Virus record (IMG/VR): IMGVR_UViG_3300024999_000152
Location: 1-49,018 of that record
Strand: one strand, 5' to 3'
Source: a virus
DNA: 49,018 bases
Below, piece after piece: positions 1 through 49,018 of the stretch. The notes beneath the pieces were generated by a model that saw nothing but the letters and a program-made list of their open reading frames with translations, had not been told where the DNA came from and did not search any database. Numbering within the stretch: position 1 is the first letter of the stretch; the number at the start of each line of letters is the position of its first letter. Made by a program: the position numbers and the translations under genes.

Positions 1-247
1 TATTTGGTTTTTGAATATGTAATCCATCTTGATAACATTCAATTCCACTCTTAATACACAGTCCTGATAATCCATGTATACACGTTGACATGATTCCGAT
101 ATCCACCAACTCTGGCAAGTAACTCATGAATGGATCTACGCCAGTATCTTTTCCATTTTCATCAATTACCCCTGAACGAACATAAAAACCTGTTTCTGGA
201 TTAAACATAGATATAAATTTGTTCTTCTTGTCTACTTTCTTAATCAA
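1..247 (-). CDS. N-terminal part of a cysteine-rich (possibly radical-SAM-type) protein
   Basis: The gene runs off the left edge; 82 N-terminal residues are visible. I chose a TTG start at 247 because AGGAGG lies 7 bases upstream; the first ATG is 14 codons in. The fragment has a Phe-Asn-Pro-Glu-Thr-Gly segment, a Gly-Val-Asp-Pro-Phe-Met segment and three spaced cysteines (STCIHGLSGLC, then IECYQDG). From memory this opening resembles phage-encoded radical SAM proteins, but the diagnostic CxxxCxxC cannot be confirmed here, so the function stays tentative. Confidence 0.6.
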   Translation of the reverse strand, partial: MIKKVDKKNKFISMFNPETGFYVRSGVIDENGKDTGVDPFMSYLPELVDIGIMSTCIHGLSGLCIKSGIECYQDGLHIQKPN

Positions 248-260
248 TTTCTTTCCTCCT

Positions 261-347
261 GATGTTTTATTTTTTATTATTTGATACCATAAAAATGCAA
301 TTTAATACCAATTATCGTACCCCTGTAACCCTACTCTCGCAATGGTT
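261..347. other. short intergenic stretch, no gene seen
   Basis: About 90 AT-rich bases between the left-edge gene and the next one. The pentamer-like element GGTATYAAAT occurs twice about 20 bases apart on the minus strand. I see no convincing promoter or hairpin with a T-run. Confidence 0.4.
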
Positions 348-578
348 TTAGTTTTCATCTTTTTTTGATTTTATTAAACAATCATCACATTTCTTAATCC
401 AGCCATATGCAGAATAAAGAATTTGTCCAGATAATAAACAACTTCTCTCATCTCTAGTTCCTTTAACGAATTTGCATAAATTGTCTCCATTTTTACTCGC
501 TTTGTCTTGTTGTTCATTACAATATTCCCATTGAGGAACTTCCACTTCAGTTTCATAAATTGTAATCAGTCTTGGCAT
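348..578 (-). CDS. hypothetical cysteine-containing small protein (76 aa)
   Basis: Not recognised. Five cysteines, including a C-terminal CDDC, suggest a small metal-binding protein. AAAGGAG sits 8 bases before the ATG. A second reading frame overlaps it on the same strand, but it lacks a comparable binding site. Confidence 0.7.
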   Translation of the reverse strand: MPRLITIYETEVEVPQWEYCNEQQDKASKNGDNLCKFVKGTRDERSCLLSGQILYSAYGWIKKCDDCLIKSKKDEN

Positions 579-619
579 TTGTTTTACTCCTTTCCCGATA
601 AGTTGTTCTTTTTAAAGCA

Positions 620-790
620 TTAATCATATGACTTACATTTACACTTCTTATCAGTAATTTGTCTATTTCTAAACTTAACTTTATTTTGTTGATATTCATG
701 GAGTTTAATATCTGGATACATATCTTCAATAAATGCTACTGGATTGTTTTGATATTTTTCTTTGAAATTTAATTTATCTTGATTTGTCAT
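620..790 (-). CDS. 56-aa protein resembling the N-terminus of a large terminase
   Basis: Starts inside the stop of the upstream alpha-CTD-like gene (ATGA overlap), so translation is probably coupled. Residues 16-36 ([19 protein letters not shown]) resemble the region just before the ATPase of phage terminase large subunits, where a short helix leads to a Tyr-Gln pair. It ends in a Lys/Cys-rich tail and has no ATPase. Whether it is a terminase relic, an exapted fragment or a chance likeness is open. Confidence 0.6.
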
Positions 791-1146
791 CGTTCATATT
801 CCATTTCTAATGCTTTTATCCAACAATTTGAGCAAAAAGCCCCTTCACAACCATTTTTTTCATCATATAAATCAAATTCATTTGGACAACAACCACCTAT
901 AAAAACATATTCTAAATCTTCATTACTTAAAGAGATCATTTTTTGGATAAGTTTTTCTTTTCCATTTATTTTTGGAGGTGTCTTATCTTTTAATACTAAT
1001 CCAAATTCATGTAATTTCCATTCTATTTCCTCAATATTTTTTCTTCCAAGATTACGAATTTTAATCATGTCCTCAAGAGTATCAATTCCTGTTTTTTTAA
1101 GACAATTGTAAGACCTTACTGATAAATCAATATCTTCAATGTTCAT
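787..1146 (-). CDS. stand-alone RNA polymerase alpha-CTD-like protein with a Cys-rich tail
   Basis: Residues 1-53 match the C-terminal domain of bacterial Rpo[16 protein letters not shown] followed by [16 protein letters not shown]. The residues that contact UP-element DNA in E. coli alpha (R265, N268, G296, K298, E302) are all present by alignment. About eight residues between the first two helices are missing relative to RpoA. Residues 60-119 are unlike RpoA and carry GGCCPNE and [10 protein letters not shown], probably a zinc site. There is no alpha N-terminal domain, so it cannot assemble as an alpha subunit; it could bind AT-rich promoter DNA or replace alpha-CTD contacts. AAAGGAG lies 9 bases before the ATG. 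Fold assignment is strong, role is inferred. Confidence 0.85.
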
Positions 1147-1162
1147 TTGTTACTTCTCCTTT

Positions 1163-1333
1163 CTAATCTTCTACTCTTACGAGTTGCATACCAAAACGGA
1201 CTTCTACTGGTTTATTAGTTAACCTACTACTCATAATAGCTTCTAAAATAGCAAGATACATATTAGTTTTTCCACATTGCCTTCCTTGAGATAGTAGGAG
1301 ATATGAGTAATCTTTATCTGGATAAATAGTCAA
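1163..1333 (-). CDS. 56-aa protein with a terminase-like Walker A motif
   Basis: TTG start at 1333 with AGGAGG 10 bases upstream; no ATG is available near it. Residues 14-27 read LLSQGRQCGKTNMY: a GRQxGKT P-loop of the form seen in phage terminase ATPases, followed by a helix. The protein ends about 30 residues later, with no Walker B, so it is too short to be an ATPase by itself. It lies two genes upstream of another ORF resembling a terminase N-terminus, in the reverse of the normal order. Confidence 0.6.
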   Translation of the reverse strand: MTIYPDKDYSYLLLSQGRQCGKTNMYLAILEAIMSSRLTNKPVEVRFGMQLVRVED

Positions 1334-1370
1334 TATTATAAATCCTCCTTCCTAGAATAAATCCATAAAC

Positions 1371-1613
1371 TTATCGTACTAACATACTCATAAATACGTC
1401 TTCGTTGTCGTTTCCATAAATGGAAGATATAATAAGTCTGTCATCCTTATGTAATCCTAATTGTTTCTTATTGAATTCTGGTAATTTATACTCCTCGCCA
1501 ATCTCCCATAGTTCTTTCATTTCTTCTAGACAAGTATTCATAAATCGAAAACTTAAAAATGTGTTGTCACTATTTTCTTTAGCTAAATCTATACCAATTA
1601 CATAATTACTCAT
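1371..1613 (-). CDS. hypothetical 80-aa protein with a GIDLAKE motif
   Basis: Begins MSNYVIGIDLAKENSDNT, reminiscent of the first strand and acidic residue of RNase H-like folds, but too short to be a full nuclease domain. AAAGGA lies about 11 bases before the ATG. A link with the neighbouring terminase-like ORFs is possible because terminase nucleases share this fold, but I cannot support it further. Confidence 0.6.
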   Translation of the reverse strand: MSNYVIGIDLAKENSDNTFLSFRFMNTCLEEMKELWEIGEEYKLPEFNKKQLGLHKDDRLIISSIYGNDNEDVFMSMLVR

Positions 1614-1655
1614 TTTTAATCAATTCCTTTCTCTTCGTCAATTAAAAGTTAAATT

Positions 1656-1901
1656 TTAAGCTAACAATAATTTCTCCATATCTTCTAGTGAATAAAACCT
1701 ATCCTCATATGCAGAATATCTTCTAAATGGGTTCAGTGTTTTTACTTCATAAATCACCTTAAAGACACTCACATAATATGCGTTAACTTCATGTTCAATA
1801 GAATGGACTTGAATTATTTCAACTGGTGCATATGTATTATCAATAGTAAGCATAAATGCTTTGTCGGATTCATCAAACTTTGTTTTAACATTTATTTCCA
1901 T
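1656..1901 (-). CDS. hypothetical protein (81 aa)
   Basis: Not recognised. A soluble, mixed alpha/beta-looking sequence with no cysteines. AAAGGAG precedes the ATG by 8-9 bases, inside the last codons of the upstream gene, which stops 1 base away, so the two are likely co-translated. Confidence 0.65.
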   Translation of the reverse strand: MEINVKTKFDESDKAFMLTIDNTYAPVEIIQVHSIEHEVNAYYVSVFKVIYEVKTLNPFRRYSAYEDRFYSLEDMEKLLLA

Positions 1902-1902
1902 A

Positions 1903-2154
1903 TTAAATCTCCTTTCCCAAATACTCTGCTATCTTACCTCTAAGCTCTACAACCAAACTCATTAAATCACTTTTCATTTGTTCTTCTGCTTTCTCTAAGA
2001 TATCTCTAGAATCACCTTCTGTAACACCATATATTTTCTTTAACGCCTTTTGTAATAATTCAGAATCCTCGTCAGTTGAACCATATCCATCAGCATACAT
2101 ATCACTTTCAAGCAATGCACCATATAGTAAAATATCTGTTTTTGTCATTGTCAT
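1903..2154 (-). CDS. hypothetical acidic helical protein (83 aa)
   Basis: Not recognised. Rich in Asp, Glu, Leu and Lys, probably all-helical. Two ATGs are close together at the N-terminus (MTMTKTDILL); the first has AAAGGAT about 10 bases upstream. Confidence 0.65.
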   Translation of the reverse strand: MTMTKTDILLYGALLESDMYADGYGSTDEDSELLQKALKKIYGVTEGDSRDILEKAEEQMKSDLMSLVVELRGKIAEYLGKEI

Positions 2155-2174
2155 GATTTACTCATCCTTTCTTT

Positions 2175-2354
2175 TTAAATACTTTGATGCCATTTCTTTA
2201 AAGCAAATATAAATTCTTCTTCTTTATCAGTTAAATATGCTTGATCATCAAATAACTTAGAGATTAATTCTGCCTTGAGTTCAAAAGAAGCATTTAGAAA
2301 TTTTTCAAATAATTCTTGTTTTTCTTCTTGTGAATATTCACTATCTAAATCCAT
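2175..2354 (-). CDS. hypothetical acidic protein (59 aa)
   Basis: Start set at 2354 (MDLDSEY) because AGGAG is 8 bases upstream; the longer TTG-initiated frame would place that site inside the gene. The product is acidic and helical (EEKQELFEKFL) with a Trp near the C-terminus. No family recognised. Confidence 0.6.
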   Translation of the reverse strand: MDLDSEYSQEEKQELFEKFLNASFELKAELISKLFDDQAYLTDKEEEFIFALKKWHQSI

Positions 2355-2396
2355 TTTTAATTCTCCTATCAATTTGGTATTTCTTAGTATGGGTAT

Positions 2397-2633
2397 TTAT
2401 TCTGGATTTCTAGGTACTCCAATAATAGCAGGACTCCCTATTGCTATCTTTCTAAATGTCGTAATAATGAAACAATATTTTTCTGTCCAAATATATAAAG
2501 GTTTTCCATCTTCACTTAATTTTACTGCAACAAATTTGTCATTAACATATTCTTCGAAATATTTTTGAGTAAATATTGTTTCCTCGTCCCATGTTAAATC
2601 TAGAATTGTGAAATCAACCCATTGAGTATTCAT
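2397..2633 (-). CDS. hypothetical protein (78 aa)
   Basis: Not recognised. Aromatic-rich (WVDFTILDLTWDEE, LYIWTEKYCF), beta-strand-like, ending in a Pro/Gly-rich tail. AAAGGA lies about 12 bases upstream, a weak spacing. Confidence 0.55.
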   Translation of the reverse strand: MNTQWVDFTILDLTWDEETIFTQKYFEEYVNDKFVAVKLSEDGKPLYIWTEKYCFIITTFRKIAIGSPAIIGVPRNPE

Positions 2634-2641
2634 ACTATTTT

Positions 2642-2791
2642 CTATTCCTTTCTCTTTGTTTCTTTATCATCTATTCCAAGAATATATGAATTTACTAATA
2701 TATTATCTGGAGAAACATTGGATTTCTTTGGTTTACAAATTCCTAAATCAATTAGAATCTCTTTGATAAGTATCAATATTTCTTTCAACAT
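2642..2791 (-). CDS. hypothetical small protein (49 aa)
   Basis: Found by reading the gap between neighbours. It begins MLKEILILIKEILIDLGI, an amphipathic helix, with a lysine-rich C-terminus. No clear ribosome binding site lies upstream, so the call rests on an open frame that fills the interval. Confidence 0.4.
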   Translation of the reverse strand: MLKEILILIKEILIDLGICKPKKSNVSPDNILVNSYILGIDDKETKRKE

Positions 2792-2803
2792 AATTTTTGT
2801 ACA

Positions 2804-3142
2804 CTAACTAAATCCCAACGAAAATGATGGAATCCTTTTTTTATTTTTCCAATAATTTATAAATTCTTCTTCCATTCTTTTTCTAGAAGAATTTATTATC
2901 ATCGCTTCAGCCAAACTATAAACAACCGTAAATTCAATTGGATTATTGATATCATTCTGAAAATACATATTTAAATATTTATCATTTAAAGCAAGAACAT
3001 ATTGAATTATTTTTACCCTTCCTTTCTTTCCGATGAATTCGATATTTCGAAGTGTTTTATGAATCCGCAAACCCTTATATAGCAACGATTTACGGATTCT
3101 AATTTTTAGACACTTACCTATTTTTGAATAAATATATGCCAC
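2804..3142 (-). CDS. hypothetical basic protein (up to 112 aa), start uncertain
   Basis: The longest frame begins at a GTG inside the upstream gene and has no good binding site. A better site (AAAGGAAGG, near 3022) lies within the frame but is not followed by a standard start codon. The first 30 residues are strongly basic and coincide with an inverted repeat at 3061-3099, so the N-terminus may be non-coding. The remaining part (helical, ending in a Lys/Arg-rich tail) looks coding. Confidence 0.45.
   Translation of the reverse strand: MAYIYSKIGKCLKIRIRKSLLYKGLRIHKTLRNIEFIGKKGRVKIIQYVLALNDKYLNMYFQNDINNPIEFTVVYSLAEAMIINSSRKRMEEEFINYWKNKKRIPSFSLGFS
3061..3099. repeat. imperfect 11-bp inverted repeat
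   Basis: GAATCCGCAAA at 3061-3071 pairs with TTTACGGATTC at 3089-3099 with one mismatch and a 17-base loop. It falls in the doubtful 5' part of the 112-codon frame, so it may be a leader hairpin or an operator. Confidence 0.5.
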
Positions 3143-3378
3143 ACAAACATGCCATCTGTAATTGTATTAAGATATTCACTATTTTCAACAATATTGTCTT
3201 CAATATCCCATCCTGTTCCAAACACATATACTTTAACACTTTTATTTTGTTCTTTTGCATCAACTAAGGCATATAAAGTTGGTGTTCTCCCTTGGTTAAT
3301 GACACTTAGAATTTTTGTATATGGCATTTCTAATTCATTTAATCCTGTTGTAAGTTGATATTTATAAATTGTTTTCAT
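3118..3378 (-). CDS. DUF7352-like small phage/plasmid protein (86 aa)
   Basis: Opens MKTIYKYQLTTG and carries the pattern of a short conserved family common in phages and plasmids: a central ALVDAKE strand, a GTGWDI turn and a C-terminal MFVWHIF. Function unknown. Its binding site (GGAAGGAAA) is formed by the last codons of ligA, 4 bases from the ATG region, so it is translated from the ligA message. Confidence 0.7.
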   Translation of the reverse strand: MKTIYKYQLTTGLNELEMPYTKILSVINQGRTPTLYALVDAKEQNKSVKVYVFGTGWDIEDNIVENSEYLNTITDGMFVWHIFIQK

Positions 3379-3381
3379 TAT

Positions 3382-5343
3382 TTATTTCCTTCCAATCATT
3401 TCATTGAATTGTGCTTCACTTATAATTTCAACCCCTAGATCATGGGCTTTTTTATTTTTTCCAGATGTAGATGTCACATCATTATTCAAAAGATAAGAAG
3501 TATTTTTGCTTACTGAACCCGATAAGATACCACCTAGAGAAGTAATTAATTCTCCCACTTCATCCCTATTTTTAAACGTAGTAACTTTACCCGTAACAAC
3601 AAATGTTTTTCCTTCAAGACTTGTCATTCCTGTTTCCTCCTTCTTTTCTTCTTTTTTAATCTCAATCCAATTTAATAAATTCATAACTTGTAGACAATTA
3701 TTTTCATCCTTAAAATAATCATAAACATTTTCTGCTGTAATTTGTCCAAAATCTTCAATTTGAAGTAATTCGTTTATGTTTGCATTCATGATTTTCAGAA
3801 TGTCATTATTAAAATGTTTACATAAATTCTTCGATCCTCCTTTTCCAATTTGAGGAATGCCAATTCCATAAATTAACTTGTGCAATTCTGTCTTCTTAGA
3901 TTTTTCTATTGCCTTTTCAAGTCTATTATAAGATTTCTTACCGAATCCATCCATATTAATAATTAGATTCTTAAAATTTTCTAATGAATAAATATCTGAA
4001 AAATTTCTCAACCAATCATTACTAATGAATTTTTCCAAAGTTGCTTCAGACAAATTTTCAATATCTAAAGCATTTTTACTACATAGATGAACAAAACGAT
4101 TAACTAACTTTGATGAACAATCTTCATTGTCACAGAACAAAAAGTTAGAAATTTTTGGTGCTCTAATTGCAATATTACCACCACATGAAGGACATTCCAT
4201 ATCAATCTCGTATGAACTAGAACGTGTTAGGTTTTCTTCAATTTGTGGAATGATAGAATTGGCCCTATATACAGTAATAACATCTCCTATGCCTAATTCT
4301 AGTGCTTTAAAAATGTCATAATTGTGCAAGCTTGCTCTTGATATTTTTGCTCCATCTATATCCACTTCATCAAACAATCCAATTAATGAAACAATTCCTG
4401 TACGAGTAGTATTTAATTCTACACCTCTGAAAATTGTCTCATAAGAATCATCATTATGCTTTATTGCAAATAATGCCTTACTGTGATGACCTGTGACCCC
4501 TTGTGCTTTGCCATAAGCAATATCATTATACTCAACAATTAATCCATCTGTAAGAAATGGTAGTGATTCTATTTTTGTTTTATAAAAATCTACTGCAATT
4601 TGTATTTCCTTTTTAGTAATTAAAGTATTTTCAACTACAGTAAAACCTAATGATTTTAAAAACACAAATTGATTCATCTTATGTGCAAACCATTCATCGC
4701 ATTTTACAATGCCAAAAGCAATAAAGATTAAATTTCTCTTCTTAGTAATTGTAGCATCTAATTGTCTGACTGATCCTGCTGCCAAGTTACGAGGACTAGA
4801 ATATGCGTCCTCTCCTTTAGTAATTAATTCAGCATTGATTCTCTCAAACTCTTTAAATTCAATTAAGCCTTCACCACGAATTTCTAAATATCCATTATAA
4901 TCAATTGTAAGTGGAACATTGGTGAAAGTTTTAACCGTATGAGTTACATCTTCTCCAAAATCCCCTCCACCTCTGGTTATTGCTTGTTGTAGTTTTCCCT
5001 CATTATATCGAAGAACTAATGTCAAACCATCTAATTTCCAAGATAATACACAATCTTGATTTCCCATAAATTTTATAACATCATTAATATCTTTGGATTT
5101 TTCGGCAGACAACATTGATTCAGTATGTTGTACTTTTTTTAATGAATCTAAAATTGCTCCCTGAACTTTTTGAGTTGGTGATGAGGATAATATGTAGTTT
5201 GTTTTCAATTCTAAGGTTGTTAACTCATCGTACATTGAGTCGTAAATTTTGTCTGACATGATTGGATTATCTTTGACATAGTAAGCGTCACAGGCTGCAT
5301 TTAGTTCTTTAACGAGTTCTTTAATTCTGTTTATATTTTCCAT
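3382..5343 (-). CDS. ligA: NAD+-dependent DNA ligase LigA
   Basis: 653 residues, full length for bacterial LigA (about 670). Joins nicks using NAD+, releasing AMP and NMN. Domains in order: NAD-binding Ia region (1-65, with YYVKDNPIMSD), adenylation domain with KLDG (nucleophile K103) and a downstream GEGL/RGEG motif, OB fold, Cys4 zinc finger (CPSCGG then CDNEDC, near residues 375-400), tandem helix-hairpin-helix region (about 430-560) and a C-terminal BRCT domain (about 575-650, LEGKTFVVTGKV). All catalytic elements are intact, so it should be active. Many phages carry ATP ligases; a complete NAD-type enzyme is typical of very large or bacterially derived phage genomes. Its own promoter lies just upstream, and DUF7352-like gene follows 3 bases after the stop. 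Confidence 0.98.
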   Translation of the reverse strand: MENINRIKELVKELNAACDAYYVKDNPIMSDKIYDSMYDELTTLELKTNYILSSSPTQKVQGAILDSLKKVQHTESMLSAEKSKDINDVIKFMGNQDCVLSWKLDGLTLVLRYNEGKLQQAITRGGGDFGEDVTHTVKTFTNVPLTIDYNGYLEIRGEGLIEFKEFERINAELITKGEDAYSSPRNLAAGSVRQLDATITKKRNLIFIAFGIVKCDEWFAHKMNQFVFLKSLGFTVVENTLITKKEIQIAVDFYKTKIESLPFLTDGLIVEYNDIAYGKAQGVTGHHSKALFAIKHNDDSYETIFRGVELNTTRTGIVSLIGLFDEVDIDGAKISRASLHNYDIFKALELGIGDVITVYRANSIIPQIEENLTRSSSYEIDMECPSCGGNIAIRAPKISNFLFCDNEDCSSKLVNRFVHLCSKNALDIENLSEATLEKFISNDWLRNFSDIYSLENFKNLIINMDGFGKKSYNRLEKAIEKSKKTELHKLIYGIGIPQIGKGGSKNLCKHFNNDILKIMNANINELLQIEDFGQITAENVYDYFKDENNCLQVMNLLNWIEIKKEEKKEETGMTSLEGKTFVVTGKVTTFKNRDEVGELITSLGGILSGSVSKNTSYLLNNDVTSTSGKNKKAHDLGVEIISEAQFNEMIGRK

Positions 5344-5368
5344 TTCTTATTCCTTCTTTCTTAAATTT

Positions 5369-5411
5369 ATATCTCTTTTGTACTATCTTAATAATAACAT
5401 AAAAGAGATAT
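5369..5411. repeat. 11-bp perfect dyad around the ligA promoter -10 box
   Basis: ATATCTCTTTT (5369-5379) and AAAAGAGATAT (5401-5411) are exact reverse complements. The 21-base centre holds the -10 hexamer, so a dimeric regulator binding both arms would control ligA. Confidence 0.65.
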
Positions 5412-5420
5412 GTTTGTCAA
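5391..5420 (-). promoter_or_regulatory. sigma-A-type promoter of ligA
   Basis: Minus-strand TTGACA (5415-5420), 18-base spacer, TATTAT (5391-5396), about 50 bases before the ligA start. Confidence 0.75.
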
Positions 5421-5447
5421 ATAATTTTATTTATTGATTTAAAAATA

Positions 5448-5681
5448 CTAAACTAATTCTACACTTACGTTTAATATTATTTGTTCAATCCAATTATAGT
5501 CACATTCGTGACATGCTAAACCTAAGTTTATTGGGGTGTTTATATCTGGATAACTCAAATAATTTTCCCATAGATATGATTCTCCGCATTCAGGGTATGT
5601 AACATTAATTTGTAATCCTGAAAGATAGAGTCTTTTTACTTCTATTTCGCCTTCTGGTTGACCTAATATTTCTAAAGACAT
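5448..5681 (-). CDS. hypothetical protein with four cysteines (77 aa)
   Basis: Not recognised. CGES and ACHECDYNW could form a zinc site. AGAGGAG lies about 10 bases before the ATG. It ends just upstream of the ligA promoter and so belongs to the preceding transcript. Confidence 0.65.
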   Translation of the reverse strand: MSLEILGQPEGEIEVKRLYLSGLQINVTYPECGESYLWENYLSYPDINTPINLGLACHECDYNWIEQIILNVSVELV

Positions 5682-5708
5682 TTTATTTTCACTCCTCTTT
5701 TGCTATTT

Positions 5709-5894
5709 TTATTGTTTAACAACCTTCTTACTCAAACATTTCCTACCATCCCTAAATCCCATCACAAATCCTAACTTCTTTAATCCATGTTCATACACAT
5801 CTCTCCTTCTATTATCAGTCCAATAAACACTAATAAAATCTCCATCTTTACAATAAACTGATTTCTCAAACTCAACTATTTGATTTTTGCCCAT
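5709..5894 (-). CDS. hypothetical basic protein (61 aa)
   Basis: Start taken at 5894 (MGKNQIVEF) because AGAAGG is 6 bases upstream; the longer frame from 5915 has none. The ATG lies inside the 3' end of the disrupted gene upstream (in another frame). Lys/Arg-rich C-terminus. No family recognised. Confidence 0.6.
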   Translation of the reverse strand: MGKNQIVEFEKSVYCKDGDFISVYWTDNRRRDVYEHGLKKLGFVMGFRDGRKCLSKKVVKQ

Positions 5895-6145
5895 AGCAAA
5901 CCTTCTAATCCACATTTCCCAGTTTCATGATCGGTTAATATATCTCTTTCTCCTAATATTAATTGTGTGAGATGTTTCTTTTTATTAGCAATTGCTAAAA
6001 GTATTACATATTCATTAGATTTACTAGATTCATGTTTCTAGAAATAGATTCCTATTGTTTGGTTATTTTGGAGTTTATGTGTTTTATAGTAGCCGTAAAC
6101 ATGAAAATCTTGTAGATATAATTGTTTAAATCTATCTTCATCCAT
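5876..6145 (-). pseudogene. 89-codon gene interrupted by an in-frame TAG
   Basis: ATG at 6145 with AAAGGAG 7 bases upstream. The frame runs 35 codons (MDEDRFKQLYLQDFHVYGYY...), meets TAG at 6038-6040, then stays open for 53 more protein-like codons to a TAG at 5876. One substitution (for example TGG or CAG to TAG) explains it. The 3' end overlaps the start of the next gene, as intact neighbours do, which supports the full frame being ancestral. Function unknown. Confidence 0.65.
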
Positions 6146-6187
6146 ATATTCTCCTTTAACCTAGATTAAAATCACAATTTCGAACTA

Positions 6188-6367
6188 TTATTCTTCCAAA
6201 TATTTATCAAACCAATCAAAACATTCTTGCAACAATTGTTTCTTACACCAATAATTATCCGAACCTTTAGGATCACGTTCGCAATTTGCACAATTCCCTT
6301 CTTTGCAAAATTTTAAAACGTGATATAGTTCTACACTTTTATTATCTACGATATTTATTTCATACAT
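6188..6367 (-). CDS. small cysteine-rich protein (59 aa)
   Basis: Not listed by length cut-offs but clear: AAAGGAG is 8 bases before the ATG. Residues 24-30 give CKEGNCANC, a likely zinc site, with a later WCKKQ and an acidic aromatic C-terminus (FDWFDKYLEE). Unknown role. Confidence 0.7.
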   Translation of the reverse strand: MYEINIVDNKSVELYHVLKFCKEGNCANCERDPKGSDNYWCKKQLLQECFDWFDKYLEE

Positions 6368-6382
6368 AATATAACTCCTTTC

Positions 6383-6580
6383 TTATTTTATTATTTTTGT
6401 ATTAAATACAGTTTGCTTTTTTACTGTCATATCAAACTTACATCCACAATCTTCACATGTATGACTAGTATGATCGAATGAATATTCTCCAAAAGCAGAT
6501 GACATCCAATAATTATTGAATCCCATTTCAAATTTCTTACCACATTGAGGACATTTTGCGTAATCTATGGTTCTTGGCAT
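6383..6580 (-). CDS. two-CxxC zinc-ribbon protein (65 aa)
   Basis: CPQCGKKFEMGF near the N-terminus and CEDCGCKF 35 residues later form a classical zinc ribbon. GGGAG lies 7 bases before the ATG. Such ribbons bind nucleic acid or protein; no specific function can be assigned. Confidence 0.75.
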   Translation of the reverse strand: MPRTIDYAKCPQCGKKFEMGFNNYWMSSAFGEYSFDHTSHTCEDCGCKFDMTVKKQTVFNTKIIK

Positions 6581-6632
6581 AGCACAACTCCCTTCTGATT
6601 AACTTAGCATGAAACTTCTCTTTCCTTGGAAC

Positions 6633-7109
6633 TCAATGATCAATCGTAATCTTTCCTAATTTAGTACAATGTTCGCATCTACAAATTTCCCATCTATAAT
6701 AGTCCTCTGCTCCCATTAGACAATAATATGGGTGCTCTTTTAAATCTAATTTCATATTAATATCATTTCTTTGATGCCCATTTTTTAAATTAGAAGTTTC
6801 TTTACGAGCTACATAATCCCTAAAACTCTCTTCAATTTCTAAGTCAGTTTTAAATTCATTATATGTATAATGATTGAACCAACCTAAACACCACGATTCT
6901 TCTTCAATAAACTCATATTCAGCATTTTTAAATATAACTCCATTATGTCTTGTTAATATACCTAGCTTAAATTGCTTTAATTCATTTTCTAATTGTTCTG
7001 CTGATGGATTTTCTTTGTACGTAGTCGAATATCCTGTGCCATTGTTTTCAAAATCATCTTGATCCCAAGTTGCATAGAATTTGTAGATTGGAAATTTCTT
7101 TTCTGTCAT
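6633..7109 (-). CDS. hypothetical protein (158 aa)
   Basis: Acidic, aromatic-rich protein. The N-terminal two thirds has no known motif (FYATWDQDDF, ESWCLGWFNHY); the C-terminus carries YRWEICRCEHCTKLG, a possible metal-binding knuckle. The ATG follows the previous stop directly, and an AAGGGA element 11 bases upstream lies inside that gene. Confidence 0.7.
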   Translation of the reverse strand: MTEKKFPIYKFYATWDQDDFENNGTGYSTTYKENPSAEQLENELKQFKLGILTRHNGVIFKNAEYEFIEEESWCLGWFNHYTYNEFKTDLEIEESFRDYVARKETSNLKNGHQRNDINMKLDLKEHPYYCLMGAEDYYRWEICRCEHCTKLGKITIDH

Positions 7110-7331
7110 TTACGCATTAATCCCTTCCACATTATAATCACCATATTCCATATCTTCATCTGATAAGCATTTCTTAGTAACTGGATAACCTAATTCCTTC
7201 AATAATTTAATCCAATCTTTATTAGAAATTCTGTGACCTTCTCGTATAAAATCTTCTCCTAGATTTACCTGCAACACCTCCCAGTCACCAGATGGAGAAG
7301 TAATTAATTCAATTAGTGGTTTAATACTCAT
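7110..7331 (-). CDS. hypothetical acidic protein (73 aa)
   Basis: Not recognised. AAAGGGAGG lies about 7 bases before the ATG. Abuts the next gene without a gap, so both are read from one message. Confidence 0.65.
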   Translation of the reverse strand: MSIKPLIELITSPSGDWEVLQVNLGEDFIREGHRISNKDWIKLLKELGYPVTKKCLSDEDMEYGDYNVEGINA

Positions 7332-7349
7332 TTGTTTTCCTCCCTTTAA

Positions 7350-7595
7350 TTAATCTTCTATTTGGCTAAGACAATCTTTTAATTCCATTAATTCAGTATA
7401 CGCCCTATTCCCTAATTTGCTTACACTACTTTCATAAGAATCTTTATATCTTGAAACAAATATTAAACTTTCAACCAAATCACTAACAAGATAACCATGT
7501 TCAATAAGGTTTTCATAATGTTTTTCATCAATTTGACTATCACCTCGTGGTTCAATACTTCCTATTAATTTTCTAACAATTTCACAAACATCCAT
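7350..7595 (-). CDS. hypothetical helical protein (81 aa)
   Basis: Start set at 7595 (MDVCEIVRKL), 8 bases after AAAGGAG; the longer frame would include that site. Predominantly helical, acidic, with a single Cys near each end. Unknown. Confidence 0.65.
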   Translation of the reverse strand: MDVCEIVRKLIGSIEPRGDSQIDEKHYENLIEHGYLVSDLVESLIFVSRYKDSYESSVSKLGNRAYTELMELKDCLSQIED

Positions 7596-7613
7596 TGGAT
7601 TTTCTCCTTTCAC

Positions 7614-7871
7614 TTAACATCCTCTACTATCGTTGTACTCTCTCCAACATTCTGACCAGTATTCTTCTATATGGTCAAAACATTCTTCACAACAAGTACA
7701 GTAATTTGATTCTTCATTTTCATACATGGTATTCATATGTCTTTTTTGAGGATAAAGAAAATACTTATTACAATAATTACAATAACCAAATATCTTTCTA
7801 AATGGTCTTCGAATATCTAAGTATATTAAATACATCACACTACCTATATAATTTCTTTTTCTCATTCGCAT
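7614..7871 (-). CDS. Cys-rich small protein (85 aa)
   Basis: A basic, hydrophobic N-terminus (residues 1-27) is followed by CNYCNKYF and, about 30 residues later, CTCCEECF, then a Trp/Glu-rich segment. This arrangement recurs in small phage proteins of unknown role. It probably binds zinc. Confidence 0.7.
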   Translation of the reverse strand: MRMRKRNYIGSVMYLIYLDIRRPFRKIFGYCNYCNKYFLYPQKRHMNTMYENEESNYCTCCEECFDHIEEYWSECWREYNDSRGC

Positions 7872-7910
7872 ATTGATTTAATTTCCTTTAAATTAAATTT
7901 TTCATTTCGG

Positions 7911-8105
7911 TTATTTACTAATTCTTAAATTGTACATAATATCAATACTATCTTTAATTGTTAAACCGTATTCTTTTGCATACTTTCTAATCTTATCTTC
8001 ATTCTCTTCCATAAATTCAAATACATCAGGTTCATCCTCAAACCAATATAAATTATCGTACCAATCGTTAGGATCTAATTCGATTCCTCTTTTACCTGCT
8101 CTCAT
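7911..8105 (-). CDS. hypothetical acidic protein (64 aa)
   Basis: Not recognised. AAGGAG is 8-9 bases before the ATG. Trp/Asp-rich N-terminal half (DPNDWYDNLYWFEDEPD), helical C-terminal half. Confidence 0.65.
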   Translation of the reverse strand: MRAGKRGIELDPNDWYDNLYWFEDEPDVFEFMEENEDKIRKYAKEYGLTIKDSIDIMYNLRISK

Positions 8106-8315
8106 TTATTTTACTCCTTCTTTATTCTTAGCATGAAAAACAATTACTTTATCCATAATGCAATTATATTCTCTCAATTGTTTTTCCATTTGCAATATTT
8201 TATCTGGTAAAGGACATTCTGGATTTTCTCCAAAGATAAAGGCTTCTAGTTCATGACAGAAACCAGTATTTCCTGACATATATGGCATTCTACAATTTTC
8301 TTTAATGCATTTCAT
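8106..8315 (-). CDS. small protein with N-terminal cysteines (69 aa)
   Basis: Start at 8315 (MKCIKENC) because AAGGAG lies 11 bases upstream; the GTG four codons earlier is too close to it. Cys at positions 3, 8, 20 and 34 with His21 may bind metal. Directly abuts the next gene. Confidence 0.6.
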   Translation of the reverse strand: MKCIKENCRMPYMSGNTGFCHELEAFIFGENPECPLPDKILQMEKQLREYNCIMDKVIVFHAKNKEGVK

Positions 8316-8397
8316 TATTTGTTTCACTCCTTACTGCATAATTACTGATTATATGGACATGATAATCTCGTACTAAATTCATTCTCGTCCTAAATCT

Positions 8398-8426
8398 AAA
8401 ACCTTGCTTTTATGGCAGGGTCTTTT
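8398..8426. repeat. hairpin with AAACCTTGC / GCAGGGT arms, copy 1 of a short motif
   Basis: On the plus strand AAACCTTGC, loop TTTTATG, GCAGGGT, then CTTTTT: an intrinsic-terminator shape pointing rightward, while almost all genes point leftward. Related motifs occur near 27845 and 29744, again between genes. Confidence 0.5.
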
Positions 8427-8456
8427 TAATTAGAAAAACAAGGAATGTATAATGCT

Positions 8457-8549
8457 ATGAATATTAGAAGAATTGTGATTATAATTCTAGGTTTAACAAT
8501 TATTGCTACCCCATTTATAGGCATATTGATTTATTATTTAACTAAGTAA
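8457..8549 (+). CDS. 30-aa hydrophobic membrane peptide on the plus strand
   Basis: ATG at 8457 (or 8445, in frame), with AAGGA 12 bases upstream of the former. After a basic MNIRRI the product is a single membrane segment (about residues 5-26) ending in YYLTK. It is the only convincing plus-strand gene in the window and sits between a plus-oriented hairpin and decayed minus-strand genes. Size and charge fit a phage membrane peptide or a type I toxin-like peptide; no antisense RNA partner can be shown. Confidence 0.5.
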   Translation: MNIRRIVIIILGLTIIATPFIGILIYYLTK

Positions 8550-8554
8550 TCGTC

Positions 8555-8696
8555 TTAAACTTCTTTACTTTTAATTTTCTGCACTAATTCTTCATCACAC
8601 CATTTGCAATAAAAAGTATTATATTTACCATTCATTTGCAACAATTTAAAGTTATGAATATTAAAAGTAACACAATAATCTTAATGGATTAAACAT
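8555..8696 (-). pseudogene. small zinc-knuckle gene with frameshift and internal stop
   Basis: A good start (ATG 8696, AAAAGGAG 7 bases upstream) runs only 11 codons. One frame over, a protein-like C-terminus with FYCKWCDEELVQ runs to 8555, and that frame has a TAA close to its 5' end. The total is one base off a multiple of three. The simplest view is a degraded gene of about 45 codons; the last 26 codons could still be read from ATG 8635. Confidence 0.45.
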
Positions 8697-8720
8697 AAAA
8701 TTTCTCCTTTTTTAAACAAT

Positions 8721-8897
8721 TTAGATTAATTTAAACAACAATACAATTGGTATTGCAAATAATGCTAATATTCCTCCGAAAATTATTGTGTATATCAATC
8801 CAACTAATACCCATCCAAATAGTTTAATAAGTATTGATAATACTTTAAACAACTTACTTTATATGCTTAGTTTAAATAATTCCCATTTAATTTTCAT
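8721..8897 (-). pseudogene. 58-codon membrane-protein gene with an in-frame TAA
   Basis: ATG at 8897 is preceded by AGGAGA, which lies in the end of the upstream gene. After 12 codons (MKIKWELFKLSI) TAA occurs at 8859-8861; the same frame then continues 45 codons encoding a strongly hydrophobic stretch with a GGILALFAIPIV core. One base change would restore a small membrane protein. Confidence 0.55.
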
Positions 8898-8900
8898 ATT

Positions 8901-9164
8901 CTATTCTCCTGCTAATTTAAGTATATTTTCAATTGATTTTTTAGTTGCAATCAATTTACCTTTATAATTGTCTAATATTTTATTTACTTCATTAGGAGTT
9001 TCAATTGAAAATGCTCCATTTTGATTAAACCAAAAAGCGTATCCACTTTCTAATAATATTAATGTCTTTTTATCGTGTTGTAAGATACCTTTAATGGTTT
9101 CATCTTTTAGATACTCTAATTCTTCTATTTTATTAGAACAATAACTTGTTTTATCTTTTAACAT
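8901..9164 (-). CDS. hypothetical helical protein (87 aa)
   Basis: Start placed at 9164 (MLKDKTSYC) because AAAGGAAG is 6 bases upstream and the previous gene stops 1 base before; the longer frame overlaps that gene. Lysine-rich helices flank a central FWFNQNGAFSI segment. Unknown function. Confidence 0.6.
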   Translation of the reverse strand: MLKDKTSYCSNKIEELEYLKDETIKGILQHDKKTLILLESGYAFWFNQNGAFSIETPNEVNKILDNYKGKLIATKKSIENILKLAGE

Positions 9165-9165
9165 T

Positions 9166-9312
9166 TTAATCTTCCTTTCGTTTATATCGTTCACATTCTA
9201 ACGTAGGATTACATTCGTCTGCATGTCTTCCATAACCATTACCATTTTTGTGACAACAATCAAATTCAGTTGTTTCATCCCATGCTGTGCTATAATATTG
9301 ACAATTTATCAT
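9166..9312 (-). CDS. Cys/His-rich small protein (48 aa)
   Basis: Begins MINCQYYS and contains DCCHKNG, HADECNP and LECERY, enough Cys/His for a zinc fold. Its start overlaps the tail of the upstream gene in another frame. The ribosome binding site is weak, so the evidence is composition and exact spacing to the next start. Confidence 0.5.
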   Translation of the reverse strand: MINCQYYSTAWDETTEFDCCHKNGNGYGRHADECNPTLECERYKRKED

Positions 9313-9457
9313 AATGTTTTTTTATCTTAAAGAACATATCAGTTTCAAATTGAGTTTTACTTTTACAAGAATTAAACATGTTATCTTCAATTCTTTTACA
9401 CATTTGGCACAATATTTGTTTCTCATTACATCTTCCATAGCAATCCATATGAGTCAT
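9290..9457 (-). CDS. Cys-rich small protein (55 aa)
   Basis: Start at 9457 (MTHMDCYGRC), one base after the upstream stop, with GGGAG about 11 bases before it. CYGRCNEKQILCQMC holds four cysteines, a likely zinc knuckle. The longer frame from 9538 merely reads the upstream gene out of frame. Confidence 0.55.
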   Translation of the reverse strand: MTHMDCYGRCNEKQILCQMCKRIEDNMFNSCKSKTQFETDMFFKIKKHYDKLSIL

Positions 9458-9458
9458 T

Positions 9459-9569
9459 TTATACACATCTCCCTCTTCTTTTATTACCCGTACACCCATT
9501 TGGATTATTTTTAATCCAGCAATACGCAATAAATACATTTGCAGATATAATGATTAATACAGCAAACAT
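9459..9569 (-). CDS. 36-aa single-span membrane protein
   Basis: ATG at 9569 with AAGGAG 10 bases upstream. Residues 1-19 form a membrane helix (MFAVLIIISANVFIAYC) and the rest is basic (GNKRRGRC). The next gene starts 1 base after its stop, suggesting coupled translation. Confidence 0.55.
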   Translation of the reverse strand: MFAVLIIISANVFIAYCWIKNNPNGCTGNKRRGRCV

Positions 9570-9586
9570 TATTTTCACACTCCTTA

Positions 9587-10237
9587 TTAAATAATCTCAA
9601 ATACAACTTGTTTATATCCAAGACTAATAACCAATCCTTCTACCACATCTTGTAAATTAGCCATAGCAGTATCAAATAGTTTCTTATCTTTTCCAATCGC
9701 ATTAACAACATTTTGCTGTGCTTGTGCTGATAATATTTGAGTATCATTTGGACTGAATTGATCGAATAGAAACATATTATTTTCATTTATAATTTTTGAG
9801 TTTTGCATATTTTGCTCCATGTAAATAAGTTGGATTCGATTTTTAGGAATGCTTATGTATGCGACGCCATCTTTTATTTTTACAACTCTTATGTATTCAA
9901 GACTATTTATTCCAATTCCATAATTATATTCGAAGTCTAATGTAATTTCTCTCAGTGTGAATTTATCAAATATTTTATCCTTATTTGATATTTTACTAAG
10001 ATATTTATATTTACCTTTAAGAGAATTAATTTCACCTACCTTTCTTATTTCGTTTTGGATTATGGTTGGGTCTTGCATTTTATTTAATTCTGCTGTTCTT
10101 TCAATATCTTTTTGATAATCTCCTAATTGCATTTGTTCTGTTGTAATAGGTTTTGGTACGGATAGATTGTGATATTTTAGATAAATATTTGCTGTGATTA
10201 TGGTTGTAGCAACTAGGAGGATAGTTAATTTTTTCAT
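9587..10237 (-). CDS. membrane-anchored DUF4230-like protein (216 aa)
   Basis: Residues 3-20 form an N-terminal membrane segment or uncleaved signal (no lipobox). From about residue 85 the sequence follows the DUF4230 pattern as I remember it: a FEYNYGIGINSLEYI strand, AYISIPKNRI, an LFDQFSPND segment and a helical end closing with LISLGY-like residues. The domain should face outside the membrane. Function of the family is not established. AAAGGAGG lies 9 bases upstream. Confidence 0.65.
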   Translation of the reverse strand: MKKLTILLVATTIITANIYLKYHNLSVPKPITTEQMQLGDYQKDIERTAELNKMQDPTIIQNEIRKVGEINSLKGKYKYLSKISNKDKIFDKFTLREITLDFEYNYGIGINSLEYIRVVKIKDGVAYISIPKNRIQLIYMEQNMQNSKIINENNMFLFDQFSPNDTQILSAQAQQNVVNAIGKDKKLFDTAMANLQDVVEGLVISLGYKQVVFEII

Positions 10238-10258
10238 TCAATTATCCTCCTTTACATA

Positions 10259-10432
10259 TTAAACGCTCTCCTTAATCCATTCTAACCATTTGTCATCTTC
10301 TGGATAAAACACATCTCTATTTCCAGATTTATTTAAATTATAAATCAATTGTCCTAATCTTAAATCAGGATATTGTTTCCAACAATCACGCAATGCTTCA
10401 ATGATTTCATCAATTCTATTTGGATTTCTCAT
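10259..10432 (-). CDS. DUF1040-like small protein (57 aa)
   Basis: Start at 10432 (MRNPNRIDEI); a GTG five codons earlier overlaps the binding site AAAGGTGG. The pattern MRNPNRIDEI, YPDLRLGQLI and VFYPEDD is the hallmark of short proteins annotated DUF1040 in phages and plasmids. Biochemical role unknown. Confidence 0.7.
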   Translation of the reverse strand: MRNPNRIDEIIEALRDCWKQYPDLRLGQLIYNLNKSGNRDVFYPEDDKWLEWIKESV

Positions 10433-10451
10433 TGTTTTTTTCACCACCTTT

Positions 10452-10736
10452 CTATAATTTCCAATCAGAAATTTTATCTCTAACCATATCTTTTAATTTA
10501 TCATAAACCATATCGTGAACTGCTCCGTTGTCTAGAAGTTGATATTTTACACTTTCTGCAATTGCTTCTGGTAATAATTTGTCTATTTCCATTTCGATTA
10601 TTTGTTGAATATTTTCATTAGACATTTTACTGCGAACAATGTCTTTTATGATTTGTTCTAATCCTTTTTCTTGAATAATAGTGTCGATTTCATCTTTGAT
10701 AATTTGTTCTAGTATTTTATTTCCTTCTTTCTTCAA
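10452..10736 (-). CDS. hypothetical charged helical protein (about 94 aa)
   Basis: All-helical, repetitive-looking sequence in which IIKD, IVRS and IIEME segments recur, probably a coiled coil. The only start near its 5' end is a TTG overlapping the previous gene by 20 bases; the true start could lie a few codons further in after GAAGGAAAT. Confidence 0.55.
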   Translation of the reverse strand: MKKEGNKILEQIIKDEIDTIIQEKGLEQIIKDIVRSKMSNENIQQIIEMEIDKLLPEAIAESVKYQLLDNGAVHDMVYDKLKDMVRDKISDWKL

Positions 10737-10962
10737 ATAGTTGATCTCTCAAACTTTCAATAGTATCAAATAAATCTCTAACCATATCATTCGCTCCATC
10801 TACAAAATTAAATGAACCATATCTATTACATGCACTAATTAGGTTGCAATTACATGATGGATTTTCTGGTGTACATTCCATACAATTATTATTGTCTTCC
10901 TCATCTAATTGACCCAAAATCAAAACTTTTAGTTTGATTAATTCCTCATTGTTTAATATCAT
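10717..10962 (-). CDS. Cys-rich small protein (81 aa)
   Basis: Residues 27-46 contain CMECTPENPSCNCN plus a later Cys, a compact metal site between two acidic helices. It starts 2 bases after the YqeY-like gene ends and overlaps the following gene, so all three look co-translated. Confidence 0.65.
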   Translation of the reverse strand: MILNNEELIKLKVLILGQLDEEDNNNCMECTPENPSCNCNLISACNRYGSFNFVDGANDMVRDLFDTIESLRDQLFEERRK

Positions 10963-10964
10963 AA

Positions 10965-11414
10965 TTAATTACTCAATCCCTTCTTTACAATTTCACTTGC
11001 CATTTTACCATCATATTCACCACCGTGTAATATCTTGAGCATACCCATAACTTCTCCCATTAATTTTGGAGATTTGTCTTCCGTTAATGTTAATCCTTTT
11101 ATTATTCCTCTAATAATATGACCAAGTTCTTCATAACTCATTTTTTGAGGCAAATACCTACTCAAAACTAAAATTTCATTTTCAATATGACTAATATCTT
11201 TATTCTTTTTTAAAAGAATATTTTTAACTTCATTTGCATTCTTGAAAAACTTCTCAATGACTTGCAGCACTTCTGTATCTGTAGATTCTCTATTTCCTGC
11301 GTTCTTTCCTATCATGCTTGCTTCAGAATATAGAGTTGTTAATAATGTTGCCGTGTTGGATTGTCGTGCCTTACGAGCGATTAGAGAATCTGATTTAATT
11401 TGATTGATTAACAT
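10965..11414 (-). CDS. YqeY/GatB-like domain protein (149 aa)
   Basis: Length and layout match the YqeY family, whose fold is that of the tRNA-binding tail of GatB: an N-terminal helical part (LINQIKSDSLIARKARQ), LSRYLPQKMSYEEL in the middle and GEVMGMLKILHGGEYDGK near the end. In bacteria it often neighbours rpsU or dnaG and its role is unclear; a link to tRNA amidation is presumed only from the fold. Phage copies are known but uncommon. AAGGA lies about 11 bases before the ATG. Confidence 0.85.
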   Translation of the reverse strand: MLINQIKSDSLIARKARQSNTATLLTTLYSEASMIGKNAGNRESTDTEVLQVIEKFFKNANEVKNILLKKNKDISHIENEILVLSRYLPQKMSYEELGHIIRGIIKGLTLTEDKSPKLMGEVMGMLKILHGGEYDGKMASEIVKKGLSN

Positions 11415-11432
11415 TTTATTTGTTCCTTCTTT

Positions 11433-11813
11433 CTAACAATGTTTTTTAATATACTGTTCAATTTTACATTCTTTTATAAAATCTAGAATATCATCTTCAC
11501 AATATTCCATTCCGTCAAGCATATTAATTAAACATATTCTCCATGTTTCTGAATCTATTTCACATTCAATAAGAATATCTCTATCAGAGGCACAGTATTC
11601 ATCTACTAATCCTCGCTCATTAAAACTTTTAACTAAATATACTTCTTCATTATAGTCCTCACCTTTTGTCCAATCTAACTTTTCTTCTTCAGTGAATGGC
11701 CTAATTATTTCAAAAGGTTGTAATGTTTTAAAGTTAGATTCTGGATCACACCAATATTTTCTAAAATCTTTTTTAGTGTATGGGAGATATTTATCTTCAT
11801 TTTGTTTTTTCAT
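11433..11813 (-). CDS. hypothetical acidic protein (126 aa)
   Basis: Not recognised. Acidic, with CDPESNF, YCASDRDILIECEID and a C-terminal EYCEDDILDFIKECK. AAAGGAG is 7 bases before the ATG. Seven cysteines are spread out rather than in CxxC pairs. Confidence 0.65.
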   Translation of the reverse strand: MKKQNEDKYLPYTKKDFRKYWCDPESNFKTLQPFEIIRPFTEEEKLDWTKGEDYNEEVYLVKSFNERGLVDEYCASDRDILIECEIDSETWRICLINMLDGMEYCEDDILDFIKECKIEQYIKKHC

Positions 11814-11852
11814 TTAATTCTCCTTTTTATACAACAAAATCTAAAATTCCTA

Positions 11853-12320
11853 TTACTTTACTAATCTTAAATTGGTATGTAATGGTTTCCTATCTTCTAT
11901 TGCATCTGAAATTTCTTCATTGTATTCCTCATACTCTTCGTACTCTTCAAATTCTTGATTCGAATTACAATCACCATAATAACTTTTCCAAGGATTATCA
12001 TCATAATTCCATTCATTTGTTAATTTCCATTCATCGAACAAAGATTGATGTAATGCATGGTCTGAAATAAAAGCAGGGACATATGCTTTTTCGCCCATAA
12101 AATTATCAGGTACTATTAAAAATTCTTTCACTATTTTTTCCAAACATGTTTCACATAATGTCACATCCCAAGGAAAATCATATTTACTTGCTTGATTAAA
12201 TTCGATATGAAAGGATTGAGTTGTGTCATTATGATTTGATTCATACCATATTCCACATTTATGACACTGAGTAGCCACTACCTCGTCTACTTCTTTTGTT
12301 ACTTTTTTAGTGATTCTCAT
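11853..12320 (-). CDS. zinc-ribbon protein with an acidic Glu-Tyr tail (155 aa)
   Basis: CHKCGIWY (residues 19-26) and CETCLEKI (about 55-62) form a zinc ribbon. Near the C-terminus a repeat of Glu-Glu-Tyr (about residues 124-135) gives a highly acidic patch, which could mimic DNA or bind a basic partner; that is speculation. GAGAG lies 11 bases before the ATG. Confidence 0.7.
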   Translation of the reverse strand: MRITKKVTKEVDEVVATQCHKCGIWYESNHNDTTQSFHIEFNQASKYDFPWDVTLCETCLEKIVKEFLIVPDNFMGEKAYVPAFISDHALHQSLFDEWKLTNEWNYDDNPWKSYYGDCNSNQEFEEYEEYEEYNEEISDAIEDRKPLHTNLRLVK

Positions 12321-12437
12321 ATTATTTTCACTCTCTTTTCTCTTTATTTTGTTTGTTCATTTAATGACTTATACGAACTAAGATTGAAAATTCAGTGGGT
12401 TAAGAATATTTAATTTTTGCCTTATATTATGTATGTA

Positions 12438-12659
12438 TTAATAATAAATTGATTTATCCCAAAATTCACAATATAACATCCCATTATCCTTATAAGTAAT
12501 TCTAAAATCTCTCTTCTCTAATTTTCTTTTTCTTAGCATTTCTCTTTCTAATACTTCAGTCTTAGCAATTCTATCTTTAAGATTACGAAATTCTAAACCA
12601 ATCATTGCGTTGTAATCATTCTTTACAGGAAAGTCTGTGATACTTGATATAGTTGCCAT
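12438..12659 (-). CDS. hypothetical basic protein (73 aa)
   Basis: Not recognised. The central part is highly charged (KRKLEKRDFRITYKD) and could bind nucleic acid. AAGGAAGG lies about 9 bases upstream. The 117 bases downstream are AT-rich and hold no gene I can support. Confidence 0.6.
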   Translation of the reverse strand: MATISSITDFPVKNDYNAMIGLEFRNLKDRIAKTEVLEREMLRKRKLEKRDFRITYKDNGMLYCEFWDKSIYY

Positions 12660-12849
12660 ATTAAATTCCTTCCTTCTTTCATTTATATATTTTATTTCTT
12701 AATTTATGATATTCTATTTTTGTAAATTTGTTACATATTAATTAAAAAATTATAACTTAAAATCGTGTTTTTATTTGGTTGATTGGATTGGGTGGTAAAT
12801 GGAAGTATGAGTGAGATATATAGAGCATGAGAGAGGTAAAATGGGTATT
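12660..12849. other. 190-bp non-coding region with a cytosine-depleted stretch
   Basis: No gene seen. Bases 12777-12838 on the plus strand contain almost no C but many G (TTGATTGGATTGGGTGG, then GAGAGAGGTAAAATGGG). A similar stretch occurs at 46504-46600. The right part is simply AT-rich. Confidence 0.5.
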
Positions 12850-13542
12850 TTACAATAAAGTATAATTTTTAATTAATAAATTTTTATTCTTTGATATTAA
12901 ACGGTCATATTCTCTACTAATTCTGCCTGTTTGTTTAATTGTCTTTTCATAACCATATAATCCTAATTGAAGACTATTTTCTATCCTGACTTCTAAAGAA
13001 TGTTCATCCGTAATTCTTTGTGTTTTCCAGTAATCTCGGAGATAAATAATATTGCCTATTCCAGCCCTTATATTATGATCTGGACTCCATACATCGAAAA
13101 ATGTATTCTTAGGCAAAGAACAATACTTTATGGCTCTCTCACGATGCGTAGGAATAAATCTATTGTTGAGTTGGAATAATCCCATGTCTATTGAATGGTT
13201 AGTATTATGATTTATTGCTCTTGGGTTAAATCTACTTTCTTGATACATAATTGATAAAACCATATCATAAGATAAATTATTTTTTACACAAAGCTCATAA
13301 ACAAGATTTTGATATTTTTCAGATAATGCAATTTCATAATTTGGTTTTTTATTTGTTTCATTAATTAGAATATTTATCTCTTTCGGCAATATGTATACCT
13401 CTCTAAATTTTTCAAGGATATTTGAATTAGTAATGTTTATATGGTTTATATTAGATAAACCTTTCGGATTCCCCTTAATGATAGTCCCTTGATTAATTAC
13501 TAGAGAACATAATACCATTGGAACAATAAATTTCATCCTCAT
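12850..13542 (-). CDS. secreted SLT-type lytic transglycosylase (230 aa)
   Basis: N-terminal signal peptide (MRMKFIVPMVLCSLVINQG) and a soluble-lytic-transglycosylase/goose-lysozyme domain from about residue 80. The catalytic Glu lies in YQESRFNP, followed by DMGLFQLN and a WSPDHNIRAGIGNIIYL segment that matches the family core (normally NIxxGxxYLxxL). It cleaves the glycan chain of peptidoglycan. In this setting it may open the wall for lysis, DNA entry or conjugation. Isolated from other lysis genes; no holin is visible beside it. Confidence 0.85.
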   Translation of the reverse strand: MRMKFIVPMVLCSLVINQGTIIKGNPKGLSNINHINITNSNILEKFREVYILPKEINILINETNKKPNYEIALSEKYQNLVYELCVKNNLSYDMVLSIMYQESRFNPRAINHNTNHSIDMGLFQLNNRFIPTHRERAIKYCSLPKNTFFDVWSPDHNIRAGIGNIIYLRDYWKTQRITDEHSLEVRIENSLQLGLYGYEKTIKQTGRISREYDRLISKNKNLLIKNYTLL

Positions 13543-13600
13543 CTAAACACTCTTTTCTGCTCAATATTATTTTAAGATTTAACAACTAGGAGAAAGGGGT

Positions 13601-13999
13601 TTACACCCCAACTTTACGCATCTCTCTGTAATCAGTAATAGCACTTTTAGTTCCATTAAAATTAAACATAGGAGAATTAATTGTTCTTTCCCTAATCTCT
13701 ATGTGTTTAAACGGACAAGATTTGATATTGCCCATCTTATTCTCTTTTCTTAAAACTTCTAACATGTCAATGTTTTCGATATGGAAGGTAATTACAAATT
13801 TTATTTTCATTCCCTTATCTTGAAGAGACTTCAATTTTATTTCAGCATCTAATTTATCCGTATATGTATAGTATCCATTTGTAAGTTGCTCAGAATAAGA
13901 ATAGATATTCTTTCCACTTTGTTTATCATATGAAACTGAATTAGGCCCAACATAATTTCCTTCATTGTCTTTAAGTGTAAATACTTTTAATTCTGTCAT
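13601..13999 (-). CDS. hypothetical protein (132 aa)
   Basis: Start set at 13999 (MTELKVFTLKD), 8 bases after AGGAG, not at the longer GTG/ATG frame. Beta-rich first half (GPNSVSYDKQSGKNIY), then a basic C-terminal half. Not recognised. Preceded by a weak promoter at 14094-14122. Confidence 0.6.
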   Translation of the reverse strand: MTELKVFTLKDNEGNYVGPNSVSYDKQSGKNIYSYSEQLTNGYYTYTDKLDAEIKLKSLQDKGMKIKFVITFHIENIDMLEVLRKENKMGNIKSCPFKHIEIRERTINSPMFNFNGTKSAITDYREMRKVGV

Positions 14000-14093
14000 T
14001 CCATCTTCTCCTCTATAATTTTTTAGTAAAACCAAACGTTTGATCCTCTCTAAGCTTGTTTTGGGAACATGTATTCGCCCTTTGCTTAATTAC

Positions 14094-14122
14094 ATTATCC
14101 CACTTTGTCTACAAAATAGCAA
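14094..14122 (-). promoter_or_regulatory. possible promoter for the 132-aa gene
   Basis: TTGCTA (14117-14122), 17-base spacer, GATAAT (14094-14099). The 200 bases between the MrpR-like gene and the 132-aa gene hold no other gene. Confidence 0.4.
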
Positions 14123-14222
14123 AACAAAAATTAATCTTTTATATATGTTATTTCGACAATATAACTTAAAATACTATATAATTATTTTAATACTATCACA
14201 CCATTTCAATTTAAGTGGATTG

Positions 14223-14256
14223 AGTCTATAGTCCCATTAATTTGGGACTATAGACT
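14223..14256 (-). terminator. 13-bp perfect hairpin over the stop of the MrpR-like gene
   Basis: AGTCTATAGTCCC and GGGACTATAGACT pair perfectly, with an 8-base loop that contains the TAA stop. No T-run follows, so it may be a factor-assisted terminator, an mRNA-stabilising end or a binding site. Confidence 0.55.
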
Positions 14257-15238
14257 GTGTTTGTTTATATGTTTCATACATTTCTTTTAATCCTTGCCAA
14301 CCCCTTTCATCTAATTGTAAATCTCTAAATAATTGTCTAAAATTTTCTGATGTCAATTCTCCAACTTCATTTTCTTTCTTTAAGCATCTGTCCAGTAATC
14401 CAGATTGAAATACTAAGGTAGGATTTAAGAATCTAATTCCAGTATATTGTCTAAAGTTCTTAAACCTTGCACCAATATTTCCTACAGTTATCCTTTCTTC
14501 AGTATTATTCTTCCTTCCGATTGTACGTAAAATATATGGAGTATCTTTTGTTGGTAAAACGGCAAATCTACCATCATCTAAACCATTTAATTTATGATAA
14601 GTGTCTTCCAAACAAGCCATTTGTAAAATCTCCATAGTTCTAGGATCTACAGTTATCGGCCTTGATTGAGGGAACAAGATTTCACCGTAAGGATCTCTAG
14701 TAACAATAATTGTATTTGATTCAGGAATAAGATCGGTCTTTTTAATATTTCTTAATTCTTCAAAAGTATGATCTTTAATTGGTCTTCCCCTTACAGTTTC
14801 AAATAATAATGCCACTACTGACTTATCAGCGTAATTATAAAGCATATCACAATAATCATACATTTGTTCTCTAGTAATATAAGAAAGTTTTTGAGCTACT
14901 TGATGAATATATTTCGGCAAATCTTCTTTTTTGTCAACTAGTTTAAGAACATTAATGGAACTATAGTGATTAAATAAACACCAATTTAAATATTGCATAA
15001 TAATTGTATAAGCAACGCCTAATGATTTAATACTTTTCTTTTTCATTCCAATTAGTAATTCTTTTACCTCTTCGTAACTAAACTTGCACAGGTCTTTGTT
15101 TTTCTCATGTTCGAACCTGCTAACGTTTTTTAAAATTGAGGTATTTGTCATCCGAGTGCTTTCATTTGGATATTTTTCATCAAGAAAACGATTCTTTTGC
15201 TCTTCATTAAATAATGTTCTTTCAATAGTAAATGACAT
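14237..15238 (-). CDS. mrpR: MrpR/YopR-like DNA-binding protein (tyrosine-recombinase fold, non-catalytic)
   Basis: 333 residues; SPbeta MrpR (YopR) has about 325. Residues about 50-110 form a SAM-like/core-binding region, 120-320 a recombinase-type domain. An Arg is kept in the box I position (ETVRGRPIKDHTFEEL), but the HxxR box and the C-terminal Tyr of active integrases are absent: that area reads NPTLVFQSGLLDRCLK. This is what is known for MrpR, a lysogeny repressor that keeps the fold but not recombination. The start shares one base with the upstream stop (TAATG) and AAGGAGG lies 8 bases before, so it is coupled to the DGQHR gene, just as yopR follows yopQ. I infer a master repressor; a degenerate integrase is the alternative. 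Confidence 0.75.
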   Translation of the reverse strand: MSFTIERTLFNEEQKNRFLDEKYPNESTRMTNTSILKNVSRFEHEKNKDLCKFSYEEVKELLIGMKKKSIKSLGVAYTIIMQYLNWCLFNHYSSINVLKLVDKKEDLPKYIHQVAQKLSYITREQMYDYCDMLYNYADKSVVALLFETVRGRPIKDHTFEELRNIKKTDLIPESNTIIVTRDPYGEILFPQSRPITVDPRTMEILQMACLEDTYHKLNGLDDGRFAVLPTKDTPYILRTIGRKNNTEERITVGNIGARFKNFRQYTGIRFLNPTLVFQSGLLDRCLKKENEVGELTSENFRQLFRDLQLDERGWQGLKEMYETYKQTQSIVPN

Positions 15239-16593
15239 TATGATACCTCCTTTTCATATTGAGAAACAATATCTTTGAAATATTCATAAATCTTTTTAAA
15301 TGTTGGTAAATTGACGTTATTTTCAATGCCAATTTTCTTCCAAATCTTATTTGATTTATTGAAGTCTAAAGATTTTAAAACTTTTACAAATTCAGGTTTC
15401 CAATCGTCACCATGTTTATCTTTAAGCATTTTACCTAAAATAGCATACCCCATAAACATATTATTATGTGACATATACGTTAATTCTCTAGTATTTGATA
15501 ATTCTGCTTTGAATTTAGAATGATGTAGACCAATAACATTATTAAATATTTCAATAAGTTCATTCTCAACTTCTTCTGTTCTAATAGCTGGCTCTTCTTT
15601 AAGATCATAAATAAATTCAATTGTTTTTGACAATGTATCAAATGTCATCAATTTGTTCTCGATTTTTAGTTCTTTCTCATTCAATGCTATACGATTAAAC
15701 ATGTCGTTTTTACTTGGATGATCATTTATGGCTTTAGCTACTTCCATGTTCGGATTGGCTGTATCTTTAAAATCAACCCATTCTGTTTGAATTGGGGCAG
15801 CCAAACTTTCTTGTTTTATTATTTGATTTGCGCGTTCCTCCGTGACATGATGAACATATATTGAAGTAACTCTATCAATTTCCGGTTTAAGTTCAACTGC
15901 TTTTACCATACCACAGGTACGATTTGCACCATCAATTATATCAACAAATGTAGTAGTATTATCTGGCTCAATTAATAAAGTTCTGGTTTTAGCATCATAT
16001 TTAAATTTCTCTTGTCCATTTATCTTTCTAATATTCCATATAATAGCGTTTGGGCAAAAAGTATTATCTAACATTGATGACGTAATTTCTGTAACTTTTT
16101 TCCCACCAACATTAATCGATTCAATAATCTTGTCGCCACTTCTTCTTTTTAACAATTGTCTTTGAGTATTTGGGTTATAAGTTAATAAACCATTTCCCAT
16201 ATAAACCCCGACATTTTGATAAGTGTCTTTAGTACATAAAAATTGAGTTGTGCTAATTTGATCAACATTATGAAGTAGAATATATTTAACTTTTTCTTTT
16301 TCTAACTTTTGGTATGTTTCAGCAAAAGACAATTCAATTTCAGTAAAATATTCATCTGGATTTATTTCTGGTTTGCAAGTATATCCATAGAGATACTTTG
16401 TAAATAGGCATAATTCTGTTTCTGACACATAAACCAAAGGAATGGCTTTAGTAAATATACCAGTTGTTCTACCTCTTGGAATACCTCTTTCTAGCAATTT
16501 AATTATTACTTGCTCCATAACTTTGTTGTCATTTGAATAATCTTCAATTACCAAATCAAGAACATCCTCAAGAACTTGACGGTCTTTTTTCAT
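15238..16593 (-). CDS. DGQHR/DndB-type protein, YopQ-like (451 aa)
   Basis: Start at 16593 (MKKDRQVLED), 7 bases after AAAGGAGG. The signature region reads FVDIIDGANRTCGMV, a variant of the DGQHR motif of DndB-type ParB/sulfiredoxin-like proteins that regulate DNA phosphorothioation loci. It lacks neighbours dndA/C/D/E, so sulfur modification is unlikely. Size (451 versus about 460) and position directly before an MrpR-like gene resemble SPbeta YopQ, whose role in lysogeny control is not settled. Expressed from two strong promoters and under a 20-bp palindrome in its leader. I infer a regulatory partner of the repressor. Confidence 0.7.
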   Translation of the reverse strand: MKKDRQVLEDVLDLVIEDYSNDNKVMEQVIIKLLERGIPRGRTTGIFTKAIPLVYVSETELCLFTKYLYGYTCKPEINPDEYFTEIELSFAETYQKLEKEKVKYILLHNVDQISTTQFLCTKDTYQNVGVYMGNGLLTYNPNTQRQLLKRRSGDKIIESINVGGKKVTEITSSMLDNTFCPNAIIWNIRKINGQEKFKYDAKTRTLLIEPDNTTTFVDIIDGANRTCGMVKAVELKPEIDRVTSIYVHHVTEERANQIIKQESLAAPIQTEWVDFKDTANPNMEVAKAINDHPSKNDMFNRIALNEKELKIENKLMTFDTLSKTIEFIYDLKEEPAIRTEEVENELIEIFNNVIGLHHSKFKAELSNTRELTYMSHNNMFMGYAILGKMLKDKHGDDWKPEFVKVLKSLDFNKSNKIWKKIGIENNVNLPTFKKIYEYFKDIVSQYEKEVS

Positions 16594-16615
16594 AATAATT
16601 CCTCCTTTGACTATC

Positions 16616-16635
16616 AGCAACATATATATGTTGCT
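16616..16635. promoter_or_regulatory. 20-bp perfect palindrome, probable operator
   Basis: AGCAACATATATATGTTGCT is its own reverse complement. It lies 23 bases before the DGQHR gene start and about 30 bases downstream of promoter P2, in the transcribed leader, where a bound dimer would block elongation or initiation. Confidence 0.7.
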
Positions 16636-16662
16636 ATGTATTGGTTAGTAATACGCAATGCT

Positions 16663-16692
16663 ATTATAATATATAATATGCCGATACGTCAA
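16663..16692 (-). promoter_or_regulatory. promoter P2 of the DGQHR-MrpR operon
   Basis: TTGACG (16687-16692), 18-base spacer, TATAAT (16663-16668). The element GCATT recurs beside both promoters (near 16656 as GCAATGC-like, 16698, 16743), a possible second operator type. Confidence 0.7.
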
Positions 16693-16736
16693 GGAGAATG
16701 CTTGATTTCTTTTAATTATTTATGTTTCTATTTGTA

Positions 16737-16766
16737 ATTATAGCATTCACTATTTTTGTTTGTCAA
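16737..16766 (-). promoter_or_regulatory. promoter P1 of the DGQHR-MrpR operon
   Basis: TTGACA (16761-16766), 18-base spacer ending in TGC, perfect TATAAT (16737-16742): close to the consensus and therefore probably strong. GAATGC at this -10 and GCATTC at 16696 form an inverted pair between P1 and P2. Confidence 0.75.
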
Positions 16767-16785
16767 GTATTTTTATTTATTATAT

Positions 16786-17562
16786 TTAAAATAAAATCGG
16801 CTCATTATTATTTTTATTAATCCTTCTTACTACTCTGGGAACGTTTATGTATTTTACATCATTTAATTCTGGTAATAAAGTTCTCCAAGAATTTAAATTT
16901 TTGATCTGTCTGACGGCGTCCTTTGATACATTATGCTTTGATGCTAAATCATTTACCTTCTCTCCTTGTGATAACCTTATTTTTATGTCTCTAGCAATAT
17001 CCTCTGACATATTATACGATGTCTCTTCTTTAAGTAAATCATTTAATACTGGTAATAAGTGTTTCCACGATGTAAGATATTTAATGTGGTGAACTATCTT
17101 TTTATTAACACCAAATTCTTCTACTATATCTATTATTTTATCGCCGCTTGCTAACCTTATTTTTATTTCTTTTGCTAAATTTTCAGTGATTTTAGCATTC
17201 GAATTACCTTCTCCTTTTCTTTTTTCACTCATCTTTTGTTTATCTTCTTCTGAATAAGAGTATCCAGATCTGCCACCACCTCCTTCCGTCATATTATATC
17301 CGTTTGCATTTTTTAATCCTATATATGTATTGTAATATTTAATCCAATATTTTTCTTTTTCATTTAACTCATTAATATCTTCCGTATTATCTATTACTTC
17401 CCAAATAATATTATCCCATCCATATTTCCTAATTGCTCTATGAATAATATTATTTTTATTTTTATAGGAATTTCTATGACCTGTTTTTCTATGTTCTAAA
17501 TCATGTATGGTTTGTCCAATGTATGCTTTACCATTTGGAAAATCAATCTTATATATTATCAA
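16786..17562 (-). CDS. GIY-YIG homing endonuclease with NUMOD3 and two HTH repeats (258 aa)
   Basis: Residues 1-90 form a GIY-YIG nuclease: IYKIDFPNGKAYIGQT, Arg in LEHRKTGHR, Glu in EKYWIKYY. Residues 95-120 (SGYSYSEEDKQKMSEKR) are a NUMOD3 DNA-binding element. Two tandem units of about 46 residues follow, each KEIKIRL/RDIKIRL, an HTH, then SWKHLLP/SWRTLLP, presumably recognising DNA. Such free-standing enzymes cut alleles lacking them and spread. TTG start with a weak binding site. It sits between agrB and the repressor operon, where it may have replaced a downstream gene. Confidence 0.9.
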   Translation of the reverse strand: MIIYKIDFPNGKAYIGQTIHDLEHRKTGHRNSYKNKNNIIHRAIRKYGWDNIIWEVIDNTEDINELNEKEKYWIKYYNTYIGLKNANGYNMTEGGGGRSGYSYSEEDKQKMSEKRKGEGNSNAKITENLAKEIKIRLASGDKIIDIVEEFGVNKKIVHHIKYLTSWKHLLPVLNDLLKEETSYNMSEDIARDIKIRLSQGEKVNDLASKHNVSKDAVRQIKNLNSWRTLLPELNDVKYINVPRVVRRINKNNNEPILF

Positions 17563-17662
17563 TAAATAACCACTCTATATTTTATATTTCTTACATATGA
17601 TATAATAAAATACCCCATCTCTTCTTTATTTTATGAAGTTATGTTTAAATTTAAGATACTCA

Positions 17663-17670
17663 CCTCCTTT
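17663..17670 (-). promoter_or_regulatory. orphan ribosome binding site after agrB
   Basis: AAAGGAGG stands 13 bases after the agrB stop, as strong as any in the window, yet the following frame (GTG, 10 codons) closes at once and no ATG follows before the GIY-YIG gene. It may mark a gene lost when the endonuclease arrived. Confidence 0.45.
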
Positions 17671-17682
17671 CTATTATAAAAT

Positions 17683-18375
17683 TTATTGATCTAATTTATC
17701 GTAGACGAAACGTCCTAATTTGCTACAACTAAATAATTCCAACAATAATCCAAAACAACTTGATACTACAATTATTTTTATATCAAAAAAGGAAAAGATT
17801 ATCATTAATATTACCCATATTAAGATATAATACAATGACAATCTTTTAAATTTTGATCTTTTTAAACAGTCTGTAATGCGTTTATTTTCAGTATCTCTTG
17901 GAACATATCGATAAATTATATATAGTGCCGTTAAGACACATAAGAACAACAGAGAATAGATATTAGTTTGCGACCAATACTGAAATGTATATTTTTCAAT
18001 TAATGCTATTCCAAGGAACTGAATTAAAGAAAATATTACACATTTAACATATGAACTAAAATGTGCTCCCCCTGCTATTGATCTTAAAGACATAAAAGTT
18101 AAAACTACTACAATAACTTGCCAAAAAACTCCTAAAATTAAAGATAAAATAATTAATGATAAACCCTTAAATACTGCTCCAACAGGAACCATGAGTGCAA
18201 GATTATATACACCTATAAGTTCTTCGGTGGTTTTAATTTTTTTTATATCAAATTTATTAGATAATTGAGGGAATAATCCTGTAACCCATCCCCAAGCATA
18301 TTCAATTTGATCTAACGGCACTTTCTTTACCATTTTATGAGCTAAATTATTTGATATAATTTGAATTAAATTCAT
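17683..18375 (-). CDS. agrB: AgrB-family pro-peptide endopeptidase
   Basis: 230-residue polytopic membrane protein (about six spans). The catalytic signature is intact: RSIAGGAHFSSYVKC, with His105 and Cys112 spaced seven apart as in S. aureus AgrB (H77/C84). AgrB removes the AgrD C-terminal tail and closes the thiolactone or lactone ring at the membrane. Two copies of AAAGGAGTTTAA precede the ATG in tandem. It is co-transcribed with the HTH-MazF gene 26 bases upstream, an association I do not know from described agr loci. The matching pro-peptide gene lies upstream at 19361-19480. Confidence 0.92.
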   Translation of the reverse strand: MNLIQIISNNLAHKMVKKVPLDQIEYAWGWVTGLFPQLSNKFDIKKIKTTEELIGVYNLALMVPVGAVFKGLSLIILSLILGVFWQVIVVVLTFMSLRSIAGGAHFSSYVKCVIFSLIQFLGIALIEKYTFQYWSQTNIYSLLFLCVLTALYIIYRYVPRDTENKRITDCLKRSKFKRLSLYYILIWVILMIIFSFFDIKIIVVSSCFGLLLELFSCSKLGRFVYDKLDQ

Positions 18376-18401
18376 TTAAACTCCTTTAAACTCCTTTCAA
18401 T

Positions 18402-19190
18402 TTAGGCAAAAGCAACTTGCCTCCCTGTGTTATAATTATTTTGATATTGAAATGTTCTTTGCGATCCTCTGTTTAAATTAATTAAAGCTTCAATAGCAAC
18501 TTTTTCTGGAACATTTAAGTCAATTACTCCATCTGCTTTAGCTACAGCAACAGAAATACGTAATAGCAATTCTGGAGAACATTGTGCTATCTTTTCTACT
18601 ACTCCTGAACCAGATAATAATCTTCTTTTACTAATTGTATCTTCTAGTTCACAACAAATAATAGAATCACATCTCAAACCAGGATATTCTTTACTGCTAA
18701 TTTCTATATGCGTAGGCATTTTTGCCTTACTGCGAGAAGTGATTGTGAGGACTTTAGTATTACTGCTTCGTGCATTTCCTATAGGGTTCTGGATAATGCA
18801 AACAGGGCGATGCCCCACTACCTCTGAATCAATTCCTCTGTCGGAAAAATTACAAAAATAGATACCACCTCTTTGAATTTGAATATTTTTTATTTGTTCT
18901 AAATCATTATTGGTATAATTTGAAAATCCACACGCCAACGTTAAATCTTTAAATGATACCCTGTTTTGAGAATTATCAGAAACAACTTTAAGAAATGTTA
19001 TATCTGGGTATGTAGGAATTTTAGCTTTAATTACACCCTCCATATAATCCCCACTAACCTTACAATCTGCTGCAAAATTATCTATTGATCTATTCCCTTT
19101 TGCAAGCATAACGTAATTTGCCAATTTCTTAAAATCCTTCATTGTATTTTCCTCAGTATTAGATTTTCTAGTAATTAATTTGTTAAACAT
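18402..19190 (-). CDS. HTH-MazF/PemK fusion protein (262 aa)
   Basis: Start at 19190 (MFNKLITRK), 9 bases after AAAGGATG. Residues about 17-95 resemble an XRE-type DNA-binding domain (FKKLANYVMLAKGNRSI, FAADCKVSGDYME). From about residue 105 a complete MazF/PemK fold follows: RGGIYFCNFSD, GHRPVCIIQN (catalytic Arg), VLTITSRSKAKMPTHIEI (catalytic Thr) and IICCELEDTISK. MazF cuts single-stranded RNA at short motifs. Both catalytic residues are kept, so it could be an active RNase; no mazE lies beside it, and the HTH may provide autoregulation at the dyad in its promoter. It heads the agrB transcript. Alternatively it is purely a regulator that borrowed the fold. Confidence 0.85.
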   Translation of the reverse strand: MFNKLITRKSNTEENTMKDFKKLANYVMLAKGNRSIDNFAADCKVSGDYMEGVIKAKIPTYPDITFLKVVSDNSQNRVSFKDLTLACGFSNYTNNDLEQIKNIQIQRGGIYFCNFSDRGIDSEVVGHRPVCIIQNPIGNARSSNTKVLTITSRSKAKMPTHIEISSKEYPGLRCDSIICCELEDTISKRRLLSGSGVVEKIAQCSPELLLRISVAVAKADGVIDLNVPEKVAIEALINLNRGSQRTFQYQNNYNTGRQVAFA

Positions 19191-19213
19191 AATAATACAC
19201 ATCCTTTTTATTT

Positions 19214-19269
19214 TTATAAGATAATATACTTCAATGTCGTATATTTAATAATATAATTATATCTTATAA
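19214..19269. repeat. 10-bp perfect dyad overlapping the HTH-MazF promoter
   Basis: TTATAAGATA (19214-19223) and TATCTTATAA (19260-19269) are exact reverse complements 36 bases apart; the right arm overlaps the -10 box. Layout resembles the dyad at the ligA promoter, though the sequences differ. Confidence 0.55.
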
Positions 19270-19285
19270 TGGATGCGTATGTCAA
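19256..19285 (-). promoter_or_regulatory. promoter of the HTH-MazF / agrB operon
   Basis: TTGACA (19280-19285), 18-base spacer, TATAAT (19256-19261), about 65 bases before the start codon. Confidence 0.75.
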
Positions 19286-19320
19286 CATATATTTGATCTT
19301 TTTTATCATTATTTTATGGT

Positions 19321-19348
19321 TATAGGGAAGACCGAAGCCTTCCCTATA
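19321..19348 (-). terminator. UUCG-capped hairpin after the AgrD gene
   Basis: On the minus strand TATAGGGAAGGC, loop TTCG, GTCTTCCCTATA: a 12-bp stem with one G-T pair, 13 bases after the pro-peptide stop. The T-run is missing, so it may cap or stabilise the agrD message as much as end it. Confidence 0.65.
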
Positions 19349-19360
19349 TGTAATATGTGC

Positions 19361-19480
19361 TTACTCGAAGCATTTTAGGGTTTCAGGTTGATATGTCCAC
19401 ATTGCGGAAGCTAAACATAAGGAGCATACTGTAGCAATTGTGATAAGACATCCTGCAAGAATAGTATATTTGTTTTTCAT
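19361..19480 (-). CDS. agrD: AgrD-like cyclic peptide precursor (39 aa)
   Basis: Amphipathic N-terminal helix (MKNKYTILAGCLITIATVCS), then LCLASAMWTYQPETLKCFE. The AMWTYQPE segment matches cyclic-lactone autoinducer precursors of Clostridia and Bacilli, which carry Cys or Ser, an aromatic ring residue, then YQP or HQP and an acidic tail. Ser25 is at the usual Cys position, predicting a lactone ring S25-A-M-W-T-Y30; Cys22 is an alternative ring residue. The ATG shares one base with the stop of the AgrC-like gene (TAATG) and AAAGGAGG lies in that gene's last codons. Too short for standard gene callers. Processing by the AgrB encoded 1 kb downstream is inferred. Confidence 0.8.
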   Translation of the reverse strand: MKNKYTILAGCLITIATVCSLCLASAMWTYQPETLKCFE

Positions 19481-20310
19481 TAAAATTCACCTCCTTTATT
19501 GTCATTTTCTACATCATCCATTACGACATCTTGTATAGCAAGATTTTCGTATGTCTGGCGTATTCTTTTTTCTACTTTTAGAATATAATTAACAATTAAT
19601 AATATGAACGTTATAGTAATCGTCGGAATAATAAACATCATAACTACTATAATTAATTGTTCAAAAAACGACAAATTTATTAAAATTAAATCTATTCCTA
19701 TAAGTTTAATTAAGTAAATCATTGTAATCATTATGCCTATTAATAAACTAAACATTGATCTTTTTAAGAAACTATTTTTTAGTATTATATCAAATAACTT
19801 AATTTTTACATCGTCGCTCTTTTTTACTAGTAAATATATCAATATAGAATATTCTATTACTCTTGCTGGCAATGCACATAAAAAATTTAAAATAAAATGT
19901 TCGTTTATGTATAAGATATTTGTTTTTGTGAGTGATAATATCAATGGACAATAGCATTCTAATATTGAAATAATGGAAATCCCTAATATTGTATAAAATA
20001 ATGCCTTAAAATATTTAATTTTTTCTTGAAGTAAATTATTATTTTTAATAACAACCAAGGTTAATAAATATAATACTAGTATACCAATTATTTGGATAAG
20101 AGATTTTGAAATATTTGTTAATCTTGCAAAACTTACTATAAAAGACATTCCGATTGCTGGTAAAGCGACCCATCTTATATTATCTTTCCACATTCTGAGA
20201 TCTAATAAATCATCTCTACCTATACCTATTAATACTATTGCTACTACAAAAAGTTCTTCCGGTAAACTCACAAAAAACATGTTTAACAAGGCATTAAATA
20301 TACTTTGCAT
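19480..20310 (-). CDS. AgrC-like seven-span membrane receptor without kinase domain (276 aa)
   Basis: About seven hydrophobic segments (roughly residues 15-33, 46-64, 68-88, 102-126, 140-162, 186-213, 216-243), then a short charged tail of about 33 residues (KVEKRIRQTYENL...). Topology, size and position directly before agrD fit the sensor half of an AgrC histidine kinase, but there is no His-box, N-box or GHKL region and no trace of one downstream. It may bind the peptide and signal through the tail, act as a decoy or transporter, or be another membrane family. It has its own strong promoter. Confidence 0.6.
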   Translation of the reverse strand: MQSIFNALLNMFFVSLPEELFVVAIVLIGIGRDDLLDLRMWKDNIRWVALPAIGMSFIVSFARLTNISKSLIQIIGILVLYLLTLVVIKNNNLLQEKIKYFKALFYTILGISIISILECYCPLILSLTKTNILYINEHFILNFLCALPARVIEYSILIYLLVKKSDDVKIKLFDIILKNSFLKRSMFSLLIGIMITMIYLIKLIGIDLILINLSFFEQLIIVVMMFIIPTITITFILLIVNYILKVEKRIRQTYENLAIQDVVMDDVENDNKGGEF

Positions 20311-20350
20311 ATGTATCTACTCCCTATCTCTTATTATTTATCTTAGGATA

Positions 20351-20379
20351 ATTATACCAATACAAAGCTTATAAGTCAA
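20351..20379 (-). promoter_or_regulatory. promoter of the AgrC-like / agrD operon
   Basis: TTGACT (20374-20379), 17-base spacer, perfect TATAAT (20351-20356), about 40 bases before the start. GGGAG follows at a good distance from the ATG. Confidence 0.75.
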
Positions 20380-20388
20380 GAAATAATT

Positions 20389-20952
20389 TTATATTTTACT
20401 TATTATATGTATTTGATTAGACGATTTTATTGAATTGTAAATAATTATAAATACAAACGATCTAAATATTAAATCTCCTGGTGACATACAACACCATCCG
20501 AAATCCCACACATCACATAAAGGTATCATTTTTGTAAATTCATTTCCCATTATATGAAAGTCTCCATATTTTAACGCTTCAATAAACATATCATGTTTCG
20601 CATATCCAGTTGCCCACGAATTCGAAAAAAATACAGGCATCTTACCAAAATTGGCATTTATTGCTATTGTATTTAACGCACTACCTAACCATACAAGGGG
20701 TATTGAACAGAAGAAAATTTTCATTATATTATAGTGTACTGACAAAATTAAAAAACAAAATAAATAAGTTCCTTTAAAAATATTAGCGTATTTGACTAAA
20801 GAATAATCTCCCTGCCATATCATAGACTCAAGATAAACATATAATAAAACCATAAATATGACAGGGTAAATATTCCAATGACGTAATATTGGCAATAGTT
20901 TATATTTATTTATTTTGGCCCATGCAAAGGCAAAGCAAACTGTTTCGATCAT
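20389..20952 (-). CDS. DUF5317-like membrane protein (187 aa)
   Basis: Four to five membrane spans. The family pattern as I recall it is present: ALNTIAINANFGKMPVFF in the middle and CMSPGDLIFRSFVF near the end. DUF5317 proteins are of unknown function and, to my memory, are found next to agr-type genes in Clostridia, which fits here. AAAGGAG lies about 15 bases before the ATG, rather far, so the start may be slightly off. Confidence 0.65.
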   Translation of the reverse strand: MIETVCFAFAWAKINKYKLLPILRHWNIYPVIFMVLLYVYLESMIWQGDYSLVKYANIFKGTYLFCFLILSVHYNIMKIFFCSIPLVWLGSALNTIAINANFGKMPVFFSNSWATGYAKHDMFIEALKYGDFHIMGNEFTKMIPLCDVWDFGWCCMSPGDLIFRSFVFIIIYNSIKSSNQIHIISKI

Positions 20953-21012
20953 TTTATAATTATATCTCTCCTTTTTTAATTATAATTTATCTTGTGTAAT
21001 AAGTTATTTATA

Positions 21013-21399
21013 TCATTCCAAAGCAAACTGAATCTTAATTCCTTTTGAAATTCTCAACATAGTTTCTTCATTACAAAACGCAACTTGATTCATAATATCA
21101 CTCTTATTTACAGGAATTGTTTGCTCACAAAGTACAATACTGTCCTTTAAAAGCCCGCTATTTTTTCTTTCGACCAAAATATGAGTAGGTAATTTTTTCT
21201 TAGTAGTCGCTGAACTAAGAGGACATACGTGTAAAACTGGACTGAAATTATTACAGGAATTGTTCGATACCAAAACGCAAGGGCGTTGCTTTGACTGGAT
21301 CGACCCTCCAATATTAGGAAGATTTACAATGTAAATCCCACCTCTAATTAATTGTTGTGGTTGATTACTTTGTTGAACTTTATTTATTACATTTTGCAT
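21013..21399 (-). CDS. MazF/PemK-family endoribonuclease homologue (128 aa)
   Basis: After an 18-residue Gln/Asn-rich extension the sequence tracks B. subtilis MazF: RGGIYIVNLPNIGG, SKQRPCVLVSNN (catalytic Arg39), LSSATTKKKLPTHILV, SIVLCEQ and the C-terminal ISKGIKIQFAL. The catalytic Thr position holds Ser62, which may lower or retain activity. No mazE antitoxin precedes it. An 8-bp dyad overlaps its -35 region. Host MazF is the target through which SPbeta-type arbitrium acts in published work, so a phage-borne homologue next to a peptide-signalling locus is notable. Confidence 0.85.
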   Translation of the reverse strand: MQNVINKVQQSNQPQQLIRGGIYIVNLPNIGGSIQSKQRPCVLVSNNSCNNFSPVLHVCPLSSATTKKKLPTHILVERKNSGLLKDSIVLCEQTIPVNKSDIMNQVAFCNEETMLRISKGIKIQFALE

Positions 21400-21433
21400 A
21401 ATATAATCACTCCTTTTTTATTTATCCCTTGTG

Positions 21434-21475
21434 ACTATATTATGCCACCAATTTTGTCCAATATACGTGGACAAA
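21434..21475 (-). promoter_or_regulatory. promoter with overlapping dyad before the MazF homologue
   Basis: TTGGAC (21456-21461), 16-base spacer, TATAGT (21434-21439). TTTGTCCA (21453-21460) and TGGACAAA (21468-21475) form a perfect 8-bp dyad with 7-base centre over the -35 box. Confidence 0.6.
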
Positions 21476-21538
21476 TAAAATTATTTCTACATTATAATCA
21501 CATCCTTTTATTTTTTCTGAATATTATTTTTCTAGTGT

Positions 21539-21736
21539 TTAAACCAATTCATACTCAGCCCTTAAATTACTATAAGTCAAAGGTACTGCTGACATATCTT
21601 CAAATGCTTTTCCATATTCATCACAATACCAAATAAAACCTGCTCTTTTAGTAATAAACCAATGCTCATTTAATGCAAAAGTAGCTTTATATACTTCTCT
21701 ATCTTTACAATTTTTAATTAAATCTGCTAAACTCAT
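21539..21736 (-). CDS. hypothetical protein (65 aa)
   Basis: Start at 21736 (MSLADLIKNC), 7 bases after GGGGAGGG, which itself forms the last codons of the preceding 40-aa gene. Contains HWFITKRAGFIWYCDEYG, a beta-hairpin-like aromatic segment. Unknown. Confidence 0.65.
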   Translation of the reverse strand: MSLADLIKNCKDREVYKATFALNEHWFITKRAGFIWYCDEYGKAFEDMSAVPLTYSNLRAEYELV

Positions 21737-21737
21737 T

Positions 21738-21860
21738 TTATTTCCCTCCCCATGCACAAGCAAAAAATATTCCAATCCACATTATACAAAACCAAGCTCC
21801 AGGATGTTGAGGTAAAATATTAATCGTAATATGCTTATGTCCTTTATTATTCTCACACAT
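21738..21860 (-). CDS. 40-aa membrane-associated small protein
   Basis: AGGA GGAG sits 8-9 bases before the ATG at 21860. A His-rich start (NNKGHKHITINI) leads to a short hydrophobic C-terminus (WFCIMWIGIFFACAW) ending Gly-Gly-Lys. The stop is 1 base before the next start. Confidence 0.6.
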   Translation of the reverse strand: MCENNKGHKHITINILPQHPGAWFCIMWIGIFFACAWGGK

Positions 21861-21888
21861 AATTAAATTCTCCTCCTATTTATATATT

Positions 21889-22059
21889 TTATTCACAACA
21901 TTCTTCACAAACATTTCTATGATAACCACAATCAGGACACTTTTTAGGTTCTGGACAATAAATATGATAACTTGAAATATTACCGTCTTCTTCAATTCTT
22001 ATTTTACAAGCATGATCTAATGGAAGTTCTTCTCCGCAAGAATGACATATGTTACTCAT
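21889..22059 (-). CDS. three-CxxC zinc-binding small protein (56 aa)
   Basis: Cys pairs CHSCGEEL, CPDCGYHR and CEECC. AAAAGGAG lies 9 bases before the ATG. Two CxxC pairs separated by about 35 residues fit a zinc ribbon with an insertion. Confidence 0.7.
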   Translation of the reverse strand: MSNICHSCGEELPLDHACKIRIEEDGNISSYHIYCPEPKKCPDCGYHRNVCEECCE

Positions 22060-22074
22060 TTTAATTCACTCCTT

Positions 22075-22257
22075 TTACTTTTCTATTTGAATACTTTCTA
22101 TTTCTGAAATTCTATAAATAACACACGTATTATCATTCTCTAAAGCATTAAAAGAAGTTTTACTATTTAACAACCAATCTTCAAAAAATTCCTTAGTTAA
22201 TTTGGCATCAGGATAATTATGTACTGCTCCACTTTTTAATTGAATTTTTATTCCCAT
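22075..22257 (-). CDS. hypothetical protein (60 aa)
   Basis: Not recognised. Begins MGIKIQLKSGAVHNYPDA and ends in an IEK-rich strand: a small beta-barrel-like profile. AAAGGAGG lies about 10 bases upstream. Confidence 0.6.
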   Translation of the reverse strand: MGIKIQLKSGAVHNYPDAKLTKEFFEDWLLNSKTSFNALENDNTCVIYRISEIESIQIEK

Positions 22258-22297
22258 TTAAAATTATCCTCCTTTCTTGCCCTTTAAAACTATTCTT

Positions 22298-22453
22298 TTA
22301 TCTACCCAAATATGTTTCTAACGCAATAAATAAACCTACATTGCCTTCTCTTTCTAATACTTCTTTAATAAGTTGGTTTAAATACCCTTGTTCTTTTTCA
22401 GATAAATTTAATTCTGGAATTATAAATGATACTTCAATTTTAATTTCTCGCAT
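22298..22453 (-). CDS. hypothetical helical protein (51 aa)
   Basis: AAGGAG about 10 bases before the ATG. Begins MREIKIEVSFIIPEL, then an amphipathic helix (EKEQGYLNQLIKEVLE). Unknown role. Confidence 0.6.
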   Translation of the reverse strand: MREIKIEVSFIIPELNLSEKEQGYLNQLIKEVLEREGNVGLFIALETYLGR

Positions 22454-22468
22454 ATTAATCACTCCTTC

Positions 22469-22699
22469 CTATTCCCACGCTTCTACCAAACTTTTACACA
22501 CTTCATCGTAATTACATAATCTCATATTTAAACCTTTATCATAGCTCAAATACTCAGTAAGCAAATAATATTTACTTGCCATGAATGTACAATCTTCTAT
22601 CCTATGACCATTCTCACCTTTACGCATTAAGCAAGTCTCATAACTTTGACATCCACAACATTTCAATTGACATATTTTACAGTTTGGTATTTCTTTCAT
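22469..22699 (-). CDS. Cys-rich protein (76 aa)
   Basis: Nine cysteines, the first six in a cluster (CKICQLKCCGCQSYETC) and three more later: likely one or two zinc sites. GGGAG lies 8 bases before the ATG. Confidence 0.65.
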   Translation of the reverse strand: MKEIPNCKICQLKCCGCQSYETCLMRKGENGHRIEDCTFMASKYYLLTEYLSYDKGLNMRLCNYDEVCKSLVEAWE

Positions 22700-22749
22700 A
22701 TTTATTCTCCCTTTCTTGCAACCAATTACGGATATTCTCTTTTAGTAAA

Positions 22750-22948
22750 CTAATTAATCTCTTTAGTATTTTCAACATCAATAACCATACCTATATAACC
22801 ACATCCACTAATAAGATCATGATAATGATCACTACCAATAGTAATCTTTAGACTTGTAATATTGTTAAAACCCTTTTGAGACAAATACTTTATTAATATT
22901 TCTCGCATTTCATTTTTTTTCAATATTAAATATTTCCTTAACTTTCAA
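22750..22948 (-). pseudogene. 65-codon gene with a one-base shift in an A8 tract
   Basis: TTG start at 22948, 8 bases after AAAGGAG, runs 12 codons (MKVKEIFNIEKK) and stops after eight A (22913-22920). Removing one A opens NEMREILIKYLSQKG... through to 22750, a clear protein-like sequence with SDHYHDLISGCGYIG. It is an indel mutation, a homopolymer sequencing error, or a gene read by transcriptional slippage. Confidence 0.55.
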
Positions 22949-22987
22949 AGCATTAACTCCTTTCTAATTTCCCAGAAAATAACTCAT

Positions 22988-23098
22988 TTATCCCCTAGTA
23001 GTTCCAACACTCGTTGCCTTACATCTTGTGCATTGATACAAACCATAGCCAACATATATCCATCTATGAGGAAAGAATATACATAAAATTGAACGCAC
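22988..23098 (-). CDS. 36-aa zinc-knuckle peptide
   Basis: GTG at 23098, immediately after the upstream stop, with AAAGGAG 8 bases before it inside that gene. HRWIYVGYGLYQCTRCKATS: one CxxC plus an early Cys and His. Short proteins of this form are common in phages. Confidence 0.55.
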   Translation of the reverse strand: MRSILCIFFPHRWIYVGYGLYQCTRCKATSVGTTRG

Positions 23099-23515
23099 TT
23101 ATTTCACTCCTTTATCTTTATTCACATTATTTAAGTAATTTGCAACTTCGGTTAATGATTTAAAATATAATGCACCATTTCTCTCTACTAAACGTCCTAC
23201 TGCATCTAAGTGTTTAATATCTTGACTACTCATGGCTAACTTGCCATCTTTTAATTTTTCATTTGTAATACACACAATAGTTTTACTTGGTCTTTTATTG
23301 CTATCATCTACAACTTCAGCGATTGAATATGTACTAAAAACTCTTGTCAAAGTATAAAGCACATAATCACATTCTTCTCTTTGTCTTAATTCTTCATCTT
23401 GACATTCAGGAGTCCAATTAGATACCACAGGATTAAAATAATCAATATTCAACATTGGAATTAATTCTTTTCTCCATTCGCTATTGGCACAAGTCCCACC
23501 TAAAAATACTCTCAT
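23099..23515 (-). CDS. nucleoside 2-deoxyribosyltransferase-like protein (138 aa)
   Basis: Opens RVFLGGTCANSEWRKELI, then YFNPVVSNW and ECDYVLYTL, the Rossmann-like pattern of the Nuc_deoxyrib_tr_2 family; a candidate catalytic Glu is in TYSIAEVVDD. Such enzymes exchange bases on deoxynucleosides, or in related forms hydrolyse them; the substrate cannot be told. AGAGG lies about 11 bases upstream. It follows the kinase gene and may share its transcript. Confidence 0.75.
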   Translation of the reverse strand: MRVFLGGTCANSEWRKELIPMLNIDYFNPVVSNWTPECQDEELRQREECDYVLYTLTRVFSTYSIAEVVDDSNKRPSKTIVCITNEKLKDGKLAMSSQDIKHLDAVGRLVERNGALYFKSLTEVANYLNNVNKDKGVK

Positions 23516-23548
23516 TTTTACTTTCTTCCTCTCTTTTATTAAAATATT

Positions 23549-25252
23549 TTATCCCAATCTATAAACTTCTTTCTCATTAACCACAATAAACTTACTACCT
23601 TCTCTAATTAATTTAGATCCATCATTAACTACATCACAAGCAAAATCCTTATAGACATTCTTTTCAAACCCAAATCCTCTAATAACCTTATCACTAGGAC
23701 TAAAAATTATCCCACCACTAAAACACAAGTTGCCTAAATCAGTTTGATACCTAATTGAATCACTACTATAAATAACATTATTCTTATCAAAAATTAATGT
23801 CTTGAAGTTGCCTTTGTCATCTTCAATAATGAATAACCATCTCTTCTTAACATCATCAAAATGCATACCATAATTAATAATTTTATCATTGTCATTGATC
23901 TGATAATTGTAACCACTAATATTAACAATTTTGAATCCATCATAAATATTGCATACAAGATAATTATCCTTATCATGTACTTCAAAAAATGAGTTAAAAG
24001 ATGTTTTAGTTATTACTCTTAAAGAGTTTCCAATATACCCTACGGTTAATTCCATAAGATTACAACTTGAATTAATATAGTAAACAATATCATTCTTCAC
24101 GACAATATTACTCTTATTAATTTTTTCAAATATATACGTTCCTTTTTGATTACTAACTCCAATATCTAAATTTGAAACTGTAAAAGTAATATCTCCATCG
24201 TTAGAAAAGTAATATTTATTACTATTAATTAATTTCACTTTCTTTTTTGACCTGCTATGAACTATAAAGTCATTTTCATCAATAAATGTGTCAACACCTA
24301 AAACCATTTTTACACCATTTGAAGCAATTAAAATGATATATGGAATAGACCCATTACCAGTTACTTTAGTAGGAACTTGAACAATTACAGCATTGCCATC
24401 ACATATAGGGCAAGTTTTATATTTTCCATAATAATAATCTCCATGAATATTGCAAAGTTTTAAATTAGTAATAAAATCCGTTAAGTTTTGATCTATCAAA
24501 AACCTTTTACCTTGTTCAAAAATACTCCTCATATCTGTAAGTAATTTTGGAGACATGAATTCCCACTTATTAATATTCTTAGGTACAATAACTTTTGTAT
24601 TTTCTATGACAGATATACCCTTACTCATCCTTTGAATAATATCCATATCTGGATTCATTGTTCCTCCAAAGGGATGAAGTCTTGTCAACATCTTAAATAA
24701 CAACACAGCAAATGAAAACGAATCAGTCTCTTTAGTAAAATTACTGGAAACTAATTTAGGGTCTTTAAATGTTTCCATACAAACAGTACAATTAATATTG
24801 TCTATAGACCAACTATCTACATCAATAAAATATGGTTCAAAGTCTTTAGTAAATAATATATTGCTATCATTTAAGTCACTGATAAGAATGTTTTGAGTAT
24901 GTAGAATAGATAGTGTTTCTTTAATCCTTAATGCCAATTTACTAATATTTTGAATTGTAATATTGTTTACTTTTACATATTTCTTGTTTCCTAATTTCTT
25001 AACATCTTCACCTTCTGCTTTAGGCATGATATAACCAATGAATTTCTTCTGTGAATCATAAGCAATATCAATAGGTTTAATTATATTTGAAGGTAAAGAT
25101 TTGGTCATTAACAACTTAATCTTCTTTAATTTCTCTTGTTTATTGACGGAATCTTTATAAACTTTAAGAACATTATCTCCCAAATCATAAATAATTCCTT
25201 CTCCACCTTCTGCCAATGGAGTTTGCTTTAGAATTTTGGCACTTACATTCAT
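23549..25252 (-). CDS. Ser/Thr kinase of a TerY-phosphorylation triad (567 aa)
   Basis: Kinase domain 1-265: glycine loop LAEGGEGIIYDL (13-24), Lys30 in VLKVYK, catalytic ISDLNDSN (D126, N131) and metal Asp in FIDVDSW (144-146), the DVD form typical of this kinase family. Cys267, His270, Cys281 and Cys284 (CNIH...CPIC) form a zinc ribbon as in TerY-P kinases. Residues 295-567 are beta-rich repeats (propeller-like). With the vWA and PP2C genes just upstream it completes the triad described in Ter-linked stress systems. Substrate unknown; modulation of host or defence proteins is inference. Starts 12 bases after the phosphatase stop. Confidence 0.85.
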   Translation of the reverse strand: MNVSAKILKQTPLAEGGEGIIYDLGDNVLKVYKDSVNKQEKLKKIKLLMTKSLPSNIIKPIDIAYDSQKKFIGYIMPKAEGEDVKKLGNKKYVKVNNITIQNISKLALRIKETLSILHTQNILISDLNDSNILFTKDFEPYFIDVDSWSIDNINCTVCMETFKDPKLVSSNFTKETDSFSFAVLLFKMLTRLHPFGGTMNPDMDIIQRMSKGISVIENTKVIVPKNINKWEFMSPKLLTDMRSIFEQGKRFLIDQNLTDFITNLKLCNIHGDYYYGKYKTCPICDGNAVIVQVPTKVTGNGSIPYIILIASNGVKMVLGVDTFIDENDFIVHSRSKKKVKLINSNKYYFSNDGDITFTVSNLDIGVSNQKGTYIFEKINKSNIVVKNDIVYYINSSCNLMELTVGYIGNSLRVITKTSFNSFFEVHDKDNYLVCNIYDGFKIVNISGYNYQINDNDKIINYGMHFDDVKKRWLFIIEDDKGNFKTLIFDKNNVIYSSDSIRYQTDLGNLCFSGGIIFSPSDKVIRGFGFEKNVYKDFACDVVNDGSKLIREGSKFIVVNEKEVYRLG

Positions 25253-25263
25253 TTACTTTCACC

Positions 25264-25887
25264 TCAAATTACTATTGAAATATCATCCTTGAAATATTTA
25301 TGCTCACGGTTAATTAATCTTCTTATTGCAAATTCTTTTCTTCCTAATAATAATCTTTCAAACTCATCTTTAAATGGACTATTAAGAATGTATTCTAAGC
25401 CATCAGATGCCACTCCTACGGCCTTATATTCTTGTTTAGATAAGAAGTGACGCTTAATTTCAACACCGTCTTTATACTTAGATAAATGGTCTTGAGAAAC
25501 AAAATTATAAGCAAAATATTCAGGAGTATTACCTTCTCCAATTTTTTCATATTCAATGGAATCATCATGTTTTTGTTTGATTATGTATCCATCACCACAA
25601 ATATCAACTATGTATTCTTCATCAGTTTGTGAAACAAATAATACTGTAAATAACATATGGTCTCTTATATCCTCGTAATTAGGAAATATTTCAGATAATT
25701 TTTCAAAACATTCAATAGGATCTAATCCTTTTAAAAACATATGTGCAAATAATTTAGCACCAACTTCACTATGTTTACCTTCTGAGCAACCATCCATTAT
25801 ACATTTATGCTTGTCACTCTCAAAGCCAAAATCTTGACAATTCAATCCTTTTTCTAAATGAAGATATCCAATTTTATTAATAAACAT
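25264..25887 (-). CDS. PP2C-family phosphatase (207 aa)
   Basis: Compact PP2C with the metal-binding acids in place: NCQDFGF, IMDGCSEGKHSEVG, VGVASDGLEYI and a C-terminal KDDISIVI. It should remove phosphates placed by the adjacent kinase. AGGAGG is 5-6 bases before the ATG. It lies between vWA and kinase genes, the standard order of a TerY-P triad. Confidence 0.88.
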   Translation of the reverse strand: MFINKIGYLHLEKGLNCQDFGFESDKHKCIMDGCSEGKHSEVGAKLFAHMFLKGLDPIECFEKLSEIFPNYEDIRDHMLFTVLFVSQTDEEYIVDICGDGYIIKQKHDDSIEYEKIGEGNTPEYFAYNFVSQDHLSKYKDGVEIKRHFLSKQEYKAVGVASDGLEYILNSPFKDEFERLLLGRKEFAIRRLINREHKYFKDDISIVI

Positions 25888-25905
25888 TATTTCCTCCTAT
25901 TTGTG

Positions 25906-25937
25906 ACTAGTCCTGCTATATTTCAAACAAGACTAGC
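25906..25937 (-). terminator. hairpin between the vWA and PP2C genes
   Basis: ACTAGTCCTG (25906-25915) and CAAGACTAGC (25928-25937) pair over 10 positions with two wobbles. It may attenuate or process the message so that the phosphatase and kinase are made at a different level from the vWA protein. No T-run. Confidence 0.5.
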
Positions 25938-25955
25938 CAATTAAATTATTATATA

Positions 25956-26630
25956 TTACATTGTAAAGAAATCATCTGCTTGAGCAACAACAGATTTTGA
26001 ACTTTCAATAACTGATTTAGATAGACAATCAAATGCTTTACGCAATTCACTAGCAGAAGATCCAACTTGAAGAATGTTTTTGAATTGCATATTCTTTGCT
26101 TCTCTCATAGCACTTGATCCAAAACTGATGAATGCAGTCGTGACCTCTTTACTATTTAAGTCTGTGATAATATTTTTTGCTTGACTAACACTATTTTTAG
26201 AACTGGTATCTTCTCCATCACTGAATACTGCGAATACAGCTTTGACACGCATTCCTTGATTTTTCAGATATGTCATATAATTAACCAATTTCTCTGCTCC
26301 CTCTACAACTACATCATATAATGGAGTCATACCATAAACATTGTATGATGTATCAAATTCTTCAATCTTTTTATATCCACCAATATCAATATTACTGTCG
26401 TGGAAATTGGCTCTAGCTACCAACATCTCATCTGATTCTTTGCTGTCAGTCAATGCACTTTTAAACTCTGAAAGATTTTTCTTCATGTCTTGTATATATC
26501 CACCCATTGAGCCGGATTCATCAATTGCAATAAAGATTAAATTAATGTTTTCACTATTAAGATCATCCATTGAAGTGTTTTCTTGCTCGATATCGTCAAG
26601 TCCTAAAATATCCATTGTTTCTACTGTCAT
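25956..26630 (-). CDS. TerY-like von Willebrand A-domain protein (224 aa)
   Basis: Start at 26630 (MTVETMDILG), since AGGAA lies 7 bases upstream and the earlier ATG overlaps it. Complete MIDAS: DESGSMGG, Thr in YGMTPLYDV and Asp in FSDGEDTSS. Length and sequence fit TerY, the metal-binding vWA member of the TerY-P triad. Probably the scaffold or substrate of the kinase/phosphatase pair. Confidence 0.85.
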   Translation of the reverse strand: MTVETMDILGLDDIEQENTSMDDLNSENINLIFIAIDESGSMGGYIQDMKKNLSEFKSALTDSKESDEMLVARANFHDSNIDIGGYKKIEEFDTSYNVYGMTPLYDVVVEGAEKLVNYMTYLKNQGMRVKAVFAVFSDGEDTSSKNSVSQAKNIITDLNSKEVTTAFISFGSSAMREAKNMQFKNILQVGSSASELRKAFDCLSKSVIESSKSVVAQADDFFTM

Positions 26631-26685
26631 TTTAATATTCCTCATTTCTTATATTTTAATTTTTAGGTTTATTTATGATTTTAAA

Positions 26686-27594
26686 TTACAGAACCAAGTC
26701 TGTTGATTTTACAATGTTGACTTTATAGATTTTCTTTAACTCATCATATCTAATCTTTTTTTGTTCAGGTGTATCCATTACAGAAGACATGCAATCTTCT
26801 AAGATATAAACTTTCTTTAAGAGTTCTGGATTACTTTTGTGGAACTCTAGTAATTGTTTAATACTTTCATATACACAAAAATCAGAAGCTTGGCCAGCGA
26901 TTACGATCTTATCAAATTTAGCTATTTTATTTAAAACATCTAAGTTGATAAATCCTTTTTCATCAAATTCAGGAGCGAACAGTCCATACATCTCACTGAA
27001 ACAATCTGTCCCTTTTACAATTCGATTAACCATTGTTTTTTTAGCAACCGAATGGAAATAAACCATGTTAGCAAATTGATTTTCTAATGCTGCCCCATGA
27101 GTTCCTTGAAGGCAATGATAAGGCCAAATTAATAAGTTTTTCTTACCTTTTGATTCTAATCCTTCAACATAACGTCTGGAGCGAATTGGATCAACTACTG
27201 GAAACCATTTTCCATCATCTAAATCCTTTAAAGTAATTGGTGTGAATGGAGTAGGATTAATACCATTTGTATCTACCCACCAACAAGGATGAAAGATTTG
27301 GAATGGGTTATGCGTATCAATTGATACTGCAATTTGAGCAATTTTATCCATGTTATCATAGATGAATTGCGTGAATCTTGCTGTATCTGCACAACTTCCT
27401 TGTACTGCTAAAGCTCCCTGCTCTAAAAAATCATTTTGGATATCAATTCCAATTACCAATATTTGCTCTACGTTTTTAGATGCAGGTTGAAGTTTTTCTT
27501 GATTTGCTTTTGCAAGAATTTCATTAAGACTACGAGTGTTTTGTGGTGCTCCAATTGCCTGTACATCTACGATTTCATTATATCGTGTTTTCAT
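26686..27594 (-). CDS. nicotinamidase/isochorismatase-family cysteine hydrolase (302 aa)
   Basis: An N-terminal extension of about 45 residues precedes the domain. Catalytic and metal residues are present: Asp in GIDIQNDFLEQGAL, DTHNPF (metal Asp/His), WPYHCLQGTHGAAL, and the nucleophile Cys in AGQASDFCVYESI. Nicotinamidase converts nicotinamide to nicotinate for NAD+ salvage. First gene after the 27.7-kb promoter, upstream of the vWA-PP2C-kinase set. A role in keeping NAD+ available for LigA or against NAD-depleting defences is inference. Confidence 0.88.
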   Translation of the reverse strand: MKTRYNEIVDVQAIGAPQNTRSLNEILAKANQEKLQPASKNVEQILVIGIDIQNDFLEQGALAVQGSCADTARFTQFIYDNMDKIAQIAVSIDTHNPFQIFHPCWWVDTNGINPTPFTPITLKDLDDGKWFPVVDPIRSRRYVEGLESKGKKNLLIWPYHCLQGTHGAALENQFANMVYFHSVAKKTMVNRIVKGTDCFSEMYGLFAPEFDEKGFINLDVLNKIAKFDKIVIAGQASDFCVYESIKQLLEFHKSNPELLKKVYILEDCMSSVMDTPEQKKIRYDELKKIYKVNIVKSTDLVL

Positions 27595-27745
27595 TTTTAA
27601 ATTTGCCTTCTTTCATAATTTTATTTATTAATTTAGATTGAATTTATATTACTTTGAATTAGTTATGTATGTACCTCTTTCCCCATGTTTCAATTCACAT
27701 CCTTTCAATATCTAAAAAGTTTTTCCTAAATCAACCTTATGATTT
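27595..27745 (-). other. 150-base leader of the nicotinamidase operon
   Basis: Transcribed from the promoter at 27746. A 14-codon frame (TTG at 27693, AAAGGATG upstream, stop 27649) could be a leader peptide. I see no known riboswitch consensus. Confidence 0.35.
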
Positions 27746-27775
27746 ATTATACATCGGTATTGAGTAGTTTGTCAA
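27746..27775 (-). promoter_or_regulatory. promoter of the nicotinamidase / TerY-P operon
   Basis: TTGACA (27770-27775), 18-base spacer ending GATG, TATAAT (27746-27751). Near-consensus. Confidence 0.8.
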
Positions 27776-27844
27776 GTATTTATTTTAATATTCCAATCCA
27801 ATGAAATTTGATTTTTATGGTAAAATATTGTAATTATTGATTTT

Positions 27845-27875
27845 AAAACCCTTGCTACAGGCGAGTTGTAGAGAT
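27845..27875. repeat. copy 2 of the AAACCCTTGC-CAGG motif
   Basis: Plus strand AAAACCCTTGCTACAGGCG followed by AGTTGTAG, where CTACAG/TTGTAG can pair. Lies just after the Thg1-like gene. Related to the elements at 8398 and 29744. Confidence 0.4.
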
Positions 27876-27890
27876 GGATTATTTTTACAA

Positions 27891-28676
27891 TTACAAATAC
27901 TTCTCAATATAATCTCTATCCTGTGTAAAAATAGGAATATCCTCATCAACTACCCATCTACTACGCATAACTCCATCTTTATCATATTGTTCTTTAATAA
28001 TACACGCTCCACGTTTTTGATAAGTAGGCAAATCATTAAAATTGATTTCCTTCTCTTGAAATAACATTTCTTGAATTTGATTGCAGGTTTTATTTTGCAA
28101 TTGTTTATGACTAAAATTTGCCTGACCAACCATTTGAATAGCATTTCTGGTAGCGTCCTGTTGTCTCCAAATAAAAGCATTACACACTTCTTCTTTAGGA
28201 ATATTATATACTCTACTATCAAACATAGCAGTATTAATTCCTCTTAGGTATGAGTTAGTTATTTTAGTATTTTCTTCAGTGTCTTCATATTCATCTATCC
28301 ATTTGTCTAAATTGGTAACAAAACTTTTATTAAAAATCATAGTTGCCATACTTGCAGACACAGAAACCATCTTTTGAATATTCTTATCGAACCATGCCTG
28401 AGTAGTAAGAGTATCGTAATCAGTAAGCAATAAAGTAATTTCATCACTTTGAGTATAGGCAATTTTACAACCCATTACATTCTTACAAATGTATTGTGCT
28501 GTATCCCACATAGTTTTCATTAATATCATATCAAATGGCCTCTGAAATCCTTTGGTAAACGTGTGGAATGCCTTACCATCTAGTCTAATCAATGTTGGTG
28601 TCCTTTTAGCCATGTATCGTCTTTCAATACCTTCATAGCCCTTCATACGGTCTCCAAGATCATCCTTACTCATCAT
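27891..28676 (-). CDS. Thg1-like 3'-5' RNA polymerase (261 aa)
   Basis: Start at 28676, 6 bases after AGGAGG. RYMAKRTPTLIRLDGKAFH with metal-binding Asp, and YTQSDEITLLLTDY with the second acidic pair, define the Thg1/Thg1-like family, whose polymerase fold adds nucleotides 3' to 5'. Bacterial and phage members usually repair 5'-truncated tRNAs rather than add G-1 to tRNA-His. It could mend tRNAs cleaved by host anticodon or acceptor nucleases, which I infer only from the family. Confidence 0.9.
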   Translation of the reverse strand: MMSKDDLGDRMKGYEGIERRYMAKRTPTLIRLDGKAFHTFTKGFQRPFDMILMKTMWDTAQYICKNVMGCKIAYTQSDEITLLLTDYDTLTTQAWFDKNIQKMVSVSASMATMIFNKSFVTNLDKWIDEYEDTEENTKITNSYLRGINTAMFDSRVYNIPKEEVCNAFIWRQQDATRNAIQMVGQANFSHKQLQNKTCNQIQEMLFQEKEINFNDLPTYQKRGACIIKEQYDKDGVMRSRWVVDEDIPIFTQDRDYIEKYL

Positions 28677-28710
28677 CAGTTTCCTCCTCAATTTCAATTA
28701 AGTACAATTT

Positions 28711-29214
28711 TCATGCTAATAATTCACCCACTAAACCCCATTCTTTATTGTAACACTGTTTAGCATAGTCAAAATCATATAGACTAATGGCGTATTTATA
28801 ATATTCCTTTTTCTTTACTTTTCTCATAGCTCCAATTCCATCACAATAAACAGAATAATGTGCCAGATAAACATAATCTTCATCTTCGCCAACATATCCA
28901 AAATAATCTTCTTTGTAATATATTGCACATCGTTTTGTATTTTCAACATGATTTTTTACCACTGTGAAAACACCATTGTACATTTTAATAACATAAAAAT
29001 TATCGTTTGGAATAGATTGCCCATCATAGTTCGCAAGGATAACATACCCTTTAGTAATTTTTACAACATGAGTAAAACCAGAATCCCTGTCTGTGAAAAT
29101 TTCACCAACTTTAGAATGCAACCTATCATTATCTCTTAGTACGTCAAATTTATAGATATGTGTCAGTTTAATTACATCTCCTACACTAATATCTTTAAAA
29201 TTATTTTTGTTCAT
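28711..29214 (-). CDS. hypothetical protein with a broken paralogue (167 aa)
   Basis: Beta-rich protein (KFDVLRDNDR, FTDRDSGFTHVVKI, YDGQSIPNDNFYVI), then a basic KVKKKEYYKY and a Tyr-rich end. A paralogue with the same layout lies at 38381-38866 but has an internal TAA. No family recognised. Confidence 0.7.
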   Translation of the reverse strand: MNKNNFKDISVGDVIKLTHIYKFDVLRDNDRLHSKVGEIFTDRDSGFTHVVKITKGYVILANYDGQSIPNDNFYVIKMYNGVFTVVKNHVENTKRCAIYYKEDYFGYVGEDEDYVYLAHYSVYCDGIGAMRKVKKKEYYKYAISLYDFDYAKQCYNKEWGLVGELLA

Positions 29215-29246
29215 TCACAACATGACCTTTCTTCGAAATATTTGAT

Positions 29247-29405
29247 TTATTCATTCTCAGCAATCAATCTTAGATGACATATATCCAACACAAGACAAGT
29301 TGCATATTTTCTAATATGATCAGGACTATCTAAATTTTCTAATATTTCACTAATATCCTTTTCCATTGTTTCGATAAGTTTGATTAAATTATCTTTATCA
29401 TTCAT
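29247..29405 (-). CDS. hypothetical helical protein (52 aa)
   Basis: ATG at 29405, 1 base after the upstream stop, with AAGGA 8 bases before it. Acidic helix followed by KYATCLVLDICHLRLIAE. Unknown. Confidence 0.6.
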   Translation of the reverse strand: MNDKDNLIKLIETMEKDISEILENLDSPDHIRKYATCLVLDICHLRLIAENE

Positions 29406-29406
29406 C

Positions 29407-29685
29407 CTACCGGTCCTTCCTCTTTTTTGGATTCTCCCAATCTAAAAATTCCTTCTCTGCTCTTTCTCTACATTCTGGACAAAATCCTCTGCCCATTCCA
29501 TCTGTACATAAATGAGCATTGCCATCATTGCCACAATACCAACAAAGATAGAAACTATTTTGTTTAGATGGATGCCAAGAACTGTTTATACTATTCTTAT
29601 CAACTAAGAATTTTTCTGCAAACTCTTCATCTGACATATTATTAATGTTTTCTTCAATTTGTTTCCATTGTTTGTCTGTAAGCAT
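29407..29685 (-). CDS. zinc-ribbon protein (92 aa)
   Basis: Helical N-terminus with NNMSDEEFAEKFL, then CWYCGNDGNAHLC and GFCPECRER forming the ribbon. A similar NNMSEEEL opening precedes Cys pairs in the protein at 38909-39073, so the two may be related. AAAGGAG 7-8 bases upstream. Confidence 0.7.
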   Translation of the reverse strand: MLTDKQWKQIEENINNMSDEEFAEKFLVDKNSINSSWHPSKQNSFYLCWYCGNDGNAHLCTDGMGRGFCPECRERAEKEFLDWENPKKRKDR

Positions 29686-29743
29686 TATTATTTCTCCTTT
29701 TTAACCTAATGAAAAGATCATTTCAACCCATATTGTGATTTTA

Positions 29744-29784
29744 GAAACCTTACTCCCATGCGGCTTACAGGGTTTTGATTTTTA
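29744..29784. repeat. copy 3 of the AAACCTTAC-ACAGGG motif
   Basis: Plus strand GAAACCTTACTCCCATGC, then GGCTTACAGGGTTTTGATTT. AAACC and GGTTT can close a hairpin on either strand. It is the only GC-richer patch in the gene-free interval 29686-29824. Confidence 0.4.
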
Positions 29785-29824
29785 AAATTTATTAAGGTTT
29801 ATGTATAAAATTGATATATTTTGA

Positions 29825-30022
29825 TTAATTATACTTCTTTTCTAGATCATCAAAAACTTTCTTCAAATACAAATATTCCTCTACCAATTCCATTCCCTTA
29901 ATCGCTTCTAAATGTTTTCTTCCAAATTCATTTCCTTCAATAGCACAACTGGCTAAAGCACTTTCATATTTCGCTACTTGTTGCATTACCCAAAGAAAAC
30001 TTCCTTCTTTAACTTCTGTCAT
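29825..30022 (-). CDS. hypothetical helical protein (65 aa)
   Basis: Not recognised. All-helical (WVMQQVAKYESALASC, LVEEYLYLKKVFDDLEKK). AAAGGAG is 8 bases upstream. Confidence 0.6.
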   Translation of the reverse strand: MTEVKEGSFLWVMQQVAKYESALASCAIEGNEFGRKHLEAIKGMELVEEYLYLKKVFDDLEKKYN

Positions 30023-30130
30023 TTTATTTCTCCTTTATTCATTATGTTAATTAGATGTAATTAATAAAATTTAATGCAAATAACTAATATAATTCTTTAA
30101 AATTTATCAAAAGAACTGCACGTTTATTAA

Positions 30131-30421
30131 TTATCCAACAACTTTTAACATCTCTCCCAATAAACTAAAAATCTTTTCAATAAAAACCTTATCATCTTCA
30201 TGATCCATACATTCAGTATCTACGGTTAATATTAATTCTTCTTCAGGACTTTCAAAATCCTCTCCATCATTGCCACTACGTTTTACAATATCAAGTTGCC
30301 CAAATCCAATATCTGCGCTCCAATAAATTCTCATACCACCTTTATTCCCAGTGTGAGCACTCCAAAAGTCTACATTATCTATTTGTAGATTGATATTATT
30401 TACATCGTATTTTCTAGGCAT
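30131..30421 (-). CDS. hypothetical acidic protein (96 aa)
   Basis: Not recognised. Beta-rich centre (GGMRIYWSADIGFGQLDI) and an acidic segment (NDGEDFESPEEEL). AAAGGAG precedes the ATG by about 10 bases. The 108 bases after it are AT-rich and empty. Confidence 0.6.
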   Translation of the reverse strand: MPRKYDVNNINLQIDNVDFWSAHTGNKGGMRIYWSADIGFGQLDIVKRSGNDGEDFESPEEELILTVDTECMDHEDDKVFIEKIFSLLGEMLKVVG

Positions 30422-30455
30422 TATTTATCTCTCCTTTTATATTAAAATTAGTATA

Positions 30456-30674
30456 CTAGTCCTTTATAATCTCCAATGTTGAACAAACATCATCCACACT
30501 ACTGTATCTATCTTTGTCATCATTCCATGCTACTATACCTTCATTTACTGCTAAAGAAACATTACAATCTAAACAATTCTGAATTTCTTTAAATTCATTC
30601 TTACTAACCTTAAATTTCTTATCATTGCTATCAATTTTCTCTACGTCGAATATTGCAGTATATTTAACCTTCAT
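30456..30674 (-). CDS. hypothetical protein (72 aa)
   Basis: Start overlaps the stop of a 24-codon ORF by ATGA, so coupled translation is likely. Contains NCLDCNVSLAV, one CxxC. Not recognised. Confidence 0.6.
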   Translation of the reverse strand: MKVKYTAIFDVEKIDSNDKKFKVSKNEFKEIQNCLDCNVSLAVNEGIVAWNDDKDRYSSVDDVCSTLEIIKD

Positions 30675-30745
30675 AGCTTTATTAATCTTTCTTCAGCATT
30701 ATCATAATGAAATGTTTTTGAATGATAGTATTTTAGTAATTTCAT
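30671..30745 (-). CDS. 24-codon leader ORF
   Basis: AAGGAGG lies 7 bases before the ATG at 30745, and the stop overlaps the next start. The peptide (MKLLKYYHSKTF...) is basic. It may act mainly to bring ribosomes to the 72-aa gene. Confidence 0.5.
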   Translation of the reverse strand: MKLLKYYHSKTFHYDNAEERLIKL

Positions 30746-30762
30746 AATGATTCCTCCTTGTA

Positions 30763-30963
30763 TTAAAGATTCGTTAAAAACTTGTTAATTTCTGCTTTTA
30801 TTTTTTCTTTACTACTACAATCAAAAAGATTATCAATCTCATCTTTAATCATTATTGACAATCCAGTTTTATTAATAATATTTTTATCAATTAATAAAGA
30901 TATTAAAGAGTCAATTTTAATTCTATCAATTGCTTCAAATTCAGCTAATGTTAATTTACTCAT
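30763..30963 (-). CDS. hypothetical helical protein (66 aa)
   Basis: Not recognised. Repeated Ile/Leu-Asp-Lys helices (IDSLISLLIDKNIINK, FDCSSKEKIKAEI). A reading frame on the other strand is a shadow. GGAGG lies 8-9 bases upstream. Confidence 0.55.
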   Translation of the reverse strand: MSKLTLAEFEAIDRIKIDSLISLLIDKNIINKTGLSIMIKDEIDNLFDCSSKEKIKAEINKFLTNL

Positions 30964-31010
30964 TTCTTATTACCTCCTCAAATTTCCCATCTAATCAAAG
31001 TTTTAAAGTA

Positions 31011-31292
31011 TTACTCTTCAATTTTTTCTAAATTATATGATAAAAATGCTTTTTTAGAAATAATAGTGTCTTTTTGTTTTATCCATTCTTCAGCTTCTAT
31101 TTGAGAATCAAATGATTCTGGTCTTATAAAAGATAACGGAATTACAAATATACGATACTTATCATTTGCATTATCTTTTACAATTTCATAGTATTGTAAA
31201 AACTTATTTGTGTTTTTGTTAAATATTGCAAATGTATGACTATTATTTACATTATCAAAATATTCTTTCTTAAAATCACTAAATGATTTCAT
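31011..31292 (-). CDS. hypothetical protein (93 aa)
   Basis: Not recognised. Ends in PESFDSQIEAEEWIKQKD, a phrase typical of small proteins with a DUF-type alpha-beta fold, and a basic tail. AGGAGG lies 8 bases before the ATG. Confidence 0.6.
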   Translation of the reverse strand: MKSFSDFKKEYFDNVNNSHTFAIFNKNTNKFLQYYEIVKDNANDKYRIFVIPLSFIRPESFDSQIEAEEWIKQKDTIISKKAFLSYNLEKIEE

Positions 31293-31337
31293 AATAAAAC
31301 CTCCTAATAATAGTTAAAGTTCCTCGGATTGCCGGAT

Positions 31338-31493
31338 TTATTTCCCTCCATGAATCCAAACATCTTCTTGACTATTCTCATGAACAGTAACACTTGATTC
31401 ACACATAATACAATTATAATGGTGAATCTCACTGTATCCAATACCTTCACTTGAATCAAATTCCATAGTTTCATTACAATATTTACAAATCAT
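31338..31493 (-). CDS. zinc-ribbon small protein (51 aa)
   Basis: CKYCNETMEFDS and NCIMCESSV form two CxxC pairs about 24 residues apart. GAGAGG precedes the ATG. Ends Gly-Gly-Lys like two other small proteins here. Confidence 0.65.
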   Translation of the reverse strand: MICKYCNETMEFDSSEGIGYSEIHHYNCIMCESSVTVHENSQEDVWIHGGK

Positions 31494-31531
31494 GTTTAAA
31501 CCTCTCCTTCGAATCTAGATATTGAATTGGT

Positions 31532-31696
31532 TTATAAATCAAAATATTCATTCATCAGTTCTTGAATCTTGTCCTCGATAATTTCCTTTTCAGATTCTTT
31601 ATAAGCAATCATATCCATAATATTCATTAATTTCAACCTAATATCTTTAATATCATTTTCATCATATTTATATTCAATAATCCTTGTCTTTTTCAT
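31532..31696 (-). CDS. hypothetical helical protein (54 aa)
   Basis: GGAGG 8 bases before the ATG at 31696. Charged helices (ENDIKDIRLKLMNIMD, SEKEIIEDKIQELM). Unknown. Confidence 0.6.
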   Translation of the reverse strand: MKKTRIIEYKYDENDIKDIRLKLMNIMDMIAYKESEKEIIEDKIQELMNEYFDL

Positions 31697-31708
31697 CTTT
31701 AAATCCTC

Positions 31709-32170
31709 CTATTCTTCCTCTTCAACTTCCCACTCATCTCTCCAACCCATTATTTCTTTTATCTTTTGAGAGTTATTGTTTAAAAACTTTGTAGCAAAAT
31801 TATCTGCATCTAATTCGCTAATGCCTGTTTTCTTAATATATTGATAATAATGACGTAATTCGTGCAATAAAGCATGTAAAGAATAAAACTGTTTACTATG
31901 AAAGTTATAATCATCATAATCTTGAGCAAATATAAAGACACACACTTTATCAAAGTAGGGAATATAAATACCTTCGACTTTACCTATAAGAATAGGAAGT
32001 ATCCTTAATGAAAGTAACATTAATAAACAATGAAGAAATCCTAATTTTAGAAGGTCAAATCTATTTTCGCAAATAATAATTTCTTTGGGTTTATATTCCT
32101 CACCTAGAAACTTCAGTATTTTGTTAAGTTGTTTATTGGTAATATACCGTTCATTGTTCTTAATTCTCAT
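31709..32170 (-). CDS. HExxH metallopeptidase-like protein (153 aa)
   Basis: LHALLHELRHYYQY gives HExxH, and SELDADNFATKFL about 17 residues on supplies a third-ligand Glu/Asp, the layout of zinc metallopeptidases related to ImmA/IrrE and other small gluzincins. A hydrophobic segment (LGFLHCLLMLLSLRILPIL) precedes the active site. ImmA-type enzymes cleave phage repressors; a similar role here is a guess, as no matching repressor gene adjoins. Confidence 0.65.
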   Translation of the reverse strand: MRIKNNERYITNKQLNKILKFLGEEYKPKEIIICENRFDLLKLGFLHCLLMLLSLRILPILIGKVEGIYIPYFDKVCVFIFAQDYDDYNFHSKQFYSLHALLHELRHYYQYIKKTGISELDADNFATKFLNNNSQKIKEIMGWRDEWEVEEEE

Positions 32171-32184
32171 TTTATACCTCGAAA

Positions 32185-32379
32185 TTACTTTTTCATATAC
32201 TTCAATACTTCATCTTTATATAAGGCATAATGGTAAAATGAATCGTCATATCTTACCTTAGTTAATTCATTTTCTAAAATAAATTTTTCCATTTCTTCTT
32301 TAGTTAATCCAAGTAATTCTCTAGCGTCTATATGATCTATTATATCTTCTATTTTTAACTCCTCCAATTTATTCATCAT
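32185..32379 (-). CDS. small HTH-like protein (64 aa)
   Basis: Taken from ATG 32379, which overlaps the end of the previous gene; a longer frame from 32484 reads that gene out of frame and is rejected. DARELLGLTKEEMEKFI followed by LYKDEVLKYMKK resembles the MerR/excisionase-type HTH of small phage proteins. GGAGGAG occurs seven codons inside the frame, so a shorter product is possible. Confidence 0.5.
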   Translation of the reverse strand: MMNKLEELKIEDIIDHIDARELLGLTKEEMEKFILENELTKVRYDDSFYHYALYKDEVLKYMKK

Positions 32380-32527
32380 TACTGCATTGACAATGATAAT
32401 CAGGTGTATAGTATCCACAATGATAACAAAAGGCATGTAGAATATCCAATCGTTGTTCCTCTGATAATTCTTTAACCGTTTCAATAATTTCTCTTTGTTC
32501 TTGAGTTATAAATTCAAAATTTGTCAA
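32369..32527 (-). CDS. Cys/His-rich small protein (52 aa)
   Basis: TTG at 32527 lies 8 bases after AGGAG; an in-frame ATG at 32548 has no site of its own. Acidic helix, then CYHCGYYTPDYHCQC, a probable zinc knuckle. Confidence 0.55.
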   Translation of the reverse strand: MTNFEFITQEQREIIETVKELSEEQRLDILHAFCYHCGYYTPDYHCQCSNDE

Positions 32528-32551
32528 ATCAATTTCTCCTATTCGCATTCA

Positions 32552-32785
32552 TTACTTTTCTAATGTGCAGTCTCTCTCTAACCATTCATCCACTTTATCA
32601 TTCAAAGTTTTAAGACTTTTATCCACACTTAAAACCCCATAACAGGATTTAAGTTTATCAAAAGAACTTTTATTAGCATTAACTAAACAAATATTCCCCA
32701 TTAATATATCATCAACAGTTCCATATTCCAATAATCCTGCAATTATTTCATCGTCTGTATTTTTAACTTTAACTAGAAATTTCAT
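32552..32785 (-). CDS. hypothetical protein (77 aa)
   Basis: Not recognised. Beta-strand start (MKFLVKVKNTDDEII) and helical end. AAAGGAG precedes the ATG by about 8 bases. Confidence 0.6.
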   Translation of the reverse strand: MKFLVKVKNTDDEIIAGLLEYGTVDDILMGNICLVNANKSSFDKLKSCYGVLSVDKSLKTLNDKVDEWLERDCTLEK

Positions 32786-32813
32786 ATGCTTTCTCCTTTC
32801 TTCTCACTTAAAT

Positions 32814-33041
32814 TTAAAGAAAAAACAACTCAGATTCATAAAACAATCTACTACCCATTTCTTCATTAACTTTCTGAATATTTTTATCATAAAATCTTAT
32901 TTGATATGGATTGCTAGTACCTTCTACTGCTTCAATAATTTCTCCTACCGCACCAATAAATCTTACTTCACCTTCTGAATCATCAAACATAATTTTAATA
33001 TCATCAACTGTCACTTCATCTCCAACTTTGAATTTCAACAT
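32814..33041 (-). CDS. hypothetical small beta-barrel-like protein (75 aa)
   Basis: Start at 33041 (MLKFKVGDEVTVDD) after AGGAG 10 bases upstream. KVGDEVTV, GEVRFIGAVGEI and NPYQIRFYD resemble SH3/KOW-like small domains that bind RNA or protein. Suggestive only. Confidence 0.6.
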   Translation of the reverse strand: MLKFKVGDEVTVDDIKIMFDDSEGEVRFIGAVGEIIEAVEGTSNPYQIRFYDKNIQKVNEEMGSRLFYESELFFL

Positions 33042-33067
33042 TACTTTATCACTCCTTTTAACTATAA

Positions 33068-33328
33068 TTAACGATTCAATTTGTGAATATCCACATAAGT
33101 CAAACATCTTGACTTCATATCACTCGTAAAGAATTCAATATTAAATATTCCTGCTTCGCAAGATGTAATTTTAATAAGGTTATTGTTAAGAATACAATCT
33201 TCAAACACTGTGTTTTTAATAATTGCTTGATAATGAGGATTGACATTACTAAAATGATTGCGAATACATTTTTCTACAATTTCTTCGTAATATTCTTCAG
33301 TATGACCTGTAAAACCATAAATATTCAT
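33068..33328 (-). CDS. hypothetical protein (86 aa)
   Basis: Not recognised. YGFTGHTEEYYEEIVEKC and a beta-rich second half with three Cys. GGAGTG lies 6-8 bases upstream. Confidence 0.6.
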   Translation of the reverse strand: MNIYGFTGHTEEYYEEIVEKCIRNHFSNVNPHYQAIIKNTVFEDCILNNNLIKITSCEAGIFNIEFFTSDMKSRCLTYVDIHKLNR

Positions 33329-33376
33329 TTAAAATCACTCCTTCTTAAAATCCAATCAATCCACACTTTTCTGGGA

Positions 33377-33625
33377 TTAACTATTTAATTTTTGTTCTTC
33401 AGCAAATTTTACTCCTGAATAAATAGCTTCTTTAAATGAATCACACGATTCTGTATAAAACATTTCACCTAATGAAGTATCCATTACTTCTACAGTATAA
33501 GTTATTAAATGGAATGCTCCATCATTTACACCTTGTTTATTACCATTATCTATTTGATTGACAGCTATACAATCAATAATGATACCTTTTTTGTTTAATG
33601 CTTGAATTCTCTCAAATATATCCAT
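33377..33625 (-). CDS. hypothetical protein (82 aa)
   Basis: Not recognised. Starts MDIFERIQALNKKGI; a conserved-looking SFKEAIYSGVKFAEEQ helix ends it, as in ribbon-helix type small proteins. GAGGAG precedes the ATG. Confidence 0.6.
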   Translation of the reverse strand: MDIFERIQALNKKGIIIDCIAVNQIDNGNKQGVNDGAFHLITYTVEVMDTSLGEMFYTESCDSFKEAIYSGVKFAEEQKLNS

Positions 33626-33649
33626 TTAGATTATCTCCTCGCTTATCAT

Positions 33650-33829
33650 TTATTGTACTATAAATTCTATTTGACCAACTATACAATTTTCAAAAGTAGA
33701 TGTTAAGCATCCATCAGTTTCTTGTGTTAAACATCTTAATAACGAATGCACTTTTGGACACCCATATTCACTATTTTTTAATGCTTTTATTAACCATTTC
33801 TTTTCGCTCTCATTACATATAATTTTCAT
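33650..33829 (-). CDS. Cys-containing small protein coupled to uvsE (59 aa)
   Basis: Its ATG overlaps the uvsE stop (ATGA) and GGGAGG lies within the uvsE 3' end, so it is translated with uvsE. Five Cys (CNES, GCP, RCL, GCL, NCI). Unknown function. Confidence 0.6.
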   Translation of the reverse strand: MKIICNESEKKWLIKALKNSEYGCPKVHSLLRCLTQETDGCLTSTFENCIVGQIEFIVQ

Positions 33830-34710
33830 TTTATTACCTCCCTCCTATAATCCTCAATAAACTTATCAACAGCCAAATCCTTATCTTTTGCCTCAATCAT
33901 TATATCGAATTCTAATCCCTTATACTTCTCAAAGAAATCCTTACAATAATTAAAATCAATCATGTCAGAATGATTTCTGAACTCCTTAATACTCTTTGGT
34001 GAACTAAGATGAATCTTAGGCACATTACCAACCCCACAAGTGGCAAATATCGCTTCTAAATCCAATTCTATACCATCATTATTACAAACACGATGATGAT
34101 GATAATCAAACACAATTTTAGCCCCAGTTTCCTTGTGTATTTCCATTATATCACTAATCGTATAACTTTTGTCATCATTCTCCAATAGAATATGATTTCT
34201 TAAATCCAATGGCAAACTATTAAAGACACCAATAAATCTTTTCATTGCTTCCGGCTTATTACCATAAACTCCACCAACATGAATTATGATATTAAAATCG
34301 CTTAGGCCCATAGCATTAAGAATATCATAATGATAAATTAAATCCTTGATAGAATTATTTACAACATCTTGTTTTGGACTGTTTATACAACACATTTGAG
34401 ATGGATGCATTGATAATATCATATTATTATTTTTTGCTATATCACCAATCATTTGCAAATCAGATTGTATCCAAGCCATATAATTAATATCTTTCATAAT
34501 TTCATGAGTGGCAAATGGAACTAAATCTGAACTGATTCTGAATAATTTAATTCCTTCTGAAATGCAATGTTGGATTGTACGCTCAGTTTCTTTAATATTG
34601 TGAGCAATGGCTTGTTTTAATCTGTATTCACTGAATGATGATAGACGGAATTTTTGGTACTTAGTGTTGCACTTTTTACTCATACAAGCGAATCCTACAT
34701 GCCTGATCAT
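33826..34710 (-). CDS. uvsE: UV DNA-damage endonuclease UvsE/UVDE
   Basis: 294 residues, a complete UVDE TIM barrel. Family signatures: HVGFACMSKKC, RISSDLVPFATH, LSMHPSQMCC, IIIHVGGVYGNK, ILLENDDKSY, IVFDYHHHR and KIHLSSPK supply the metal-binding His/Glu/Asp residues. It nicks DNA 5' of UV photoproducts, starting an excision pathway independent of UvrABC. In a phage it would repair packaged or replicating DNA. AGGAGG lies 8-9 bases before the ATG. Confidence 0.95.
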   Translation of the reverse strand: MIRHVGFACMSKKCNTKYQKFRLSSFSEYRLKQAIAHNIKETERTIQHCISEGIKLFRISSDLVPFATHEIMKDINYMAWIQSDLQMIGDIAKNNNMILSMHPSQMCCINSPKQDVVNNSIKDLIYHYDILNAMGLSDFNIIIHVGGVYGNKPEAMKRFIGVFNSLPLDLRNHILLENDDKSYTISDIMEIHKETGAKIVFDYHHHRVCNNDGIELDLEAIFATCGVGNVPKIHLSSPKSIKEFRNHSDMIDFNYCKDFFEKYKGLEFDIMIEAKDKDLAVDKFIEDYRREVIK

Positions 34711-34812
34711 ATGTAATTCCTCCTATAACTTTAATATAATTACTGTAACACGCAATGAAGAATATTGCAATAATTATATTTAAATTTAAGCCCTTATATA
34801 AAAAGTATTAAA

Positions 34813-35031
34813 CTATTCACCTCTTGGATATTCAGATTTACATTCATCACATCTAAGTACCGAAAACCCATCTCTACAAGTCCAAGGATCAGTACCCTCG
34901 TCTTCTATCAACTTTTTGTCATACTTTAAACAACGAGTATTGTTTTTGTTTAAATATTCACATCTTGAATCATTATGAAATATACTCGTAGCCCATTCAC
35001 AGTGGTTAAATCCTTCAATTTTTATTGGCAT
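34813..35031 (-). CDS. Cys-rich small protein (72 aa)
   Basis: Seven Cys: HCEWA, RCEYL, RCLKY, WTCRD and CDECKSEY. Mixed spacing as in small treble-clef proteins. The 100 bases upstream contain no gene. Unknown role. Confidence 0.6.
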   Translation of the reverse strand: MPIKIEGFNHCEWATSIFHNDSRCEYLNKNNTRCLKYDKKLIEDEGTDPWTCRDGFSVLRCDECKSEYPRGE

Positions 35032-35049
35032 TTTAAACCTCTTTTCAAT

Positions 35050-35241
35050 TTAATTTTTAAACCATTTAATATACTTCTTTTCAGCTAACAAATATTTATC
35101 ATTACAGTCTAATTCATATCCATCATAGATCACATTACATGAATTGCAATAATATATGGGTATTACCTTTCCGTGCTTACCATTTTTAGATTTAATACTA
35201 TTGTCCGTAAACAAAAGAACATTACCACATTGACAATTCAT
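35050..35241 (-). CDS. zinc-ribbon protein (63 aa)
   Basis: Start at 35241 (MNCQCGNVLL), 6 bases after GAGGAAG. CQCG and YYCNSCNVIYDG form a ribbon with a 27-residue loop. Lys-rich C-terminus. Confidence 0.65.
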   Translation of the reverse strand: MNCQCGNVLLFTDNSIKSKNGKHGKVIPIYYCNSCNVIYDGYELDCNDKYLLAEKKYIKWFKN

Positions 35242-35284
35242 AATAAACTTCCTCTCTAAAATCAATTGAAAGAATAATTTTATT

Positions 35285-35647
35285 CTAGATTTCTTCTGTA
35301 TCTTCTAACATCTTCATTTCCTTTTGTAACCCCTCTAATCCTGCCGATATAAGTTTGTTCATTACAAACCCCTCTACTTCACCTTTTGCTTCGAGGACTG
35401 TTTTATCCATTTGTTCGTTAAAACTACTTTGAATAAAAGGAACATTACTTTCAATTTCTTGTCTCAACATTTTAATCCCATTTAATATTGCTTCTTTATC
35501 TGATTTTGTGGGAGGTTTCTTATCAGATAATAATGCTTCTGCTTGCTCAGTTAATACTCTAAGTGACTTTCCGATTTTCAGCATTTCCTTTTCAAATTCT
35601 TTCTCAAATTCCTGACGTTTATCAAATTGTGGGCAATCTTCAATCAT
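35285..35647 (-). CDS. hypothetical coiled-coil protein (120 aa)
   Basis: Long charged helices (FEKEFEKEMLKIGKSL; AILNGIKMLRQEIESN) suggest a coiled coil. Single Cys. The gene ends close to the next start and is not recognised. Confidence 0.6.
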   Translation of the reverse strand: MIEDCPQFDKRQEFEKEFEKEMLKIGKSLRVLTEQAEALLSDKKPPTKSDKEAILNGIKMLRQEIESNVPFIQSSFNEQMDKTVLEAKGEVEGFVMNKLISAGLEGLQKEMKMLEDTEEI

Positions 35648-35659
35648 TCTACCATCTAA

Positions 35660-35938
35660 TCATCTGAGTGTAACAGGGACTCCATCTCCCACATTCATAG
35701 AAGTAATTGCTTCTGCGAATTGTGAATATGACATTTCAACTTCGATATAAGGTTTTGAATTAGCATGAAACCAATCCCTATTTAACATCCGATCAATTTT
35801 GGCAGGAGCAATTTTAAGTCTAATAGTATGACTATGTTGAATTGAACTTCCAAATAAATTCTGGCTGAAACTACATGAACTTCTTGTAATACCTAGCATT
35901 GCAAAACTTTCATGCTCAATAGTTATACGATCATCCAT
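35660..35938 (-). CDS. conserved phage protein of unknown function (92 aa)
   Basis: The pattern HSHTIRLKIAPAKIDR, LNRDWFHANSK, EVEMSYSQFAEAITSM and NVGDGVPVTLR occurs in many tailed-phage early regions (recalled, not searched). No biochemical function known to me. Good evidence that the segment is phage-derived. Confidence 0.7.
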   Translation of the reverse strand: MDDRITIEHESFAMLGITRSSCSFSQNLFGSSIQHSHTIRLKIAPAKIDRMLNRDWFHANSKPYIEVEMSYSQFAEAITSMNVGDGVPVTLR

Positions 35939-35979
35939 TTATGTAACCTTCTTTCTTAAAATACTTCCAAACTTAATTT

Positions 35980-36246
35980 TTATCGTATATTTGGTTCAAT
36001 TCCTAATTTTTTACACTCATCACGATATTCACTGATCGCTTGAATTTCAAGAAAATCTAAATCAAGCACAGGATTTGGTTTACATTCTCGAAAACTATAT
36101 CCTCTGCTATTAATGTATTGCTCAAGTGTCAAACCTCTATCGTTAATAAAATATTCCTTTATCATGGGAATCAATTGATAATCGGTAGCACTTGATTCTA
36201 CGTCATAATCGCCTCGACCATCTTCCCTTATAGTGACTCTAAACAT
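35980..36246 (-). CDS. hypothetical protein (88 aa)
   Basis: Start at 36246 (MFRVTIREDGRGD), 8 bases after AAAGGAG. Beta start then helices, with RGYSFRECKPN. Not recognised. Confidence 0.6.
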   Translation of the reverse strand: MFRVTIREDGRGDYDVESSATDYQLIPMIKEYFINDRGLTLEQYINSRGYSFRECKPNPVLDLDFLEIQAISEYRDECKKLGIEPNIR

Positions 36247-36285
36247 ATTAATTTTCTCCTTTCTAATACCTTTCAAATTCGTCTT

Positions 36286-36696
36286 TTAAATCCTATCTTC
36301 ACAAATTTCCTTTAACTCATTTGCATAAGCAATCAGTTTACTAATTGCAATTCTTTCACCGTCATAATTATCGCAATCACCTGTGTAAGTTACTATAACT
36401 CCGATATTATCCAATTGATGATATAGAATATTAAATTCTAATTCTAATATATCAGATAAGTATTCACCATTAGCAATAATTACACTTTCATAAGTGTTTA
36501 GATTTTTCAATTGTTTTTCACTTATTGCATCAATAATATGCCCATTGTTAGAATATAAATAAGGATCAACTCTATAATAATTATCTTTCTTACCACTTAT
36601 TTTAAATGGACTATCTAAATCAATTTTAATAATATCTTTGCTGACTGTTTTCATAATATTCAACTCTGGTATAAAAACTGTCATATAAGTTTTCAT
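36286..36696 (-). CDS. hypothetical protein preceded by a structured leader (136 aa)
   Basis: Start at 36696 (MKTYMTVFIP), 9 bases after AAAGGAG. Not recognised. Its message would carry the candidate structured RNA at 36730-36860 directly before the binding site, so it may be regulated by it. Confidence 0.6.
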   Translation of the reverse strand: MKTYMTVFIPELNIMKTVSKDIIKIDLDSPFKISGKKDNYYRVDPYLYSNNGHIIDAISEKQLKNLNTYESVIIANGEYLSDILELEFNILYHQLDNIGVIVTYTGDCDNYDGERIAISKLIAYANELKEICEDRI

Positions 36697-36729
36697 TAGT
36701 TTCGCTCCTTTCAATTTTTATTATGTAAT

Positions 36730-36860
36730 ATCCCCTAAGTTCCTATTCCTTGGGGATGGAGCGTCTTCATCTGCCAGTTGCACACAGATGTTCCCCATAA
36801 CACTTCAACTATCTTGTGTTAGTCAGGCACAAGATTAGCTCACCTTTCGCATCTCAGCAC
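36730..36860 (-). ncRNA. candidate structured RNA / leader switch
   Basis: A GC-richer, gene-free interval. Minus-strand stems: ATCTTGTG/CACAAGAT (36828-36835 with 36811-36818, 9-base loop, extendable past a bulged A); CATCTG/CAGATG (36785-36790 with 36768-36773) enclosed by TGGGG/CCCCA (36793-36797 with 36751-36755). The same CCCC can instead pair as ATCCCC/GGGGAT (36752-36757 with 36730-36735), just before the ribosome binding site. Two exclusive pairings are what a riboswitch-type leader would show. No known consensus recognised. Confidence 0.5.
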
Positions 36861-36892
36861 AGATAATTTGGGCAAATTATATTAATGAGACT

Positions 36893-37117
36893 TTACTCTG
36901 GTAAAACCTCAAACGTAACTTTTAATTCAGTATTTTTATCATCAATAAAAGCAAATGGATCTTGCTCAATACATTCAGTATCAAATTTAGATGCTTCTTC
37001 AATCGTTTGACAAGGAGGCATTGGATGTTTTTCACTACCCATATTTTGATAATCGGCTAAGTTGATCTCATACTCTCTAGTGACCACCATAGTAAATTTA
37101 ACTTTTCTCTTTTCCAT
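36893..37117 (-). CDS. hypothetical protein (74 aa)
   Basis: Start at 37117 (MEKRKVKFTMVV), 8 bases after GAGGTGG. Beta strands at each end (VKFTMVVTREYEI; LKVTFEVLPE) and an acidic middle. Not recognised. Confidence 0.6.
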   Translation of the reverse strand: MEKRKVKFTMVVTREYEINLADYQNMGSEKHPMPPCQTIEEASKFDTECIEQDPFAFIDDKNTELKVTFEVLPE

Positions 37118-37186
37118 TTTATCTTCCACCTCTCAAAATTTATCTTATCCTATTCTACCATACCATCAATCTATACGTCAACCACT

Positions 37187-37381
37187 TTAATAAATTTTAT
37201 TTTTACATTTAATATTCTTAGTTTTCTTACCAAAAAGTGTAATCTCATATCCATTATCATTACAATATTTGTCTACTTCTGGATAAGTATCAAATTCTCT
37301 CAATAATTCTTTTGTCTCAATATTCTGCACTACCCATAACCATTTACCAGATTCATTTGTGAGAATGGTTTTTACATGCAT
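37187..37381 (-). CDS. hypothetical protein (64 aa)
   Basis: Not recognised. NESGKWLWVVQNIETKEL and FDTYPEVDKYCNDNGYEI look like a small alpha-beta domain; Lys-rich tail. AAGGA precedes the ATG. Confidence 0.6.
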   Translation of the reverse strand: MHVKTILTNESGKWLWVVQNIETKELLREFDTYPEVDKYCNDNGYEITLFGKKTKNIKCKNKIY

Positions 37382-37396
37382 ATCTATCCTTCCTTT

Positions 37397-37576
37397 CTAT
37401 TTCACAATCCCTAAAATAATATTACCAATAATCTCAGTTTTATTCTCATTACCCCTTACTGGCAGATTCAAACATTTTGCAACTTTAATAACTTCTTTAA
37501 TTTTTAATGGTTTTAATATTTGCTTTATTTCATTAGGGTTGTTTGAGATTTTAATATAATTAATAATATTTTGCAT
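37397..37576 (-). CDS. SAP/Rho-N-like small protein (59 aa)
   Basis: GAGAGGTG 7 bases before the ATG at 37576. LKIKEVIKVAKCLNLPVRG followed by NKTEIIGNII resembles the helix-extended-helix SAP fold that binds nucleic acid. Found by reading the gap. Confidence 0.55.
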   Translation of the reverse strand: MQNIINYIKISNNPNEIKQILKPLKIKEVIKVAKCLNLPVRGNENKTEIIGNIILGIVK

Positions 37577-37663
37577 GATTTTTCACCTCTCATGCTTAAT
37601 TATACATGCAATTGTTTGTTTTTTCTAGTATTAAATTCCAAATAAAATGGTTGTTATCTTCAT

Positions 37664-37903
37664 TTAAAACTTAAATTGGTTTTTATATCTTGCTCCAACG
37701 ATGGTATTATAGATATAATCTCTCATAATTTCAAATTGTTTTTCATTGCTTGTCTCTCTTAATTTTTTAATGGCTTCGCCTAAGTCAATCATCACTTCAT
37801 TGAAAGGTCTATAATTCCCATCTTGTTCGCACATTTGGAAACCTAGATTTTTTAATACCTTCTCCACACCATTTATCTCTGTTTCTCTTAAATCATTTTC
37901 CAA
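37664..37903 (-). CDS. 79-aa protein resembling a tail tape-measure segment
   Basis: VEKVLKNLGFQMCEQDGNYR, then FNEVMIDLGEAIKKL and NTIVGARYKNQF follow the conserved motif of TP901-type tape-measure proteins (LG..V.D..G..R...DVL.DL...., then GTR..N.F). Those proteins are many times longer. No tail genes adjoin. Resemblance noted by eye. Confidence 0.55.
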   Translation of the reverse strand: MENDLRETEINGVEKVLKNLGFQMCEQDGNYRPFNEVMIDLGEAIKKLRETSNEKQFEIMRDYIYNTIVGARYKNQFKF

Positions 37904-37918
37904 TCTAACTTCCTCACT

Positions 37919-38104
37919 TCATCTTATATTATAAACTAACTTTTCTTTGCAATTTGAACAATATGTACCAAATTCAATATTTCTCACATTTATTTCTTTA
38001 GAATCACAATAGCGATCAAAGTTTGCACAAGCATACCAATGTTCAGTATTCTCACATTTTCCTTCTTCACAAGAATGACAAATTAACTTTTCACATATAT
38101 TCAT
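37919..38104 (-). CDS. Cys-rich small protein (61 aa)
   Basis: Eight Cys, including CHSCEEGKC and CSNCKEK. Likely two zinc sites. AGGAG lies close upstream. Confidence 0.65.
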   Translation of the reverse strand: MNICEKLICHSCEEGKCENTEHWYACANFDRYCDSKEINVRNIEFGTYCSNCKEKLVYNIR

Positions 38105-38119
38105 TTAAATCTCTCCTAT

Positions 38120-38332
38120 TCAATAACCTTCCAATAATACAAAATAATTTTTTTTCAAAACCAAATCTTTTAGCGTTTGATCATAAAGTTTACCTGCTTT
38201 TAAATCTTTTGGATATTCTACTTGACATTCCTGAAATGTTTTTTCTCCGAATTTGCAATAATAAACATATTTCTTAACTTCCACTTGATTGTTGCAATTT
38301 TCACAACAACGCTTTATCCCGAATCCTGCCAT
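38120..38332 (-). CDS. Cys-rich small protein (70 aa)
   Basis: KRCCENCNNQVE near the start and two later Cys. The middle (YVYYCKFGEKTFQECQVEYP) recalls small phage zinc proteins. AGGAGGG precedes the ATG. Confidence 0.6.
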   Translation of the reverse strand: MAGFGIKRCCENCNNQVEVKKYVYYCKFGEKTFQECQVEYPKDLKAGKLYDQTLKDLVLKKNYFVLLEGY

Positions 38333-38380
38333 ATTTAACCCTCCTAATTTAGAATCACCGTTTTATTCTACTCTAACTCC

Positions 38381-38866
38381 TTACCAACTAATCCCCCACT
38401 CTTCACGATAATGTTCTTTAGCATAATCAAATTCGTGTATACTAATAGCATGTTTATAATATTCTTTTTTCTTTGCCTTATACATAGAACTTTTTCCTTC
38501 ACTATAAACATAATAATGTGCTAAATATACATATTCATCATCTTCATCGACATATCCAAAAAAGTCTTGTTTATAATATATCGCACCACGCTTAGTATTT
38601 TCACAATGTTTTGTAACGGTAAAAACCCCATCATATAATTTAATAACATAAAAATTATCATTTGGGCAAGATTGCCCATCATAACATGCAAGTTAAATAT
38701 AGTTTTTTATAACCTTTACAACGTGGGATATAGAATATCTATCTGTAAAAATTCCCTCAATTTTAGAATCTGATCTATCATTACTTCTTAATACTTCAAA
38801 CTTATAGATTTCAAATAATCTAATACTATCCCCTATCTTAACATCCTTAAAATTCTTCTTATCCAT
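38381..38866 (-). pseudogene. paralogue of the 167-aa protein, broken by TAA
   Basis: Collinear with the protein at 28711-29214: NFKDVKIGDSIRL, YKFEVLRSNDR, then TAA (38693-38695) at codon 58, then YDGQSCPNDNFYVIKLYDGV and on to codon 161. Identity looks above half across the whole length, so it arose by duplication and lost function by a point change. Confidence 0.8.
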
Positions 38867-38908
38867 TTTTCAAATCCAAAATGAAGATAAAATGCGTGTT
38901 TGAATTGG

Positions 38909-39073
38909 TTATTTTTGATTACAAATTACACATAAACCCTTATAACTAAAATACATTGGGATGTCTGGGTACTCTCTCCCACATTGACATTTTCTAGTTG
39001 GTAGATTATCAAACCAATTCTCAAGTTCCTCTTCGCTCATATTATTAATTTCTTCCATAGTAATTTGATTCAT
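38909..39073 (-). CDS. zinc-binding small protein (54 aa)
   Basis: GAGGAAG 6 bases before the ATG, inside the previous gene. NNMSEEELENWF helix, then CQCGREYP and GLCVICNQK. Related in layout to the protein at 29407-29685. Confidence 0.65.
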   Translation of the reverse strand: MNQITMEEINNMSEEELENWFDNLPTRKCQCGREYPDIPMYFSYKGLCVICNQK

Positions 39074-39074
39074 T

Positions 39075-39602
39075 CTAATCTTCCTCTACATTCCTAATTA
39101 ATATTTCCTTCTTAATATCCTCAAAATTCATAGGAGTATAATCAATACATTCTACACTAACATTAAAGTGCTGACTGCCAGAGTATTTTAAATGATGAAT
39201 ATGTCCGTGAATATTCGCGTAAGGCATAGCTTCAGTTAAATAAATAGGCTTATGTGATAGAATATAGAAATCACCAACAATGATAGGATATTTACTTACC
39301 TCTTGAAATCCAACACTTTTCCACCAAGTCACTGATTTTGATCTATCATGATTTCCTAAGATTAATGTTTTGATTCCATTTAATTGCTGAACAATTTCAG
39401 TAGTAATTTCTTTATTCTTAAAACAAATATCACCTAAACAGAAAACTTCATCATCCCTTTGAACAACTTTATTCCAGTTTTTAATAATTGTTTTAGTCAT
39501 TTGCTCTGCATTATCAAATGGTCTGTTTTCATATTTAATAATATTTTCATGGTAGAAATGAGGATCTGAAATCATAAATATTTTGTGTTTGTGGTCGCTC
39601 AT
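39075..39602 (-). CDS. calcineurin-like metallophosphoesterase (175 aa)
   Basis: Start at 39602 (MSDHKHKIF) after AAAGGAG. All five family motifs: SDPHFYHEN (DxH), LGDICF (GD), LGNHDRS (GNH), SHKPIY (H) and NIHGHIHH (GHxH). This small type (often annotated phosphoesterase/2',3'-cyclic phosphodiesterase-like) hydrolyses phosphodiesters or nucleotides; the substrate is not deducible. Phages use relatives for end-healing or nucleotide signals. Confidence 0.88.
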   Translation of the reverse strand: MSDHKHKIFMISDPHFYHENIIKYENRPFDNAEQMTKTIIKNWNKVVQRDDEVFCLGDICFKNKEITTEIVQQLNGIKTLILGNHDRSKSVTWWKSVGFQEVSKYPIIVGDFYILSHKPIYLTEAMPYANIHGHIHHLKYSGSQHFNVSVECIDYTPMNFEDIKKEILIRNVEED

Positions 39603-39619
39603 TTGAAGTCTCCTTTCCA

Positions 39620-39793
39620 TTAGTTGTCAAACTGTATTGTTTCTAGAATATGGTATGCCTGATCTTCTGTTAGTCCATGTATTTTCATGATTTCTTTTAT
39701 TGCACAATCTCCACAGAGATAAGAACTTCCATCATTAAATACTTCATTTTCTTCTATAAAGATATTACAAACACTACACTTAACTTTACTCAT
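39620..39793 (-). CDS. zinc-ribbon small protein behind a start-stop (57 aa)
   Basis: Taken from ATG 39793 (MSKVKCSVCNIF). CSVC and YLCGDCAIKE form the ribbon. The strong site AGGAGG is followed at the best distance by ATG-TAA (39798-39803), and the true start lies 4 bases after that stop, so ribosomes may initiate, stop and reinitiate. Confidence 0.6.
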   Translation of the reverse strand: MSKVKCSVCNIFIEENEVFNDGSSYLCGDCAIKEIMKIHGLTEDQAYHILETIQFDN

Positions 39794-39836
39794 ATTGTTA
39801 CATTTTCTCCTCCTTTCAATCTTTTGATTTATATGA

Positions 39837-39977
39837 TCAATCATCAACAGTTAAGCCTAGGCCACATTCACAATCCCAGCCCATAATCCAAGGAGATAAG
39901 CAAGTATCGTCTTGAATTTCTTCAATTCTAGGAATCATATCACTATCACATAAAGGACATTTTAATTCGGATTTCAT
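39837..39977 (-). CDS. zinc-binding small protein (46 aa)
   Basis: CPLCDSDM and DCECGLGL at either end. AGGAG lies 8 bases before the ATG. Resembles the Lar-type ribbons further right but shorter. Confidence 0.65.
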   Translation of the reverse strand: MKSELKCPLCDSDMIPRIEEIQDDTCLSPWIMGWDCECGLGLTVDD

Positions 39978-39997
39978 TTTATATTCTCCTTTTTATT

Positions 39998-40432
39998 CTA
40001 TTGCATATTAACCAAAGCATTCATCAATTTCTCTCTTGCTTTCCCATACTTAACTACACGATCATAATCTTTTACTGTTGGATTTTTAAGTCTCGACATG
40101 TCCATATTATCCTCTAAGTCTGCTAATTTAACTTGTATAGCAAATTCATCTTTGCTTATGCGGTTGATGTATTCATTATAGTTTTCATTTTTAAATCTTG
40201 TTAAAGTTACAACATGATTAACTAATTCACTGTTCAAACCTCGATCCTTTAAATATTGATAAGTAATAATAGTATCCTCTATAACATCATGTAGCACAGC
40301 AACAATTCTTTGTTTCTCATCTTTTAACTTCATCATAACTCTTAAAGGATGTAATATATAAGGTTCTCCACCTTTATCTAATTGCCCTGCATGAGCTAAT
40401 GATGCTATTGAAATTGCTTGCTCTAAATTCAT
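39998..40432 (-). CDS. HD-domain hydrolase, (p)ppGpp-hydrolase-like (144 aa)
   Basis: Start at 40432 (MNLEQAISIAS) after AGGAGAGGAAG. AHAGQLDKGGEPYILHPLRV and VAVLHDVIEDT are the RelA/SpoT-hydrolase (MESH1-type) signature, with a later ADLEDNMD. Stand-alone small alarmone hydrolase is the best guess: it could remove (p)ppGpp during infection. Other HD phosphohydrolases cannot be excluded. Starts 18 bases after the XRE-gene stop. Confidence 0.85.
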   Translation of the reverse strand: MNLEQAISIASLAHAGQLDKGGEPYILHPLRVMMKLKDEKQRIVAVLHDVIEDTIITYQYLKDRGLNSELVNHVVTLTRFKNENYNEYINRISKDEFAIQVKLADLEDNMDMSRLKNPTVKDYDRVVKYGKAREKLMNALVNMQ

Positions 40433-40449
40433 ATTAATCTTCCTCTCCT

Positions 40450-40863
40450 TCACTTACCTTTATTCCACATCTCAATTGCTTCCTCAATATTTTTTCCTCT
40501 TAATCCTTGTTTCTTACAATTTGGACAAAATAGAAAATGAAATCCTGCCTCATCAGCATCCACAACTAAATTATTATTACCACATAAGCAAGGTCTTGAA
40601 GGTTTGTTTAACATCTTTGCTAAATCACTATCATCGAATTTACTTTCTTCTCCAGTTATTAAATAATTAATTGTGACACCAAAGAAATTACTCAATAAAC
40701 TAATTTCATAAAATGGCATATCAACATTGTCACCATTCTCATATTGAATGATTTTGGTTAGAGGTATGTTTGTGAGTTCAGATAATTTTTCTTGAGTAAG
40801 ATTTAATTTACTTCTTTGTTCTTTGATAGTTTTTGCTAATACAAATCCATTGTGTTCGGACAT
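40450..40863 (-). CDS. XRE regulator fused to a Lar-type zinc ribbon (137 aa)
   Basis: Residues 1-75: XRE/Cro HTH (TIKEQRSKLNLTQEKLSEL, IIQYENG). Residues 92-137: CLCGNNN, LFCPNCKKQG and a C-terminal EEAIEMWNKGK, the ribbon plus helix of restriction-alleviation Lar proteins. The fusion suggests a DNA-binding regulator with a modifier-type ribbon. A promoter with a TTGAC/GTCAA dyad lies directly upstream, so autoregulation is likely. Confidence 0.8.
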   Translation of the reverse strand: MSEHNGFVLAKTIKEQRSKLNLTQEKLSELTNIPLTKIIQYENGDNVDMPFYEISLLSNFFGVTINYLITGEESKFDDSDLAKMLNKPSRPCLCGNNNLVVDADEAGFHFLFCPNCKKQGLRGKNIEEAIEMWNKGK

Positions 40864-40904
40864 TCTGAATTCCTCCCTTTATACCCTTTTTGATCTTTTG
40901 GTTA

Positions 40905-40933
40905 ATTTTACTTGACAATTGAAGTATAGTCAA
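40905..40933 (-). promoter_or_regulatory. promoter of the XRE gene
   Basis: TTGACT (40928-40933), 17-base spacer, TAAAAT (40905-40910). TTGAC and GTCAA form a short dyad across the spacer. Confidence 0.6.
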
Positions 40934-40976
40934 TAATATGACTTGAATAAACTCCAAGGAAAGTATGATTTTAACT

Positions 40977-41141
40977 TTATATATCTTTGAAAATATCAAT
41001 CATTTGTTCTTTGGATGCATGGTAAATTATAATGTCGTGTATACAAAGATGTTCAAAAATTCTTTTTAATTTTCGATAATCACCATTTAATAGTTTGTTT
41101 ATATATTCTGCAGTTTCCCAAGCATCATCAATTAAACTCAT
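40977..41141 (-). CDS. hypothetical helical protein (54 aa)
   Basis: ATG at 41141; GGGA about 10 bases upstream is weak but follows the previous stop by 2 bases. EYINKLLNGDYRKLKRIFE, then YHASKEQMIDIF. Unknown. Confidence 0.5.
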   Translation of the reverse strand: MSLIDDAWETAEYINKLLNGDYRKLKRIFEHLCIHDIIIYHASKEQMIDIFKDI

Positions 41142-41143
41142 AA

Positions 41144-41317
41144 TTACTCATTCCCATACGGCACATAATCTTTAGCTGAATGATAAATCCACTGTCCTTT
41201 TTCATAGAACAAAAACTTTGGATAACCATTACTATCTTCTAATATTCCATATACAGTTTTAATAATTAAATCAGCTCTAAATGTTGGCATATCACCTTTA
41301 TCTCTAACTTTAAACAT
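41144..41317 (-). CDS. hypothetical protein (57 aa)
   Basis: AGGAG 8 bases before the ATG. Beta-rich: TFRADLIIKTVYGILE, YPKFLFYEKGQWIYHS. Not recognised. Confidence 0.6.
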   Translation of the reverse strand: MFKVRDKGDMPTFRADLIIKTVYGILEDSNGYPKFLFYEKGQWIYHSAKDYVPYGNE

Positions 41318-41321
41318 AATT

Positions 41322-41804
41322 TTAACTCCTCTCTACTTTTGGATTATTACCACTATGTAAAGTTAATTCCTTTATTCCATAACTTCCATCTTTCTTAATT
41401 AATCTGTAATGGATACCACTTCTGTATGATTCTTTTGGATGAAGAACTATTCCTTTCTTCCCATTTTCAAAAACTAAAATATCATTGATTCTAAACCCTC
41501 TGCCCATAAGATAAGTAATATAATTCATACACCATAGATTATCTTGCTCTATAAGTACATCTAGATAATACTTCAAATCAGATATTTTGATATCATAATG
41601 TCTATATAACATTGTTTTGTCTTCATATTCGAGATAAATAGTAGCAGTATCGTTGTATACCATAGATTTTAAAACTTCATCAGTTTTTCTACAAATAACT
41701 ATTCCAACATCTAGATTGGTATTCATAATTTTTAACCAATCTTTTCGGTTTAGTTTTAGAAATTCTTTGTTGATACCTTTAGTGGTATCTATTAAGATTT
41801 CCAT
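41322..41804 (-). CDS. hypothetical protein (160 aa)
   Basis: Not recognised. N-terminal half alpha-beta (RKDWLKIMNTNLDVGIVI), C-terminal 60 residues look like a small beta-barrel (GFRINDILVFENGKKGIVL). The next gene starts 4 bases later. Confidence 0.65.
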   Translation of the reverse strand: MEILIDTTKGINKEFLKLNRKDWLKIMNTNLDVGIVICRKTDEVLKSMVYNDTATIYLEYEDKTMLYRHYDIKISDLKYYLDVLIEQDNLWCMNYITYLMGRGFRINDILVFENGKKGIVLHPKESYRSGIHYRLIKKDGSYGIKELTLHSGNNPKVERS

Positions 41805-41847
41805 AAGACTGTGATACCTCCAATGCCTATAAATCGATTCTTTGATG

Positions 41848-42069
41848 CTAAACCATCAAAATCATATTGCATTTTGGGCAAGCGTATAATTCAACAGTAA
41901 CCGTAGATTCATAGTCATAATCTCCATGATGACATTCTTCAGTATTTTCTATTTTGAATTTATGATCTGAGAAAATTTGTATAAACTTTTCATCGCCTAT
42001 AATATCAACATATCCATCTCTAGTCCACTCACCTTTATATTCATAACCGCAAGCTCCACATTTTTTCAT
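41848..42069 (-). CDS. Cys-rich protein (73 aa)
   Basis: Start at 42069 (MKKCGACGYEYKG) after AAAGGAG; a longer frame overlaps the upstream gene and is rejected. CGACGYEY and YACPKCNMI at the two ends form a zinc ribbon around an acidic/His loop. Confidence 0.65.
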   Translation of the reverse strand: MKKCGACGYEYKGEWTRDGYVDIIGDEKFIQIFSDHKFKIENTEECHHGDYDYESTVTVELYACPKCNMILMV

Positions 42070-42091
42070 ATTAAACATCTCCTTTAATCTA

Positions 42092-42466
42092 TTATACTCT
42101 TGTATTCCACTTATTAATTGCATCATCTTCTGTTTTTCCATCATGTGTATCAATCCATGCTCCTTCAGCACCACAAGATTGACATTGTACCCATATAGAA
42201 CCCCAATCTTCCCCTTCGGTTTGAACTTCACCTTTTCCTCCACAAAAAGGACATGGTTTAATTTCTTTGGGTGTATTTTCTTGCTCTAAAACCAAACGTG
42301 TTACTTCACCACAGCAATTTAATCTATGTGAATAAGGGCCATATGGAGAAACCCATCCACAAAAATCACATACTTGAGCATTTCCCCACCGATTAATATA
42401 ATCTTTAAGTAATTCTTTGTTTGTGTGTTTGCTGATATTTAATAATTCAAAATCAATATCTTTCAA
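42092..42466 (-). CDS. two-ribbon protein with a Lar-type C-terminus (124 aa)
   Basis: First ribbon: CDFCGWVSPYGPYSHRLNCC. Second: PCPFCGGKGEV, WVQCQSCGAEG and TEDDAINKWNTR, the full Lar (restriction alleviation) pattern. Rac-prophage Lar protects DNA from type I restriction by modulating methylation; most Lar-like ribbons in phages are untested. Confidence 0.75.
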   Translation of the reverse strand: MKDIDFELLNISKHTNKELLKDYINRWGNAQVCDFCGWVSPYGPYSHRLNCCGEVTRLVLEQENTPKEIKPCPFCGGKGEVQTEGEDWGSIWVQCQSCGAEGAWIDTHDGKTEDDAINKWNTRV

Positions 42467-42487
42467 TTTATGACACTCCCTTACTAT

Positions 42488-42982
42488 TTACTTATACATT
42501 CCTACCCGTTCTTCTAAATCTTTTTCTGCATATTCTATTTCTTTCCTAATATCATTAGCCATATTATCCCAAACACTTCTTATTGCTGCCTTTTCAAGTT
42601 TGTGCCACTCATCTTCAAATTTATTCCCTGCTTCAATTAATAATTTCTCATTCTTTTTAAGTAATTTAGCAAATTCGCTCCAAATTTCATCTGCATCAAG
42701 TTCGTAGTTACCTAAAATTACATTATCCCAACCATAGTCTTCAGTATTAAAAAATGTATATAAATCAAGAAATTCTCCAACTACTTTAATTTTTCCATAT
42801 TCTTTCAACACTTTAATTATGTTTTCCTTTTGGGTTTTATAGCAAATTCCTATGCTGTCATCTTCCCTGAAATACAATACATATGGTTTAAGTTTTTCTT
42901 TAACTTCATTTGACATTGTTTTTGCATCATAATTTTCTGCTCCATCTAAAACATATTCAAAATCAAAAGCTATCAATTTCAT
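42488..42982 (-). CDS. hypothetical protein (164 aa)
   Basis: Start at 42982 (MKLIAFDFEYVL), since the earlier GTG overlaps AGGAGA. First half alpha-beta, second half a long charged helix (LEKAAIRSVWDNMAND, IRKEIEYAEKDLEER). Not recognised. Confidence 0.65.
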   Translation of the reverse strand: MKLIAFDFEYVLDGAENYDAKTMSNEVKEKLKPYVLYFREDDSIGICYKTQKENIIKVLKEYGKIKVVGEFLDLYTFFNTEDYGWDNVILGNYELDADEIWSEFAKLLKKNEKLLIEAGNKFEDEWHKLEKAAIRSVWDNMANDIRKEIEYAEKDLEERVGMYK

Positions 42983-43032
42983 AAAATACACTCTCCTCTA
43001 ATTTTATTATAACCAAATGAAAACATCATTTG

Positions 43033-43311
43033 CTAGGATTCTAATTCAAAAGAGTAAATTTTCAACTTACCTTTGTTTTTATCGTGCCATTCCTCTAAAT
43101 GTTCCGGGAATACATCATTAATAGTATTGGAGACCCACCCACAAACCTCACATCTAAATCCTTCGTGGTCAACGTCATCACATTCTTCACTTTTGTAAAC
43201 TCTTTTACTTAACTTTCCCGTTTGCGGATTAATTTTTTGGTATTTCTCAAAGTAATATTCATTCCAATAAACTATATTTCCATCACATTTTGGACATGTA
43301 AACTTTTTCAT
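43033..43311 (-). CDS. zinc-ribbon protein (92 aa)
   Basis: FTCPKCDGNIVYW and FRCEVCGWVSNT enclose a charged loop. C-terminal EHLEEWHDKNKGKL. AGGAG lies before the ATG. Upstream genes are decayed. Confidence 0.65.
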   Translation of the reverse strand: MKKFTCPKCDGNIVYWNEYYFEKYQKINPQTGKLSKRVYKSEECDDVDHEGFRCEVCGWVSNTINDVFPEHLEEWHDKNKGKLKIYSFELES

Positions 43312-43340
43312 ATGTACTTCTCCTTCTCATGAGATTATAT

Positions 43341-43495
43341 TTAATAACCCCATATTTGTTTCTTATTTTCTTTCATTAGTTCTAATTCTTTAAGCAGTCT
43401 TTTTGGATCATTTTTAATGCTTGTATTACTGCGTCTAATTATTCAGGTGCTAATTCTGCATCTAGAATAATTGTCGCGTCTAATAAAGTTTTCAA
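43341..43495 (-). pseudogene. 51-codon gene with internal TAA and frameshift
   Basis: From TTG 43495: MKTLLDATIILDAELAPE, TAA at 43439-43441, then LDAVIQALK; one frame over at an A5 run the sequence continues NDPKRLLKELELMKENKK to a stop at 43341. The total is one base short of a multiple of three. Two lesions mean real decay. Confidence 0.6.
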
Positions 43496-43499
43496 TTCA

Positions 43500-43900
43500 T
43501 TACATCACAATATCCATTACTTGCTTGAGCATCAAAATAACCCTATACCATAAATCCTCTTGATTTTTATTTGGTATTATGGGTAATTTTGATATCAACA
43601 TCTCCATAGACATAAAAATGAATCGTAATTCCTCTCCATATGTAGAATTATTTCGTTCTACTAATGTTTTGAAATCAGGGAATATCTTGTGCATTTCCGT
43701 AGGAGAGATGATGATTTCTTTGCTAATCAGCGAATATATTTTATCATAAGTAACACTTTCGATTTAATTTTCATTCTTTAATTTCAGAATCTCATCTTTT
43801 AATTTACCATTAAATATTTTAAGCATTTTCCCATATTCGCAAACTGTTGACCAAGTAAATAATAAAGTTCATCTAATGTTTCTGTATTAAAAATTGTAAT
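43500..43900 (-). pseudogene. about 130-codon gene with lost start, frameshift and TAA
   Basis: GGGGAGG at 43901-43907 is followed by ATT, not ATG. The frame reads FNTETLDELYYLLGQQF, shifts near an AAAATG run to GKMLKIFNGKLKDEILKL, meets TAA after KNEN, and goes on IESVTYDKIYSLISKEI into the open 64-codon remnant ending at 43500. All pieces join as one helical protein. Function unknown. Confidence 0.6.
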
Positions 43901-43915
43901 CCTCCCCTTTCAAAT

Positions 43916-44173
43916 TTATATTATCTTATTCCCTGTATCTTCTTCATAGTCTTTTATGATACATTCCTGTAAATCACTTACATTTGATTCATCATAATCT
44001 CCTCCAGACTCTAAAACCATTTGTTTAGCTATTAATTCAGTTATGCCTAAAGCATCATAGTCATACCGAAATTTATAATTTTTATAAAAATAACCACACT
44101 TTATTGCCCATGCTTTAATTTTATCAGTATCCGAAAGTTCAAACTCGGATTCTATAATGGTTTTCTTCTTCAT
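43916..44173 (-). CDS. hypothetical acidic protein (85 aa)
   Basis: Not recognised. Basic start, then acidic helices and a YDYDALGITELIAKQMV segment. Shine-Dalgarno GGTGG is weak. Last intact gene before the decayed pair. Confidence 0.55.
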   Translation of the reverse strand: MKKKTIIESEFELSDTDKIKAWAIKCGYFYKNYKFRYDYDALGITELIAKQMVLESGGDYDESNVSDLQECIIKDYEEDTGNKII

Positions 44174-44211
44174 AAATTAACCACCTTTATGTAATCTCTT
44201 TCTATAAATAT

Positions 44212-44248
44212 ATTACCACTATTACCTCATAAAAGCAATAGTGGTAAT
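44212..44248 (-). terminator. 12-bp perfect hairpin ending the deazaguanine cassette
   Basis: ATTACCACTATT (44212-44223) and AATAGTGGTAAT (44237-44248), 13-base loop, 17 bases after the DUF6884 stop. T-rich bases flank it only loosely. Confidence 0.65.
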
Positions 44249-44264
44249 AAAATTATTTATTACT

Positions 44265-44687
44265 TTATATCCTATCCTTAAACCATTTTAACTGACTCCC
44301 TATACCTAACCCTTGCATCGGCACATTAACCTTAAACCCTCTTGCCTCTAGTGACTGTGCTAAATATTTTCTATATTCCATTCCTGCAAAAATATCAATT
44401 TCTACTTCCTTATCATCTGTAATTACTAATTGTTCTGATACTTTTATTCCCCATTCCTTTTTATACTCTTTACTCTGTTTAGGTAAATACATTTCATAAT
44501 ATGGCAATTCTTGGTCTGGTTCAACTAAATAATACTGAGCACTTAATATATACCATTTATTATAATTTTTGTTTTCTATATATGCTCTTGCTTTTTTGAA
44601 CCATGAGCTTATGTATAAATCCTTTGCTTTATGTATTCCTAATTGTTTCTTACTAACACATGAAACTAATGCTATTTTATTATTCAT
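44265..44687 (-). CDS. DUF6884 protein, DpdA-associated (140 aa)
   Basis: Family opening KIALVSCVSKKQ, then AKDLYISSWFKKARAYIE, WYILSAQYYLVEPD and LPYYEMYL. DUF6884 proteins are repeatedly linked to phage 7-deazaguanine modification and DpdA; the exact reaction is not established to my knowledge. It follows dpdA after 6 bases in one operon. Confidence 0.85.
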   Translation of the reverse strand: MNNKIALVSCVSKKQLGIHKAKDLYISSWFKKARAYIENKNYNKWYILSAQYYLVEPDQELPYYEMYLPKQSKEYKKEWGIKVSEQLVITDDKEVEIDIFAGMEYRKYLAQSLEARGFKVNVPMQGLGIGSQLKWFKDRI

Positions 44688-44693
44688 TAACTT

Positions 44694-45503
44694 TTAAATT
44701 CCTCCAATAATATTTATTGCTTTTTTGGTATTATCTATAGTTAGGTCGCGGGGATGATAATTTATGTATTTGTCTATTTTGGTATAAACCTTTTCCCATT
44801 TTTCTAATTCTGTATTAACCACATTTCCCATAGTAGACATTATTTCAAACGAAGCTGTATCACAAGTTATATTAATATCGTCATTGTTTATTCCTAATTT
44901 TGTAAATATTTCTTTAATTTCTGCAATTTGTTTTAATACTTTAAATGATCCTACTCCAAAAATATGTATGTCTTTTATACCATATTTATAGATTAATGGT
45001 AATCCAATTTTGAATGCATCTAATAACTTAAATTTTACATCATTGATTTTACCTGATAATGCAACACCTCCAAATCCTATGCAATCACCTTTTTGTATTA
45101 TTTTTAAAGTTTCAGTAAGACAATAAATATATTCTCTCGTTGTATCTCCTTGAACCATAAATACAAGTTGTCTAGGTGTTAATTCTTTTCTTTTGTCATT
45201 TAGAAAATTATTTGCTATTATAGTTTCTTCTACATTTGACATGTAATCATAAGCAACTATTCTTTGACTAATTAATCCTAATTTTATCTCATATTTAAGT
45301 TGCCTTTCTAATGCCTGTTCATTTGTGAGACGCTTATTCTTTTCTCTGTCTTGGTAAGCTCCAGAGTCCATTAATATATTTACATTTTTGTTTTTTATTG
45401 TAACTGGATAAATAGGATTTAAACACAAGTATTCTGATAATTCTTCAATATTAAGTTCTTTGGAATTAAGTTTATCATTACATTTTGATACATATAAAAT
45501 CAA
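44694..45503 (-). CDS. dpdA: DpdA-like DNA guanine transglycosylase (269 aa)
   Basis: TIM-barrel TGT relative with the full motif order: ILMDSGAYQD (substrate Asp/Ser region), FMVQGDTT (QG), CIGFGGVALSG (GG), HIFGVGSF (GVG) and ITCDTASFE (nucleophile Asp region, DTxS form seen in DpdA rather than DxxP of tRNA-TGT). DpdA swaps guanine in DNA for a 7-deazaguanine such as preQ0 or a derivative, which blocks restriction enzymes. It is small, like phage DpdA variants. Overlaps the transporter gene by 4 bases. No queCDEF genes lie in the window, consistent with import of a precursor. Confidence 0.85.
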   Translation of the reverse strand: MILYVSKCNDKLNSKELNIEELSEYLCLNPIYPVTIKNKNVNILMDSGAYQDREKNKRLTNEQALERQLKYEIKLGLISQRIVAYDYMSNVEETIIANNFLNDKRKELTPRQLVFMVQGDTTREYIYCLTETLKIIQKGDCIGFGGVALSGKINDVKFKLLDAFKIGLPLIYKYGIKDIHIFGVGSFKVLKQIAEIKEIFTKLGINNDDINITCDTASFEIMSTMGNVVNTELEKWEKVYTKIDKYINYHPRDLTIDNTKKAINIIGGI

Positions 45504-46132
45504 TTAATCACCTCATCTTTTCTTGTCCATTTTGCCAAACCATAAGCAAGAGGAGTTCCTAATAATGCTTCACAGCAAACCTTAAACAAATATTGAGTAA
45601 TCATCATTGTGATTAAAACATTATTTGGGACTGTACCATAAAAAGCAATCCCAAAGAATAATACAGTATCTAAAATTTGGCCTAATACACTTGACCCAAT
45701 TGTTCTAACAAACATGAATTTTTGCCCTGTATATTTTTTAATTAAATCTAATGACCATGAATTTATTAACTCTCCACACAGATATCCAGAAAAACTAGCT
45801 AATGTAATTCTTGGCACTAATCCAAATATTGTTGCATATGCATTTTGATTTGTCCAAAAATCAGGATATGGCATATATATTCCAATTGATGTCCAAATAG
45901 TTAAGATTAAACTTGCAAAAAATCCTAACCAAATCACTTTCTTTGCTTCTTTATAACCCCATACTTCTGTCAACACATCGCCTAGCATAAAGCAGAATGG
46001 ATAAGCAATTACTGCTGATGGAAGAACCATACCGAATAAAGTAATCATTTTTGTTGCCATTAAATTTGAGATAATTAATAAAGTAACAAACATTACTGAT
46101 ACAATTGTAAACTTATTAAATTTTTGATTCAT
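45500..46132 (-). CDS. yhhQ: YhhQ/QPTR-family queuosine-precursor transporter (210 aa)
   Basis: Six membrane spans and the DUF165 pattern: SNLMATKMITLFG, AYPFCFMLGDVLTEVWGY, SFSGYLCGELINSW and a C-terminal CCEALLGTPLAYGLAKW. YhhQ brings preQ0/preQ1 into the cell; here it would feed DpdA. AAGGAA precedes the ATG. First gene of the three-gene cassette. Confidence 0.92.
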   Translation of the reverse strand: MNQKFNKFTIVSVMFVTLLIISNLMATKMITLFGMVLPSAVIAYPFCFMLGDVLTEVWGYKEAKKVIWLGFFASLILTIWTSIGIYMPYPDFWTNQNAYATIFGLVPRITLASFSGYLCGELINSWSLDLIKKYTGQKFMFVRTIGSSVLGQILDTVLFFGIAFYGTVPNNVLITMMITQYLFKVCCEALLGTPLAYGLAKWTRKDEVIN

Positions 46133-46230
46133 TTTCTATTCCTTCTTTCACTTCATAATAATTATTTATATATTAAATTAAGTGTATTACAATCATATAT
46201 AGCATCACATCCTTAGTTGATATAAAAACA

Positions 46231-46449
46231 TTATTTATTTATTTTATTGTTTATATTTTGCTTCTCTAAGGCATCAATTGCTGTATCTAAAGCATCTCTT
46301 AAATCTTTATTTTTCATAACTTCGTTATTCATTCTTATTTTTAGTAATTTGATTTCACTGATAGCGTCCATAAGTTTTTGATCACTTCCTTCCCTTGAAA
46401 CAATACATTGATTGGGGTTAAAATAATTTAAAATAAAGATTTTTATCAT
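46231..46449 (-). CDS. hypothetical helical protein (72 aa)
   Basis: Hydrophobic start (MIKIFILNYF), then a coiled-coil-like helix (LMDAISEIKLLKIRMN). A 19-codon frame with a better AAGGAG site (ATG 46478 area) overlaps its start and may act as a leader. Not recognised. Confidence 0.5.
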   Translation of the reverse strand: MIKIFILNYFNPNQCIVSREGSDQKLMDAISEIKLLKIRMNNEVMKNKDLRDALDTAIDALEKQNINNKINK

Positions 46450-46624
46450 TTACAATTGCGTATTCGATCAATATCATAAACTCCTTTCTTTAATCAAATA
46501 AAAGTCGAATTTGATGGGAATTTATGGTTTTGAAAGTGGCTTGGGAGTAGGGTTGTAGAGTTGGGATAAAATGGATATAGGTAAAATTATGATTATTTTA
46601 TAGAATTTCTTTCTTAAAGGTCAT
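46450..46624. other. 175-bp non-coding interval, cytosine-depleted
   Basis: Between 46504 and 46600 the plus strand has one C in about 95 bases, with runs such as TTGGGAGTAGGGTTG. Echoes 12777-12838, including GGTAAAAT. No gene seen apart from the possible 19-codon leader at its left end. Confidence 0.5.
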
Positions 46625-46912
46625 TTATCTGTACATAAACTCTGTAATATTTCTTATACCTACAATTGCCTGAACTGCACTCATAAAATCACATAATTGA
46701 TATTTAATACTTGTTTCTTGATGTTGTTCATCATTTTTAAACAAAATTTTATAAGTCTTTTTACAAGCATTTCTAAACTGATTAAAGTCCCATTCACCTT
46801 CACCATTATACAAATTAACACCATAAACTTGTAATTTATCAATTACATCACAAAATAAATCAAAATTAATATCATCAATTCTTTTTTGTAATTTTGTTTC
46901 TAAGTCTTTCAT
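46625..46912 (-). CDS. hypothetical protein (95 aa)
   Basis: Start at 46912 (MKDLETKLQKR) after AAAGGAAAT; the longer frame overlaps the upstream membrane gene. Helical, with NLYNGEGEWDFNQF in the centre. Unknown. Confidence 0.6.
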   Translation of the reverse strand: MKDLETKLQKRIDDINFDLFCDVIDKLQVYGVNLYNGEGEWDFNQFRNACKKTYKILFKNDEQHQETSIKYQLCDFMSAVQAIVGIRNITEFMYR

Positions 46913-46943
46913 AAAATTATTTCCTTTCTTTTTTGTATTTAAA

Positions 46944-47456
46944 CTACTTCCTATATTTTTCTGGTAAATAAACATCATAATTGACTTTTTCATCTAAACA
47001 AAACAAACTTAAATATCTAAACTTTGATAAATATTCAGTATGATTTTTAATAATCTTGATATTAGTATCATCTGTATAATGTAATTTACAATCATTTGGA
47101 CTTAATTTCAAAACTGAATAATTATTATTTTCTCCTTGTGTAAAGTATAAACTACCATAGTTAAATTTACCTTCTTTTACATTAGCGATACCTTCATATG
47201 ATACTATATTTGTAATCTCATTAGATATTTGTTTTTGATATTTGACTACATTAAGATTAATTACTAAAGATATTGAACAAATTATTGTACAAAAAACTAT
47301 TATTCCTGCAATAAATGGTATTTCATCATATTCTTTCTCCCAAAGAGCAATTAATATTCCCCCTAAAAATATTACTCCACATATAAAACATAGAATGCTA
47401 CCTACTCCTAATATTAATCCTATAATACCTGTGAATATATACCACGTATTTTCCAT
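46944..47456 (-). CDS. membrane protein with three predicted spans (170 aa)
   Basis: Hydrophobic segments at about residues 4-35 (two spans) and 45-66; the remaining 100 residues are soluble, beta-rich (NYGSLYFTQGENNNYSV) and end in YLPEKYRK. Not recognised. AAAGG precedes the ATG. Confidence 0.65.
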   Translation of the reverse strand: MENTWYIFTGIIGLILGVGSILCFICGVIFLGGILIALWEKEYDEIPFIAGIIVFCTIICSISLVINLNVVKYQKQISNEITNIVSYEGIANVKEGKFNYGSLYFTQGENNNYSVLKLSPNDCKLHYTDDTNIKIIKNHTEYLSKFRYLSLFCLDEKVNYDVYLPEKYRK

Positions 47457-47493
47457 AAATTATCACCTTTCTTCGTATGTATTTTAATCTAAT

Positions 47494-47736
47494 TTATCCT
47501 AATGAACTTCCTGTATCATCACTATAATCTTCTTCTTTTTGAAGTCTGTCAAATTCATTACCATCTATCTCAATTGTACTATCACTAATAGGCCAATGCC
47601 CACGACTTTCAGGAAAACATTGATTACAATATAACCATTCAAATAAAACATATTTGTATTTATGGTTAGCGAAATACTTATAAACTTGGCCTTCACCATG
47701 ACATAATGTGCATTTTGGATTAGCGTCTTCTTGCAT
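47494..47736 (-). CDS. DnaJ-type zinc-ribbon small protein (80 aa)
   Basis: CTLCHGEGQVY and LYCNQCFPES match the CxxCxGxG style ribbon. Acidic C-terminus. Starts directly after the stop of the frameshifted gene upstream. Confidence 0.65.
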   Translation of the reverse strand: MQEDANPKCTLCHGEGQVYKYFANHKYKYVLFEWLYCNQCFPESRGHWPISDSTIEIDGNEFDRLQKEEDYSDDTGSSLG

Positions 47737-47947
47737 TTAATCAACATCTTTCAAATATTTTCCTCTAAATGTCATTGGAATAAACTCATCTTCTCTTATA
47801 ATATCATATCTTTTTTACGTATCCCAACGTATTCAAATCCAATATATCAAAATAGTATAGATTTTCATTTTTATTTAAAGCGTCTTTAAGAGTTATTAAT
47901 TGATCTGCTATATAACATATGCCACTAAGATTATATTCTTTAATCAT
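47737..47947 (-). pseudogene. 69-codon gene with one extra base in an A6 tract
   Basis: ATG 47947, AAAGGAGG upstream. The frame runs 47 codons to LNTLGYVKKI and stops; removing one A of 47811-47816 gives KRYDIIREDEFIPMTFRGKY and a stop at 47737 exactly before the next gene. Sequencing error is as likely as mutation. Confidence 0.55.
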
Positions 47948-47964
47948 TTCTTATTCATCCTCCT

Positions 47965-48153
47965 TTACATGCTTAATTCCATTTCAGATAACAATCTATT
48001 GGTCTGAGTTAATGTTTCACTTATTGATGTCTTACAAGCACCTTCTGGGCTGTCTGATAGCAATTCTGTAAGGTATTTAATGTATGCTTCAAGAGCATTA
48101 TAGATGATATTTTTCTCTTGTTTGGAAACTTCTAATGTTTGAGTGATTTTCAT
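47965..48153 (-). CDS. hypothetical helical protein (62 aa)
   Basis: Not recognised. Helices IIYNALEAYIKYLTELL and LTQTNRLLSEME. Similar in size and style to the 52-aa protein upstream. Weak AAAG site. Confidence 0.55.
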   Translation of the reverse strand: MKITQTLEVSKQEKNIIYNALEAYIKYLTELLSDSPEGACKTSISETLTQTNRLLSEMELSM

Positions 48154-48180
48154 TTATTTAATCCTACTTTCTTTATTTAA

Positions 48181-48339
48181 TTAATTGATTAATCTTAAAT
48201 ATTGGTGTAATAATTCTACCGCATTGGTTAAAGTTCTTAATTTGCCGATGTCATTCATTGAGGTACTTTTTGAATAATCCTTTTTAATTTCAAGTAGGTA
48301 GATGATAGTTTCTTGGATTAATAATTCTGTTTCAGTCAT
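48181..48339 (-). CDS. hypothetical helical protein (52 aa)
   Basis: GGAGGAAG about 8 bases before the ATG. ETELLIQETIIYLLEIKKD and LRTLTNAVELLHQYL. Unknown. Confidence 0.6.
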   Translation of the reverse strand: MTETELLIQETIIYLLEIKKDYSKSTSMNDIGKLRTLTNAVELLHQYLRLIN

Positions 48340-48374
48340 TTAACTTCCTCCAATCAAACTGACTTTTCAATGGT

Positions 48375-48641
48375 TTATAGCTTTTTAAAAATAACCTTAT
48401 TTGCTATTTTATCAAGATAGTCAACTTGTTTTTCGGTAAGCCTCTGTTCTTTCCAGTTTACAATATAATCTTTGATGGTTGTATATATTAGTAACAAAGC
48501 ACCCTTCTTTAACTGTCCCTCAATCTTCGTTTGTGAATTTAATCCTCCATCTATTTGTTCATTAAAGACTGATAACAAATAAGCATCACACTCTACTGTT
48601 TCTTTTATTCCATCGCAATGTTCAATAGTTATTTTTATCAT
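48375..48641 (-). CDS. hypothetical protein (88 aa)
   Basis: Not recognised. Beta start (KITIEHCDGIKETVE), then LLLIYTTIKDYI and a Lys-rich helical end. AAGGAAT lies upstream. Confidence 0.6.
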   Translation of the reverse strand: MIKITIEHCDGIKETVECDAYLLSVFNEQIDGGLNSQTKIEGQLKKGALLLIYTTIKDYIVNWKEQRLTEKQVDYLDKIANKVIFKKL

Positions 48642-48677
48642 ATTTATACATTCCTTTCTTCACTTCAAATTGCTGAT

Positions 48678-48881
48678 TCATTGCTTAGTAAAATCAACTT
48701 GTAAATCATCTTTGTATAAAGTCAATTTATTTTGAAGAATATATCCTTTATGATCAAGCAAACGTGAAACTAGCATATCCCCATTGTTACGAACTTCTAA
48801 TATATGTCTACCACACTTAAAAATATCACCGTCTAAAAGTTCACCATTGCTAAACTTATTCATAATTTCTAATTGATTCAT
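48678..48881 (-). CDS. hypothetical protein (67 aa)
   Basis: Start at 48881 (MNQLEIMNKFSNGELL), after GGGGTGGGA; the longer frame reads the gene upstream out of frame. IMNKFSNGELLDGDIFKCG recalls the ribbon-like start of small phage proteins. Unknown. Confidence 0.6.
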   Translation of the reverse strand: MNQLEIMNKFSNGELLDGDIFKCGRHILEVRNNGDMLVSRLLDHKGYILQNKLTLYKDDLQVDFTKQ

Positions 48882-48939
48882 AATATCCCACCCCTTTTTA
48901 ATTATTTTAGCATTTAACATCGCAGATTTAATTGATAAT

Positions 48940-49018
48940 TTAATCCCAAGAATTAGGTTTAGGTTTAACAAAATATTCAATACTTGATACTTCTGTCCCA
49001 ATTATCGCCACGCTTTTA
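48940..49018 (-). CDS. C-terminal fragment of a gene entering from the right edge
   Basis: 25 codons ending SIEYFVKPKPNSWD and a TAA at 48940. The start lies outside the window. No function assignable. Confidence 0.55.
   Translation of the reverse strand, partial: KSVAIIGTEVSSIEYFVKPKPNSWD

What the first reader, a model, noticed from the sequence alone, without database searches (positions are those of the whole stretch)
14237..21399. Agr-type peptide signalling, MazF-family proteins and an MrpR-like repressor in one block
Seen: MazF homologue, DUF5317-like protein, AgrC-like receptor, AgrD-like peptide, HTH-MazF fusion, AgrB with its His/Cys dyad, then a DGQHR (YopQ-like) and an MrpR-like gene, all leftward. 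Known: in SPbeta-group phages the arbitrium genes (aimR-aimP) lie just upstream of the yopQ-yopR region, and arbitrium acts through host MazF; C. difficile phage phiCDHM1 carries agr homologues. Inference: an agr-like lactone peptide replaces arbitrium as the lysis-lysogeny signal, with MazF-type effectors encoded by the element itself.
Basis: partly seen in the sequence, partly recalled or inferred. Interest (0 to 1): 0.95.

Follow-up and report, generated by a model that had tools for sequence, protein, structure and literature searches.

The report
Kinase-free agr circuit in phages
A family of viruses of bacteria carries, exactly where related Bacillus viruses keep their 'arbitrium' peptide messenger, a different messenger system borrowed from bacterial quorum sensing but without its usual kinase, joined to an RNA-cutting DNA-binding protein, which suggests a second and differently built chemical language by which viruses may choose between killing and staying dormant.

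Summary
The block MazF > DUF5317 > AgrC-like > AgrD > HTH-MazF > AgrB > (second AgrC-like) > DGQHR/YopQ > MrpR recurs in 17 distinct viral loci (20 IMG/VR records). YopQ-MrpR loci with enough upstream DNA hold this cassette or AimR (arbitrium), rarely neither, never both. AgrD, receptor, HTH-MazF and AgrB are inherited together (Mantel r 0.72-0.87, p 0.0005), independently of the repressor pair (r about 0.1). The predicted core is a hypervariable five-residue Ser (sometimes Cys) ring. So the phage's signal cannot run through AgrC-AgrA; the co-inherited HTH-MazF is the best candidate output. Limits: agr-type and arbitrium-type repressors form sister sets (one ancient split), so the direction of replacement is unknown; nothing is tested at the bench; hosts are unknown. 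An attractive idea, that the receptor tail mimics MazE/AimX, failed its statistical test. Best reading: a new, kinase-independent, phage-borne agr circuit controlling an SPbeta-type repressor locus.

The parts
21013..21399 (-). MazF1, free-standing MazF/PemK-type endoribonuclease; catalytic Arg and PTH motif conserved (B. subtilis T48 is Ser/Thr here)
   Evidence: PemK 1.9e-21; S. aureus/Bacillus MazF 7e-17; conserved positions in 15 loci; inherited independently of the cassette
21454..21474 (.). perfect inverted repeat TTGTCCA-N7-TGGACAA over the -35 region of the MazF1 promoter; candidate operator
   Evidence: single exact match in the window; sequence
20389..20952 (-). DUF5317 membrane protein, part of the cassette
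   Evidence: PF17248 7e-14; present in 15 of 17 loci; Mantel with AgrD r 0.68
19480..20310 (-). AgrC1: kinase-less AgrC-sensor-like receptor, about 7 transmembrane helices plus a ~30-residue conserved cytosolic tail (QTYENLAIQDVVMDDVEN)
   Evidence: AlphaFold pLDDT 79.8, all helical; hhalign to sensor domains of AgrB-adjacent AgrC kinases 80%, E 1.5e-5, controls <=0.3%; profile hits the sensor half of split bacterial AgrC; no Pfam kinase domain; tail identity 0.60 vs body 0.39
19361..19480 (-). AgrD: 39-aa autoinducer precursor
   Evidence: starts at the stop codon of AgrC1; homologue in all 17 loci
19394..19408 (-). predicted mature ring S-A-M-W-T (Ser lactone), followed by YQP
   Evidence: 17 loci: [S/C]xxxx before [YHFN]Q[PS]; 14 Ser, 3 Cys; inference by analogy with AgrD processing
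19322..19347 (-). conserved RNA hairpin 3' of agrD
   Evidence: present in all 17 loci; 5 of 8 predicted pairs show compensatory changes
19256..19285 (-). sigma-A-type promoter of HTH-MazF (TTGACA...TATAAT)
   Evidence: pattern match, found in 14 of 17 loci
19215..19269 (.). inverted repeat TTATAAGATA / TATCTTATAA overlapping the -10; candidate HTH-MazF operator
   Evidence: best repeat overlaps the -10 region in a majority of loci, but single scores are near the shuffled maximum: suggestive only
18402..19202 (-). HTH-MazF: N-terminal five-helix domain (HTH-like) plus C-terminal MazF domain; proposed output protein
   Evidence: PemK 1.5e-16, in all 17 members; Foldseek: Bacillus MazF TMt 0.89-0.91; co-inherited with AgrC1/AgrD/AgrB
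17683..18375 (-). AgrB: membrane cysteine protease/cyclase, H105 and C112
   Evidence: PF04647 1.8e-34; His and Cys invariant in 17
16786..17562 (-). GIY-YIG homing endonuclease, intruder at the AgrC2 position
   Evidence: grpIintron_endo 1.5e-20; no Rfam match, so no intron recognised; AgrC2 there in relatives
15238..16623 (-). DGQHR/DndB-like protein, YopQ homologue
   Evidence: phrog_5732 1e-64; phi3T_96 23% identity, 1e-16
14237..15238 (-). MrpR (YopR)-like master repressor, tyrosine-recombinase fold
   Evidence: PF22822 1.5e-18; phi3T_97 27% identity, 2e-26
13601..14035 (-). conserved 144-aa neighbour of unknown function
   Evidence: follows MrpR in most window-type relatives, precedes DGQHR in L005

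Best explanation
The block is a phage-borne, kinase-independent agr-type peptide signalling circuit built into an SPbeta-type repressor locus, in the slot that arbitrium occupies in Bacillus phages. Shown by sequence: AgrB and AgrD are intact and conserved. The receptor is an AgrC-sensor homologue whose only cytosolic part is a short conserved tail. No kinase or AgrA partner was found. HTH-MazF is inherited together with signal, receptor and protease. The YopQ-MrpR pair follows. Inferred: AgrB trims AgrD to a five-residue Ser lactone (SAMWT here), which is exported and accumulates with the number of infected or lysogenic cells. Ring binding to the receptor changes what its tail does to HTH-MazF (holding it at the membrane or releasing it). 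HTH-MazF then acts as response regulator and RNase at once: its HTH acts on DNA of the cassette, and its MazF domain cuts transcripts. The outcome tilts the MrpR switch, most likely towards lysogeny when the peptide is abundant, as host MazF does for arbitrium in phi3T.
For: Same gene order in 17 distinct loci. Slot homology: phi3T has aimR-aimP-aimX upstream of yopP-yopQ-yopR, and the window pair is homologous to phi3T_96/97. AimR in 0 of 20 agr-type records with four positive controls ringing; AgrB over cut-off in 0 of 50 arbitrium-type and other records. No LytTR and no HATPase_c_5 in 20 records. Co-inheritance: AgrD-AgrC1 r 0.81, AgrD-HTH-MazF 0.73, AgrB-HTH-MazF 0.87, all p 0.0005; HTH-MazF-DGQHR 0.08, p 0.15. 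Receptor-signal pairing in the window: dS to L002 is 0.17 for DGQHR and 0.48 for HTH-MazF but 0.85 for AgrC1, whereas dS to L003 is 1.52, 0.90 and 0.30, with AgrD following AgrC1. Hypervariable ring with fixed frame. MazF fold and catalytic positions. In phi3T, host MazF activity promotes lysogeny and needs its RNase residue (PMC10769878).
Against: No experiment. The HTH domain is supported by the AlphaFold helices and one weak PHROG match only, not by Pfam. The contact of receptor tail and HTH-MazF is conjecture; the specific idea that the tail mimics MazE/AimX did not beat shuffles or control C-termini. The exclusion of arbitrium rests on one ancient split rather than repeated swaps and may track host lineage. 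One relative inside the agr-type set (L048) has MazF1-DGQHR-MrpR without the agr cassette between them. Contigs are mostly metagenomic fragments from few sampling sites.
Confidence: 0.6

Rival explanations
1. Host manipulation: the phage makes an agr-type lactone and a kinase-less receptor that acts as a sink, to jam or eavesdrop on the host's own agr quorum sensing; the MazF proteins are unrelated passengers.
For: The receptors have no kinase and so cannot signal in the usual way. AIPs of one type inhibit receptors of another in staphylococci (own knowledge). Agr genes are known in a C. difficile phage (phiCDHM1; review PMC11945551).
Against: HTH-MazF tracks AgrD, AgrC1 and AgrB across loci, so it is not a passenger. 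The cassette sits upstream of the repressor pair even on very different repressor types. The receptor tail is more conserved than its membrane part, which a mere sink would not need.
Confidence: 0.15
2. Lysogen defence module: MazF1 and HTH-MazF form an abortive-infection or superinfection-exclusion system tuned by lysogen density through the lactone, with no role in the phage's own decision.
For: MazF is described as limiting phage infection (PMC10769878). MazF1 alleles are exchanged freely and are unlinked to the cassette, as expected of a defence gene.
Against: Position in the repressor operon region and sharing of the slot with arbitrium. Only MazF1, not HTH-MazF, behaves as an exchangeable gene.
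Confidence: 0.15
3. The receptor is a partner of a separate, host-encoded histidine kinase, and the output is host AgrA-like regulation.
For: In bacterial genomes G138 and G101 a sensor-only protein is encoded beside a separate kinase ORF and AgrB, so split AgrC systems exist.
Against: No such kinase or LytTR protein in any of 20 records. A kinase supplied by the host would not explain co-inheritance of HTH-MazF.
Confidence: 0.1

Closest known systems
Arbitrium (AimR-AimP-AimX) of SPbeta-group phages
   Same: Same genomic slot upstream of the YopQ-MrpR repressor pair; small phage-encoded peptide with type-specific variants; MazF involved (in arbitrium the host MazF, PMC10769878)
   Different: Here a cyclic AgrD-type peptide instead of a linear hexapeptide; membrane receptor instead of cytosolic AimR; own AgrB protease; MazF proteins encoded by the phage; no AimR, AimX or YosL homologue found
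agr quorum sensing (AgrB-AgrD-AgrC-AgrA)
   Same: AgrB with His/Cys pair, AgrD with five-residue ring, AgrC-type sensor domain, receptor and peptide swapped together
   Different: No kinase domain, no AgrA; output candidate is HTH-MazF; DUF5317 and often a second kinase-less receptor are present
agr genes of C. difficile phage phiCDHM1
   Same: agr homologues in a phage, no agrA (review PMC11945551)
   Different: No MrpR/YopQ or MazF association is reported in the text read; record not in the held collection under the accession tried, so not compared directly
MazEF toxin-antitoxin
   Same: MazF fold and catalytic positions in both phage proteins
   Different: No MazE; one of the MazF proteins is fused to an HTH-like domain
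SPbeta repressor operon yopMNOPQR with MrpR
   Same: Homologous DGQHR(YopQ)-MrpR pair in the same order
   Different: No yopM/N/O/P-type genes identified in the block; agr cassette instead of arbitrium

Membership tests
arbitrium system | AimR (RRNPP-type cytosolic receptor) encoded | tested here: not met
   AimR of phi3T finds nothing in 20 agr-type records; rings in 4 of 4 arbitrium controls
arbitrium system | location upstream of the YopQ-YopR repressor pair | tested here: met
arbitrium system | peptide controls lysis-lysogeny | not testable with these tools
   needs phage induction experiments
agr system | AgrB family protease with His/Cys pair | tested here: met
   PF04647 1.8e-34; H105 and C112 invariant in 17
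agr system | AgrD-type precursor with small C-terminal ring | tested here: met
   all 17 loci, [S/C]xxxx-[YHFN]Q[PS]; chemistry not tested
agr system | AgrC membrane sensor domain | tested here: met
   hhalign 80%, E 1.5e-5 to AgrB-adjacent AgrC sensors, controls <=0.3%; profile hits split bacterial AgrC
agr system | AgrC histidine kinase domain | tested here: not met
   no kinase domain in 24 receptors; no HATPase_c_5 in 20 records
agr system | AgrA (LytTR) response regulator | tested here: not met
   no LytTR in 20 records; control genomes ring
MazF/PemK endoribonuclease | fold and catalytic positions | tested here: met
   alignments; exception: HTH-MazF of L012 has His for the Arg
MazF/PemK endoribonuclease | RNase activity | not testable with these tools
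   needs biochemistry
MrpR master repressors | MrpR domains and YopQ partner upstream | tested here: met
   PF22822 1.5e-18, PF22823 7e-5 (below cut-off)

The most novel reading that the evidence does not exclude
A categorically new signalling route: a seven-helix peptide receptor without kinase hands an extracellular lactone signal directly, through its short cytosolic tail, to a protein that is transcription factor and sequence-specific RNase in one (HTH-MazF), and phages use it to count each other and set an MrpR-type lysogeny switch, in parallel to arbitrium.
Probability: 0.4. Interest if true: 0.96.

Novelty: new variant of a known kind. Interest (0 to 1): 0.88.

Why it matters
Arbitrium is the well-studied peptide language of SPbeta phages. 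A second language in the homologous slot of a sister lineage, using different chemistry (cyclised, AgrB-processed, membrane-sensed) but again MazF proteins, would mean that the slot itself is a plug-in site for communication and that MazF is a recurring output. It would also be an agr circuit without AgrC kinase and AgrA, and would make testable how a kinase-less receptor signals. The five-residue rings can be synthesised, so the prediction can be checked as soon as a host is found.

Tried and rejected
MazE/AimX mimicry by the receptor tail: QTYENLAIQD looks like the MazF-binding helix of AimX (GYEEMAAIN) and MazE (GYMEMAKIN). Scored with a matrix from MazE sequences of other bacteria plus AimX/YosL, tails did no better than shuffled tails or control C-termini (p mostly 0.05-0.9); rejected as evidence. 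A scan of ORFs in agr-type loci found no convincing MazE/AimX motif, and MazE finds no homologue in agr-type records. A receptor match in the PDB by fold: none. Relatives of the AgrB in named phages: none. A scan of bacterial genomes with HTH-MazF gave only a plain MazF in Paenibacillus. The MazF1-promoter palindrome as a repeated, genome-wide operator: only one good copy, so it is not an SPBRE-like element in this window. Operator reading of the HTH-MazF promoter repeat: suggestive position, weak score. phiCDHM1 could not be fetched.
Full report
WHAT IS THERE. The window is an IMG/VR viral contig of 49,018 bases. All genes of the block lie on the - strand. Reading 5' to 3': MazF1 (21399-21013), DUF5317 (20952-20389), an AgrC-like membrane protein (20310-19480), AgrD (19480-19361, starting on the receptor's stop codon), an HTH-MazF fusion (19202-18402), AgrB (18375-17683), a GIY-YIG homing endonuclease (17562-16786), a DGQHR/DndB-like protein (16623-15238) and an MrpR-like repressor (15238-14237).

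RECURRENCE. Scans of viral contigs with AgrB, HTH-MazF, receptor, MrpR and DGQHR alignments, followed by a profile tally of every locus, gave 17 distinct loci with the cassette, including the window (20 records; four records are near-copies of one another). Order is conserved: MazF1, DUF5317, AgrC1, AgrD, HTH-MazF, AgrB, AgrC2, DGQHR, MrpR. AgrC2, a second kinase-less receptor, is missing in some. In the window the homing endonuclease lies in its place, and in L002 a 98-aa remnant is left. In one subgroup (L012, L035, L038, L046) a diverged AgrB (20-24% identity to the window's) lies upstream of DUF5317 instead. Homing endonucleases sit at different joints in different relatives. Comparisons of window genes with near relatives give dN/dS 0.07-0.31, so the genes, including the short AgrD and the kinase-less receptor, are maintained.

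THE SLOT. In phi3T the order is aimR-aimP-aimX-92-93-94-yopP-yopQ-yopR, and it is alike in Goe14. The window's DGQHR protein is homologous to phi3T_96/YopQ (23% over 397 residues, 1e-16), and its repressor to phi3T_97/YopR=MrpR (27% over 296 residues, 2e-26). MrpR is the master repressor of SPbeta (PMC10516654). In the DGQHR scan, loci with enough upstream sequence hold either AimR or the agr cassette, rarely neither, never both. At the level of whole records, AimR is found in 0 of 20 agr-type records while four arbitrium controls ring, and AgrB over its cut-off in 0 of 50 arbitrium-type and other records. Caveats: trees of MrpR and DGQHR put agr-type and arbitrium-type loci into two sister sets, so the exclusion reflects one old split, and the direction of replacement cannot be told. 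L048, inside the agr-type set, has MazF1, DGQHR and MrpR but no agr cassette between them. L114 shows neither system in the stretch seen, and L112/L113 are short upstream.

INHERITANCE. Pairwise identities over the 17 loci show two separate blocks. AgrD-AgrC1 r 0.81, AgrD-HTH-MazF 0.73, AgrC1-HTH-MazF 0.74, AgrB-HTH-MazF 0.87, AgrD-DUF5317 0.68, all p 0.0005; DGQHR-MrpR r 0.98. Between the blocks r is about 0.1 (HTH-MazF-DGQHR p 0.15), and MazF1 follows neither. Leaving out the two nearest relatives of the window changes little. So the cassette moves as a unit across repressor types yet stays in the slot, and HTH-MazF belongs to the signalling unit. A smaller unit is visible too. Against L002 the window is close in DGQHR (dS 0.17) and HTH-MazF (0.48) but far in AgrC1 (0.85); against L003 it is far in DGQHR (1.52) and HTH-MazF (0.90) but close in AgrC1 (0.30), and AgrD follows AgrC1. 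Receptor and signal were exchanged together, as expected of a cognate pair.

SIGNAL. All 17 AgrD proteins end in a five-residue core followed by [YHFN]Q[PS]: SAMWT, SAFWT, SAMWS, SWLGA, SWFFA, SWLFT, SYFIS, SWAFS, SWLFS, SWFWL, SMVVW, SMFFS, SLMWL, SAFLW, CLAAW, CFAAW, CRFWF, with at least one residue between core and QP/QS. First residue Ser in 14, Cys in 3; the inner residues are hypervariable. By analogy with AgrD processing this predicts five-membered lactones or thiolactones. AgrB keeps its His and Cys in all 17.

RECEPTOR. AlphaFold gives about seven membrane helices and a helical tail (pLDDT 79.8); no PDB match. Profile comparison with sensor domains of AgrB-adjacent AgrC kinases gives 80% probability (E 1.5e-5, 185 columns), against at most 0.3% for six other GHKL kinases; of the three sequences behind it, two lie beside AgrB in the loci held and the third is their near relative. 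The profile also finds the sensor half of split AgrC operons (sensor, kinase, AgrB) in bacterial genomes, and kinase-less receptors with AgrD in two others. No kinase domain in 24 phage receptors. No HATPase_c_5 and no LytTR in any of 20 records, with control genomes ringing. So AgrC-AgrA phosphotransfer encoded by the phage can be excluded for these records, within the limit that they may be fragments. The cytosolic tail is better conserved than the membrane part among receptors of one type (0.60 against 0.39, 43 of 49 pairs), so it probably contacts something.

OUTPUT. HTH-MazF has a C-terminal MazF domain (Foldseek: Bacillus MazF, TM-score 0.89-0.91 by target length; PemK in all 17 members) with the catalytic Arg and Thr/Ser positions conserved except for one Arg-to-His (L012). 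Its N-terminal domain has five helices with the layout of an HTH repressor, but only one weak PHROG match calls it a transcriptional regulator. Its promoter is a standard sigma-A type in 14 of 17 loci, and an inverted repeat overlaps the -10 in many of them, a candidate operator with weak statistics. A hairpin with compensatory changes follows agrD in all 17; in phi3T a terminator lies between aimP and aimX and is controlled by AimR (PMC10769878), so this hairpin may deserve the same attention. In phi3T, MazF activity promotes lysogeny and AimX inactivates MazF (PMC10769878). Here no MazE, AimX or YosL homologue was found, and the receptor tail is not a MazE mimic by test.

HOW IT PROBABLY WORKS. 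Shown: the parts, their conservation, their co-inheritance and their place. Inferred: lactone made by AgrB, sensed by AgrC1, passed through the tail to HTH-MazF, which acts on DNA and RNA and so sets the MrpR switch, probably towards lysogeny at high peptide. The roles of MazF1, DUF5317 and AgrC2 are open.

KNOWN OR NEW. The held library has no report of agr in the arbitrium slot or of HTH-MazF as agr output. Agr genes in phages as such are known (phiCDHM1; PMC11945551). I therefore rate this a new variant of phage peptide communication; if the kinase-free receptor to HTH-MazF route is proven it would be categorically new. The library is open-access PubMed Central only, so an unseen report cannot be excluded.

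Noticed in passing
L157:8351-10438 and L158:1089-2195 (two unnamed bacterial genomes, G302 and G475): Kinase-less AgrC-like receptors (tandem pair in L157, single in L158) directly followed by AgrD-type peptides (CFCFI-YQPKAPKCLK, SIWGF-YQPRTPKCLR), with no kinase seen beside them: the architecture is not limited to phages.
   Followed up: partly
L193:35-1983 and L192:48-1834: Bacterial agr operons with a split AgrC: a sensor-only protein (163 or 156 aa), a separate kinase ORF (304 aa), then AgrB. A possible intermediate towards kinase-less receptors.
   Followed up: partly
window 18402-18420 and MazF1 of relatives (L005, L007, L012, L017): HTH-MazF and most MazF1 proteins end in the same VAYA/VAFA-like C-terminus (window MazF1 does not); possibly a degradation or docking signal.
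   Followed up: no
window 19361-19480 and relatives: AgrD has a conserved Cys a few residues from its C-terminus (LKCFE, PKCLNK, PNCMK) in 16 of 17 loci, outside the predicted ring.
   Followed up: no
window 23549-25887: Adjacent protein kinase (Pkinase 1e-11) and PP2C phosphatase (1e-8) genes; the kinase also lies upstream of the block in L005 (88% identity).
   Followed up: no
window 3382-5343, 27891-28697, 33826-34710: Large auxiliary gene set: NAD-dependent DNA ligase, tRNA-His guanylyltransferase (Thg1), UV-damage endonuclease UvdE.
   Followed up: no
L048:2536-5734: Repressor pair of the agr-type set preceded by MazF but with no agr cassette in between; natural loss or ancestral state.
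   Followed up: partly
L007, L002, L003 and window: Different homing endonucleases sit at different joints of the same block (after MazF1, after AgrB), in the window at the place of AgrC2.
   Followed up: no
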